Shown piece by piece: positions 1-64,000 of a DNA stretch of 64,000 bases; the first letter of the stretch is position 1, and each line of letters begins with the position of its first letter. This DNA comes from Selaginella tamariscina (taxonomy: Eukaryota > Streptophyta > Lycopodiopsida > Selaginellales > Selaginellaceae), in NCBI GenBank assembly GCA_003024785.1, contig PUQB01000459.1, positions 124,001-188,000 of the forward strand, written 5' to 3'. The notes under the pieces are model-generated. The model ran no database searches, was not told the DNA's origin, and saw only the letters and a list, made by a program, of their open reading frames with translations. The translations under genes were made by a program, and so were the position numbers.

Positions 1-457
1 AGCTCCGTAACTTGTGCATGCAGAACGGTACTTATCAGGATCTCCAAAGCAGGCTTCAAAGGCAGCCACGAAACCTTCAAAGTCTTCCATCAATGGGTCG
101 TCACGCTAGCAAGGGGCAACCCAAGCCGTGGAGATCCACTTAGTAAGGATGCCAAAAGGCCAACCTTTTGTGCATCGTCGAGTAGCGGCGTGGTTGCATG
201 CGGATCAAGAGCCGGATCTGATTCAGGAAACCTTTGGAACTTTTCTGGCATGCTGATCTTCGGCTCCGAAGAAAAGTTCGATGAAGAGGAACCACCGATG
301 CCTGAGAGAGAGCCTGCGCAGCAGCCTTGGAGGATGCATCAGCAGCTGCATGTGCCGCATTGGTGGAACCTTGCAGATCGGTGACCACTTGGCGCAAAGT
401 GGCCAGCTCATGAAGCAACATTTGGTGCTCGCGTTGAAAGTGCTCAAAATCAGCCAT
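1..457 (-). pseudogene. Ty3/gypsy-like gag, N-terminal part, frameshifted
   Basis: Reading from an ATG at 457 on the minus strand, the product starts MADFEHFQREHQMLLHELAT and continues into an Ala/Ser-rich stretch, like the N-terminal helical part of plant Ty3/gypsy capsid polyproteins. The frame breaks near 290-300 (after QALSQASVV). It can be followed in other frames to position 1, where residues like EDFEGFVAAFEACFGDPDKY resemble the retrotransposon gag core. The rest lies outside the window. Assignment as gag rests on composition, place and a duplicated copy at 936-1232; no zinc knuckle is visible here. It is non-functional because of frameshifts. Confidence 0.6.
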
Positions 458-1655
458 GATCTATGAAAGAAAAAAGAGAAAAACGAAGGAAAAAATCAAG
501 GAAAAAAAAGTAGCTAGGAAACGAAGAGCTATGAAAGAGTTACTATCAAACTGTCAAGCCACGATCCAGGAAACAGAAGTGCAAGAGAAGACGCAGGAAC
601 AGGACCAGGAGAGCATAGAACCAGAGTAGGACAAGAAGCGCAGGACAGGATCCAGGAGTGAGACAGGAACAGGATGGATCTAGGAGCGAGATAGGAACAG
701 GACAGGATCCAGGAGCGAGACAAGAAGGAGGCAAGAAGCAAGAACAAGACAAGAACAAGAATGATCGTAGAATGACTGGTGTTGATAGTAACTGATTGTA
801 CAACAATTAGGTCGGAGCTTTTATGCTCACAACTCCAAGCTAATCTGGTCATAAGTCTAATCTAGTCATGAGTCTAATCTAGTCATGAGCTAAGAATAAT
901 GTCCCTTATCCTCTAGGCATATCCTGTAGCATATCCTATAGGTATATCCTGTAGGAATATCCTGCAGGCATATCATGTAACCTGTATCCTGTATCCGAAA
1001 TCCTGCATCCTTTGATTGTGACAATGCTAACCTTCGGCTCCGAAGAAAAGTTCGATGAAGTGGGAACCACTGATGCCTGGGAGAGAGCCTGCGCAGTAGC
1101 CTTGGAGGATGCATCAGCAGCTGCATGTGCCGCATTGGTGGAACCTTGCAGGTCGGTGACCACTTGGCGCAAAGTGGCCAGCTCATGAAGTAACATTTGG
1201 TGCTCGCGTTGAAAGCGCTCAAAATCAGCCATGATCTAGGAAAGAAAAAGGAGGAAAATGAAGGAAAAGAATCAAAAAAAGGTAGCTGGAAAACGAAGAA
1301 CTATGAAGCAGTTACTATCAAACTGTCAAGTCACGATCCAGGAACCAATAAGAGAGCAGGACATGAAGGCTTGACTCAGGAACAGGACCGAGAGCAGGAC
1401 GGAACTAGGAACAGGAACAGAATAGATCCAGGAGCAAGACAGGATCAGGATAGGATCCGGGAGCAAGACATGATTCAGAAATAAGACAGAAACAGGACAG
1501 GATCCGGGAACAAGACAGGAGCAGGACAGGAAACAAGACAAGAACAAAACAAGACGAGATTGATCGTAGTAAGACTGGTGTTGATAATAACTGATTGTAC
1601 AACAATTAGGTCGGAGCTTTTATGCTCACAACTCCAAGAGCTAATCTAGGCATGA
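257..1655 (-). repeat. Tandem duplication of gag start plus leader (about 775-bp unit)
   Basis: The block from about 257 to 880 is repeated from about 1031 to 1655. Landmarks are the string TTCGGCTCCGAAGAAAAGTT at both starts, the gag ATG context, and TAACTGATTGTACAACAATT at both ends. Each unit holds the first part of gag and its untranslated leader. The leader contains a short purine-rich minisatellite built on CAGGATCCAGGAGC-like and GGAACAGGA-like words (about 560-760 and 1370-1550). The two units differ by substitutions and small indels, so the duplication is not recent. Confidence 0.8.
936..1232 (-). pseudogene. Second copy of gag N-terminus, truncated
   Basis: The minus-strand ORF starts MADFERFQREHQMLLHELAT at 1232 and is nearly identical to the copy starting at 457 until about residue 60. 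It then runs into unrelated AT/CT-rich sequence (about 900-1020), which consists of degenerate repeats of an ATATCCTGTAGG-like word. It is a by-product of the tandem duplication and cannot make a full gag protein. Confidence 0.6.
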
Positions 1656-1880
1656 GTGCTAAAAGTGGTTGCATGCATGCAAAAGTGACTGCATGCATCC
1701 AGAGGCTAAGATGAATCCACATGTCCCTTATCCTCTAGGCATATCCTGTGGCATATCCTATAGGAATATCTTGCAACCGTATTCTGTGTCCGGAATCCTG
1801 GTAGGAATATTCTGTAGGAAAGTTCTGTAACTCATATCCTGTATCCGGAATTTTATATTCTGTATCGGGTCGTGACAGTA
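1656..1880 (-). other. Probable LTR-edge sequence of the gag-bearing element
   Basis: Read on the minus strand, this stretch begins TGTCACGACCCGATACAG. That resembles the TGT(T/C)ACGACCC start of the LTRs seen at 3785-3987 and 9099-9297. The body is a run of degenerate ATATCCTGTAGG-type repeats that also occur at 900-1010. I could not find a matching second LTR, a PBS or a target duplication, so the LTR reading is tentative. Confidence 0.35.
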
Positions 1881-3784
1881 GCAACTTCTTCCACTATGGT
1901 GGAAGCTGTATGCATTGAACAAGCTTATCACTATATATATGCATGAATATCCATAGCAATCATTAATCAATTAACTTTCATATCTTGTAGTCTTTATCAT
2001 TTAGTTCAACAATTCTGATAGTTTTCTTCTTGTTGTACCATTGGGAAAACTTTATCTCAAGTTCATGAGGAAAAAACCATCTTCATGGAAATGCTGGAAA
2101 CACCATATATTGGTGAGAGCTTAACCATGCATATTATAGTCCCATCTTGAATGAGAACACCTGTCTGTGAATTTGAACCTTGGAGTAATAAAAGCTACAT
2201 CTTGTGTGTGTTGTTCTCCAAAAAAGGATTGTCATATCAATTGTTGCTTTTCATGACTTGGATATGCCCTGAAAACTGGACAAGGAAGGAATCATAGCCT
2301 AATAGTTACGTAACATTTGATTTGACGGCTTAGATTTTATATAATATTAAGTCAAAAACCTTTTCTTCCCTACGAACAAGAATATTATTGAAATACATTC
2401 ATAGAAGTAGTCATGTGGGACGATGGGTTGACATATTAATAATTAAAATCGTTTATTATTAATGAGAGCAATAGTATACTCATTGGTTTTTGCTTTTTAT
2501 TCTTTAGGTTAATAGAATTTCCTTTACAATGAAAAAGTACGGTTAAGAACCCTTGATAAATTCAAACTCTTAAAAGAATTACCTTTTAACCTATCTCTTC
2601 TTATCTTATATTTGTCTCCAATACATTGGAAACTCCCTCAAAACATAAATTATAATTTGATAATAATAAAGCACATTCTATAAAATTTAAAAATGAACTT
2701 TTACATTTTTATCAACAAGAATACACTAAAATCCTCAACAGTGAGGATTCACTAAAATCCTTGATGTCGAGTGCATTGCAAACTAGCAGTACACATGATT
2801 TTAAACAGTAATCTTCTCACTCATGTTTTTAGTATATATTTTTATATATAAAGCAAAACCCCAAAAACTAAGAGTTTGATTTAGTATTTTAAGCACTTTA
2901 AACACTTCTTAATTTAAGTTTCAATTAAAAAAACTGAGCTAAATTTTTATGTCTCAATCTTTTAAAACCTTACGTAATGATTTTTCTAAAAATCCTGTCC
3001 AAGAAATTCAAAAAAAATAAAAATTGAATCACTGTTTTACATTAAATTTTAACAGAATTAATAATAAAAGGAGGCGCTTAATATAATTGTTTTTAGAGTA
3101 CTGTGTATTAATATATTATATGTATATTTATATTGATTTATTAATTTATAAATCTTACAATTATTGAATTTGTTAATTGCACACATTTAAAAAAATTATT
3201 GCAATATATATAATATACACTTACTGTATATATACTAGTACATACATGTATATGTGTGAACATCTATATATAAGCTTTATCTAGAAAGTTTTCTGTTTTT
3301 TTTACTTTAATATTTCAATTAAATATTTATCATTCATTTTCATATAGGTAATAGTTGAGTTTATTATTTTTTTAATCATCACCATTATAAAATAGTATAT
3401 TGTTAAGTGATAATCTATTGTCAAATAAAATTCCTTTAAATTCCACAGGTTTAATGGTGTAATAGTAGGTAAATATATGTAAGAATATATATATAATATA
3501 ACACATTTATGTAGGGAATTGCTAAATGAAAAGTATTTTTTATTTTTTAAATTAACATTTTCATTTAATAGTTGAGTTTATTAAGTTTAACATAGTTACA
3601 ACTACATGTATAAGCTATGCATAATCTTTTTAATTAGATAGGCATTTACAACACAATTAAATATGTAATGTATTAGTAGTAATTGTCTGTCTGTATCCAT
3701 ATATATATATATATATATATATAGCATTTCCTCACTATACACTCATCTATACACACATTGAAATCTTGATAATAGTTTAGTAAA
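1881..3784. other. AT-rich intergenic DNA
   Basis: There are no supported genes. The sequence is strongly AT-rich, with homopolymer runs and an (AT)n microsatellite at about 3702-3722. Nothing else was recognised. Confidence 0.6.
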
Positions 3785-3987
3785 TGTTAGGCACCACTAC
3801 GTACAAATTAGAGACCCTCACAAAACCACCCGACCTCCCCCGAGCTGTCTCTAGCTGCTCTTCAAAAAGGCTTCCTAAAAATTAGTGTGCCCTTAATTCT
3901 CTTAGATCTAAGTATAGCTCTTTAGGAATATTCGAGCTTATACCTTTCTAAGGAATATTCTTTGATTTGTTATAACGGGTCGTAACA
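3785..3987 (-). repeat. 3' LTR of Ty3/gypsy element 1
   Basis: On the minus strand it starts TGTTACGACCCGTTATAAC and ends GTGGTGCCTAACA, so it has the canonical TG...CA ends. It matches 9099-9297 with scattered differences. Confidence 0.9.
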
Positions 3988-3989
3988 AT

Positions 3990-3998
3990 CCTCCCCCC
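3990..3998 (-). other. Polypurine tract
   Basis: The minus strand reads GGGGGGAGG two bases before the TG of the 3' LTR, the usual place for the plus-strand primer of an LTR retrotransposon. Confidence 0.75.
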
Positions 3999-4032
3999 AT
4001 TAGCAAGTCCTTGTCCTCAAGGGCAGTATAAC

Positions 4033-4714
4033 TTACTCAACCGGTCCTGTATCATTAGTCTTGTACATCCACAAAGAATCTACCTGGACTTGTTCCTTGA
4101 GTACTCTCTTTAACTGGCTAACATGAAACACTGGGTGCACCTTCACTCCTTCTGGCAGCCGTAGTCGATATGCCACCTTATCGATACGCTCCAGAATCTC
4201 ATAAGGACCTGAGTACTTGGGAGACAACTTATCATTGTGTCCCTTCCGTAAGGCCACAACAGTGTTCCGCCTTACATGTGTGGCAAATACCACTTGGAGA
4301 TATACATAGTCTCCCACCTGGAACTCTTGGAAGCTTATGTGCTCATTAACAAACTTAATAGCTCGGCTTTGAGTTGCTTGTAAGTTCTTCTTGCACAAAC
4401 TCTAAATATTTCTAGGCTCAACACTTAGATCTTTAGCTTCCTCATGCATGTTGCCTTGAGCTTTCTTACTTGCTAAATCCAGCTCAAAAGCTGTCTTGGA
4501 ATGCCGTCTAAACATAGCATAATATGGACTCATTCCAATGCCACTGTGTCCTTGGCAAATGGGTGACAAAGTCCATAGAGATACTGCCCCATCGCCTGTC
4601 TTGAATAGGCAATGGTACTAATAACCCACTTGGTTTTTCCCTAGGCACCTTTACTTGCTGACACTTGTCACAAGTCCTGCAGTACTTTATGATATTAATT
4701 TCATATTCCTCCAA
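4033..4714 (-). pseudogene. Integrase remnant (zinc-binding domain and C-terminal GPY/F region)
   Basis: Two minus-strand frames are recognisable. The segment 4508-4714 has KYCRTCDKCQQVK, the CxxC half of the HHCC zinc-binding domain, followed by SISMDFVTHLPRT. That is the start of the catalytic core with its first aspartate. The segment 4033-4398 has KLSPKYSGPYEILERI and HPVFHVSQLKRV, the typical GPY/F tail of Ty3/gypsy integrases. Most of the DDE core between them is missing or scrambled around 4400-4507, so the enzyme is dead. Confidence 0.85.
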
Positions 4715-4860
4715 TAGAATCTTCTCTTGATTAACTCATACGTTTTCCTCCCCTCAAAATGACCAGCCTCTAGGTGATCATGATGGAAATATAGCACTTG
4801 GTTGATCAAATGGTCCACACGAGGAAGATACACACAGCCATTGTAGTACAAAACTCCATC

Positions 4861-5450
4861 CTAAAATGAGAATGGTGGCTCTAGCTCTCCTCTGAGCTCC
4901 TGCACCACAGCGTCTTGTGCTTGAGCATGTTGAACTACCTGGCTAAACTCATTGACCGTCCTTGTTAATGCATTACATAAGTGTGTTTGGAATTCTTTAA
5001 CCACTGTGGCTCTCCTAACGCATGACAAAGCATCTACCACCACGTTAGCCTTTCCCACGCAATACTCAATAGGAAATTTGCCAAACTCCATGAGCTTAAC
5101 CATTCAGCAAGCTTGCTGAGGGTTAACTCTTTCTGTTTGAATAGATACACCAAAAGTCTTGTGATTTGTAAACACTTTGAAACTTACATCATAAAGATAG
5201 TGCCTCCAAACTCATAATGCATTAACAATAGCTAGTAGTTCTTGCTCATACGTTGAGTATTGTTGCTCTACAGGATTCAAGTACGGCTCTTATAAGCAAT
5301 AGGCCTTCCCTCTTGCATAAGTACAACTCTAATAGCCATTCCACTTGCATCACATGATACCTCATAAGGCTTAGAGGGATTTGCAATACATAAAACTAGT
5401 GCACGTACCAAAGCTTGTTTCAAAGCTTGGAAACTGCTCTTCTCTGAAGC
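4861..5450 (-). pseudogene. RNase H domain remnant
   Basis: The minus-strand frame 4861-5103 contains LMEFGKFPIEYCVGKANVV followed by DALS. This corresponds to the end of Ty3/gypsy RNase H, where intact elements read KGKENVVADALSR. Upstream to about 5450 the frame is broken by stops, but words such as the TNHKVF-like and YASRQL-like sections can be traced only roughly. It is non-functional. Confidence 0.65.
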
Positions 5451-5453
5451 ACT

Positions 5454-6200
5454 TTATGCAAAGGGAACGTCCTTCCTCAGCAACCTAGTTAATGAAGAAG
5501 CTTTCTTGGCATAATCCTTGACATACCGCCGGTAATAACCAGCCATGCCCAAGAAACTCCGTAACTCTTCTACATTGCTAGGAATTAGCCATTGCTCCAC
5601 CACTGCCACCTTATGTGGATCAGTCTTCACTCCACTTGGCATCACAATGTGACCCAAATACTCCACTTTGCACTGAGCAAATACACATTTGCTTTTCTTT
5701 GCATAGAGCTTGTTCTCCCTCAACAACTGAAGAACTCTCACAAATGCTGCACATGCTCCTTCATATTCTTATTGTAAATAAGAATATCGTTAAGGAAGAT
5801 CTTCACAAAGTCGTGCAAGTAGTCACCAAACACCTCAGTCGTCAACCAAGTGAATGTGACTGGGGCATTTGTTAAGCCGAATGGCATAACAGTGAACTCA
5901 AAATGCCCAACTATCTTGGTGAACACTCTGCTCCACTAAGATGATCCATGATAGTAATCCACACATGGCATGGGCATCCTGTCCTTCATTGTTTGCTTGT
6001 TGAGAGCTTTGTAGTCTATGCACATCTCATGGTGCCGTTTTTCTTCCTGACAAGCAATACTGGTGCACCAAATGGAGGCTTGCTCAGTTGTATGAAGCCA
6101 TATTCCAATAGCTCCATCAATTGTCTCTTAACCTCTTGCTCCTTAACATGGCTCAGTCGGAATGTCTTACGGTAAATGGCTTTTGTACCTTATTCCAGCT
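5454..6200 (-). pseudogene. Reverse transcriptase remnant with mutated active site
   Basis: The minus strand from about 6200 to 5454 carries the RT domain in several frames. It includes [12 protein letters not shown] and [15 protein letters not shown] stretches, then [14 protein letters not shown], and the thumb-proximal KSKCVFAQCKVEYLGHIV. The active-site block reads IFLNDILIYNKN, whereas the relative at 62289-62594 has [12 protein letters not shown]. One of the two catalytic aspartates of the (Y/F)xDD box is therefore replaced by asparagine. Frameshifts separate the segments. Confidence 0.85.
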
Positions 6201-6425
6201 CCACACCTCTTGCATGTGGTAGCTATGAGGTAGCTCAAGAGGGAAGACGTCAGAAACTCCTCGCACAACAGCTTTGCTCAAGGTGACAGTAAAAGAACTT
6301 GTTTGAAGACTCAAGCTTTGTTCCAAACCAAAGTGTTTTTCACTTCACTATACTCAAGCTTCATGTGCTTGGTGCTCCACTAGATCTTAGGATCCACACG
6401 CACTAGCTTTGCAAGAAGAAGTCTC

Positions 6426-6965
6426 CACCAGCTGGGTTTTGCCAACCTCTAGCTGTAACTCCTCCACACAAACAATTTAGCTCTATATGACAACTAAGCC
6501 CTCAATCTCGTATTGAGGCACAAGTCTTCGTTCAGCTCCACCAGCTGGGTTTTGCCAACCTACAGCTGTAACTCCTCCACACAAGCACTGTAGCTCTGTG
6601 TGATAGTTGAACCCTTAATCCGTATTGGAGGCACAGTCTTCGTTCAGCTCCACCAGCTGGGTTTTGCCAACCTACAGTTGTAACTCCTTCACACAAGCAT
6701 GTAGCTCTATGTGATAGTTGAGCCCTCAATCTCGTATTGAGGCTCTTCGTGCATCTCCACCAGCTGGGTTTTGCCAACCTCCAGCTGTAACTCCTCCACA
6801 CAAGCAATGTAGCTCTATGTGAATAGTTGAGCCCTCAATCTCGTATTGAGGCTCTTCGTGCAGCTCCACCAGCTGGGTTTTGCCAACCTCCAGTTGTAAC
6901 TCCTCCACACAAGCACTGTAGCTCTGTGTGATAGTTGAGCCTTCAAATTCGTATTGAGGCAGACT
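6426..6965 (-). repeat. Five tandem copies (about 110 bp) of a protease-region segment
   Basis: The block beginning CACCAGCTGGGTTTTGCC occurs at about 6426, 6539, 6650, 6758 and 6868, each followed by similar sequence to a CTCAATCTCGTATTGAGGC-like end. In the better preserved relative at 63278-63388 the same segment is present once, as coding sequence upstream of RT. The array is thus an internal amplification of coding DNA; copies differ by point changes and small indels. Confidence 0.85.
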
Positions 6966-7011
6966 CGCACTGGATACTCACCAAGTCGTCCTCCACCACA
7001 ATAGCATGTGT

Positions 7012-8827
7012 GTGTGTGTCAGAGTTTTAACCCAAAGGGCCAACACGTGGCAACACGTGGCTGCCAGGTGGCCATTCGGCGTCATCACCCTGTGTGAGCA
7101 ACGCTAAGTTCCCCAGAACAACCCCAACGACCCCTAGGGTTAGACTCTAATGCCCAAATGGACAAGAGACTTAGGGTTTAGCCTAAGTCTCCGTAGAATG
7201 TCTGCCCCCAGAAACCCTTGAGGGATAACCCTAGTTGACTTAGGGTTTAGCCTAAGTCTCCCTAGAATGTCTACCCCAAAACCCTTGAGGGATAACCCTA
7301 GTTGACTTAGGGTCTTGCCCCTAGAAGACCTAGACAGGCTCATGCCCTAACCCCATCAAGGAGATGTGTGTTCTACACATCCCCCGTGACAGAGCTAAGG
7401 CATTGTCACTTACCCCTTGAGGAATCACCCTCATTCGGGAGTACAACCCCTTTAGGGCGACAAGGGGTACCCTGAACCACGACTAACCCCTAAGGGTTTG
7501 AGTGGCCAAGTTACACCCTAGACCTAGGGCTAGTACTTAGTGAGAACACGAGTGTGCGCCGTAGGCGAACACGAGTGTTCTGCTAAGCAAACTCCCTAAG
7601 GCTAGGTTTGGGATAACCCTAAGCACATGACCTTGCGAGTGCCTTATGAAAGGGCTTTTGCTAATGAGCTTAGGTTGTTCACCCCTGGATTCCAAGGAGA
7701 ACACTCCCCTAGCCAAGTGTGCCAAAGCACACCTAGTTACGAGACCTAACCTCCCTCGAGCGGATGCCCAAGGCTTAGCACCCTAGTGCAAGCACAAGCA
7801 TGCCTGTTTGCTAGAGTATCCAACCCCTTGGCGACAAGCCGATAACATAACCCCAAAGGGCGTGCCTCGGGCGTTGTACCATGTGACGTTTAGCCCAGTG
7901 TCACATCCCCATGTGACACTGCCTTCCAAGATGTGAGCTATCATGCCATAGCCCTTAGATTCAAGAGTTGCACCAAGTACCACAAACGTGGTTCCTAAAT
8001 GCCAACTCTAGAACCCTCAATGAACCCTTAGGAACCAGGTAACGTGAACCTGTCAAACAAGATCCCACGCCCACAGTTGGACAAGGACACGGATGTGCCT
8101 TGCTTGGCCGTGAGTGCTACATCTAGCTTGACGTGGAGGAGGAGGCTGGAGACAAGCCTCAACCTTTGCCTCTTGGAACGTGCATTCCGACGAGACCTCC
8201 CAGGCATGGATTCGCCAACGTTAAGGGTAAGCTACCCCGAAGGTGGGACGTACCACTGGCATCTGGAAGTTAGGGCGGCACAACAGAGGGTTGTACCTTA
8301 ACGACACAAGCTGAAGCTTGCACCGGCAGAAGAGCAACGAACTCATTCATGAACCCAGGAGCTCTCCTACATATACTCTACCTTATTTATGTGACGGACC
8401 CCCCCCCCTGTTTACCTAAGTGAGTAAGTGGGCTGGCACGGAAATGCCAGCCCTTAGAGAAAATGGTTGTCCTAACCTAATCCTAAACCAACCCCTAGGG
8501 GGGGGGTTTAGGACGTGGGGTTAGGGCAACCCTAGGGTTAGGTCAACCCTAGGGGTGTCCCTAACCCTTATTTTGACAAGCTATAATTTGCAAAGAACCC
8601 TAACCTGGAACGTCAAAATGGGGGAGGGTTCTCTAAATGGAAGTGCTAGCTTCGCCTAGAGTTTCTTGCAAATACCTAACGACACCCGGCCGGACCATCA
8701 CTAGATACCCAAGTGCACTATGCGGGCCTGTTTCTTCTACATCTAGGTTCGTCACATAATCCAGTAGGTAACAACAGTCAACGTCCAAAGTAAAGGGTCG
8801 AGTCATAGTAAAAACTATGACAGTGTG
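7012..8827 (-). mobile_element. Solo LTR of the 1.75-kb LTR family, with TSD GTGTG
   Basis: Sequence 7017-8822 starts TGTCAGAGTTTTAACCC and ends ACTATGACA, the two ends of the LTR seen at 60624-62393, here in minus orientation. It is flanked by GTGTG on both sides (7012-7016 and 8823-8827). The empty site can be read in the relative near 63500, where GTGTGTGTGGCTCC is continuous. There is no internal region, so this is a solo LTR left by recombination between the two LTRs of a full insertion. Confidence 0.9.
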
Positions 8828-9070
8828 GCTCCTCTCGTGCCATGTAGTGTACCTATTGAGCAAGAACAAATAGAAATTTACCTTGTGGTTTAGAGAAGTC
8901 TCTTTTGTGCTCCTCTTTACGCTCCATCTCCTAAAGCTTCTTAGGCATCTACTTGTCCTTACTGCCATTGAAACTTTTGCCCTTGGGCTTGCTTCTCCTT
9001 GGAGAATTTGTTTTTTTAGTGTCCAACGTCTCCACACATGTGGTATTATCCTCTCCTTCCCACCGGTCAC
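8828..9070 (-). pseudogene. gag C-terminal / pre-protease remnant
   Basis: The minus-strand sequence here aligns with the zinc-knuckle-to-protease spacer of the element at 63500-63740, for example RSKPKGKSFNGSKDK against RNKPKGKGFNGDKDK. It lies almost against the PBS, so the leader, the main capsid region and most of the zinc knuckle have been deleted. Frameshifts are present. Confidence 0.65.
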
Positions 9071-9080
9071 TCATCTCAAA

Positions 9081-9096
9081 CCTGGCTCCGATACCA
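9081..9096 (-). other. Primer binding site (initiator tRNA-Met)
   Basis: The minus strand reads TGGTATCGGAGCCAGG two bases after the CA end of the 5' LTR. Plant initiator tRNA-Met ends in TGGTATCAGAGCCAGG in DNA terms, so one position differs. Confidence 0.9.
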
Positions 9097-9098
9097 AT

Positions 9099-9297
9099 TG
9101 TTAAGCACCACTACGTACAAACTAGAGACCCTCACAAACCACCCGACCTCCCCCGAGCTGTCTCTAGCTGCTCTCCAAAAAGGCTTCCTAAAAATTAGTG
9201 TGCCCTTAATTCTCTTAGATCTAAATATAGCTCTTTAAGAATATTCTAACTCATACCTTTCTAGAGATATTCTTTGATTCGTATATGGGTCGTAACA
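9099..9297 (-). repeat. 5' LTR of Ty3/gypsy element 1
   Basis: It starts (minus strand) TGTTACGACCC and ends GTGGTGCTTAACA. It is the partner of 3785-3987. Confidence 0.9.
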
Positions 9298-11429
9298 ATA
9301 AATACATCTATAATATATGTGGGAGCTGCGAAACTGTATAATAATTATTTTAAAAACTATCATTGAAATTTATTATTTAATTATGTTTTATTATCTAAAT
9401 TTATTGTAGGACTTTATCTGTAATTTACAAATTTGAACTTTCAAAAATCAATTTAATTTAAAATTTAAACCAGATAATAAACTTTATTCACTAATAAATT
9501 ATTAAATATATATAGTATGTAATGTATATATTATATAAATTTAAAATAGGTGATACATATTATACATTTATCTATATACTTAAATTTCTTATTTAAAATT
9601 GCATATGTGGGTATTTTCACATAATGTTATATAAAGTATCTTTTATTAAACTCACTTTCAAATTTTAAAATAATGTGTAAATTCCAATGTTTCCTTCATA
9701 TCGTAAAACATACACTTATTGGTTGTATACATTATCGGTTTGTTGTTTATTAGTAATTTAAGCACAAAGAGATTGATATAGAATATGCTGTTCATATAAT
9801 AAACTGTTAATAGCGTATATAGTAAAACATTACTTAATATATAATATAATAGCATTGAACATATTGTTAACCTTCTCATGGATATGCGCGTATTTAGTAT
9901 AGATGTGTTGTATATAGTTACAAGCACAAGTAAATATGGAATATGGACATGTGTGTGCATATATACATACATTGCATACACACCATACACACACCTCTAA
10001 TGTGGTCTTGCCTGAGTTTTCCAAACTGCATCCATGTACATACACACATGCACATACACATAGACATATTCATGCACACATACGTATATACCGATATCTT
10101 TATGCATATGTTTAAGGTTTCACGAGCAGCTGATGCATGCGAGAGTGGCATTACTTGCACCATCAACAGCTGAAGTATAGAGTTAATTAATGTTAATGTT
10201 AATTTAAATTTATTTTTTATAATTTTTAATTAAGTCTCATATTAAAATTTATTTTATACTTATTTTGAGAATACGTATGTGTTGTGCACTAATAACGTTA
10301 TTTATTGTATGAAATACGAGCGTTAGGAAAATAATAATAGCAAATATTAACTTTTTATTAATATTATTATCAATTAGAGCTATATTAACTTTAAATATTT
10401 TATAATAATAATCTTGCAATAATACTATTTAAGAAAAGTTTAAGCGAAAAGTCGTAATCATTAACACAAGAATAATATAAAATATATGACTAGAATGGTT
10501 TAAATTTAATTAAGTTTAATGTTAATTAACAGTCTTAGTTTAGTGCTAATTAAATCCGTGGTTTAGGGTTAATTAACAGCTGAAGGGCGTGAAGGAAAAC
10601 TTCACAGGGGTATATCTGCATGAACTTTCAGGGTGCAATTAGGGCAAAGATGCAATTTTTCCTTAATTTAACAGCCAACTACCACTTAAATATATTATTT
10701 TATAACTATGTTTGGATGTGATGGCCATCTAACACATGGTGAAGGTGATTAAAGATTGCATATGCAAGGGTCGAATATTGACATCATAAGCCGTATCAAA
10801 TTATAAATAAAATTATGAGTATTACAAAAGTTAATTAAAAAATTTACTGTGTATTAATCTTTATTTGTAAAACTGCATATGTATGTGTGTGTATAACACC
10901 GTTAAAACCGCTTCATATCTCCAGCTTATATACATGTGTTAAGTCTCCTATATTACACTTAAGTTGCAGCACACACACACACACACACCACACACAAACC
11001 GTATATATATATATGAAGGCGCGATGTAGGCATAAGCAGCGACAGCTTATTAATAATAAAAGTGCTAATTAAAAAACTGTGTATTATCAAGGTTTTATTT
11101 TTATTGTAAAACTGCATATATCTCATATGAATATATAAAGCATGCAAAATCATATATACATGTTAAAACCACTACCTCTACTTTCTCATCTCTAGCTATA
11201 TATACATATCTATACAATATATATTAAGTGACCGAGTTTCAATCAAATGTGTATAACATATATACTATATTATACATATATGTATTACAATTTGTTTGCA
11301 TATATTAAATATGAAAAATAATCCGCATTTTTGCAAATACATACATGCTTAACCTCCAGATCGTTTTTCAAGCATCCCATTTATTTGCAATGCAGTCGCC
11401 CAAATCCTGCAGCAGCGACTGTAACCTTA

Positions 11430-11453
11430 TACCCTAAACCCTAAACCCTAAAC
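11430..11453. repeat. Interstitial telomeric repeat (CCCTAAA)3
   Basis: The plus strand has three consecutive CCCTAAA units, the complement of the Arabidopsis-type TTTAGGG telomere repeat, in otherwise unrelated DNA. Confidence 0.85.
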
Positions 11454-12254
11454 TCACTTTGTAAACATGAATAATGACTTTTAATTCAGTTGTTATTTTT
11501 TAATTTGGTAAATTTTATTTTAACTGTTAGGTTTATTCATGTTGGCTAATTCTTAACCTGCGATTTTATTTTTAAGTTAACTCTTAATTTAATTATATCT
11601 TTAACCTTCTTAGGTTTACCCTAATATATCAACCGTCGTATAGGCATTGATTATACATGACATAGCACACGTACAGATTAACTTAGGATATATAATTTAG
11701 AATATTATTTCTTATTAATGTGGACATACGCCTAGACAGTTAATTTATCGCCTCGTTTTATATATATCCGTGGGGATGGTCTATATCCAGGAACATATCC
11801 TATAGTACGGGACGTATCCTATCCATACGGCAGCACGAACGCACTGGCACCTGTTACCTTGGTGTACCCATGGCAAACAACCTGAAAATACAATATAAAT
11901 ATATATATATATTCCACACTCACACGCACATATACATAAAGACAAAAGAACAACACACGTATATTGGTGGGGTACATTTTCTAAACATTCATATAAAAAT
12001 GTATGTTACTAAAGCTTACAAAGATACAAACACACCCACACATTATATATATACACATTATGAGAGAGGTATGTGTACTTTTCTCTTACAACTATATATG
12101 ACAAAACCACACTTGGCACCGGGTGGTATGCACTATATTTTTGTATCTAAGTTTGTATACAAATGTCTCGGCAAGCGAAGAAAACATGAAAAGGTTACCT
12201 CTGAAGACAGAATATTTCTAATATGTACATATTTAAATAAGATATATACGTAGA

Positions 12255-12375
12255 ACACATACGGCGACGTAACCTTCTTCTGTAATGTAGTGGTAACCGT
12301 ACTGGGACCTTATATATATACTGTATATAGCTTTGGTGCATTTTATTTAAGTATGCTAGAAAAAAAGAACCTGTA
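12255..12375. repeat. Dispersed degenerate repeat, family A (other copies about 12990-13070 and 15735-15865)
   Basis: The words GGCGACGTAACC, TTCTGTAATGTAGTGG and a TATGCTAGAAAA-like end occur in the same order here and at 15735-15865. Part of the unit (CTTCTGTAATGTTTACG ... TATGCTAAAAAAAGAACC) recurs at about 12990-13070. The copies are strongly diverged. No termini or target duplications could be defined. Confidence 0.6.
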
Positions 12376-12629
12376 ATATACTGATTTGATTTCAGTATTA
12401 TATAAGCCATATTATGGTGCTTTTGGCAACATTTAATTATTTTATATTTGCACAATAGCTTGCCCCTTACAACACATCAATTAGTTTAATGATTGTTTTT
12501 AATTATCCGTAAGCAAATTTGCATGTTCGCTTTTTAAGGTACAAGGTTTCTTTCTCACTAGCAGAGAATATAATTATTAAACCGTTACTTGTCTGTCAAC
12601 TTGTTCTCCACACACTATATCTAACAAGT

Positions 12630-12900
12630 TTAAATAAGGACCGTTGGATTTTATTATCCATGACTATCCATATTTCATTTGCAAATGTTGGCAAGTTCCA
12701 TGAAAAATTAAACACTGTCTCCTGGATTCGTTAGAATATTTGAAAAGTTCTAAAAGAACTTATCATTTTAATATTAAATTTCGAAAAAGAATAAAAGATC
12801 ATAACCGTTTACGACGTTCTTTAGTTCACACGTGCCATCTTTATACGTATGCAGCATGTGTTCTACGGTAGTATAATCATTATAATGCGGCCTAGTTAAA
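12630..12900. repeat. Dispersed degenerate repeat, family B (second copy about 13315-13600)
   Basis: The words ACCGTTGGATTTT(A/G)TTATCCATG and AACCGTTTACGACGTTC followed by CACACGTG and CATGTGTT appear in the same order in both places. Copies are diverged, and the second one contains the palindrome at 13371-13481 between its two conserved halves. Confidence 0.65.
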
Positions 12901-13370
12901 TTAAAAAGTGTTAAATATTTAGTAATTTAAGTGTAAATATAATTACACATGGAATTAGGAAAGAGATTGTATTGAACACGTGATCTGAAAACCTATTTAT
13001 CTTCTGTAATGTTTACGTTTTCACATTTTTATATATTTAATAAGTTTATACGCTATGCTAAAAAAAGAACCTAATTATCCAAGTAAATAAGCATTATTCT
13101 GGCAAGAATATAATTAAAATAAATTAATTTACGTACTATTCTATCTACTGTCTGTCTTTTCATTAAAGATGTCCACGTATTTGTTGTATATTACTTATGA
13201 CCAACTTTTATCTTAGGACCTACTTAAAAGTTAATAGATTTATTAGACTGGAAAAAATATAATTAACATATTTACTGTTCATTTTTTCACTCTCTTCCAC
13301 ACATCCCTATCATAAATCATAATGACCGTTGGATTTTGTTATCCATGGTTCGTAGAACCATTATAACAAT

Positions 13371-13481
13371 TTAATATTTTTTTATAAATAAAGTGGTATA
13401 GAACTTTACAAATATTCTATTACATAAATAATAGAATATTTGTAAAGTTCTATACCATTTTATTTATAAAAAAAATATTAA
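13371..13481. repeat. Long near-perfect palindrome, 52-bp arms, 6-bp loop
   Basis: Left arm 13371-13422 (core GTGGTATAGAACTTTACAAA) and right arm 13429-13481 are reverse complements apart from an A/T-run length change and one mismatch, separated by CATAAA. The transcript would fold into a strong hairpin. It may be a small hairpin-type MITE or an inverted duplication inside family-B repeat; no clear TA or other duplication was established. Confidence 0.85.
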
Positions 13482-14141
13482 ATTTAGAACAAACAACGAT
13501 CGGATCACTTCAGAACCGTTTACGACGTTCCACACGTGGAACCTCCTGTACGTACGTAACATGTGTTTTACCCCAGTAGAATAATATACACATCACTTTG
13601 TACATGTTTCACGATTGAAAGCTGGCTAGAACAATCCATATTAATTACCTAAATTAAAGTGTTAACATATTTAAGTAAATATGTATTTAAATATGTAATT
13701 ACACAAGCTAATTAATATAATTCCATTGCATATTATTTAACTACCTTAGAATATGTCGTATTAACTACATGCACTTACATGGGTTAAACTTCAAATCCAA
13801 ATGAAATTATCGTTTTCAAAATATTCCTATCATATTTATTAAAATCATATTATCATAAATTAAAATTTTCCTTTAAGGAATGTGTATTTTAATTAATTAA
13901 AATAAACGTTATTATTATTATTATGTGTTGTTTAAACATCCTTTGCGCCCCTATACAGGAGAATAAAGAAAAATGAATATACTGAAGAATCTTTATTTCG
14001 TCAAAGACTATAGGCTAAAACATAAAACCCTGTGTTTGCTGCACCGGGCTTACTTAGAGATTGCAACAGGTGCTCTCTCTCATCCTACGAGCGCGCACGC
14101 AGAGCTTATCATTATCTTATTTGGGTTGTTTTTAAGTCTTT

Positions 14142-14186
14142 GTTTTCAAGAAATAATGGAGGCCTCAGCTTCATCTGATGTTCATA

Positions 14187-14281
<95 letters not shown>

Positions 14282-14376
14282 GAGACCTTATGAACATCAG
14301 ATGAAGCTGAGGCCTCCATTATATTCTTGAAAACAAATAATGGAGGCCTCAGCTTCTCTGATGTTCATAAGGTCTC
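14142..14376. repeat. Inverted plus direct repeats of a 45-bp unit around (CT)n/(GA)n tracts
   Basis: A unit starting TTTTCAAGAA and containing ATGGAGGCCTCAGCTTCATC occurs at 14142-14190, reverse-complemented at 14285-14334, and again in direct orientation (with a 3-bp deletion) at 14337-14376. The first two are joined by (CT)n(AT)n(GA)n, so the whole forms a giant hairpin; the third is followed by another (CT)n tract to about 14424. The unit contains an ATG followed by eleven codons (MEASASSDVHK) and a GT, so it could be a former first exon; that is speculation. Confidence 0.8.
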
Positions 14377-14386
14377 TCTCTTCTCT

Positions 14387-14442
<56 letters not shown>

Positions 14443-14582
14443 CAACACACACACACACTTACTTTCATGTATTTAGCCCCCAGTGCCATAGTTTTTAAAC
14501 TGAAACACACTTTCTTAATGTTTATATATATACATATCAAAATTCATCTCTAGTTAACTTTAAATTTAATAATTTATTATAG

Positions 14583-16580
14583 TTGAATCACTTATATCAA
14601 CTGGGCTTGGTAGCTTCGTGGGTAACTCTTCATCAGCGTTCTGCAAATGAAGACCCTACAACAGGTTTGCAAATCGAACAGTTCTTTGCTTCTATATTAA
14701 AAGCAGTACACGGTATACCGGGGCCATGTGTAGCAATTGCAATATTAGAGGGTCTACAGATTGTAAGGTATACAGAATAGTGTGTGTGTGTGTGTGTGTT
14801 TAATTTAACTATGTTTTAAAGTTTTAAAACAAAATGCATATGAAACATTAAATCTTAAACATTAAATTCTTGAGTACACTCATAATTATATACGGACTCA
14901 AGATATATATATAAGTATGTATATTATTTATATACATGAATTATATATTAAATGCAGGAAATCGTTGTAGCCTGCAACAGAAAGTGGAAACACAGAGAAG
15001 AAACAGTGGCAGTCGATTTCATTGGTAATTTGATACGGTGTCAGACTGAAGAGGAGGTCGTGAAGCTTCATTAGAGACCACACTACTAAAGCCTTGGAGA
15101 AAAGGTATTTTATCGTTTGGAATACACATTTATACAGTATATATTATATACATTGAATTCTTTATAAAGTTTTTAATTTATATTTAACAGATGGAAGCTC
15201 TTGTAATTGTCCATCTCCAAATGCTTCGTACAAACAATGATCCAGATGCAGAAAAATATATCCAATTGTATTTCAAAATCAGACAGAGTGGAACCCACAC
15301 TAAGTAAACAGGCTGAAACTTTCTATGATGCCGCAGTAACAACACTTAATGAAATACCCCAATGTATTTTAAAATTGGGGTAAGTATAATAAATATATAT
15401 ATATATTATATTCATATATATAAGTTTATTATTTATATTATATTGTATATATATAACTAATATATTTTATTAATTTTATTAATTATAGACATGAATTGGG
15501 AAGATAGGCCATATGGTTATCAGAAAGAAGTCTTATGTCCAAGGAAACCACGTAATATGTATCAATTCGACAGAGGACTGCACAGTAAGAACGAAGACAT
15601 GTATCGACATAATCAACGATGTTCTTAAATCCATCGGGAAAGAACCGTTTCAGGTATGTGTTGTAATACATGTGTATGTTTTATATATGCATGTATTATC
15701 CTTATGTTACATCTGTAATACTGACTTCTCGCACTCCGTAGGCGACGTAACCATTTCTGTAATGTAGTGGCTTTCTATATACAGTGTATATCTTTGTGTA
15801 AATACGTGGTGCATTTCCACGTTTTTATATGTTTAAGTCTATATGTCATGCTAGAAAAGTATGCTGAGTAGCCCATGTTGTGCTTAAAAAATAATTAAAA
15901 TGGCAACATTTGTATGATACGTAGAAACTATATACATAAAGTAAATTATTACATCAATAGTCAATAACTGCAACCACGGTATATACGCCATCTTATATAG
16001 TGCGATATGCATAAACAGGCGACCAGTGACAATGACAAGGAGATTATGGAGAAGAACAGAAAGTTTACTCTACGCCAACATTGCGAACTTGTAGCCTGCG
16101 AATGGTTTGTTGAACAGGTAATGTTTATGTATACATATGTAATTCAATATAAGCTATTAAAGTATTACATGCACACAAAATGCTATAAACTACTTATTTA
16201 TTTATTATATATATACAATAAATACAGGTTGAGGCGGGAAGAGTCACTAATGACGAGAATTTCTTTCTCGGAATTTCCAGGTGTGTTGTAGAAGTTGTTC
16301 GTTGGTTATTGACTACTACAATAACGAGATTCTTCCTAAGCTACGAGAAAGAGGATTCAATTGTGGTAGTATAATAGTGTTGACGGGCCGCGGGAAAAAG
16401 AGTTTCCAAGAATGGTATGTACCCCAGAGGACTGAACACTGAGACATTCCGTACGACATTAACGCAAGATTATTACAAAACTATAATTCAGTACGTGCTA
16501 GGGCCACGAGACTATGGTTATTTTTCGGATAGTTTGTTCATTCCCATGAACAAATCGGATGAAGAACGCCCCAGTCTTGA
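14583..16580 (+). pseudogene. Exon-like blocks of an unrecognised, probably degraded gene
   Basis: Several plus-strand blocks with good splice borders and protein-like composition lie in AT-rich, intron-like DNA. They are 14583-14762 (exactly 60 codons, with PTTGLQIEQFFASILKAVHG), 14958-15067 (EIVVACNRKWKHREETVAVD, in frame after the first), 15190-15378 (MEALVIVHLQMLRTNNDPDA, then a frame change), 15489-15653, 16019-16117 (NRKFTLRQHCELVACEWFVE) and 16228 to about 16580 (VIDYYNNEILPKLRERGF and LGPRDYGYFSDSLFIP in different frames). The last blocks need frameshifts, so the gene is probably broken. I do not recognise the family. The first blocks have the feel of a helical-repeat protein, but I would not assign one. 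Confidence 0.35.
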
Positions 16581-16909
16581 ACAGGTAAGCGTATATATAT
16601 ATGTAAGTTATGAGTGTGTTTGTGTAGGTGTGTCTTACTGCTTTATATAGATAATGGAGAAGAAAACAACAAGGAGATGACGAAGAGAAGAACAAAGAGG
16701 AAGTTCATTTACACCATAAGTTTTACTTATTACAACATGTGATATATTACAGAGTGGAGATTGAGAACAAGGCCTTAGATCTATACATGGACTAACCATG
16801 ATTTTACAGGGAGAAGGCACTAGCAAATACCAAAATACTTGGTAAGCGGTGCATTAAGAGTAAGTCACAGCTTGTACAACCTCAAGAGGCAACCTACATC
16901 TGTTTTCTA

Positions 16910-17480
<571 letters not shown>

Positions 17481-19032
17481 ATGCTATGAAATTGAAGCAG
17501 TTTTATGGCGGCCTTAATTGTTTAGCTTACATTAATTTTATCCTTTACCATACGTGGACATGAAATAACCGTGTTCTTTAAATCAAGGCTAGTCTAAATA
17601 TTTTCAAATGTTGACTATGACAACACAAAAAAACAATAAATTAAAAGAGTTTATTATTAATATTTAATATTTATATATAATTATATCTTTATTTTTGTAA
17701 ATATAGTATGTAAATGTTTTTTTATTTATTTCTATTATTATAAATGGCTGCAAACAGTGTTCTAGCAATAAATTTTTTTGAAAACTTTAATCAATTAAAA
17801 CATCACACATACATACATACAAACAATACATGCATCATGTTTTATGATTTACTAATTTATAATTTAATTTCTAGAGAAGGGAAAAGGTCTCGTATTCTTT
17901 CCTTAAAAGAATTTTTGAATTGTTTTAGTTTATGGTACTATAACATTAATAAATCAAAACTATTATAAATTATATTAAATATTTACAATTATTTATTGTT
18001 TCCAAAACATACAGGACATTATATAAATATTCTTAAACTAACTCTTAATTCATGTTCAGTAAAATGTAGCAGTACAGAGGGAGATAATCAAATCTAGCAT
18101 ATACCATAAATATTCAGATAATATATATTATTATCATATAAAAAGTAGCATTTTAATTCTCTATAAGCTTTACATTGTAGCAGTATCATCATATGGCCAT
18201 TTTCTTACTTTATGACTTAACTCGCAGTCTTGAAAAACCTGTATGAAAATTTGAAGTTTATTTTATCTCGTAAAACGAGCTCTTCTTTTATTGTACTATA
18301 TGATTAATATATAAAAGCTAATATATATTCGTAGAATAAATAAAATATATAATTTTTTAAAATATTTATAATATATTGATTATATATATATAATATAATA
18401 TTTACATATAAAATTTCAATATATAGAATAAATTATATATACTGCAAAGCATGACCATTAGACCCGAGAGTACATGTGCATTGCAAAATGTCCATACACA
18501 AACAAAAAAGAATGCAGGATTCTAGTATGTACATAAAATTTTACTTATCTTTTAAATTTTAATCAAATAAAACATAATACTTTAAAGCTTTACATTATTT
18601 TCCTTGCGTTATAACTTGATTGCCTTCAGAAGAGAGATCAAAAATCATACACATGTATCAAATATGTATCATGCACACACCTTGTGTTTATAAATAAGAT
18701 ATGGAACATTAATATATGTACATATACACATTATTTTGATTTATACTTATGCACAAATTCTCCCCCAAGTGTGTATGTATCTGGCTGTGGTGCTAATCCA
18801 TAGATAGGTTTCTATCTGTGTGTGTGTGAATATAGAGGCAATTTGTTTTCATTAATATAGACAAAAACTATATGAAATTAGTGTACATGGTCCACTCTAT
18901 CAAATTAAATAGTTTAAAACTTTTTTATTGGGATAAATTCTAAATCGTTTTAAAGTTTTAATAATTTATTAAGACTTGAAATCTTCTCGTTAAGGTCAGT
19001 TTTATTTAAATCTATCAAGGTCATGTAATGTG

Positions 19033-19066
<34 letters not shown>

Positions 19067-21480
19067 TTAATTTTTAATGTTTAATCATATGTGAATTTGG
19101 TTATTTATGAATCAGGTTACTCAATATACCAAAAACATATATTTCAAATAATAAAATAAACTTTTATTACTGACTTCAATATACCATACACTTGAACAAG
19201 TTCAGTCTTGTAATGGCGCATGTTGTATATGGATATGGATAACGTACACACATTTGTACACACCAAATGTTGAAGTCCTTAATTGTATATACATGCTGAT
19301 CTCCTCTCTCTCTCTCATACACACCACATACACGCACTCACGCACACACCAAACAAAATGAAAACTTATTGTGTAGGATTACAATGCAAGTTATAATGTT
19401 ATTATTGATTTATAAATTTCAACAAAATTTACTCATTTTCACACTGAAATTTGAAATACATATTTGTTATTGTACCTATATCAAAATTTGGATTGATAAC
19501 TAACAATTGACATTATTTCATGTTTAGCTAGTTGCCGTTTAAAATCATCTTAACGATAAGACACAACACAAACTAGAGTAAAAATTCCCAGAATAATATA
19601 AAACTCTGTATAGTAATGTTTTAATTATATAAAAGTTATGTTATGATCACGTGGTTTTATATATATGCTTTTATAGTAAAAAAAACCCATTCACTATTAT
19701 TTTTATTACTTAAAATATCTAAAATTGGTAAATTAAATTAATTATGAATATTCTATACAATATATTATATGATATTTATATATAATTTCAAATTTTGATA
19801 TAATTATATATATTAATATGACTAACTACAATTTAATTTAAGAGCAATTTAAAATCTTTTAGTAAAACCTTGTAAAATCATTTTAATATTATAAAACTTA
19901 TTTAATCCCATTTAGATATTTCCTTTTTAAACCAGTTTTGAAAATTGTTTACCAAAAAATTCTTTGTTGAAATTACTATTGAATATTGCAGAAGTCATAT
20001 TCAACAAAGTTTTACATTTTTGGAATTTAATCTTCTTTAAAATATATTTGTTGACATGTTTAATTCTACACATTTCACTTTAATCAGTAAAAGAAGCGTT
20101 GGAGACTCTCTCTCACACACACACATTGTCACGTATGTAGAATGCATCTACTAGCTAATTTCCCATCCATAGTAGTAGTAATTATTATATTGGAAGCTAA
20201 TAATATATAAAATTGATTTAAACAATTTTACAAGACAATAACTTGGCACGTGCTATAGGATATTTATTATATTTTGGATATATAAATCTTTCGAATAAAA
20301 GTTTGAATTTTGTACTTTTTAATAATAAAATTATCATTTCCTTTTGATCGCAGCACATAGAGAAAATCACATATTTATTGAAAACTTTTCTTATAAATAA
20401 TTTGGATTATATGTCATATCCTATAACTTCTCCGGATATTCTCAATGATAAGTTTATAAATTTTTTTAACATTTAAATGTGCATAATGTATAAATAAGGA
20501 TTAATTATTATAAATTAAATCATTAGATAAATAAGGATTAGAACTTTTCGTAAATTTCTACACTAACATAAGTTTATTTTCTATCATGAATACACATGCA
20601 AAACAAAAAAGAAAAAAAAAATGAGTATAATATATTTGATTATATTCACAGTTGGATTGTTCACAGTCTCATTTTCCTCTTGCACAAATCCGCTTGTAAA
20701 AATCACTGTGTGTGTGTGAGAGAGAGTGTGAGTGTCATCGCCTGAACAAACTTGTCAAGAATATTCACCTGATAATTGTTTTCAATAGAGGGAAATGCTT
20801 ATAATACTTATAAGAGCTCTCTCTCTCTCACACACACACACACTCAGTGCCTTATTTAGCAAACTCCTGGCCTGTATGAATGTCAAGTCCTTGTAACTTA
20901 CTTGTATTAAATTACTTTTATATACGTTATTGTTATACATGTTGGACATGCTATAGAATACAAAATAAAACTTGCTTGTGTTAGGTGCTAAACGTGGTTG
21001 ATCATGTTAAGGATTTATAAAGTTTTGTTTATTCTATTTTAAGTTTTTATGATCATGATAATGGTTTATTTTCTATAATAAACCCGATGTGTTCAATGAT
21101 TATATAAACTGGATTCTCATAAAATGAATTATTTAACAAATATTCTTTTTAAATTAAAACATTTTTAAGATTTTAAAATCTTAAATGCAACTTCAGGAAT
21201 CAATGTATAGAATGTTATCCCTGTTCAAGTTTTAAAGCAAAGATTTTTTTAAATAAACTTTTTAGACATCTATTAACTGTAAACTAAATATACAGTATTC
21301 TCCATTAATAACATTATTTATATTAATCTATTTGCTTATTATGAGAAAGTATATTTTTTATGCATAGAGTAATCAGGATCTATAAAGAGATATTGAATGT
21401 TGTTCTGTCGTGTAATTCTGTCTGAGTATCATATGATGAATACAAGCATACTCCTATACATATAATAAATTATTCTATGC
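17481..21480. other. AT-rich intergenic DNA
   Basis: No supported gene. The block has short (TA)n, (CA)n and (CT)n tracts (about 19035-19065, 19300-19335, 20100-20125, 20810-20845). Nothing else was recognised. Confidence 0.55.
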
Positions 21481-21496
21481 CACATATATAACAGAG

Positions 21497-21648
21497 TTAT
21501 GGATTGGCTGGTGACTTAATAAAGGCAGAACAGGTTATATATGACATAATTGAGGCCAGTATAATAAGCTCGTTCATGAAAGCTAAACAAGCCATTAAGG
21601 TATGTTATATATATATATACTTTCATTATACATATAACTATACTTATA

Positions 21649-21693
<45 letters not shown>

Positions 21694-21840
21694 GCGAGGA
21701 ATTGGCTAGATAAGGCAGTTGACAGCGGGAATGTGAGCGTGGAGATGTGAATGCAGTTATAGATGGATATTTAAAAGAGTTACTAACAGGTTTAATACCT
21801 TCATGGGGCTGGAAACTTACACAGGACACTACACCACAAG
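21497..21840 (+). pseudogene. Exon-like blocks, unrecognised
   Basis: A block near 21497-21600 encodes GLAGDLIKAEQVIYDIIEAS followed by SFMKAKQAIK and a GTATGT donor. After a (TA)n-filled intron, AG at about 21694 opens a block with ARNWLDKAVDSGN. Continuing it in a neighbouring frame gives GDVNAVIDGYLKELLTGLIP and then WGWKLTQ. The need for a frame change suggests decay. No family was recognised. Confidence 0.3.
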
Positions 21841-21854
21841 TCTTAGAAACATAA

Positions 21855-22105
21855 GTGTGTGTGTCTGTGTGTGTGTGATATTCCGTACATTATACCCAAA
21901 CCGTATATGCATATAGATAGACTACACATACACAATACCATATGTACGAATAGACGTACATACATACATGTGTGTGTGTGTGTGTGTGATATTCCGTACA
22001 TTTTACCTGCCGATATGCATATAGATAGACTACACATACACATACCATATGTACGAATATAGTTACATAAGAGACGTACATACATACATGTGTATATGTA
22101 TTAAT
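21855..22105. repeat. Tandem repeat, two units of about 120 bp with (GT)n
   Basis: Two units each contain (GT)n followed by GATATTCCGTACATT, CATATAGATAGACTACACAT and GACGTACATACATACATG. They are separated by about 115-120 bp and are closely similar, with a small insertion in the second. Confidence 0.8.
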
Positions 22106-22156
22106 GCTGATTAAATATATAAATTAATGCACACATTCATACATGTGTATGTATAG

Positions 22157-22882
22157 GACTCCAAGCTGGTGATTGTGAATAATGTGTTAGAACGATTATG
22201 TCTCTAACCGAGCTTAAAAAGCATTCAAGAAAGCTGTTTAGCAAGCTTAGGCAGGAGTTAAACCCACGCTGGGCTCGTTCTTTTGCAGATGTGTTTGTGA
22301 ATCACCTCCACGTGTTCGGGTACGTGTGTATATGTGTGTTTTTTAATGCATAAACACATTCAAGTAACTTATCCTTTAGTGGAGATATATATAGAGAGAT
22401 ATATACACACACATATATAATCCTGTCACAAGATGATGATGGCGATATTGCTAGATACAAAGATGTATCCTCTCTCTCGTTGGTATAGCTATTACAACCG
22501 TAGGACCCGTGTACCTGAGGGTTTGTGTAACAGCATAGAATACATTCATTTATGTTAACTAGCAATATATAACAAAACATAGCTGTGAAGTACCTGAGAA
22601 TATATACACACGCCTATATATATGTTTGAGGCACACACATGTATATGTGTGTGTGTGTGTGTATGTTTGTGTGTTTAGAGTGTCACACACGCATACACAC
22701 TTAACAGGTACGTGCGTGAGGCAGAGTTTTATCAAGTGTATCCAAGGGGAATATAGGAGAATTGGCAAGACGCATGGTTTATATGGCTACAAAATAGAGT
22801 CAAGGTACAGCTTAACGAGCGGGTTAATTAAGTCCAGGAAGAAACTTAAGCAGGGTTTAACAGGCCAGAGAGAGTTATTATA
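22157..22882 (+). pseudogene. Exon-like blocks, unrecognised; partly repeated at 27.77-27.92 kb
   Basis: The block 22200-22320 reads MSLTELKKHSRKLFSKLRQE and continues to a FADVFVNHLHVFG-like end. Block 22715-22882 reads KCIQGEYRRIGKTHGLYGYK and ends at a stop at 22880. The DNA word AGGCAGGAGTTAAAC and the following CTTTTGCAGATGTG...GTGAAT word have relatives at about 27790-27890, with the first part inverted. The blocks are protein-like but unrecognised; they may belong to an old repeat rather than a host gene. Confidence 0.3.
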
Positions 22883-23879
22883 GTATGTGGATATTCCACG
22901 GAGAGGAGTAAAGAGTAATACACACGGTTAATAGGTTTATGTGTGAAGGAAACTTGTTTAGAGATTGGCTTATGGAAGAGCAAGTTGTTAGGGAGCTGTG
23001 TGTGTGCGTGTAGACTTACGGTCTGCCACAAGAAGTAAAACAGACCGATACATACAGGCTAGAAAGAAAATAAACTAACAAATCTGCATAGTTTAAACTA
23101 TGTAAATCTAAATTGAAATATTACAAGTTCAAAATATAACTTTAAAATTTAAAATTTTATTGTAAGTTCAATCTCAATTCTTTTTAGATTGTGAATCATG
23201 GTTTAATTTATGAGGAAGTCAAAAAGACATCCTGTGTTGTTCCAGGTTTAATTTAATCTCAATATAATATAAAGAAACAAGTTGTTAAGAATGCATTCGT
23301 TTATAGTATTACATTAACCACAGGTAGGACAGGTTATTTTGAGCCCAGGTATATATGCACGTTTGTAACTAAAGTGGCGCGATATATGAAAATGGGAATA
23401 TAAAATAAATTACTAATTAATACTTAAGTTTTAATTATTAATTAATTATTTAATTAATATGTAATTAAGCCTTAAATATTAATTAATTAATAAATTAATC
23501 CTTCAATAACCTTACTTAGTAAGGAATATTCTTAAAATATCTTAGAATATTCATATTATTTTAAAAATAGTTTACAATAATTAAAAAATATTAAACATAA
23601 TTAAAATGAAATCATTTTCTTATCAACATGTTAATTTTTTTATAAATACTTTCTTCCTATTATAAAGAAATCTTCTCATTTTAAATCATCACTCTCCGGA
23701 TTAATCGAATCATTTTGGTGAATATCTCAATGTTGTTGCCACCACTAACACTCTCACAAATGCAATTGGAGTTACCATCCTTGTTAATATATAAGATGTA
23801 ATAAGAGAAGGTCTGCATAAAGGCTCATTTAAAAATTGACGTTCTTTAAAAAATATTATAAAGCCCCGGTTGTTATCCT
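22883..23879. other. AT-rich intergenic DNA
   Basis: No gene is supported. TTAATTAATT-type words are common around 23400-23510. Confidence 0.5.
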
Positions 23880-24560
23880 TCATTTTATAAAATTCAAAAT
23901 CAGAGAAAGAAAAGCTTTAGGAAAGGTTTGATATAGTAAATACTGCTCATAAAAGTTTTCGAGATTCTTCTTTCTGAGGCACGTATCTAAGTAGTTCACT
24001 AGCTTATCCATGATATTGATATCAGAATATGAGTTGAAAGTGATTGGATGAATACAAGCAATGTTTTGATTGAGCATAGCCTTCTGAGGAGAGTCGTCTA
24101 CCATTAACATATGTGTGTTCTTCATTATCCTTAACTGATTGATCTTCATGAACCCAATAACTCTTTCATTCTTGAAGAAGTATGACTTGCTTTCTTTCTT
24201 ATATTGTGAAATTCGAGGGTTTATAACATATTCGCTGGTTAAAATCTAATCTTACGAATCACCTCTTTTGTAACATTACAATGTTTCTTAAGCAAATTCA
24301 GCAGCGGTGTCAAGTTATGAATCTGCATGCATGACTAAATCCCCACAAGTGCACCCATCTCCTTAAGCTTTTGAAAGAGACGGTTCAATCCTGGACAAAA
24401 AAATATATCATATCGAAATTTACCATGACAAGAAATGAAATCTTCTTGTTTGATTTCTTTTTTCTATCTCGGGCCTTTGTCGATGAAGCAGAACACCATT
24501 GACATTTAACAACACAATATGCCATGGGTAACATGGGGTAGCGTTGCCTCTTGAATGCTT
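23880..24560 (-). pseudogene. FCP1/NIF-type (HAD) phosphatase domain, degraded
   Basis: On the minus strand, near 24520, the frame reads VLLNVNGVLLHR, which resembles the HAD motif I block of plant FCP1-domain proteins (usually LLDLNGLL or DLDGTL). It continues after frame changes through CPGLNRLFQKLKEMGALVGI followed by a stop, then KNTHMLMVDDSPQKAML. The latter matches the motif III/IV block (LLVDDSPYK) of this family, and a helical tail to 23880 ends at a stop. FCP1/SCP-type enzymes dephosphorylate phosphoserine, classically on the RNA polymerase II tail. Here the motif I aspartates are replaced, and stops and frameshifts interrupt the reading, so it is a relic. No introns are evident, so a retrocopy is possible. 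Confidence 0.6.
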
Positions 24561-24989
24561 TGCAACTCATTGTTTGCTCCCTTTCACATTTATTTATTAA
24601 CAATATATCGTTGCCTATCCCTTTATCATTAATTGTACATCATCCTTACAAGATTCAGATATTGAAGGTGCTGAAAAAAGTGATTTAGGAACTAAAGCCA
24701 ATAGAAATAGTGATGAAAAAACTGAAGTGTCCCTATAGTAACGATGTTTTGAGCTGCATTATTATCATGAACTTTGTCATTCTGACATGTGGCACAAGAA
24801 ATTTTTGCCAAACCCCTCTCTTACCTCATGGCAATGCTGAAAATCCATATTTTCAACTGTTTCATTACATTTGCAAAATGATAATTAGCTAACCTTATAA
24901 TTATCAAGGTATATTATTTATCTTGTTAATGTGTGACCCATGTTTGAACTAAAAGCTTCATTAATCTTTGAGAATTTATTTTCTGTACA

Positions 24990-26742
24990 AATATTGTCAT
25001 AGTTTTTACTATGACTCGACCCTTTACTTTGGACGTTGACTGTTGTTACCTACTGTACTATGTTGATGGACCCTAGATGTAGTAGGAAACAGGCCCGCTT
25101 AGTGCACTTGGGTATCTGGTGATGGTCCGGCCGGGTGTCATTAGGTATTTGCAGGAAACTCTAAGCGAAGCTAGAACTTACCTTCTAGAAACCCACCCCC
25201 AATTTTGACGTCCCGAATAGGCTGATTGGTCTTTGCAATGAGTTCGGCGTGTTAAGTAGGGTTAGGAACACCCCTAGGGTTGACCTAACCCTAGGGTTGC
25301 CCTAACCCCCACCCCCTTGGGTAGGGTTTAGGGGTAGGAGTAAGGGTGAGTTATAGGCTCATATTGCTAATTTGTCTAAGGGGCTAAATTCAGTGCCAGC
25401 CCACTAACACAAGGAAAAGAGGGGGGGGGGGCTCCGTCACATAAATAAGGTAGAGTATATGTAGGAGAGCTCCTGGGTTCATGAATGAGTTCGTTGCTCT
25501 TCTGCCGGTGCAAGCTTCAGCTTGTGTCGTTAAGGTACAACCCTCTGTTGTGCCGCCCTAACTTCCAGATGCCAGGGGTACGTCCCACCTTCGGGGTAGC
25601 TTACCCTTAACGTTGGCGAATCCATGCCTGGGAGGTCTTGTCGGAATGCACGTTCCAAGAGGCAGAGGTTGAGGCTTGTCTCCAGCCTCCTCCTCCACGT
25701 CAAGCTAGGTGTAGCACTCACGGCCAAGCAAGGCACATCCGTGTCCTTGTCCAACTGTGGGCGTGGGATCTTGTTTGACAGGTTCACGTTACCTGGTTCC
25801 TGAGGGTTCATTGAGGGGTTCTAGAGTTGGCATTTAGGAACCACGTTTGTGGTACTTGGTGCAACTCTTGAATCTAAGGGCTATGGCATGATAGCCCACA
25901 TCGGAAGGCAGTGTCACATGGAGATGTGACACTGGGCTAAACGTCACATGGTACAACGCCCGAGGCACGCCCTTTGGGGTTATGTCATGGGCTTGTCGCT
26001 AAGGGGTTGGATACTCTAGCAAACAGGCATGCTTGTGCTTGCACTAGGGTGCTAAGCCTTGGGCATCCGCTCAAGGGAGGTTAGGTCTCGTAACTAGGTG
26101 TGCTTTGGCACACTTGGCTAGGGGAGTGTTCTCCTTGGAATCCAGGGGTTGAACAACCTAAGCTCATTAGCAGAAGCCCTTTCGTAAGGCACTCGCAAGG
26201 TCATGTGCTTAGGGTTATCCCAAACCTAGCCTTAGGGAGTTTGCTTAGCAGAACACTCGTGTCGCCTACGGCGCACACTCGTGTCCTCACTAAGTACTAG
26301 CCCTAGGTCTAGGGTATAACTTGGCCACTCAAACCCTTAGGGGTTAGTCGTGGTTCAGGGTACCCCTTGTCGCCCTAAAGGGGTTGTACTCCCGGATGAG
26401 GGTGATTCCTCAAGGGGTAAGTGACGATGCCTTAGCTCTGTCACGGGGTATGTGTGGAACACACGTCTCCTTGATGGGGGTTAGGGCATGAGCCTGTCTA
26501 GGTCTTCTAGGGCAAGACCCTAAGTCAACTAGGGTTATCCCTCAAGGGTTTTGGGGGTAGACACTTTAGGGAGACTTAGGCTAAACCCTAAGTCTCTGTC
26601 CACTTGGGCATTAGAGTCTAACCTTAGGGGTCGTTGGGTTGTTCTGGGAAACTTAGCGTTGCTCACACAGGGTGATGACGCCGAATGGCCACGCCACGTG
26701 TTGCCACGTGTTGGCCCTTTGGGTTAAAACTCTGATAAATAT
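24990..26742 (+). mobile_element. Solo LTR of the 1.75-kb LTR family, with TSD AATAT
   Basis: Sequence 24995-26737 starts TGTCATAGTTTTTACTATGA and ends GGGTTAAAACTCTGATA (the usual CA end has become TA). It is flanked by AATAT on both sides (24990-24994 and 26738-26742). Orientation is plus. No internal retrotransposon sequence adjoins it, so it is a solo LTR. On the opposite strand it carries an open frame of 93 codons (25530-25811) that is shared with other copies. Confidence 0.92.
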
Positions 26743-26935
26743 AAACGAAATATACAAAAATGCCTTATGTTACACTCATTTACAACTATTTGTCACTATA
26801 AGAACTCATTAACAATTCTTCTTTGTTATTACCTTCCGAGTGAGGTGAAGAAGATTTAGGCCGCTTATGAGATGGTTCAAGATCTTCCGTATTTTCTATT
26901 AATGTTTTCATGGGTAATGGAGTGTGTGAATGTTC

Positions 26936-27027
26936 TATACTCCTCAACATAACTTCCGATATAATATCTGATTAAAGTTCGTATACTCCTCAACATAACT
27001 TCCGATATAATATCTGATTAAAGTTCG
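26936..27027. repeat. 46-bp tandem duplication
   Basis: The unit starting TATACTCCTCAACATAACTT is present twice in exact succession (26936-26981 and 26982-27027). Confidence 0.9.
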
Positions 27028-27608
27028 TCCACACACTCCAACATTGAACCAGATTCGTCTTTAAAAATATTGTACTTATCGGGAGGGAACTTTCTCAAAT
27101 ACTCTTGTTTATATATATATATAGAGAGGGGGGGGAGAGAGAGAGTACCATCTTCTACAGAGCATGCAGGCCATGTTTGTGTGAAGATAAACAATGTGTC
27201 AAGTGCTGCTTCCTGTGCAATCTCCGACTCACTCTTCATGGCACCAATCAATAAAGGAATGCTTGCACTGGCTACTTCGGTCATTCTAAACTGTGGGAAC
27301 AGATTAAACATTGTGTTTATCGATTTAACTATCTCTTCTTGTACTGGTTGCCTTGACCATAGGTCCTTCTCTAATAGAGCTGCCACAATACAAACAATTT
27401 AGATGTATGTATGTGTGTGGTGTGTGTGTGTGTGCGTGTGTGTAAATAATCTTAAACACGTAAACAACCTTACCAAGGAGGGCCTGGAGAGTCTCAACGG
27501 AGGCAAACTCATGAACGGTGTGGTTAGAGAATAAAATCCTGATTAATGAAGCAGCCTGAACGGCAGTCTCTGGTCTTCCTATAGCAAGGATCTCTTGTAA
27601 TGCTTGAA
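27018..27608 (-). pseudogene. CSI1/POM2-like ARM-repeat fragment (two or three exons)
   Basis: Two minus-strand exons with canonical borders are seen: 27608-27474 (acceptor AG, donor GTAAGG) and 27379-27149 (acceptor GCAG, donor GTACTC), separated by a 94-bp intron. Joined, they read without interruption, with VQALQEILAIGRPETAVQAA, LFSNHTVHEFASVETLQALL, LEKDLWS and SIPLLIGAMKSESEIAQEAA. This matches the last ARM repeats before the C2 domain of CELLULOSE SYNTHASE INTERACTIVE proteins, which link cellulose synthase complexes to cortical microtubules. A possible third block (27106-27018) opens at an AAG acceptor, stays in frame and stops after ECVDEL, without a C2 domain. The other ARM repeats (the family is about 2,000 residues long) are not found nearby, so it is most likely a fragment. 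The alignment is from memory of the family, not a search. Confidence 0.65.
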
Positions 27609-27609
27609 C

Positions 27610-28768
27610 TCCATTTTATTATTTTATATATAATAAAATGATATAGAATAATGATTTAAACAATTCCATATGCCACTATATGCATTATATGGATCTATAT
27701 ATATAGATATAGGAACACTAATGTATATTTTATATCTATACTTGCTTACATACACATAATAAAATTGATTTTTTTTAATGAGTTTGTCAACTCTGTTTAA
27801 CTCCTGCCTAACCTTTTTAACCACGTTGTTGAAAAGTTCTTAATCTCCCTCTTATACCGAGTTCTTTTACGGATGTGATTGTGAATTATCTCTGCGTGCT
27901 TGTGTGTGTGTGTGTGTTAATTTATAAGAGGTATCAGTGGTTTTATTAAGGTGGTTAATAAAGTTTATGGTGAACTTAATTTAAGTTTCTTAATATATGT
28001 GTGTGTGTGTGTGTGTGTAGAGGTATAATCGCTACATGTAAAGACGGTTGTACATATGTTTGCTACATATGTATACATATGACCTACACACACACACACA
28101 TACATATATATATATATGTGTGCTTCTTTAGATATATGCAGAATATATACACGATATATGCTGAGTATCTCTGTGAGGTGTATGTGTATGTATGTATATG
28201 TGTATGATGTATATGCGTGTCTGTATAAAATACATACCTGATGTTGTTTTCTTGTACTATCAGGGAGAAGCTGTCAGAGGCAGATGGCACAACGAGTTAC
28301 AGTGAGGTAAGTGCTTTTGCTATATACATATAGATCATTATGATATGTATATAATGTATGTGTATATGTGTATATATATAGAGGAACTAGTTTCGTTATT
28401 CTAGACTGCGCTACTGTTTCAATATATTTTGCACACACACACACACACAGGGAAAAACTAAAACAGGCGTTTATAAGAAGCAGATTGAAAAGCTTGTGAC
28501 GCTTACTTGAAGTTAGTTCTATTTATATCCACTTTTTTGGATAAAAATCTGTATATTAATATTCTATGTAACAACATATTATACAATATTTATATTATTA
28601 TTAAGACTAAAATCTGTTGGTTTAAAATGTACGGCACTGGGCTATACCATAGAGATTGTCCTTGTTGATCAATGCACGCACACACACAGTTTCTTCAAGC
28701 TCAAGTGCCATGTGTTGTGTGTGTTGTGATGAAGACAGGCGGTCCTTATTCCAACCATCAATTGGATC

Positions 28769-28807
<39 letters not shown>

Positions 28808-30176
28808 GCTAAATACTAAACGAAAAGCATAATCAATCATGTGTTTATGTGTACATTCTATTTTTATCTGAAATACAATTAAATAATTTTTGTTTATCAT
28901 AACATTAAATAATAATTCTATAATAATTTGTTTAACTTACAGTCGGGAAGGCTCAAACTTGTTAAACTTATAATCATTATATTCCCTCATACCAGATTAC
29001 CTAATAAATTTGAATATAATAACTTCTTATGAATATATATTAATTACATGTCACAAATACAATGTATATAAATGAAAATACAGTAAATTCTGTTACTATA
29101 TTACATTATTCTTTTATTTCACTTTTATTATCATTTTATAATTTTGATTATAACTATTATTGATGAATTACAAATAAAATTATGAATATATTTAGAAAAT
29201 GTGTTCTATATATTTTTTAGAAAAGCTCTCCCCTTTTTCTCATTGTTTTTGTATATCTGGATGTATATACATGTGTGTAATATATATTATATATTATGAT
29301 GAAATTCTCATAATATTATAGTACGAAACTAATATTAGAAAATGCACAAACAGCAAAATACCCACATTTATGCAACATTCTACATCAAGTTCTCTACCAA
29401 TTGACCTATATATATATATATATATATATATATGCAATTGTAGATATGCACATAAAGTATTATTTTTTATAATAACTATTAATATAAATACATGTATTTT
29501 ACAACATTTTAATTTGATGATTTAAATTTGATTTTAATTTTAAGAGTATTTTAGTAATATCTTATATTTAATGTATAAAACAATATATTTTAAAGATATA
29601 TTTATAAATTGTGTATGCATGTGTGTGTGTGTGTGTGTGTTTATTTAATTATCTATTAAATTTATTTTACATGAAAGCAGATGCTATGTGTGTACTTTGC
29701 CATGCATAATGCTGCAAATACACAATATAAACTATTTTTTATTATTAGCAACTTATAATTATATTAATAATTTAAACCTTTCAGGTAGGAAATGACTATT
29801 TTAACGTGTTTGTGTAGTGTTTGATTTATTGAAATATGAATATGTGAAACAAACTCTTTAATTAACATCTCATACTATGCTAAGTATCTTTTAATTAACA
29901 GTTCATACTATGTGTGTGAGAGAGATTCAAAAACATAAAAAACCATTATTCTTTAAGTGAATAGTTTCAACATCAAGAAAGAATAGGACGAATATTCTCA
30001 ATCTCTTGAACGTTAGGTTAAATTTAAAACGCTGCTTCATATATATATAAAGTTTAAATATAAAAGAGTTATTTAAATCAACATTGTATATAAAATATTA
30101 ATTAGTACACATTAAACATTGTTACCAGTTTATATTTTTTGTTAAATTAAAAATGCAAAATAGAATGTATGTTCTT

Positions 30177-30207
<31 letters not shown>

Positions 30208-30375
30208 ACTGGATCTATATACACTATACTTTGAAGTTTCGCGTATTTTACATATTCATGAGATTTTTAAAATAAATAATTACAGCAGAGAGAAGTTTAA
30301 TTGGTGTTGGTTCTAATCATTTTGATACGTCAATGTAGATGCTAATGATTAAAATTAGATCTTGCCCCCCCGATG

Positions 30376-30428
<53 letters not shown>

Positions 30429-31120
30429 GCACGCACGCACGCACGCACGCACGCATCATCGGGCACTTTGTGTGTAACTCCTGCCCTTTTTCAACAATAT
30501 AACTTACATTGTCTCCTTAAAATTAGTTTTGTAACGATTTACATTATATGCACACATGTTATTGTTATTGTTATATATATAAAATTTTATTCTCTTCTAT
30601 TTATAATAAGCTTAAAGATTCAATATCAAATGGGTTGGATTTTTCAAATTAAATAAGTTTTTAGGACTTCAAAATCTTAATTGAGGAAGATAGACATGTA
30701 ACAGTATTCTCCATTAATATACTTAAATAATTAATTAATAACGAAGCATATTCGCTTATGCATACATGCTGAGGAACAAGCACCTATTACGGGACGATGA
30801 GGCATTTGTCAAGGCACGGTATGGAAGAAAATCAAGTACGCCTCCTCCCCCACACTTGTCACGTGAGGAGAAGTATATGGTAAATGCACACACCTATGCA
30901 GGTATATAAAATTTCATATATGATATATAATCACACACACACACACACACACACACACATTTCTTTATATAATACAAGGGTTTCTTTACAATATAGCGTG
31001 TGCATGCTGACTAGTGTTTTAAGATGTATATATAAGATATGTAGTAATTATAATAGTAAATCAACCTATTTAACGAATGAGCTTATGCTGCATATTAAAA
31101 CACTTTACTTACCTGATGTG

Positions 31121-31188
<68 letters not shown>

Positions 31189-32132
31189 TCTATCTATATA
31201 TTTAGTAGGTGTTAATAATAAGAGTTAAACTATACAAAGTTATATAGCATGATTATATTATGTTTTACAGACACAATATATTGAATTGTATACCATACAT
31301 AACATATTGCAAAAAATTATATATAATATATAAAATGGCCCATGATTTTAAATAATAGTTTTAAAAAAATTACATGACGGTAAATCCAGGACCATGCGTT
31401 ATTACTTAGAGATTTTAATATTAATGAAACTGATATAACTTGGTATAATTTCAAATATTAAAAATACCAAGGATATTTCACAATTGTTGTTATTCTTGAT
31501 AAAAGGTAAAATAAGTAATACAATAAAAAAACCAATAATATCAAAAAAAATAATACGTATATATTCATATGTATTACTTTTACTTTTGATATTTACTTTT
31601 ATAAAAAATAAAAGTAGTTTTCAATCACAGTGAAGAAAACATAAATAGTTTTTTTTATATATCTGTACAATAAAAGAAGAAACGACAGCAGACTCATAAG
31701 AATAACTATGTCTACATATATATATATATATATATATATTAGATATCCTGATAAACTAAATTATATACATGTATATATATATGGCTATGTTAGTGTCTAC
31801 TATATTATCTTTAACATTTAATCTCATTTAATTTAACTGTTTTAACATTTCAACAATCAAGATAAACAAACACAAGAACTACGATTTATCAATTTTATAA
31901 GTATGAATATTTATATATAAGTACAATTACCTGATTATATATTTACACAGCAATACTTCATCCACACTCAGGTCAACTCTCTTGATACCAAACCAAAGCC
32001 TCGAATGCAAGGCAGCAATCCGAACCCAAGGCAAACACTCCTCAGACATGAAGCCGACCTAGCACGCAAAGGAGCAGTTCAAGCAAGCACGGATCCACAC
32101 TCCCATGGCAAAAAGAGGCACATATGGCAGAT
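27610..32132. other. AT-rich intergenic DNA with microsatellites
   Basis: Microsatellites include (GT)n at about 28001-28018 and 29620-29641, (CT)n(CA)n at about 28769-28806, (AT)n at about 29407-29433, (CT)14 at about 30181-30208, (CT)n(CA)n(CGCA)n at about 30376-30453, (CA)n at about 30932-30958 and (CT)n(CA)n at about 31123-31187. Exon-like words occur at 28261-28305 and 28450-28510 (see next entry). The last 170 bases (about 31970-32132) are less AT-rich and form the flank of the MULE insertion. No gene is supported. Confidence 0.55.
28261..28510 (+). pseudogene. Two possible exons, unrecognised
   Basis: Block 28261-28305 (REKLSEADGTTSYSE) ends at a GTAAGT donor. After an intron ending in CACACACAG, block 28450-28510 continues in frame as GKTKTGVYKKQIEKLVTLT and a stop. 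It is short and has no recognised relatives; support comes only from the splice borders and the frame agreement. Confidence 0.25.
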
Positions 32133-32180
32133 CATCCGAACGGGTCTCGGCGAAAAGGAGGCTCCGGCTCAGGAGGCTTC
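32133..32180. repeat. Outer MULE left TSD and terminal inverted repeat
   Basis: TSD CATCCGAAC (32133-32141) is followed by the TIR. The TIR core GGAGGCTCCGGCTCAGGAGG pairs imperfectly with the right end core GGAGGCTTGGGGCCCAGG over about 40 bp. Confidence 0.9.
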
Positions 32181-32269
32181 ATATTATTCTAGTATATTCG
32201 CGGATATTCTAGGGTTATTCTAGCATATTCTAGAATATTCTCAAGAATATTCTAGAATATATAAGTTTT

Positions 32270-32335
32270 TTTAATATGCCGACTGGCTTAATATATGCCG
32301 ACTGGCTTAATATATGCCGATTGGCTTAATAAAAC
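32270..32335. promoter_or_regulatory. Left subterminal TGCCGACTGG motifs, outer MULE
   Basis: Three direct copies of ATGCCGACTGGCTTAATAT-like sequence (the third has GATTGG) lie about 130-190 bp inside the end. They share the core TGCCGACT with the internal array and the right end, and are candidate binding sites for an element-encoded protein (inference). Confidence 0.55.
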
Positions 32336-32357
32336 ATTATCCTAAACCCTAAACCAT

Positions 32358-32429
32358 TTATCCTTGTAGCACCGGTGGGTCATGAACTCTGTTGCAATTC
32401 ACCAGCAAACGGTGGACCTCCATCTCATT
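32358..32429 (-). pseudogene. 3' end of outer transposase, cut off by inner MULE
   Basis: The minus-strand codons ending PPVLQG and the TAA at 32358-32360 are the tail of the outer transposase. The inner element entered 70 bp upstream of this stop codon; the coding sequence resumes at 40765. Confidence 0.85.
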
Positions 32430-32470
32430 GGGTCTCGGCGAAAAAGGAGGCTCCGGCTCAGGAGGCTTCA
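32421..32470. repeat. Inner MULE left TSD and terminal inverted repeat
   Basis: TSD CATCTCATT (32421-32429) is followed by GGGTCTCGGCGAAAAAGGAG, almost identical to the outer left end. Confidence 0.9.
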
Positions 32471-32551
32471 TATTATTCTAGTATATTCGCGGATATTCTA
32501 GGGTTATTCTAGCATATTCTCAAGAATATTCTAGAATATATAAGTTTTTTT

Positions 32552-32610
32552 AATATGCCGACTGGTTTAATATACGCCGACTGGCTTAATATATGCCGAC
32601 TGGCTTAATA
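32552..32610. promoter_or_regulatory. Left subterminal TGCCGACTGG motifs, inner MULE
   Basis: Three copies (one reads CGCCGACTGG) correspond to those of the outer copy. On the minus strand they lie just beyond the transposase stop codon at 32636-32638. Confidence 0.55.
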
Positions 32611-32635
32611 AACATTATCCTAAACCCTAAACCAT

Positions 32636-35600
32636 TTATCCTTGTAGCACCGGTGGGTCATGAACTCTGTTGCAATTCACCAGCAAACGGTGGACCTCCA
32701 TGTCACTGAGCGATCGCCTTTGTAGAAAATATGTGACTTCCGGGTTCAAGCCAAGCACACGGCTATAGACGAAGTACATGTGTACACATGGGCTCCAACT
32801 TTTGCTCTTCTGAAATGTAGAACAACTGCATGAAGGATAAGTATTAATAGTCACCTTTGCAGAGTCATTTCCTGCCGACACAACGAAAGCCTCCTTCCGT
32901 CCTCTAGCTGTCACTTCAACATTTCGCACACAACCTAAAAACGTCTTGGCCTTGCGGAAATTCTTCTCTTGTTCCTTAGACATTTTTGTTGGAGTCCGAA
33001 CCATACGTCCTTCGAAAGGTGGAATTGTTGTAGATCCAGCTCCACGTGGTGGCGATGGTGTTTTGTCCTTCTGACCCTCATCTACTCTTCCTGCCATCCC
33101 CTGTAAACCTTCCAGAACAAAGCCTGCATCCTGTAGTTCTCTGACCTCCTCACTTGTCAGCTTCGTTTCCTTGAGCACAGGCCAAACCGTTGGTGGTGTT
33201 GGAATACGTGACCGAAGAATTTTGCCGTTTGGCCGCGTGAAACACCCTGAATCTTTTGGGCAGAACCACATCATCTGTTGTACATACTCCTCATTCCCCA
33301 AGGCATCAATGTACATTCGTTTTCCATAGAATCCTGGTGCTGGCACTCTGCTTGGATAACCGATTGGTTTTCCACACAGAGCAGTTCCTTCCTGATTCAT
33401 CCCCAAACACTTAACCTTACTGGATGCTCCGATTCGTCTGATGGCCCACTCTGTTTGAGCAATCTCTCTCTCCGAAACCTCTTCGAACCTTAACCTCTTT
33501 CTCCTGTTGTTTTGGACCACCCGCTCTGTGTACTCTACATCATGTCTGTGTGAACGTCGAGCATCAGACTGTTCTGTTCCTGTGACTGTTCTCCTAACAG
33601 TTTGCACTCGAACGTTAGTGGTACTCGTGAACTCCGGGCTGGTCAAGTGTTCCTCGCCTTCCACCAGATTAATAATTGTTGATGGAGATACACTTTTCCC
33701 CTCAGAGAGTTTGCGTTGCACTCGTTTCAACAGAGTTTCCTTCGAAGGCCCTGACCCTGTATACCTCCCTTCTATTGCCGCTTTCACCTTCGCACTCTGC
33801 ATAACTGCATCGGTGAGGTCTAACATTGTCGCCTCCAGCAGTGGTACTCTTTTGGCCAATCTTGCTCTTCTTGCTCTCGCGTGAATCACTTCAGCATTGT
33901 TTGTAGTTGGAACGCTCGCGAGTCCTTCTTCTGTCATGTCTCCCAGTTCCGCCATGGAGATGTGGTCCTCATGCCTGATCCACCAAGACAGCCATGTCTT
34001 CAAAGCTCGAATGTTTGACGCTCGTCCTTCCCAAAGACTCGAGAATTGCCAGTTGTTCTTTCTTAGATTGTTCATTCAGTGCTGCAGGCCAGGCACGAGC
34101 AAGCTTCATGTGTTCTTCGCGATGTTCTTCTGCATTTTCTTTGTCACCTGACGCACGGATTGCATAAAGTGAAACAGACAGCTTCTTTCCCTCCCTTTCA
34201 TCTTTGCTCCGTTGTTGAATACTTGGCGCAAGGCTATCCATATCGCTCCAGCCTCATCCGACATGAAACCAGCAAAGTTGACATTCTCCAAACCCTGCTT
34301 CTTACAAACCTCTAGCATTGTGTTCAAGAACTTCAGCACTGCAACATTATCTTCGCGGCACATATCTGCGTAAGCTATAGTCACCATGGATCTGACACTG
34401 CAAGAGAGCGTTAGATAACGAAGATTAGAAAGTGTTATGAAGAGTTTTACAACTTACAATGGGTCATAAAGGTGTATTCCAATTGTCGCCCAGTCTGGTA
34501 TGCGGTGCGTGTGGTCCAGAACAACCCATTGATCATGAAGGTCTCCTCCACTTTGACACCTTCTGATGTACTCAACTCCTGAACCCGGTCCCTCAACTGT
34601 CATTTTGAAGATCAGAGGCTGCTCCTCAGCACCATGCAGTTCCATCCCTGGAACATGTATGACGTGAATGAAAGGTATTGGCAGCTTTGTCTTCAGCTCC
34701 AGAAGACCCTCGTAACCCTCTCTAAAGTGTGTCTCCTTCTGTCTTGATTGTGTAATCCAGTCCCGAGTCCTAAAGAAAAGGTCACGTCAGTGTGTAGAGA
34801 TCTAAAAAAAATACCTTCGATGGTTTGTTAGAGGTTCAAGTTTTGAGAGTAAACCAGTGTACGAGACTTCTCCTTCTTCCTTGAAAAGTTCTTCAAAGAT
34901 GAGCTCACGCGCGGCTTGAAACTCAATCACTCGTTGATTGGTTCGCGGACTGCTCTTTACCACGTTGCTGACACTAGATCTGGCTCGCTGAACGTTTGAA
35001 GCTGACACTGAGGGGCTGACTGGATGCTGATGAACACCTCTGTGAATGAACAACCTTGTAAAAGAAATGTCGTCTGGCAGAATGTAGTACACATAAGCCG
35101 GACAAGTGTGCACCAGCAATGGCTCCTCTCCACAATGCTTACATTTTATGCCTATTACTTTGCCTGTCTCAGTTGTCTTTGCCTTCTCCACAGCACCCTT
35201 GAAGTGACATTCATTTGCTTTCTTCTCAAAAGCCAAGTAGGGGCAGGTAGGATTGATGCATTGGAGATGTCCGACACATGAACTTCGACTGACTCGCGCC
35301 GGAACATGCCAGTGTGTTGTGCTCGGGTGTGTCCAATGGTAGCAGCCATCCTTGCGATTCATCCCCGAGTACTTCTCTGTGCTTTCTGTCTTAGGGGGAA
35401 GTTCGAAAATGACATTTCCATTGTATATCTGCGGTAGTTCAGAGACTCGTTTAACTTCAGACGAACCAATGAGATCCTTCCCTATCCTACATTTGTCTGC
35501 TCTTAGAAGACACACCAGCATGGATTCCTCACGCTCCTCTGTCCGCAACCTGAACAACGGGCCCTTTGCCGGGCACAATGTGTAAAAGACAAACTGGTTT

Positions 35601-35794
35601 GATGCATTGCCTTCTGGTAACAACTCCACATCTTCTCCAGAACTCGCAGAAACTGACATCAATTGAACCACATGTATACTGAACCAACAAGGAATGTTGA
35701 AAGCAATGTGAAGATCATGTTCAAACACAAAAGCATTTCCATCTTCATCGACTGGGAAATCTTTGTCAATGCCTTCATAGGTAACTCTGGCCAT
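32636..35794 (-). pseudogene. MULE transposase with SWIM zinc finger (inner copy), two small frameshifts
   Basis: Three exons are deduced: 35794-34815, 34769-34458 and 34397-32636, with introns of only 45 and 60 bp and GT-AG borders. The predicted product is about 1,020 residues. Exon 1 has a Cys/His cluster at roughly residues 165-270 (CINPTCPYLAF, KCKHCGEEP, HRGVHQHP), resembling the GCM1/WRKY- or FLYWCH-type fingers found at the N-terminus of MULE proteins. The catalytic region shows the first aspartate in VVLDHTHRIPD, the second in FMSDEAGAIW and CLFHFMQS, the CxxH box typical of MULEs. The C-terminus carries the SWIM finger CSCSTF...CVH at about residue 950. I did not assign the third acidic residue. 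Compared with the outer copy, about 4 bp are missing near 34137 and 2 bp near 34040, breaking the frame locally and then restoring it. Confidence 0.85.
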
Positions 35795-36260
35795 GACAAC
35801 GCAAGGAGAAAGCTCGGTGGTTTAGGAAAGCAAAGCAAAAGATTAAACACACTTTCTCTTACCAAAAAAAAATTACAATCGTTAACAATAAACGTGAATA
35901 CACGTTTGTATATAATTAATTCTATGCTGCCCAGTTCACAGTGTTCTTAATGATGTCCTCTCTAGTATCACCGATTTAATTTAATTTCTACCTTTTATGA
36001 TTTGAAATATCTTCACATTTACCAATTATTCACATATTTTAAAATAAACCCTAAATATTAATGTCACATTTATTCCGTAGGGTTCACTGTTTTCATTGCG
36101 GCTAGGGTTTTTTGGTAGATAGGGTTTACTGTTTCCATTGCGGCTAGGGTTCTTTCAATCTCAGATCTGTTTCCACTGCGGTAGATCCAGAGGGTTTCTT
36201 CAATCTCAGATCTCAGAGTTACGGTTTCCACTGCGGCGCCATCCATTTCGACTCGATTCG
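35795..36260. promoter_or_regulatory. Divergent intergenic region between transposase and cargo gene (inner)
   Basis: This head-to-head region should hold both promoters. It starts AT-rich (about 35860-36060) and then has a short repeated block: TGCGGCTAGGGTT at about 36099 and 36140, and CAATCTCAGATCT at about 36157 and 36200, each followed by a TTTCCACTGCGG-like word. AAACCCTAA, the plant telo-box, lies at about 36047. No convincing TATA box was chosen. Confidence 0.5.
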
Positions 36261-37334
36261 TGCAGCGCCCAAGTATAACAATGGAGATTTCTGTGCCGAT
36301 TTAGATTCTCGGCACCATCCTGCTCAGCCGGCGGCCACAAGGTATGTGTAATTTCTGTATTTTATGATTTGCTGCTCAAAGTATTTCTTTTTCCAGAGAT
36401 ATAGGGTCTTCTTATTTGTGCCGACTGAGAGCACGGCACCATCCTGGTTCAGTCGGCAAACACAAGGTATCGTCGATTTATTTATTTTTTTCCTTGCGGC
36501 TCAAGTATACGTGTCACAATGTTTTTTTTTCAGAGTTAATGGGTCTTTCCATTTGTGCCGACTGAGAGTGACGGCACCATCCTGGTTCAGTCGGCAAAAA
36601 CAAGGTATTTTCGATTTGTTTTTTTTTGCTTTCTGGCTCAAGTATTCGTATCACAAGGTTTTTATTTTCAGAGTTAATGGGTCTTCCCATTTGTGCCGAC
36701 TGAGAGTGACGGCACCATCCTAGTTCAGTCGGCAGCCACAAGGTATGTTCGATATATTTATTTTTTGCTTTCTGGATCATGTATTCGTATCACATTGTTT
36801 TTTTTCAGAGTTAATGTGTCTTCTCATTTGTGCCGACTGAGAGTGACGGCACCATCCTTCTTCAGTCGGCAGCCACAAGGTATTTTGAATTTGTTTATAT
36901 TTTGCTTGCGGCTCAAGTATCCGTATAACAATGTTTTTTTTCAGAGTTATAGTGTCTTCCCATTTGTGCCGACTGAGAGTGACGGCACCATCCTTCTTCA
37001 GTCGGCAGCCACAAGGTATTTTGAATTAGTTTTTTTTTTCTTTGCGTCTCAAGTATTTCTTTTAAAACAGTTAATGGGTCTTCCCATTTGTGCCGTCTGA
37101 GAGGGACGGCACCATCCTATCTCAGTCGGCACCATTATCTCTTCTGTGCCGTCTGACAGAGTCGGCACAAACTATCTCAGTCGGCAGGTTTTTTCTTCTA
37201 CATCTCTCTGCCGACTGAGAGGGTCGGCAGCATCTAGCTTGAGTCGGCAGCCACAAGGTTAGTCATCTTTGTTTGTTTTTTTTTTTTGACTCCACATCAA
37301 TTGACTTGTGTGTTTACTTTCCAGAGTTCCCAAA
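36261..37334 (+). promoter_or_regulatory. Array of repeated non-coding exon-intron units with inverted TGCCGACTGA motif
   Basis: Eight leader exons can be laid out with perfect borders (CACAAG before GT, TTTCAG before the exon). Exons end at 36341, 36466, 36604, 36742, 36879, 37015 and 37257; the next starts at 37325, ten bases before the cargo ATG. Exons 2-6 are each 70-71 bp. Introns are 55, 67, 67, 66, 65, 55 and 67 bp. Each exon holds GTGCCGACTGA...TCAGTCGGCA, a 10-bp inverted repeat, plus an inner GTGCCG...CGGCAC stem. The longer seventh exon (37071-37257) carries several more motif copies. Whether every intron is spliced is unknown. The array may be a transcribed leader, a binding-site array or both. 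Confidence 0.7.
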
Positions 37335-40300
37335 ATGGTGAGAGCTTCAAAACGTCTACTAGAGACTGCGCCTGATGAAGAGCCACGGGAAGAGAAGAGG
37401 ATATCGAAGCAGAAGCGAGGCAAGAGAGGAGAACCATCTAATGTACCAAAGGAGGATCCTCCAGTGACTCAGTCTGGAGTAGTAGCAGTTGAGCAAGAAC
37501 AGCCTCCACCAACAATCACAGATTTCCCGGAGAGCTCGTCGCAGTTGCCTCCTTCATCCGCTGAGGTTGCAGTCCTGAACGAGCAAGTGCAGATGACAGA
37601 GGCAGCTGAAGCTAGCGAGGACGACTTGGAGGAGGCAGTCAGCAAAAAGAGAGGCCGCGGGAAAGCTGATTCAAAAGGCAAGAAGGCGAAGAGCGATAAG
37701 GAGCCGAAGGAGTTATACAGCATACCGGCGAGCCTGCATTTGGAGAGCTCAGCAAACCTGCTCGACAAAATTACTATCAAGGGACTTGGTGATCCTCCTG
37801 ATGTGCCCATCTGCAGAATACATTCCAACGAGGTGGTTCGACGAGTGAACCCAGGGGACTTGGACAGGCTGGTGTCATCGTTGAAGAAGGCTGGTTATCT
37901 ACGCAACACGGCCTGTTCATTCTGTCCATCGGAGATCGACTCACTGCTGAGGAGCTATCGGAGCTGTCGAAGGACACGATTCAGTACGAGCAGCACCGGT
38001 CTTTCGAGCAAGCTCTTACTCAGCCGGAGTACAAACAGTGGGCTTCAAGGCTCTCAAACAGGAAGTTTAGCTGCTGGGACGGGAACCATAGGCTACAGGC
38101 TTTGCAGAAGCTGTACCGAGAGGATGCAGAGGACAACCAGCGATGGGCTATTCGCGTTCGATCGAGTTTCATCTCCACGGAGAACCTCGACATTCTTCAA
38201 CTGGTTTCGATGTTCCAATCGATTAACATGTGAGTATTTTCTTTTTTTTTGTTAAGAGTTTAGACTTAACAGTTTCGTTGAACAGATCTTCAGCAACATC
38301 TGTGGAAACAACGCTACCACATATTCTCCTCGCTGTAAAGGCGGTCTGCACTAGTACAGAAGGAACTCAGAAAATCCTCGAGTCACTCACGGAGGTTGAT
38401 CGTCTTGAGGTGCGGAAGTGGAAGGAGAGTTCATCAGGAAAGACGGCTTGGCATCCTCTTCCGAACCTGATCTGCGCAAAGATACTTTTCAAGGTAACCT
38501 CCGATTTAATTTATAGGAAAGAAATTTTTAACTTGTTCTATGTGCAGAACGAGATCGACGATGATCTCGACAGAGCAGTCACCAGTGCTAAGGGCAATCC
38601 ACAGGTTGAGGTGAACCTGAAGCAGCTAGTATACAAGAAGCATGACAAGCGTATGCACAAGTTCCTCTCCATCATAGACCCAGACTTGGGGGAGGAGTGG
38701 TTCCAGAAGGTGACAAACATCTCTCATAAGCAGTGTCGCTGGATGGGCATTGAGAAGCTGTATGCGATGTCAAGGGCGAAGATTCCAAACATGCTGCGAC
38801 TCCGATACCTCAACAAGCTCACCCGTCTCGAATCCAAGGCAGAACAACAGACACTTGGGCTACCGGGCATGCAGGACAAAGAGTGGATCAAGTGGTTCAC
38901 CTTGGACTTATATTGGAAGGCTGTGCGCGAGGAAGCCATTCAGATCCTTAAGGGGTTGCGAGAGGATGGTGAAGAAGTTGGAACGGATGTCGACTTCATG
39001 AGCTGGTTTGACGAGATGAGAATTCGGAGCAAGTGCCTGGTCTTTCAGCCCTTCCATGACTGCATACGGTTCACTTATTCGATGGAGCCGAATGAGTTTC
39101 TGGAGCGTGAGGAATCTGCGCGTCGGATGATATGGAGGTAAGCTTTCAATCCAGCATTGCTACTGTCTGACTTTGTGTTGCAGGTTCATACTGGCGAAGC
39201 AAATGACACCGTCCCATACGATGAAGCTGTGGACAGATCATACAAGCGAGCCTCACATGTGGTCGAAGAGCAGAGGAGCTCTAACACCGTTCGAACGGGA
39301 GCATGTTCCATTCTGGCTCGACTGTCCGTCGCAACAGCCACCAGCTTGGGAGAGCACACTATTCGACATGCACGCCAATGATCTACCAGCGATTGTTTGG
39401 GAGCCAGAAGAAGTAGAGGCTATCAAGAAGAGCAAGATGAAGAAGACGGTGCGGAAGACAACTACACCTGCAAAGGGATCGGGAGCGGGACCAAGCTCTT
39501 CTACAGCACCTCCGCCGGCATTCGACTTTACAATCAATGAGGTACAGCCACTTGTAGCTAGTTTGGACATCAAGGACGACCTGATGACCTTCATCCCGAC
39601 CCTGGCTGCATCCCGTGGATCCTACGACCTAGCTGTGTGCGACATGGAGGAGATGAGCAGGTCTTTCTTCGAGCCAGGTGCTTCCCAGACAGAGGTGTAC
39701 ACCAAGCTCCGAGAACAGGTTGACAGACTACATACGGTTGAGTCACAAACGTTGTTCCAGGAAGTGGTAGGTGAATACGGCTTCAACCTCATCATCCTCG
39801 ACTTGCCCAATGAGCTTGTATATGGAGGTGCTAGCATCAACAAGGACATTGTGCAGCTAGATCCGGTGAAGTTTGAGGAGGCCTTGCAGTTCAGTGGAAT
39901 GCACTTGGCAGCGAGTGGTTTCATGGTCGTCTTCGCGAGTTCTCCTTCTGTTTCGGCGGTGATTCAGGCGGCTGCAGTAATCAACTTGGAGGTTGCAGGG
40001 ACTTACAGCGTCTACCGTGCACGAGGCTGGGGATACCGTGACAAAATTAAGGTAAGCTAGCTATTCAAGTTCAAGTTTAACTTGGTCTATGTGGCAGGAT
40101 AACTTGTTAGTTCTCTTGGTGCTGCAAAGCTCTGAGAAGAAGTCGAAGAGGCCAAACCCTCTGGCGTTGACGAACACGATCCTCGTCGACACTGCCGACC
40201 GTTATCAGGAGGCTTGGTAAGGAAGTGCTTTGCTATGTTTATCCTAATGGAAGATTGTGCAGGATTATGATTCAACCGAAGAGTGTTCGACTCATGCAGC

Positions 40301-40560
40301 TTTTGATCGAGCGTCTCAGTAGACCTGGCGACCTAGTCTGGGATATTGGTTCCGGAACCGGGTCATCATTGTTAGCTGCCGTCGAGCTCGGAAGGAATAT
40401 TATAGGAACCGAGAAGAGTTTCGAACTCTCTAGGTTGGCAACAAACAAGCTTGCAGAGAACATTAGACCAGAAGAGTTACCTACTCAAACACCTCCACGT
40501 CCAAGCGTAACTGGTGGTTCGAGAACTGCAGCTTTACTTAAGATGAAGAAGAAACTTTAG
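37335..40560 (+). CDS. MULE cargo: ParB-like domain fused to beta-class DNA methyltransferase (one frameshift)
   Basis: Six exons: 37335-38229, 38286-38493, 38548-39137, 39184-40051, 40098-40216 and 40263-40560; introns are 56, 54, 46, 46 and 46 bp, all GT-AG. With one base added near 37909 the joined frame is exactly 993 codons. Residues 1-140 are charged, with a nuclear-signal-like KKRGRGKADSKGKKAKSDK. Residues about 158-265 resemble ParB/sulfiredoxin-type domains: RLVSSLKKAGYL, then WDGNHRLQALQKL as the GxxR box. The middle third is unrecognised. The C-terminal third has beta-class amino-methyltransferase order: motif IV NLIILDLPNEL (about 770) before motif I DLVWDIGSGTGSSLLAAVEL (about 910-930). 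Motif IV is DLPN, not the catalytic (D/N/S)PP(Y/F/W). ParB-methyltransferase fusions are known from phages and bacteria. The frameshift lies where the outer copy has lost a different base, so a sequencing error or very recent decay are both possible. Confidence 0.82.
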
Positions 40561-40576
40561 CTAATGTATATTGAGT

Positions 40577-40582
40577 AATAAA
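40577..40582 (+). terminator. Candidate polyadenylation signal of the cargo gene
   Basis: AATAAA lies 17 bases after the stop codon, followed by an A-rich tract. The same arrangement follows the outer copy's cargo gene near 49775. Confidence 0.5.
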
Positions 40583-40639
40583 TTAAGCTAATATAAAAAA
40601 AAATTAAAAAGAAATACAACAGTTTTAATAGAATTCTTT

Positions 40640-40764
40640 TTTGCCGACTGAGGCCAATACTGCCGACCAGAAAGAATATTCCAAAATATTCTAGAATATT
40701 CTTGAATATTCGAGCCCAGGCCTCCTGGGCCCCAAGCTCCAAATTGGCGACACTCCATCTCATT
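40640..40764. repeat. Inner MULE right end: subterminal motifs, terminal inverted repeat and TSD
   Basis: TTGCCGACTGAGG and CTGCCGACC at about 40642-40670 are followed by AATATTC-rich sequence and the right TIR ending GGCGACACTC at 40755, then TSD CATCTCATT. The AATATTCTAGAATATTC palindromes occur inside both ends of each copy. Confidence 0.88.
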
Positions 40765-43700
40765 GAGCGATCGCCTTTGTAGAAAATATGTGACCTCCGG
40801 GTTCAAGCCAAGCACACGGCTATAGACGAAGTACATGTGTACACATGGGCTCCAACTTTTGCTCTTCTGAAATGTAGAACAACTGCATGAAGGATAAGTA
40901 TATTCACCTTTGCAGAGTCATTTCCTGCCGACACAACGAAAGCCTCCTTCCGTCCTCTAGCTGTCACTTCAACATTTCGCACACAACCTAAAAACGTCTT
41001 GGCCTTGCGGAAATTCTTTCTCTTGTTCCTTAGACATTTTTGTTGGAGTCCGGACCATACGTCCTTTGAAAGGTGGAATTGTTGTAGATCCAGCTCCACG
41101 TGGTGGCGATGGTGTTTTTGTCCTTCTGACCCTCATCTACTCTTCCTGCCATCCCCTGTAAACCTTCCAGAACAAAGCCTGCATCCTGTAGTTCTCTGAC
41201 CTCCTCACTTGTCAGCTTCGTTTCCTTGAGCACAGGCCAAACCGTTGGTGTGTTGGAATACGTGACCGAAGAATTTTGCCGTTTGGCCGCGTGAAACACC
41301 CTGAATCTTTGGGCAAAACCCACATATGTTGTGTACATACTCCTCATTTCCCCAAGGCATCAATGTACATTCGTTTTCCATTAGAATCCTGGTGCTGGCA
41401 CTCTACTTGGATAACCGATTGGTTTTCCACACAGAGCAGTTCCTTCCTGATCATTCCCCAAACACTTAACCTTACTGGATGCTCCGATTCGTCTGATGGC
41501 CCACTCTGTTTGAGCAATCTCTCTCTCCAAAACCTCTTCGAACCTTAACCTCTTTCTCCTGTTTGTTTTTGGACCACCCGCTCTGTGTACTCTACATCAT
41601 GTCTGTGTGAACGTTGAGCATCAGACTGTTCTGTTCCTGTGACTGTTCTCCTAACAGTTTGCACTCGAACGTTAGTGGTACTCGTGAACTCCGGCTGGTC
41701 AAGTGTTCCTCGCCTTCCACCAGATTGATAATTGTTGATGGAGATACACTTTTCCCCTCAGAGAGTTTGCGTTGCACTCGTTTCAACAGAGTTTCCTTCG
41801 AAGGCCCTGACCCTGTATACCTCCCTTCTATTGCCGCTTTCACCTTCGCACTCTGCATAACTGCATGTGAGGTCTAACATTGTTGCCTCCAGCAGTGGTA
41901 CTCTTTTGGCCAATCTTGCTCTTCTTGCTCTCGGTGAATCACTTCAGCATTGTTTGTAGTTGGAACTCGCGAGTCCTTCTTCTGTCATGTCTCCAGTTCC
42001 GCCATGGAGATGTGGTCCTCATGCCTGATCCACCAAGACAAGCCATGTCTTCAAAGCTCGAATGTTTGACGATCGTCCTTCCCAAAAAGACTCTAGAATT
42101 GCCAGTTGTTCTTTCTTAGATTGTTCATTAGTGCTGCAGGCCAGGCACGAGCAAGCTTCATGTGTTCTTCGCGATGTTCTTCTGTGATCCATTTCTTTGT
42201 CACCTGACGCACGGATTGCATAAAGTGAATACGACAGCTTCTTCCCTCCCTTTCATCTTTGCTCCGTTGTTGAATACTTGGCGCAAGCTATCCATATCGC
42301 TCCAGCCTCATCCGACATGAAACCAGCAAAGTTGACATTCTCCAAACCCTGCTTCTTACAAACCTCTAGCATTGTGTTCAAGAACTTCAGCACTGCAACA
42401 TTATCTTCGCGGCACATATCTGCATAAGCTATAGTCACCATGGATCGGACACTGCAAGAGAGCGTTAGATAACGAAGATTAGAAAGTGTTATGAAGAGTT
42501 TTACAACTTACAATGGGTCATAAAGGTGTATTCCAATTGTGCCCAGTCTGGTATGCGGTGCGTGTGGTCCAGAACAACCATTGATCATGAAGGTCTCCTC
42601 CACTTTGACACCTTCTGATGTACTCAACTCATGAACCCGGTCCCTCAACTATCATTTTGAAGATCAGATCCTCAGCACCATGCAGTTCCATCCCTGGAAC
42701 ATGTATGACGTGAATGAAAGGTATTGGCAGCTTGTCTTCAGCTCCAGAAGACCCTCGTAACCCTCTCTAAAGTGTGTCTCCTTCTGTCTTGATTGTGTAA
42801 TCCAGTCCCGAGTCCTAAAGAAAAGGTCACGTCAGTGTTTACAGAATCTAAAAAAATACCTTCGATGGTTTGTTAAAGGTTCAAGTTTTGAGAGTAAACC
42901 AGTGTACGAGACTTCTCCTTCTTCCTTGAAAAGTTCTTCAAAGATGAGCTCACACGCGGCTTGAAACTCAATCACTCTGATTTTTCGTGGACTGCTCTTT
43001 ACCACGTTGCTGACACTAGATCTGGCTCGCTGAACGTTTTGAAGCTGACACTGAGGGGCTGACTAGATGCTGATGAACACCTCTGTGAATGAACAACCTT
43101 GTAAAAAAATGTCGTCTGGCAGAATGTAGTACACATAAGCCGGACAAGTGTGCACCAGCAATGGCTCCTCTCCACAATGCTTACATTTTATGCCTATTAC
43201 TTTGCCTGTCTCAGTTGTCTTTGCCTTCTCCACAGCACCCTTGAAGTGACATTCATTTGCTTTCTTTCTCAAAAGCCAAGTAGGGGCAGGTAGGATTGAT
43301 GCATTGGAGATGTCCGACACATGAACTTCGACTGACTCGCCCGAACATGCCAGTGTGTTGTGCTCGGGTGTGTCCAATGGTAGCAGCCATCCTTGCGATT
43401 CATCCCGAGTACTTCTCTGTGCTTTCTGTCTTAGGGGGAAGTTCGTAAAACATTTCCATTGTATATCTGCGGTATTCAGAGACTCGTTTAACTCAGACGA
43501 ACCAATGAGATCCTTCCCTATCCTACATTTGTCTGCTCTTAGAAGACACACCAGCATGGATTCCTCACGCTCCTCTGTCCGCAACCTGAACAACGGGCCC
43601 TTTGCCGGGCACAATGTGTAAAAGACAACTGGTTTGATGCATTGCCTTCTGGTAACAACTCCACATCTTCTCCAGAACTCGCAGAAACTGACATCAATTG

Positions 43701-43828
43701 AACCACATGTATACTGAACCAACAAGGAATGTTGAAAGCAATGTGAAGATCATGTTCAAACACAAAAGCATTTCCATCTTCATCGACTGGAAATCTTTGT
43801 CAATGCCTTCATAGGTAACTCTGGCCAT
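40765..43828 (-). pseudogene. Outer-copy MULE transposase, main part, many indels
   Basis: It starts at an ATG (43828) in the same context as the inner copy and shows the same exon layout and motifs: FMSDEAGAIW near 42300, the SWIM CSCSTF-type block near 40850, the GCM/FLYWCH-like region near 43150-43320. It is interrupted by many one- to few-base indels and by the inner MULE. In two places it keeps bases missing from the inner copy (WITEEHREEH near 42180 and the run around 42090), which shows what the inner frameshifts removed. It is non-functional. Confidence 0.85.
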
Positions 43829-44870
43829 GACAACGCAAGGAGAAAGCTCGGTGGTTTAGGAAAGCAAAGCAAAAATTAAACACACTTTCCCTTACCAAAA
43901 AAAAATTACAATCGTTAATAATAAACGTGAATACACGTTTGTATATAATTAATTCTATGCTGCCCAGCTCACAGTGTTCTTAATGATGTCTTCTCTAGTA
44001 TCACTGATTTAATTTAATTTCTACCTTTTATGATTTGAAATATCTTCACATTTACCAATTATTCACATATTTTAAAATAAACCCTAAATATTAATGTCAC
44101 ATTTATTCCGTAGGGTTCACTGTTTTCATTGCGGCTAGGGTTTTTTGGTAGATAGGGTTTACTGTTTCCATTGCGGCTAGGGTTCTTTCAATCTCAGATC
44201 TGTTTCCACTGCGGCAGATCCAGAGGTTTCTTCAATCTCAGTCTCAGAGTTACGGTTTCCACTGCGGCACCATCCATTTCGACTCGATTCGTGCAGCGCC
44301 CAAGTATAACAATGGAGATTTCTGTGCCGATTTAGATTGTCGGCACCATCCTGCTCAGCCGGCGGCCACAAGGTATGTGTAATTTCTGTATTTTATGATT
44401 TGCGGCTCAAAGTATTTCTTTTCCAAAGATATAGGGTCTTCTTATTTGTGCCATTGAGAGCGACGGCACCATCCTGGTTCAGTCGGCAAACACAAGATAG
44501 TGTCTTCCCATTTGTGCCGACTGAGAGTGATGGCACCATCCTTCTTCAGTCGGCAGCACAAGGTATTTTGAATAGTTTTTATTTCTTTGCGTCTCAAGTA
44601 TTCTTTTAAAACAGTTAATGGGTCTTCCATTTGTGCCGTCTGAGAGGGACGGCACCATCCTATCTCAGTCGGCACCATTATCTCTTCCGTGCCGTCTGAC
44701 AGAGTCGCACAAATCTCAGTCGGCAGATTTGTTCTTCTACATCTCTCTGTCGACTGAGAGGGTCGGCACCATCTAGCTTGAGTCGGCAGCCACAAGGTTA
44801 GTCATCTTTGTTTGTTTTTTTATTTTGTCTCCTCATCAATTACTTGTGTGTTGCTTTCCAGAGTTACAAA
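43829..44870 (+). promoter_or_regulatory. Outer-copy intergenic region and shortened leader array
   Basis: It is homologous to 35795-37334. The repeated exon array is much shorter: the end of the second leader exon (CGGCAAACACAAG, about 44495) is joined directly to a position four bases inside the sixth exon (ATAGTGTCTTCCC), so about four exon-intron units present in the inner copy are absent here. The flanking introns remain, so this is not a retrocopy. Confidence 0.7.
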
Positions 44871-47800
44871 ATGGTGAGATTCAAAACGTCTACTAGAGAC
44901 TGCGCCTGATGAAGAGCCACGGGAAGAGAAGAGGATATCGAAGCAGAAGCGAGGCAAGAGAGGAGAACCATCTAATGTAGCAAAGGAGGATCCTCTAGTG
45001 ACTCAGTCTGGAGTAGTAGCAGTTGAGCAAGAACAGCCTCCACCAACAATCACAGATTTCCCGGAGAGCTCGTCGCAGTTGCCTCCTTCATCCGCTGAGT
45101 TGCAGTCCTGAACGAGCAAGTGCAGATGATAGAGGCAGTTGAAGCTAGCGAGGACGACTTGGAGAGGCAGTCAGCAAAAGAGAGGCCGCGGAAAGCTGAT
45201 TCAAAAGGCAAGAAGCGAAGAGCGATAAGGAGCCGAAGGATTATACAGCATACCGGCGAGACTGCATTTGGAGCTCAGCAAACTGCTCGACAAAATTACT
45301 ATCAGGGACTTGGTATCCTCCTGATGTGCCCATCTGTAGAATACATTCCAACGAGGTGTTCGACGAGTGAACCCAGGGGACTTGGACAGGCTGGTGTCAT
45401 CATTGAAGAAGGCTGGTTATCTACGCAACACGCCTTGTTCATTCTGTCCATCGGAGATCGACTCACTGCTGAGGAGCTATCGAAGCTGTCGAAGGACACG
45501 ATTCAGTACGAGCAGCACCGTCTTTCGAGTAAGCTCTTTCTCAGCCGGAGTACAAACAGTGGGCTTCAAGGCTCTCAAACAGGAAGTTTAGCTGCTGGAC
45601 GGAACATAGGCTACATGCTTTGCAGAAGCTGTACCGAGAGGATGCAGGGGACAACCAGCGATGGGCTTTCGCGTTCGATCGAGTTTCATCTCCACGGAGA
45701 ACCTCGACATTCTTCACTGGTTTCGATGTTCCAATCGTAACATGTGAGTATTTTCTTTTCTTTTTGTTAAGAGTTTGACTTACAGTTTCGTTGAACAGAT
45801 CTTCAGCAACATCTGTGGAAAACAACGCTACACATATTCTCCTCGCTGTAAAGGCGGTCTGACTAGTACTGAAGGAACTCAGAAAATCCTCGAGTCACTC
45901 ACGGAGGTTGATCGTCTTGAGGTGCGGAAGTGGAAGGAGAGTTCAGCAGGAAAGATGGCTTGGCATCTCTTCCGAACCTGATCTGCGCAAAGATCCTTTC
46001 AAGGTACCTCCGATTTAATTTATAGAAGAAATTTTTAACTTATTCTATTGAACAGACGACGATGATCTCGACAGAGCTCACCAGTGCTAAGGGCAATTCA
46101 CAGGTTGAGGTGAACCTAAAGCAGCTAGTGTACAAGAAGCATGACAAGTGTATGCACAAGTTCCTCTCCATCATAGACCCAGACTTGGGGAGGAGTGGTT
46201 CCAGAAGGTGACAAAATCTCTCATAAGCAGTGTCGCTGGATGGGCATTGAGGCTGATGCGATGTCAAGGGCGAAGATTCCAAACATGCTGCGACTCCGAT
46301 CCTGAACAAGTCCCCGTCTCGAATCCAGGCAGAACAACAGACACTTGGGCTACCGGGCATGCAAGACAAAGAGTGGATCAAGTGGTTTTACCTTGGACTT
46401 ATTGGAAGGCTGTGCGCGAGGAAGCCATTCAGATCCTTAAGGGGTTGCGAGAGGATGTGAAGAAGTTGGAACGGATGTCGACTTCATGAGCTGGTTTGAC
46501 GAGATGAGAACTCGGAGCAAGTGCCTGGTCTTTCAGCCCTTCCATGACTGCATACGGTTCACTTATTCGATGGAGCCGATGAGTTTCTGGAGCGTGAGGA
46601 ATCGGATGATATGGAGGTAAGCTTTCAATCCAGCATTGCTACTGTCTGACTTTGTGTTGTAGGTTATACTGGCGAAGCAAATGACACTTCCATACGATGA
46701 ACTGTGGACAGATCATACAAGCGAGCCTCACATGTGTCGAAAGCAGAGGAGCTCTAACACCATTCGAACGGGAGCATGTTCCATTCTGGCTCGACTTCCG
46801 TCGCAACAGCCACCAGCTTGGGAGAGCACACTATTCGACATGCACGCCAATGATCTACCAGCGATTGTTTGGGAGCCAGAAGAAGTAGGCTATCAAGAAG
46901 AGCAAGATGAAGAAGACGGTGCGAAAGACAACTACACCTGCAAAGGGATCGAGAGCGGGACCAAGCTCTTCTATAGACCTCCACCGGCATTCGACTTTAC
47001 AATCATGAGGTACAGCCACTTGTAGCTAGTTTGGACATCAAGGACGACCTGATGACCTTCTGTCATAGTTTTTACTATGACTCAACCTTTACTTTGGACG
47101 TTGACTATTTACCTACTTACTATGTTGATAAGCCCTAGGGTAGAAGAAACAGGCCCGCTTAGTGCACTTGGATATCTAGTGATGTCGGGCCGGTGTCATT
47201 AGGTATTTGCAAGAAACTCTGGCGAAGCTAGCACTTCCATCTAGAAACTCTTACCTTGGTTTTTCATGTCCCGTTGGATTAATGGCTAGTTCCGGTGAGT
47301 TCGGCATGTCGGATATGCTTAGAAATACCCCAGGTTGACAGGTTAGGTTTAGGGTCGATAGATAACTCACCAAGTATTCCCTCTGGGAATGAGATTTCAG
47401 TGCAGCCACTTATGTACACAGGAAACAGGGGGGGGGGGGGGGCCTCTGTCAACATAAATAAGGTATATATAGGAGTGAGGTTCCTGGGTTCATGACTGCT
47501 CGTTACTCTTCTCCCGGTGCAAGCTCTAGCTTGTGTCGTTAAGGCACAACCCTCTGTTGTGCCGCCCTAACTTCCAGATGCCAGGGGTACGTCCCACCTT
47601 CGGGGTAGCTTACCCTTAACGTTGGTGAATCCGTGCCTGGGAGGTCTTGTCGGAATGCACGTTCCAAGAGGCAGAGGTTGAGGCTTGTCTCCAGCCTCCT
47701 CCTCCACGTCAAGCTAAGAGCAACACTCACAGCTAACCAGGGCACGTTTGTGTCTTTGTCCAACTGTGGTTGTGGGTTCTTGATTGACAAGGTTTCCTTA

Positions 47801-49758
47801 TCGGGTCTTGAGGGATAATTGAGAGGTTCTAGAGTTGGCATTTAGGAGCCACGTTTGTGGCACTTGGTGCAACTCTTGAATCTAAGGCTATGGCATGATA
47901 GCCACATCGGGGAAGGCAGTGTTTCACATGGAGATGTGACACTGGGCTAAACGTCACATGGTGCAACACCTGAGGCATGCCCTTTGGGGTTTATGTCATG
48001 GGCTTGTCGCCAAGGGGTTGGATACCTTAGCAAATAGACATGCTTGTGCTTGCACTAGGGTGTTAAGCCTTGGGCATCCGCTCAAGGGAGGTTAGGTCAT
48101 ACTAGGTGTGCTTTGACACACTTGGCTAGGGGAGTGTTCTCCTTGGAATTCAAGGTTGAACAACCTAAGCTCATTAGCAGAAGCCCTTTCGTGAGGCACT
48201 CGCAAGGTCATGTGCTTAAGGTTTCCCAAACCTAAGCCTTAGGAGTTTGCTTAGCAGAACACTCGTGTTCGCTTACGGCGCACACTCGTGTCCTCACTAA
48301 GTACTAGCCCTAGGTCTAGGGTATAACTTGGCCACTCAAACCCTTAGGGTTAGTCGTGGTTCAGGGTAACCCTTGTCGCCCTAAAGGGGTTGTACTCCGG
48401 ATGAGGGTGATTCCTCAAGGGTAAGTGACAATGCCTTAGTTCTGTCCAGGGTATGTGTGGAACACACGTCTCCTTGATGGGTTAGGGCATGAGCCTGTCT
48501 AGGTCTTCTAGGGCAAGACCCTAAGTCAACTAGGGTTATCCTCAAGGGTTTGGGGTAGACACTCTAGGAGACTTAGGCTAAACCCTAAGTCAACTAGGGT
48601 TATCCCTCAAGGGTTCTGGGGCAGACATTCTAGGAGACTTAGGCTAAACCCTAAGTCTCCTGTCCACTTGGGCATTAGAGTCTAACCTAGGGGTCGTTGG
48701 GGTTGTTCTTGGAAACTTAGCGTTGCTCACACAGGGTGATGACGCCAAATGGCCACCTGGCAGCCATGTGTTGCCACGTGTTGGCCCTTTGGGTTAAAAC
48801 TCTGACACCTTCATCCCGACCCTGGCTGCATCCCGTGGATCCTACGACCTAGCTGTGTGCGACATGGAGGAGATGAGAGGTCTTTCTTCGAGCCGGTGCT
48901 TCCCAGACAGAGGTGTACACCAAGCTCCGACAACAGGTTGACAGACTACATACGGTTGAGTCACAAACGTTGTTCCAGGAAGTGGTGTGAATACGGCTTC
49001 AACCTCATCATCCTCGACTTGCCCAATGAGCTTGTATTGGAGGTGCTAGCATCAACAAGGAATTGTGCAGCTAGATCCGGTGAAGTTTGAGGAGGCCTTG
49101 CAGTTTCAGTGGAATGCACTTGGCAGCAAGTGGTTTCATGGTCTCTTCGCAAGTTCTCCTTCTGTTTCGGCGGTGATTCAGGCGGCTGCAGTAATCAACT
49201 TGGAGGTTGCAGGGACTTACAGCGTCTACCGTGCACGAGGCTGGGATACGTGACAAAATTAAGGTAAGCTAGCTATTCAAGTTCAAGTTTAACTTGGTCT
49301 ATGTGGCAGGATACTTGTTAGTTCTCTTGGTGCTGCAAAGCTCTAAGAAGAAGTCGAAGAGGCCAACCTCTGGCGTTGACGAACACGATCCTCGTCGACA
49401 CTGCCGACCGTTATCAGAGGTTGGTAAGGAAGTACTTTGCTATGTTTATCCTAATGGAAGTTTGTGCAGGATTATGATTCAACCGAAGATGTTCGACTCA
49501 TGCAGCTTTTGATCGGTCTCAGTAGACCTGGCGACCTAGTCTGGGATATTGGTTCCGGAACCGGGTCATCATTTAGTTGCCGTCGAGCTCGAAAGGAATA
49601 TTATAGAACCGAGAGAGTTTCGAACTCTCTAGGTTGCAACAAACAAGCTTGCAGAGAACATTAGACCAGAAGAGTTACCTACTCAAACACCTCCACGTCC
49701 AAGCGTAACTGGTGGTTCGAGAACTGCAGCTTTACTTAAGATGAAGAAGAAACTTTAG
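44871..49758 (+). pseudogene. Outer-copy ParB-methyltransferase cargo gene, degraded and split by a solo LTR
   Basis: The gene follows the exon plan of 37335-40560 from the ATG at 44871 to the TAG at 49756-49758. It has many small deletions: the DGNHR box has been damaged (near 45598), and several frames are needed to read it. A solo LTR with TSD CCTTC (47061-48807) splits the exon upstream of the methyltransferase domain. Motif IV still reads NLIILDLPNEL (near 49000-49035) and motif I still reads LVWDIGSGTGSS (near 49540-49575). The unusual DLPN tetrad is therefore ancestral to both copies and not a recent error. Confidence 0.88.
47056..48812 (+). mobile_element. Solo LTR of the 1.75-kb LTR family in the outer cargo gene, TSD CCTTC
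   Basis: Sequence 47061-48807 starts TGTCATAGTTTTTACTATGA and ends TTAAAACTCTGACA. CCTTC flanks it at 47056-47060 and 48808-48812. The empty site is the continuous GATGACCTTCATCCCGAC in the inner copy near 39586. Confidence 0.95.
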
Positions 49759-49904
49759 CTAATGTATATTGAGTAATAAATTAAGCTAATATAAAAAAAA
49801 TAAAAGAAAATACAACAGTTTTATAGAATTCTTTTTGCCAACTGAGGCCAATACTGCCAACCAGAAAGAATATTCCAAAATATTCTAGAATATTCTTGAA
49901 TATT

Positions 49905-49958
49905 CGAGCCCAGCCTCCTGGGCCCCAAGCCTCCAAAATGGCGACACTCCATCCGAAC
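49905..49958. repeat. Outer MULE right terminal inverted repeat and TSD
   Basis: The TIR ends GGCGACACTC at 49949, followed by CATCCGAAC, identical to 32133-32141. Confidence 0.92.
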
Positions 49959-51470
49959 TTGCAACACACACCCCATTGTGACTTAGTCGAATACAAACCT
50001 AGGGCAGCCACCTGAGTACGGGTCCACACTCCCATTGCTCTAAACCAAGTCTAAAGGACAACCATCTAGGAGCTCAAACTCACACTCATTGACATTTAAA
50101 TATTGTCAATTTTATTAAGAATATTTTTACAAAAATTATGCAAAAGTGTAAAAATAGAGTTTTTACATTGTTAACTCAAATACTTAGCATTTCAATATGG
50201 TTTAAACATAACAAAATAAAAAATATACTAAATTAATAATGTATATTTAAAATGCTAAATGTTTAAACACTGATATAACTACAAATAGTTTTCCCAAAAT
50301 TAAATGATTATATTTTATGGTAAACATATGTTACACTTTTGTATGGTGTTAATAAATAATTATTAACATACTAATAATAGTATGATAATAATTAAATTAA
50401 TTAAACTAATGACTTTGATAAAGTTCAAGTTAATTTTAAGGTTAGTTATATGTTTGTTTTAAACAAAATTAGTAAATAATACAACCAAACCGGTTTTTGT
50501 GTTTTTAAAAAAAACGTTGTGGTAAATAATGGTTTAAAACAAGTATATATAAACTCATATAAATGCATATATATGGAATTAAATGTTTCCAATGCTAAAT
50601 TAGAATACTGAGAGGTTTATTTTACTCTCTAAGCAAGTACGAGAAATAAATTTTATGTTTATCATTTAATAAATGTGTTAAACTAATTATAAAATAGCAT
50701 GAGTTTAAAATTAGAAGTTAAGATTGATAAAACTTCAAAAAAAAAATTGACATTTAAATATTGTCAATTTTTATTAAGAACGCTTTTACAAAGATTTGCA
50801 AAAGTATTCAAATGGAGTTTAAACAAATGTTAAACTCAGGTACTTAGCTAATAAACATGGTTTAGACTGACAAATAAATTTACATGAAATATACATGTAT
50901 AAATGCTTAATGTTTTAAACACCAATATACCTATAAATAGTTGTTTCTAAAATGTAAATACATTTTGGAAGTAACATTTATATACATAGAATATCTTTTC
51001 TATGAATTAATAATTATTATTAGCATACTGATTATAGTATGGAATAATAAATTTAATAATTAAACTAAAGACTTGCATAAAGTTTAAGTTAATTTTTAAA
51101 TTGTTCTCAAAGTAAATACTTTTTGGGAATAACATGTATTACTTATACAAGTTTTTCTATGAAGTAATAAATTTTTATTAACATACTTGTAATAGTGTGA
51201 TAATATTAAACTAGTAATTAAACAAAACTTACATTAAGTTTAAGTTTAATTTCTAAATATGGGTATTAGTGTAATATAAACAAGATTACCAAATGAAACC
51301 CCGTTTTTTTTAAAAATAATAAACGGTAGTTTCAAATAATGAGTAAACATAAGCTTAAATAAAACTTGTAAAATCACGTGGAAATTTAAAATATTCCTAT
51401 GGCTGGATAAGAATATTCGGATTGTAAGACAATAATATTCGTAAGAATATTCAAGAATATTCTATTTGCT
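49959..51470. repeat. AT-rich tandem repeat, period about 660 bp, two and a half units
   Basis: TTGACATTTAAATATTGTCA at about 50089 recurs at about 50749. Downstream words (TTAGCATTT...GGTTTA, AGTAACAT-like, CATACTAATAATAGTATG-like) recur in order, with a partial third unit from about 51100 to 51280. Units are diverged. The unit starts with a short palindrome (TTGACATTTAAATATTGTCAA). The first 90 bases are the direct flank of the MULE. No gene was found. Confidence 0.7.
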
Positions 51471-54048
51471 TGTTAGAGTTTAACCCAAAGGGCCAACATG
51501 TGGCAACACGTGGCTGCCAAGTGGTCATTCGCGTCATCACCCTGTGTGAGCAATGCTAAGTCTTCCAAGATAAGCCTAAGAGTCTGACTCAGGGGCCCAA
51601 TTAGGCAAAAGACTTAGAGTCCTACCCTAATCCTAGAATGACCATCTCCTAACCCTAAAGGATAACCCAAGTAGACTTTAAGATCCTGTCCCAGTAAACC
51701 TAACAGGTCATGCCCTAACCCCACAAAGGAGATGTGTCTCACACATACCCGTGACGCATCGTCACTTACCCCTCGAGGAATCACCCTCATTTGGGAGTAC
51801 AAAGCCCCTTTGGGTGACAAGGGTACCCCTGAACCATGACTAACCACTAAGGGTTTGAGTGGCCAAGTCATACCCTATACCTAGGGCTAGTACTTAGTGA
51901 GGACACGAGTGTGCACCGTAGTGGACACGTGTTTGGATAATCCTAAGTATATGACTTGCGAATGTCTCATGATAGGGCTTTTGCTAATGAGCTTAGGTTG
52001 TTCAACCCTTAGATCCTAAGGAGAACACCCCTAGCCAGGTGTGCCAAAGCACACCTAGTTACAGACCTAACTCCCTTAAGCGAATGCTCAAGTTTAGCAC
52101 CTAGTGCAAACACAAGCATGTATGTTTACTAGAGTATCCAACCCCTTGGCGACAAACCCATGACACAACCCCAAAGGGTGTGCCTCGGGCATTGTTGTCA
52201 TAGTTTTTATTATGACTCGACCCTTTACTTTGGGTTTGACTGTTGTTACCTACCGAGTTGTGTGATGAACCTTAGATGTAGTAGGAAATAGGCCTGTTTA
52301 GTGCACTTGGGTATCTAGTGATGGTCCGGCCGGTGTCATTAGGTATTTGCAGGAAACTCTAGGCAAAGCTAGAACTTACCTTCTAGAAACTCTCCCCGGT
52401 TTGATGTTCCAGATTAGGGTTCTTCGCAAAGTATAGCTTGTCAAATAAGGGTTAGGGACACCCCTAGGGTTGACCTAACCCTAGGGTTGTCCTAACCCCA
52501 CGCCCTAAACCCCCCCCTAGGGGTTAGGTTAGACAACCGTTTTCTCTAAGGGCTGGCATTTTCCCGGCCAGCCCACTTACTCATTTAGGTAAATAGGGGG
52601 GGGGGGTCCGTCACATAAATAAGGTAGAATATATGTAATGAGGCTTCTTGGGTTCAAAAGAGAGCTTATTAACCTCCTATTGGTGCAGCTAAGCTTGTGT
52701 CGTCAGGTGCAACCCTCCGTTGTGCCGCCCAAACTTCCACACACAGGGTAACAACCCACCCTAGGGTTTAGACTATCCTTATCGGTGGCAAGATCTTTGC
52801 CTTTGAGATAGGGCACGTCACTTCCAAGGAAGTTAGTCAGATTCCTTGGTCCGAAAAACTTGCTCGTAAACTCAAAGGTATTGCTTGAGTTCACGTTCCG
52901 CAAAAACTAGTGGTTGCGGCCTTGCTCCGGTTGCCTCAACCACGCCAAGCTAGGAACGACACCTAAAGCTCGGCTAGTCCGTGTATCTTGATTCACAAGG
53001 TGATCTCGTTCGAGGATTAGTCAGCTAGGGGTTTGACTTCCTAAGGCTTGGGTTCCTAATACGGGTTACTTTACCAGATTCTGTGGGTTTCCAAGAGAGG
53101 GGATTCTAGAGTTGGCACCTGGCAAGCCGCCTTTTGGCACCAGGTGAAAACTCTAACAGTTGTATCGTGTAACGACTAGCCCAATGTCACATCTCCATGT
53201 CACTACTTTCCACGATGTGCCATCCCTTTAGATTCGAGAGTTGCACCAAGTGCCACAAACGTGGCCCCTAAATGCAACTCTAAACCCCTTAGTGACCTTA
53301 GGAACTGGTAAGGTGAACCTATCAAACAAGATCCACACCCATAGCCGGTCAAGACACGGATGTGCCTGACTTGGCCATGAGTGCTACACCTAGTTTGACG
53401 TGGAGGAGGAGCTGGAGACAAGCCATAACCTTTGCCTCTTGGAACGTGCATCCCAAACAAACCTCCTAGGCATGGATTGCCAATGTTAAGGGTAAGCTAC
53501 CCCGAAGTGGACGTACTACCCTATCATCTGGAAGTTAGGGCGGCACAACAGAGGGTTGTACCTTAACGACACAAGCTAAAGCTTGCACCGGTAAAAGAGT
53601 AACGAACTCAGTCATGAACCCAAGAGCTCCTACGTATACTCTACCCTTATTTATGTGACGGACCCCCCCCTCTTCCTGTATGTGTAAGTGGGTTGGCACT
53701 AAATGCCAGCCCCTTAGTTAATGAGTTGAGTTTGCACACTAACCCTACTTAAACCCTAACCAACGGGGTGGGGGTTTTAGGGCGTGGTTAGGGCAACCCT
53801 CCTAACCCTATTTAACATGCCAAACTCATCTTAACTAGGACGTCAAATCGGGGTGGGTTTTCTAGAAGGTAAGTGCTACCTTTGCTTAGAGTTTCTCGTG
53901 ACATCTAAAGATAGCTGGCCGGACTCCCTAAACACCTAAGTGCACTAATGGGGCTGTTTCTTACTATATCTAGGGTTCGTCAACATAGTATAGTTAACAA
54001 CAATCACTATCCAAAGTAAAAGGTCAAGTCATAGTAAAAACTATGACA
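51471..54048 (-). repeat. Large LTR (about 1.6 kb) split by a nested related LTR
   Basis: It runs from TGTTAGAGTTTAACCC to ACTATGACA, the two ends of the 1.75-kb LTR in minus orientation, with the nested insertion 52196-53158 inside. It is followed on the right by the polypurine-like and 3'-internal sequence of the same family (CTCCCGCTTTG), so it was the 3' LTR of an older element. It is more diverged than the other copies. Confidence 0.85.
52191..53163 (+). mobile_element. Nested 0.96-kb solo LTR of a related subfamily
   Basis: Sequence 52196-53158 starts TGTCATAGTTTTTATTATGA and ends GAAAACTCTAACA. Flanks are ATTGT and GTTGT (one mismatch). Its first half matches the 1.75-kb LTR, including the C/G homopolymer and the ACATAAATAAGG promoter-like area. 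Its second half is shorter and different. It sits in opposite orientation within its relative. Confidence 0.8.
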
Positions 54049-55261
54049 CACTCCCGCTTTGAAAATGTCAACGTCCACGTTCACGTCCAACTCCAAGACT
54101 ATATAATGTTAGAAAAATTAACCAAAATTAAATATCACTCTATGTGGAGTCAGCCAAAAGTTCACATAAGTTTATTAACCCCCCTTGCATTATGCAAAAC
54201 AAGTACTTCAGAACCGTCGTTCACTGAGTCATAAACCTAGCTGCCGGAGGCACCACTTGCGACATGAAGTCACTTGGAGACCTTTTGCAGTTGCAAAGTC
54301 TGTCACCCGAGACGCACAACACTGGTTAATTTATTTACTTAAGTAATTTATATTTGGAGCCTCTAGTTAGTGTTGTTGCCGGCCCCTTGGTTAATAAGAA
54401 ATAAAGACTTGCTTTAATTCCTTAATATCAACGCTATTGATGACCTTGTCGTCTTAGCGCACAACAAGCACTTGACGTATATCTCAAGTGCTTAACTAAA
54501 CGCCTTCACGTTTCTCCAATTGTTTCACATTTTTCACATGTCTCGGTATTAAAGCTTCACTTTTCTGTATACCTCGGTTTCTCATTACCCCTTTACATAA
54601 GGGTCTGCTACTATATCTATCCCCTTTAGTATATAGTTACGCCAGACTAGGTATGAGACTTTTTCGGAATCAAGCTCTTTTCGATACTAGAGTACTAATC
54701 CCGAAACCCTGTTCTTTGTAGACATGTCAATCTGGCCAGAGGCGATCACAGAGGCGCATGGCTGTACACATGTATACAACAAGGTCATACCAATATGCCA
54801 AATGCCATCCACTTGGTGTGTCATTAACATAATTTATTCTAATAGGAACCAAATTGAGTCAAATCTACAACAAGTGTGATAGCTCTTACCATTCGTCTTT
54901 CGCAACCTAGCTTGTACTCTTTCATAACATTGACCAGTTCAGAGACTAGATAAGCTAACATACCTTTCTTACAGACTTGTGTGGAAACCGGAAATTCTAC
55001 CCATCTCTAGCACTCAATCGATGACCTTAGATAAACATCCCTTAATTGTCACTTTCATTGTACTCATTCCCCAAAGAGCACATCATACTAGATGCCGTTC
55101 AATACTTCCCAACTCTTTATCTCACTAAGTTTAAAATACTAAATTTAAAACTTAGTTTCTACAATAAAAGTCTCCCTGAACTCAGAATACTGCATGTTAT
55201 TCATAATATTATACTCATGTCCATCTCTCAAATTGATTATGTAAATGTTTCTCAACATTAT
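54049..55261 (-). mobile_element. Truncated internal region of an older large-LTR element
   Basis: It starts at the polypurine tract (GCGGGAGTG on the minus strand) and parallels 56948 to about 58165 of the complete element, with substitutions throughout. It ends abruptly at CAACATTAT, where the next LTR begins. No coding sequence is visible. Confidence 0.8.
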
Positions 55262-56947
55262 TGTCAGAGTTTTAACTCAAAGGGCCAACACGTGGCAACA
55301 CGTGGCTGCCAGTGGCCATTCACATCATCACCTGTGTGAGTAACACTAAGTTTCCCAGAACAACCCCAACGACCCTAGGGTTAGACTCTAATGCCCAAGT
55401 GGACAGGAGACTTAGGGTTTAGCCTAAGTCTCCCTAGAATGTCTGCCCCCAGAACCCTTGAGGGATAACCCTAGTTGACTTAGGGTTTAGCCTAAGTCTC
55501 CCTAGAGTGTCTACCCCCAAAACCCTTGAGGGATAACCCTAATTGACTTAGAGCCTTGCCCTAGAAGACCTAGACAGACTCATGCCCTAACCCCCATTAA
55601 GGAGACATGTGTTCCACACATACCCCCATGACAGAGCTAAGGCATCGTCACTTACCCCTTGAGGAATCACCCTCCTTCGGGAGTACAACTCCTTTAGGGC
55701 GACGAGGGTACCTTGAACCACACTAACCCTTAAGGTTTGAGTGGCCAAGTCATACCATAGACCTAGGGCTAGTACTTAGTGAGGACACGAGTGTGTGCCG
55801 TAGGCGGACACGAGTGTTCTGTTAAGCAAACTCCTTAAGGCTAGGTTTGGAATAACCCTAAGCACATGACCTATGAGTGCCTCCTACGAAAAGGCTCCTG
55901 CTAACATGCTTAGGTTGTTCAACCCTTGGATTCCAAGGAGAACACTCCCTAGCCAAGTGTGCCAAAGCACACCTAGTTACGAGACCTAACCGCCCTTGAG
56001 TGGATGCCCAAGGCTTAGCACCTAGTGTAACACAGCATGTCTATTGCTAGAGTATCCAACCCCTTGGCGACAAGCCCATGACAACCCCAAAAAGGTGTGC
56101 TCAGGTGTTGCACCTTGTGACGTTTAGCCTAGTGTCACTGCCTTCCCCGATGTGGGCTATCATGCCATAGCCCTTAGATTTCAACCCTCAGGAACTGGTA
56201 ATGTGAACCTGTCAAACAAGATCCCAACCCACAGTTGGACAAGGACACGGATGTGCCTTGCTTGGCCATGAGTGCTACACCTAGCTTGACATGGAGGAAG
56301 AGGCTGGAGACAAGCCTCAACCTCTGCCTCTTGGAACGTGCATTCTAACAGACCTCCTAAGCATGGATTCGCCAACGTTAAGGGTAAGCTACTCTGAAGG
56401 TGGGCGTACCCCTGGCATCTGGAAGTTAGGGTGGCACAACAGAGGGTTGTGCCTTGACAACACAAGCTAGAGCTTGCACCGGGGAGAAGAGTAACGAGCT
56501 CAGTCATGAACCCAGGAACCCTCACTCCTATATACTACCTTATTTATGTGACAGAGCCCCCCCCCTGTTTTCCTGTTTACATAAGTGGGCTAGCACTGAA
56601 ATCTCATTCCCAAGGGAACATACTTGGTGAGTTATCCATCGACCCCTAAACCCTAACCTGTCAAACCTGGGGGTATTTCTAAGCATATCCGACATGCCGA
56701 ACTCACCGGAACTAGCCATTAATCCAACCGGGACACGGAAAACCAAGGTAAGAGTTTTCTAGATGGAAGTGCTAGCTTCGCCCAGAGTTTCTTGCAAATA
56801 CCTAATGACACCCGGCCGGACCATCACTAGATATCCAAGTGCACTAAGCGGGCCTGTTTCTTCTACACCTAGGGCTTATCAACATAGTACAGTAGGTAAC
56901 AACAGTCAACGTCCAAAGTAAAGGGAGTCATAGTAAAAACTATGACA
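55262..56947 (-). repeat. 3' LTR of the LARD-like element
   Basis: It starts TGTCAGAGTTTTAACTC and ends ACTATGACA on the plus strand. Immediately right lies the polypurine tract. Confidence 0.9.
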
Positions 56948-56961
56948 CACTCCCCGCCTTT
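56948..56961 (-). other. Polypurine tract of the LARD-like element
   Basis: The minus strand reads AAAGGCGGGGAGTG directly before the TGTCATAG start of the 3' LTR. The equivalent at 54049 reads AAAGCGGGAGTG. Confidence 0.75.
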
Positions 56962-59900
56962 GAAAATGTCAACGTCCTCGTTGACGTCCAACTCCAAGAC
57001 TAGATAATGTTAGAAAACTAACCAAAACTAACATATCACTCTATGCGGAGTCAGCCAAAAGTTCACATAATTTTATTACCCCCCTTGCATTACGCGAAAC
57101 CAAGTACTTCAGAACCGTCGTTCACTAAGTCGTAAACCTAGCTGCCGGAGGCACCACCTGCGACATGAAGTCACTTGGAGACCTTTTGCACGTCTGCAAA
57201 GTCTGTCACCCGACGCACACAACACAATGGTTAATTTCTTTACTTAACTAGAATTTATATTGGAGGCCTCTAGTTAGTGTTGTTGCCGGCCCCTTGGTTA
57301 ACAAGAAATAAAGACTTGCTTTATTCCTTAATATTAAATGCTGTTGACGACCTCTGTCATCTAACACACAAGCACTTCTCAAATGCTTGACCAAACACCT
57401 TCGCATTTCTTTTGATTTTCCAATGGTCCCACATCTCCACATGTTACGATATTATAGCTTACATCTCTGCATCCCTCGGTGCTTCTCATTACCCCTTTTC
57501 ATAAGGGTCTGCTACTATACCTATCTCTCATTAGTATATAGCTACGCCAGACTAAGTATGAGACTTTTATCGGAATCAAGCTCTTTTCCGATAAGAGTAC
57601 AATTCGTAAAACCCTGTTCTTTGTAAACATGTCAATCTGGCCAGAGGCGATCACAGAGGCGCATGGCTGTACACATGTATACAACAAGGTCTTGCCAATC
57701 TACCAACTGCCATTCACTTGGTGTGTTATTAACATAAATTTATTCCCGATAGGAATCAAATTCAGTCAAATCCACGACCAAGTGTGATAGCCTTACCATT
57801 CGTCCTTCACATCATCTTTGTACTCTTTCATAACACCGACCAGTTCAGGGACCAGATAGCTAAACATACCTTTCTTACAAACCAATGTGGAAACCAGGAA
57901 ATTCAACCATCTCTAGTGCCTCAATCGACAACCTTTAGATAAACATGTCTTAATTGTCGCTTCATTGTACTCATTCCCTAAAGAGCACAACATACTAGGT
58001 GCCATTCAATAATTCCTAACTCCTTATCGTACTAAGTTCAAAGTACTGAATTTTAGAACTTGTTTCCACGATAAGAGTCTCCCTGAACTCGTAACACTGC
58101 ACGCCTCCATAACATTATATTGATTTTCACCCCTAAACTGATTTCGTAAATGTTTCTCAACACTATTACCGAAGTATAGTCACAATATCGATATTGATAC
58201 TCTCGAATGGATAATGATCGTTTAACGTTCTATCCTAAGCTTATTCAACTAGTTGTATATTAGTGAATATAAACTTACAATCATATCAATTTATCAAAAT
58301 GCTACAACTATAATATAGACATGGTCTTAGTTTACATGAACCGAACTTGAGTTTTTAAGATGGACATATAATGTTATGACAGTATTCCGAGGAACTTGTT
58401 CAAAGACTAAGAGGAATCATGAACTAGTGTTTGGTTCATCTAATTGATTTAGTAAGATATCAACCTCCACATAAATGTTATCATAACACTGAAGTGTTAT
58501 ATCAACTTCATGTTTTAGTCATACCTTATAATTCAATAGATCTCTCCAAACATGAATAAAATATCTAGTTCAGTACATTGAACTAAGATACATTATTCAC
58601 TCTAGTCACCTAGCAATCCAGAAAGTATCACATTGCCCTCAAGCAATGTATTGAGAAATGTCTCATTTCTCAACTAACTTGAAAACATATTTCAAGTTAT
58701 AACACTAAAGTAGTTGCCTTACCAAAGTGTCAGACTCAAATCCACTTGAGTCTTATATATATGATTACGGCCACCTTATGTGATCATAACCAAGTTTGAT
58801 ATTGAGCGCTCCAAACTCAATATTGAAGAGATATCATACTTTGTCAAGTCATTATATAACCAATCTTGAAAAGATTGTCACAAATTCTGCCAAAGTTTAG
58901 AATATAAATATCTCAACAGATGAGGTGATAGGAAACCTCATATTCTCGAACCGGATATTGGACGAACCTTGAACTACAATCATCAAGAAGGGACACCATC
59001 TTCTTGAGCTAATCCGCTCAATATCATACTATTGAACCAACTCAAGGAACACCATCAAACCTTGAGATAGAACTAACAACTAACCCAAGGAATACAATCA
59101 AACCTTGAGTCAAGAATAGTTCTATTTTTTCAATATTCCGAAAGATTGAAGATACATACTTTATTTGTTTCTTTAAGTGCCCACATTTGCGACCATGATG
59201 CAGAGTCAAGAAACCGTCTTTTGAATAATCGTATTCGACTTTAAAATGAAATTGATATTGAAAATCAATATCAACTTCTAATTCTCATCGAACACCGACT
59301 CTCTGAGGAGGTACATGCACTTAAACCTCCAATGGAAATCCGACTATTACTAGCTCATTGGTAATTCTCAACATAAGTTATCAAACTTAGCAAGTTTCTT
59401 TACTTAGTCGATAAACAAAGTGAAGAATCCCAAATCATGCTCTTCTTAACCAAGGAATCACCCTTGTTCAGAACTTCTCCCCACATTGCAAACAACGTTA
59501 CAGTTTCAAGATTAAAGAGTTAACAATGAAAATGCACAAGTGTGCGCCGAACGCCTTCACTATGCAAGTCTTCATTACTCAGTAAACTAAAAATGTAAAC
59601 GTATGTTTCCAACATTACTCTTTCTGATAGATCATGCCATCTATCCAAAAGTTGCATTGATAGGGATGCAACATTAAATCCGTCTACTGCCAAAAATATT
59701 ATTCTATCCATTCTTAAGATCCCACATGAGATAACTTCATAATCAAGTTAGTTGAGTTAGCTAACTTGAATACAAAGTGCGCGCCTACAACCAACTAAGG
59801 TTTCAAGTTGTACTTGTTCAAATCAGACGACTTGAACTTAGTAAACTATTTCACCTAATGTTACTTGTAGCTAGCGTCATCAAAGTATTACGTCATCGGA

Positions 59901-60608
59901 CAATACTTTGATTACATTGGATCTTCGAACCAACTGCTTAACATATTCATCATATGTTAATATTCGACATTGTTGTATTATAAGTTCAACACCATACTGC
60001 TTCTAGAGTTACACTCTCGGAAACATGCACTATAATGAGAGCTTATTTACACTTTTATGTCAAAATGTAGTGTTCATCTTATGTTTGAATATGCCCCTTC
60101 TTCCGAAGTCAAAGATGCACTTTGAACATAAGTCTTTCCCCGTTTGAACACTATTGTTGGAAACGATATTGAATCTTGACATAGCCAAAACTCAAGGACA
60201 GTATATGTTTCAAATCATGTGTTATCCCAAATTCAAACACCTTAAAGAAAAAGAAAAATTTTCAATAATGTGTAAACTTAGCATATCACAATCCACTTCA
60301 CAAGACTTAGTTTGTAAGCCAGAACAAACTAACACGCCACGTCTTGTGGAAGTATGGTAAAGTAACCTGAACATTCATAAGGTAAAGTAACCAGAGAAAA
60401 CGTAACCTGGCATAACTTGGAAGTTGCCTTCCAGTGCTACCTTCAATTGGAGTCCATAACCCACACCCACTTATGAAGTAGGTGTTCTCTGAAGAGTTAT
60501 AGATCTCAGGACCAACTCTCCGCAGAATTCAGACGTTAGCCGAAAGTGATAAGTACTTCAAAATTTAGAACTAACTAAACCCTAAACACACTACACTTTA
60601 TGAGAAGA
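56962..60608 (-). other. Internal region of the LARD-like element, largely non-coding
   Basis: All frames are closed beyond about 80 codons. A trace of coding ancestry may remain near 59165-59210 (minus strand), where HHGRKCGHLKKQ resembles a decayed CCHC zinc knuckle of a copia-type gag (CxxCGxxGHxxxxC). Upstream, at 59520-59711, is a 63-codon helical frame. This is weak evidence that the family arose from a copia-like parent by loss of coding capacity. The rest shows no recognisable features. Confidence 0.5.
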
Positions 60609-60621
60609 GGCTCCGATACCA
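60609..60621 (-). other. Primer binding site (initiator tRNA-Met)
   Basis: The minus strand reads TGGTATCGGAGCC two bases after the CA end of the 5' LTR; the same variant appears in Ty3/gypsy element 1 (9081-9096). Confidence 0.9.
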
Positions 60622-60623
60622 AT

Positions 60624-62393
60624 TGTCAGAGTTTTAACCCAAAGGGCCAACACGTGGCAACACGTGGCTGCCAGGTGGCCATTCGGCATCACACCCTGTG
60701 TGAGCAACGCTAAGTTTCCCAGAACAACCCCAACGACCCCTAGGGTTAGACTCTAATGCCCAAGTGGACAGGAGACTTAGGGTTTAGCCTAAGTCTCCCT
60801 AGAATGTCTGCCCCAGAACCCTTGAGGGATAACCCTAGTTGACTTAGGGTTTAGCCTAAGTCTCCCTAGAGTGTCTACCCCCAAAACCCTTGAGGGATAA
60901 CCCTAGTTGACTTAGGGTCTTGCCCTAGAAGACCTAGACAGGCTCATGCCCTAACCCATCAAGGAGACGTGTGTTCCACACATACCCCTGACAGAGCTAA
61001 GGCATCGTCACTTACCCCTTGAGGAATCACCCTCATCCGGGAGTACAACCCCTTTAGGGCGACAAGGGGTACCCTGAACCACGACTAACCCCTAAGGGTT
61101 TGAGTGGCCAAGTTATACCCTAGACCTAGGGCTAGTACTTAGTGAGGACACGAGTGTGGCCGTAGGCGGACACGAGTGTTCTGCTAAGCAAACTCCCTAA
61201 GGCTAGGTTTGGGATAACCCTAAGCACATGACCTTGCGAGTGCCTCACGAAAGGGCTCCTGCTAACATGTTAGGTTGTTCAACCCTTGATTCCAAGGAGA
61301 ACACTCCCCTAGCCAAGTGTGCCAAAGCACACCTAGTTTGAGACCTAACCTCCCTTGAGCGGATGCCCAAGGCTTAGCACCCTAGTGCAAGCACAAGCAT
61401 GTCTGTTTGCTAAAGTATCCAACCCCTTGGCGACAAGCCCATGACATAACCCCAAAAGGGCGTGCCTCAGGCGTTGTACCATGTGACGTTTAGCCCAGTG
61501 TCACTGCCTTTCCCGATGTGACACTGCCTTCCCCGATGTGGGCTATCATGCCATAGCCCTTAGATTCAAGAGTTGCACCAAGTACCACAAACGTGGCTCC
61601 TAAATGCCAACTCTAGAACCCCTCAATGAACCCTCAGGAAGGTAACGTGAACCTGTCAAACAAGATCCCACGCCACAGTTGGACAAGGACACGGATGTGC
61701 CTTGCTTGGCCGTGAGTGCTACACCTAGCTTGACGTGGAGGAGGAGGCTGGAGACAAGCCTCAACCTCTGCCTCTTGGAACGTGCATTCCGACAAGACCT
61801 CCCAGGCATGGATTCGCCAACGTTAAGGGTAAGCTACCCCGAAGGTGGGACGTACCCCTGGCATCTGGAAGTTAGGGCGGCACAACAGAGGGTTGTGCCT
61901 TGACGACACAAGCTAGAGCTTGCACCGGAGAAGAGTAACGAGCTCAGTCATGAACCCAGGAACCCTCACTCCTATATACTACCTTATTTATGTGACAGAG
62001 GCCCCCCCCCTGTTTTCCTGTTTACATAAGTGGGCTAGCACTGAAATCTCATTCCCAGAGGGAACATACTTGGTGAGTTATCCATCGACCCCTAAACCCT
62101 AACCTGTCAAACCTGGGGTATTTCTAAGCATATCCGACATGCCGAACTCACCGGAACTAGCCATTAATCCAACCGGGACACGGAAAACGAGGGTAAGAGT
62201 TTTCTAGAAGGTAAGTGCTACCTTCGCTTAGAGTTTCTCGAGATATCTAAGGATAGCCGGCCGGACTACCCCTAAACACCTAAGTGCACTAAGCGGGGTT
62301 TTTCTCACTACATCTAGGGCTTGTCAACATAGTACAGTAGGTAACAACAGTCAACGTCCAAAGTAAAGAGGAGTCATAATAAAAACTATGACA
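60624..62393 (-). repeat. 5' LTR of the LARD-like element
   Basis: It has full-length TGTCAG...ATGACA ends. It carries on the plus strand the 74-codon open frame 61679-61903 shared with other copies, and a C8 homopolymer just after TTTATGTGACAGAG. Confidence 0.9.
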
Positions 62394-63406
62394 TTTGCTC
62401 TTCTTTGCATAGAGCTTGTTTTCCCTCAGCAATTGAAGAACTCTCCGCAAATACTCCACATGCTCCTTCATATTCTTACTGTAAATAAGAATATCGTCGA
62501 GGAAGATCTCCACAAAATCATGCAAGTAGTCACCAAACACCTCAGTCATCAACTGAGTGAATGTGGTTGGGCCATTTGTTAAGCCAAATGGCATAACAAT
62601 GAACTCAAAATGCCCAAATCTATCTTAGTGAACACTCTGGCTCCACCGAGATGATCCATGATAGTATCCACACGTGGCATGGGCATCCTGTCTTTCACTG
62701 TTTGCTTGTTGAGAGCTCTATAGTCTATGCACATCCTCATGGTGCCATCCTTCTTCCTGACAAGCAATACTGGTGCACCAAATGGAGACTTGCTCGATTG
62801 TATGAAGCCATATTCCAATAGCTCCATCACTTGTCTCTTAACCTCTTGCTCCTCAGCATGGCTCAGTCGAAACGGCTTACGATAAATGGCTTTCGTACCT
62901 TGTTCCAACACAATCTCATGCTCCACACCTCTTACAAGTGGTAAGCCATGAGGTAGCTCGGGAGGGAAGACGTCAACAAATTCCTCAAGGACAACTTGCA
63001 CAGCAGCTTTGCCCAAGGTGACATTAGAAGAATCTAACTCACGTATATACATCAAAAAGACTTGATCTTCTTTATTACGGAGATATTTCTTCAAAGACAT
63101 AGTAGAAAGATACTTGTTTGGAGACTCAAGCCTTGTTCCAAACCAAGTGTCTTTCACTCCACTGTACTCAAGCTTCACTCGTTTGATGCTCCACTTGATT
63201 TCAGGATTCACACCCTCCAGCCAGCTCATCCCAAGGATGAGGTCCACACGCGCTAGCTCCGCAAGAAAGAAAGTCTCCACCAGCTGAGTTTTGCCAACCG
63301 TCAGCTGTAACTCCTCCACACAAGCATTCCAGCTCTGTGTGATAGTAGCTGAGCCTTCAATCTCGTATTGAGGCATAGTCTTCATGGGCAAGCTGCACTC
63401 CTGCAC
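62394..63406 (-). pseudogene. Protease-RT segment of Ty3/gypsy element 2
   Basis: The minus-strand frame 63406-62579 runs through [20 protein letters not shown] (end of protease), a linker with [20 protein letters not shown], and RT fingers with [20 protein letters not shown] and [20 protein letters not shown]. It continues to KIDLG, where a frameshift near 62620 moves the reading to 62594-62394, which has [12 protein letters not shown] and the intact active site [14 protein letters not shown] copies element RNA into DNA in cytoplasmic particles. This copy is broken by the frameshift and lacks the C-terminal half. Confidence 0.9.
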
Positions 63407-64000
63407 TAACTTTGCTGATACAAAGTTATCGCTACTTCACTATCCAAGAGGATTCGCACTGGATGTTCACCAAGTCGTCCCTCCACCACAATAGCACGTG
63501 TGTGTGGCTCCCCCGTGCCATGCAGTTTACCTGTTGAGCAAGAACAGACAGAAATTACCTCGTGGCTTAGAACTATCTCTCTTGTGTTCCTCTCCATGCT
63601 CCATCTCCTGAAGCTTCTTAGGTGTCTCCTTGTCCTTGTCACCATTGAAACCCTTGCCCTTGGGCTTGTTCCTCCTTGGACAATTGGCCTTCCAGTGTCC
63701 CACCTCTCCACATAGGTGGCAACGTTCACTATCAAACACCTTGACAATCTTCTTAGGCCGATTGTCGGTGCGATAAGAACTAGAGGCTACCAGCTTGAAC
63801 TTTGGCCTAGCACGATGGCTATTCCCTTATACTCCTGGTGCTCACGAGGACTTGGAGAGGTGCTCCTACCACGCTTCTTGCCATGTCACTCATTCTCCTT
63901 AAACACCTTATCCTCCTCATTTAGCAAGCAAGCATATTTGAACAGCTCCTCCAAAGTCTTGGACTGAATCACCGAGTTAAGATGTCTACGCAAGTTAGCA
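63406..64000 (-). pseudogene. gag C-terminus with zinc knuckle, and start of protease
   Basis: Reading frames on the minus strand include LEELFKYACLLNEEDKVFKE (end of capsid, about 63890-63960), then CHLCGEVGHWKANC (about 63680-63725), a CX2CX4HX4C zinc knuckle for RNA binding. A lysine-rich spacer follows, then [16 protein letters not shown] (about 63420-63470). The last is the aspartic protease active site, which is normally LLDSGA; here G is replaced by E, so the protease is probably inactive. Frameshifts separate the segments. Confidence 0.85.

Follow-up and report, generated by a model that had tools for sequence, protein, structure and literature searches.

A second gene with candidate DGQHR-type and methyltransferase-like domains in a Mutator-like element family of Selaginella tamariscina

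To our knowledge, few Mutator-like elements (MULEs) have a second gene, and what most of these second genes do biochemically is not known. A 64,000-nucleotide stretch of the Selaginella tamariscina genome (contig PUQB01000459.1; hereafter the window) holds an element of this kind, in which a transposase gene lies head to head with a second gene, here called the cargo gene. Is the cargo gene a chance passenger or a lasting part of the element, and what might its protein do?

The element and its two genes

We read the element ends directly and scanned for 9-bp direct repeats. The boundaries and TSDs proposed in an earlier, sequence-only reading of this DNA proved exact to the base, and the six-exon forward-strand gene that it described stands up as a predicted gene model: its introns are GT-AG in the window copy, and two diverged families match it in both alignment column and phase of the introns. 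The main features of the locus are as follows.

32421–32429 and 40756–40764: left and right 9-bp TSD CATCTCATT, from direct reading and the repeat scan
32430–40755: the element (inner copy)
32430–32519, + strand: left TIR, GGGTCTCGGCGAAAA..., about 90 bp, imperfect, from end-to-end alignment with four sister copies
40666–40755, − strand: right TIR, ...GGCGACACTC, from four sister copies
32636–35794, − strand: transposase gene, three exons (34815–35794, 34458–34769, 32636–34397)
About 32770–32842, − strand: SWIM-like finger at the transposase C terminus (Pfam SWIM, below cut-off)
37335–40560, + strand: cargo gene, exons 37335–38229, 38286–38493, 38548–39137, 39184–40051, 40098–40216 and 40263–40560
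32142–32429, + strand: left end of an outer copy, with TSD CATCCGAAC at 32133–32141
40756–49949, + strand: remainder of the outer copy, with a second transposase and cargo gene, and TSD CATCCGAAC at 49950–49958
47062–48807: solo-LTR-like insertion, TGTCATAG...CTCTGACA, inside the outer copy's cargo gene, with 5-bp TSD CCTTC (ends judged by eye)

The inner element was inserted into a second, older copy of the same two-gene element, and both genes of that outer copy carry numerous small deletions. TIRs were alike in all four copies examined. Across 21 copies, a 9-bp TSD was found in 14 when end shifts of up to 3 were allowed, and none was found in the other 7; 13 of these duplications are perfect, including that of L025, whose repeat equals the simple repeat TATATATAT, and that of L021 has one mismatch. 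The ends of the diverged family L038 carry a candidate TSD pair, TGTAGTAAA.

The transposase is 1019 amino acids long in five sister copies. Alignment with relatives revealed D (LDHTHR), D (FMSDEAG) and E (TNxAExxH) boxes, which we take to be the MULE catalytic triad. Both D boxes are conserved with L038, L037, P0001 and P0003, and the second D and the E with P0004 (P0002 omitted). The SWIM match reached 16 bits with the last exon and 13.9 bits with the whole protein (cut-off 19.6); Pfam MULE transposase models gave no match to the transposase at E ≤ 10, and besides SWIM only DUF951 appeared, below cut-off. A database of 5.8 billion protein sequences yielded four transposase relatives, with 28–31% identity over 45–55% of the length.

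The window copy is not intact, as both of its genes are frameshifted. Relative to L019, a copy in which both frames are open, the transposase has lost 2 bases at 34032 and 4 bases at 34134, and exon 1 of the cargo gene has lost 1 base at 37913, a deletion common to 2 of the 20 other copies. The transposase frame is open in 5 of 21 copies and the cargo frame in only 2 of 21; L011 and L019 encode a cargo protein of 992 amino acids. The cargo introns are GT-AG in 20 of the 21 copies, that of the window among them.

Persistence of the cargo gene across families

Copies of the transposon that lack the cargo gene, which would count against the sequence-only reading, did not turn up: both genes were present in 20 of 20 other copies fetched, these being the best of a list ranked by transposase-end similarity, by which cargo-free relatives could have been missed. 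Mean pairwise substitution divergence among the copies was 0.26%. An 18-mer from the cargo box had 335 matches in the 300.7-Mb genome (0 for the reversed control), and versions of the box with other codons had 352 (control, 0). Indel density along the copies was uneven, which at first seemed odd and which we ascribe to the choice of copies by transposase-end similarity.

The head-to-head gene pair is retained in the diverged families L038 and L037, whose cargo proteins are 58.0% and 29.5% identical, respectively, to that of the window family, and all five cargo introns lie at the same column and phase in both. Transposase and cargo gene thus share one unit flanked by 9-bp TSDs, were amplified as a pair and have remained one in three families. 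Between L019 and L038, the cargo gene shows a saturated pS of 0.84 and a far lower dN of 0.34; the gene is under purifying selection between families. Signs of selection were weaker in close pairs (0.35 with 5 stops for L043; 0.60 with 3 stops for L038/L041).

MULEs often capture host sequence, and from this habit the cargo gene could be explained as an accident in the style of Pack-MULEs, a recently captured host gene or foreign fragment that hitch-hikes with the element. We consider such an accident extremely improbable, as a gene with five introns adjoins the transposase in both diverged families and matches to the cargo box number in the hundreds; recent capture was rejected on the introns and gene pairing common to several families. 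Because the pairing and the introns are kept across families, and because dN is far below the saturated dS, we regard the cargo gene as an ancestral, selected component rather than a chance capture. The five introns held in common with a family at 29.5% identity argue that it has long been resident in the lineage. The element itself is high-copy and apparently young, and the cargo gene that it carries is old and selectively maintained. We would describe the whole as a MULE-like DNA transposon lineage with the second gene as a lasting component.

Domains of the cargo protein

What kind of protein has been kept? Four stretches of the cargo gene bear on this question.

38075–38092, + strand: WDGNHR box, DGQHR/DndB-type (ParB/Srx-like), from direct reading, genome-wide counts and profile
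38213–38227, + strand: FQSIN, read as the FxxxN motif accompanying DGQHR domains, from profile alignment (signature from PMC4619093)
39800–39811, + strand: DLPN at the motif IV position, from direct reading and copy comparison
40263–40560, + strand: last exon, with the motif X/I region PKSxxLMQLLIERLSRPGDLVWDIGSGTGSSLLAA, from Pfam N6_N4_Mtase and PDB profile matches to CcrM and MboIIA

DGQHR domains are described by a DGQHR pentapeptide plus an FxxxN signature (PMC4619093). DGNHR is present in L019, L038 and L037; the FxxxN position reads FQSIN in L019 and FQQIN in L038, but CNRLN in L037. A DGQHR profile scored 34.0, compared with a maximum of 23.5 among 100 shuffles (0 of 100 reach it), at a probability of only 32%. 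The curated DndB model PF14072 had no match for the window family and matched a fragment in L037 at 18.9 bits, below its cut-off of 29.1, and TIGR03233 reached 14.7 bits against a cut-off of 328. Translated searches with the DGNHR region returned two plasmid records and one phage record at E values of 2–7, one of them a dndB. The box had previously been assigned to the ParB type, and this assignment found no support: the ParB_N profile PF02195 gave 0 matches at E ≤ 1 across the whole genome, in a search that returned matches in 11 of 14 control genomes (above cut-off in 9), and ParB proper was rejected accordingly. By its profile score, the DGNHR box best fits the DGQHR/DndB branch.

About 500 residues separate this box from the methyltransferase box. 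Pfam N6_N4_Mtase (PF01555) scored 35.8 bits in the window family (cut-off 26.7) and was found in all three families, with the match confined to the motif I end of the model (positions 164–219 of 221). When L019 is compared with L038, no 60-residue stretch is better conserved than the motif X–I block (77%, residues 881–940), to which phrog_67 aligned with an E value of 1.8e-10. When a three-family profile was compared with the PDB, 6pbd (E = 3.9e-5) and 1g60 (E = 4.9e-5) ranked best, the best profile hits being the methylases CcrM and MboIIA. The full cargo protein matched 133 phage records at E ≤ 0.1 in a translated search; among the 20 listed, all matches lay at the methyltransferase end.

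The order of motif IV followed by motif I is kept, and the motif IV consensus (D/N/S)PP(Y/F/W) is not matched. At motif IV, 20 of 21 copies have DLPN (the motif was not found in L013), as do L038, L040, L041 and L043, whereas L037 has DPPT and L039 has DFPT; the motif was not found in L042. Wherever it was found, the aromatic residue of DPPY/SPPY/DPPW is missing. Of the beta-class methyltransferase motifs claimed at the outset, motif I is upheld by PF01555 above cut-off and a canonical motif IV is not, with DLPN in place of DPPY. The broader claim, that the element is MULE-like and that its second gene is real, is borne out, and an N6_N4_Mtase-type motif I domain and a DGxHR box are both present.

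We infer that the cargo protein joins a DGQHR/DndB-type (ParB/sulfiredoxin-like) domain to a permuted beta-class amino-methyltransferase-like domain, and the gene may have been gained from a prokaryote or a virus. In the database of 5.8 billion proteins, 7999 or 8000 candidates were scored with one sequence or a three-sequence alignment as the query, and none was a cargo homologue at E ≤ 1e-3. In the open-access literature, searches for ParB or methylase genes in MULEs, transposons or plants found no paper, and in papers from other searches neither the titles nor the opening lines of the abstracts mention such an element.

If the cargo protein were an active amino-methyltransferase, it could mark element DNA with 4mC or 6mA and thereby protect it or distinguish it from host DNA silenced by 5mC. 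The strong conservation of the motif X–I block, the presence of N6_N4_Mtase in every family and the CcrM and MboIIA matches are in keeping with this, and there are precedents in the Dam-like adenine methyltransferases of DIRS elements (PMC5890265) and in bdelloid N4CMT (PMC8885841). We nevertheless think it quite unlikely, given that the Pfam match covers the motif I end alone and that catalysis is doubtful because motif IV reads D-x-P-[N/T] without the aromatic residue. The cargo protein retains its SAM-binding motif but lacks the base-flipping aromatic at each locus where motif IV was found, and so is more likely to be a DNA binder or sensor than a usual methylating enzyme.

Motif arrays and comparison with known systems

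Copies of the TGCCGACTG motif form arrays in the non-coding DNA of the element, both in the intergenic region and close to the two element ends.

32557–32602, + strand: three clustered GCCGACTG motifs, left subterminal region
36388–37131, + strand: 5.5 tandem units of a 137-bp repeat bearing GCCGACTG motifs in inverted pairs, from TRF; the motif array extends to about 37249
40643–40650, + strand: right subterminal GCCGACTG motif

TGCCGACTG does not occur in the window outside the two copies, and it recurs in the 58%-identical L038, in intergenic DNA that does not align. GCCGACTG occurs 17 times in the window copy, compared with 0.19 expected per copy, and 0 times in the 46,193 bases outside both copies. 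All 21 copies have 12–17 of these motifs between the genes. Among intergenic 8-mers it ranks third in the window family and first in L038; it is absent from L037, although that family does have the cargo gene. Folded as RNA, the repeat units form hairpins of moderate stability (z of −1.5 to −2.7 in 4 units).

Our preferred reading, held tentatively and with slightly less than even confidence, is that the lasting second gene encodes a self-targeting anti-silencing or regulatory factor of the VANC kind. Such a factor would act in trans on the element's own copies, most likely through recognition of the intergenic and subterminal TGCCGACTG arrays. By preventing or undoing host silencing, it would allow these copies to stay expressed or mobile, the part that VANC plays for VANDAL elements. 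That the cargo protein protects or de-silences element DNA, as the sequence-only reading proposed, is plausible and has some indirect backing from the motif arrays, and the protein may be the element's means of recognizing its own DNA and resisting silencing. We regard as unlikely the further proposal that it is a DNA-marking or DNA-reading module built from two bacterial DNA-modification domain types, aimed at parS-like iterons between the genes and at the ends, which would serve self-recognition apart from the host 5mC machinery and be ancestral to a whole group of element families.

What binds the arrays could instead be the transposase or some factor of the host. A role as a transposition cofactor (mudrB-like, or an NTP-dependent protein that pairs or clamps the ends), with the arrays as binding sites for the transposase or its complex, seems to us possible but fairly unlikely. 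In its favour, motifs occur close to the two ends in addition to the intergenic ones, the pairing is kept in three families, and DGQHR-type domains have been grouped with the ParB/Srx fold, for which NTP binding has been proposed (PMC4619093). However, 13 of the 17 motifs are intergenic, upstream of the cargo start codon, and not at the ends.

The arrays might also be host stress-response sites in a stress-induced element, with a cargo role unrelated to them. The core hexamer is identical to GCCGAC, which we take to be the DRE/CRT core; GAATATTCTAGAATATTC near the element ends presumably reads as a heat-shock element, and GAATATTC lies near both element ends and, in the L037 and L038 stretches, towards either end. 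This explanation is very unlikely in our view, as the sites common to two families extend beyond the DRE core (33 of the 36 exact GCCGACTG sites have a T directly before them and 35 have an A or G directly after) and GAATATTC occurs 12 times elsewhere in the window.

A MULE second gene with two domains of DNA-modification systems, which selection has preserved in deeply diverged families and which is accompanied by a recurrent motif array, would offer a concrete, testable case of a transposon that controls the chromatin or marking of its DNA. Among eukaryotic mobile elements with DNA-methyltransferase-like proteins, it would be a further example, one from a DNA transposon and of a non-C5 type.

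A close parallel to the self-targeting reading is VANDAL. VANC presumably belongs to a different protein family; the cargo protein has DGQHR-type and methyltransferase-like domains. A second gene with non-coding motif arrays, the VANDAL-like layout, is found in the window family and L038; L037 has the gene without the motif. VANDAL elements of Arabidopsis (MuDR-type) are likewise MULE-type with an extra gene and a tandemly arrayed short motif in non-coding DNA whose number varies between copies, as here (12–17 intergenic), and the nine-base motif bound by VANC21, frequently in tandem repeats, lies in introns and in non-coding DNA between genes and at the termini (PMC5735166). VANC21 and VANC6 have different motifs, whereas here two families at 58% identity share the core.

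Other DNA transposons also carry enzyme-like genes thought to be anti-silencing: TET/JBP in fungal KDZ, hAT, EnSpm and other lineages, and SET genes in Phytophthora MuDR and HarbingerS (PMC12730594, the main text of which does not mention 'ParB'). The cargo protein differs from these in enzyme fold and host group. DNA-methyltransferase genes occur in retroelements, Dam-like adenine enzymes in DIRS and cytosine DNMTs in SymbioLINE-Dnmt, SymbioDIRS-Dnmt3 and charophyte elements (PMC5890265); those enzymes are Dam-like or C5 and reside in retrotransposons, in contrast to a permuted beta-class domain with a DGQHR box. Bdelloid N4CMT shares the N6_N4_Mtase-type domain in permuted order (PMC8885841), and 4mC occurs in a plant, Marchantia (PMC8566409); N4CMT, however, is a host gene with canonical SPPY, and neither it nor the Marchantia 4mC enzymes are described as transposon parts in these accounts. 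Bacterial DGQHR/DndB and DUF262/GmrS proteins resemble the cargo protein in the DGxHR pentapeptide, FxxxN (signature, PMC4619093) and the profile match, but its scores fall below curated cut-offs and it is fused to a methyltransferase-like domain. With the phage and bacterial beta-class methyltransferases (phrog_67, CcrM and MboIIA) it aligns over the motif X–I block, but its motif IV is altered and the remaining protein does not align.

A self-nested element and its sister copies

The element lies inside an older sister (the outer copy), inserted into the 3′ end of that copy's transposase gene, and each copy of the self-nested pair has its own 9-bp TSD. Its transposase gene is on the minus strand and its cargo gene on the plus strand, the two being divergent.

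32430–40755: the element, flanked on both sides by the TSD CATCTCATT (sequence reading)
32142–32429 and 40756–49949: outer copy, with its own TSD CATCCGAAC; the nested pair spans 32133–49958
7017–8822, 24995–26735, 47062–48807, 55260–56947 and 60622–62393: LTR-like family, at least five repeats in the window
62579–63436, minus strand: aspartyl protease of retroviral type (PF08284, matched just at the cut-off), adjoining an LTR-like copy

The outer copy's cargo gene is interrupted by a solo-LTR-like insertion, and the many small deletions in this copy relative to the inner one may in part be assembly noise. Reverse-transcriptase-like sequence was seen by eye with the protease region, on the minus strand. 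We assign the element provisionally to the MULEs from its TSD, its TIR and its motif pattern; a Pfam profile search with the MULE transposase models gave no match in its transposase. The nine-base TSDs of the sequence-only reading were borne out, CATCTCATT flanking the element and a 9-bp TSD being detected in 14 of 21 copies (the window copy and 20 fetched).

The genome (300.7 Mb, 1391 contigs) is probably plant-like, judging by its element types and by strings resembling CCCTAAA. We searched it with both ends of the element and scored the best 40 of 896 transposase-end candidates and the best 40 of 863 cargo-end candidates. The two scored lists hold at least 67 distinct elements, 13 of them common to both ends. 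The sequence-only reading had also placed the second gene within the transposon as its cargo, and all 20 fetched copies span both genes, in a sample taken from the top of the transposase-end list, that is, picked by similarity, from which cargo-free copies could escape. Every fetched copy aligned from the first base of the element to about 30 bases short of its last, though some alignments were split at the repeat array and one (L018) near the right end; mean pairwise substitution divergence, window copy included, was 0.26%. Within each of the pairs L017/L018 and L022/L023 the left flank is common and the right flank differs, reflecting rearrangement or an assembly join.

Exon positions were transferred from the window copy by alignment. 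On this basis, of 21 copies, two (L011 and L019) keep the spliced cargo frame of 992 codons open and five (L013, L019, L024, L026 and L027) the transposase frame of 1019 codons. Both are open in L019, which has the TSD GATTCGGAA, and both are broken in the window copy. The breaks are small indels, and 61 of the 69 distinct cargo indels are private to a single copy. Relative to L019, a transposase deletion of 1 or 2 bases at window position 34032 is common to 15 of 20 copies and another at 35246 to 8 of 20. Since the 34032 deletion is shared and the cargo indels are mostly private, many copies may depend on transposase made elsewhere; position 34032 is a run of A, where sequencing error is possible.

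Domains of the cargo protein

The cargo had been proposed to be a ParB-like/DNA-methyltransferase fusion. ParB identity of its WDGNHR box was dropped because PF02195 had no match at E ≤ 1 anywhere in the genome; the same search matched in 11 of 14 control genomes. We compared a profile of residues 140–340 from three cargo families (the window family and the diverged L038 and L037) with three DndB/DGQHR plasmid proteins, one partial. The score was 34.0 (E 4.7e-4 for a single comparison; probability 32%), against E 0.13–0.75 for the controls, a reversed piece and four other protein parts, and a maximum score of 23.5 in 100 column shuffles. The alignment sets DGNHR on DGQHR and FQSIN on the FxxxN motif, a position at which L037 has CNRLN. 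A passage of PMC4619093 gives FxxxN as one mark of DGQHR domains and links the DGQHR group with the ParB/Srx fold. Against Pfam DndB the L037 region scored 18.9 bits, under the 29.1 cut-off. The profile score relative to the shuffles, the DGQHR/FxxxN register and the PF02195 null lead us to name the region a probable DGQHR/DndB-type domain, not ParB.

The methyltransferase part held up: the C terminus matched Pfam N6_N4_Mtase at 35.8 bits (cut-off 26.7) and phrog_67 at 1.8e-10, with a methyltransferase match in all three families. Among solved structures the alignment profile matched CcrM (3.9e-5) and MboIIA (4.9e-5), the alignable part being the motif X–I block only. The motif I block and the order IV then I, that of the permuted beta class, stood, but the canonical form of motif IV is absent. 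Motif IV reads DLPN, DPPT or DFPT across loci (not found in L013 and L042), and no locus where it was found has the aromatic that ends DPPY, SPPY and DPPW, the types listed in an excerpt of PMC8885841.

Age of the gene pairing

The exact 18-mer of the cargo box occurs 335 times in the genome (reversed control, 0), and a pattern for WDGNHR in other codons matched 352 times (control, 0), matches that may include decayed copies. Two of these other-codon loci, L038 and L037, were read across the whole gene pair, with introns positioned by similarity to the window model; their frames are then open throughout. Both keep the head-to-head pair, at identities of 64.5% for transposase and 58.0% for cargo in L038 and 29.5% for cargo in L037. 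All five cargo introns of the window model recur in L038 and L037 with identical phase and alignment column; L037 has one more, and one of its introns is GC-AG. The L038 model begins within exon 1 because the frame of the acidic N-tail changes. Of five partial loci, four match the cargo: L040, L041 (97% to L038), L042 and L043 (91% to the window). The fifth, L039 (G000:C450:293500-297250), gave no significant tblastn match to the window cargo, though it has a WDGNHR box and a DFPT motif, and may represent a much more distant family.

In the comparison of L019 with L038, synonymous sites have reached saturation (pS 0.84), with dN of 0.34 for cargo and 0.28 for transposase. Ratios in closer pairs are 0.35 for L043 (5 stops) and 0.60 for L041 (3 stops), and that for L011/L019 is 0.22, from 7 changes. 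Among the 21 copies, pN/pS for changes in at least two copies is 0.14 (cargo) and 0.07 (transposase), and for changes in single copies 0.25 and 0.48, respectively, all from small counts. From these comparisons we infer that the partnership of transposase and cargo is old.

A non-coding motif array and possible mode of action

The element has 17 GCCGACTG sites, against 0.19 expected per copy: 13 in the intergenic stretch, 3 close to the left end and 1 close to the right. Neither of its coding sequences has a site, and the 46,193 window bases outside both copies have none. All 21 copies have 12–17 sites between the genes and 2–3 on the left, and 20 have the right-end site. L038 has 19 exact sites, 1 on the right and 18 between the genes; these 18 are arranged as nine inverted pairs, most of them CCCAGTCGGCATGCCGACTGGG with a spacing of about 40 bp, in intergenic DNA that gave no blastn match to that of the window. 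The motif ranks third among intergenic 8-mers in the window family and first in L038. L037 has no site, and L043 has one, in its coding part; the intergenic comparison covers the window family, L038 and L037, L039–L043 being sampled with little or no intergenic DNA.

36388–37131: 137-bp repeat units with the motif array
32490–32560 and 40660–40715: GAATATTC/ATATTCTAG, near both ends of the element

By eye, the edges of the 137-bp units, which contain a TGCCGACTGA...TCAGTCGGCA hairpin, are splice-site-like, with TTTTCAG preceding and GTATNT following a unit. The units may therefore be tandem mini-exons, small exons of a leader. GAATATTC/ATATTCTAG, which we take to resemble heat-shock elements, also lie towards the ends of L037 and L038; GAATATTC occurs 12 more times elsewhere in the window.

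By analogy, the likeliest reading of the cargo is a self-targeting factor that would keep the element active. According to a portion of PMC5735166, VANC21 binds a nine-base motif, often tandemly repeated, in the non-coding DNA of VANDAL21 (introns, intergenic stretches and termini), where it causes methylation loss. The motif arrangement of the element is similar to that of VANDAL21, whereas its protein differs from VANC21.
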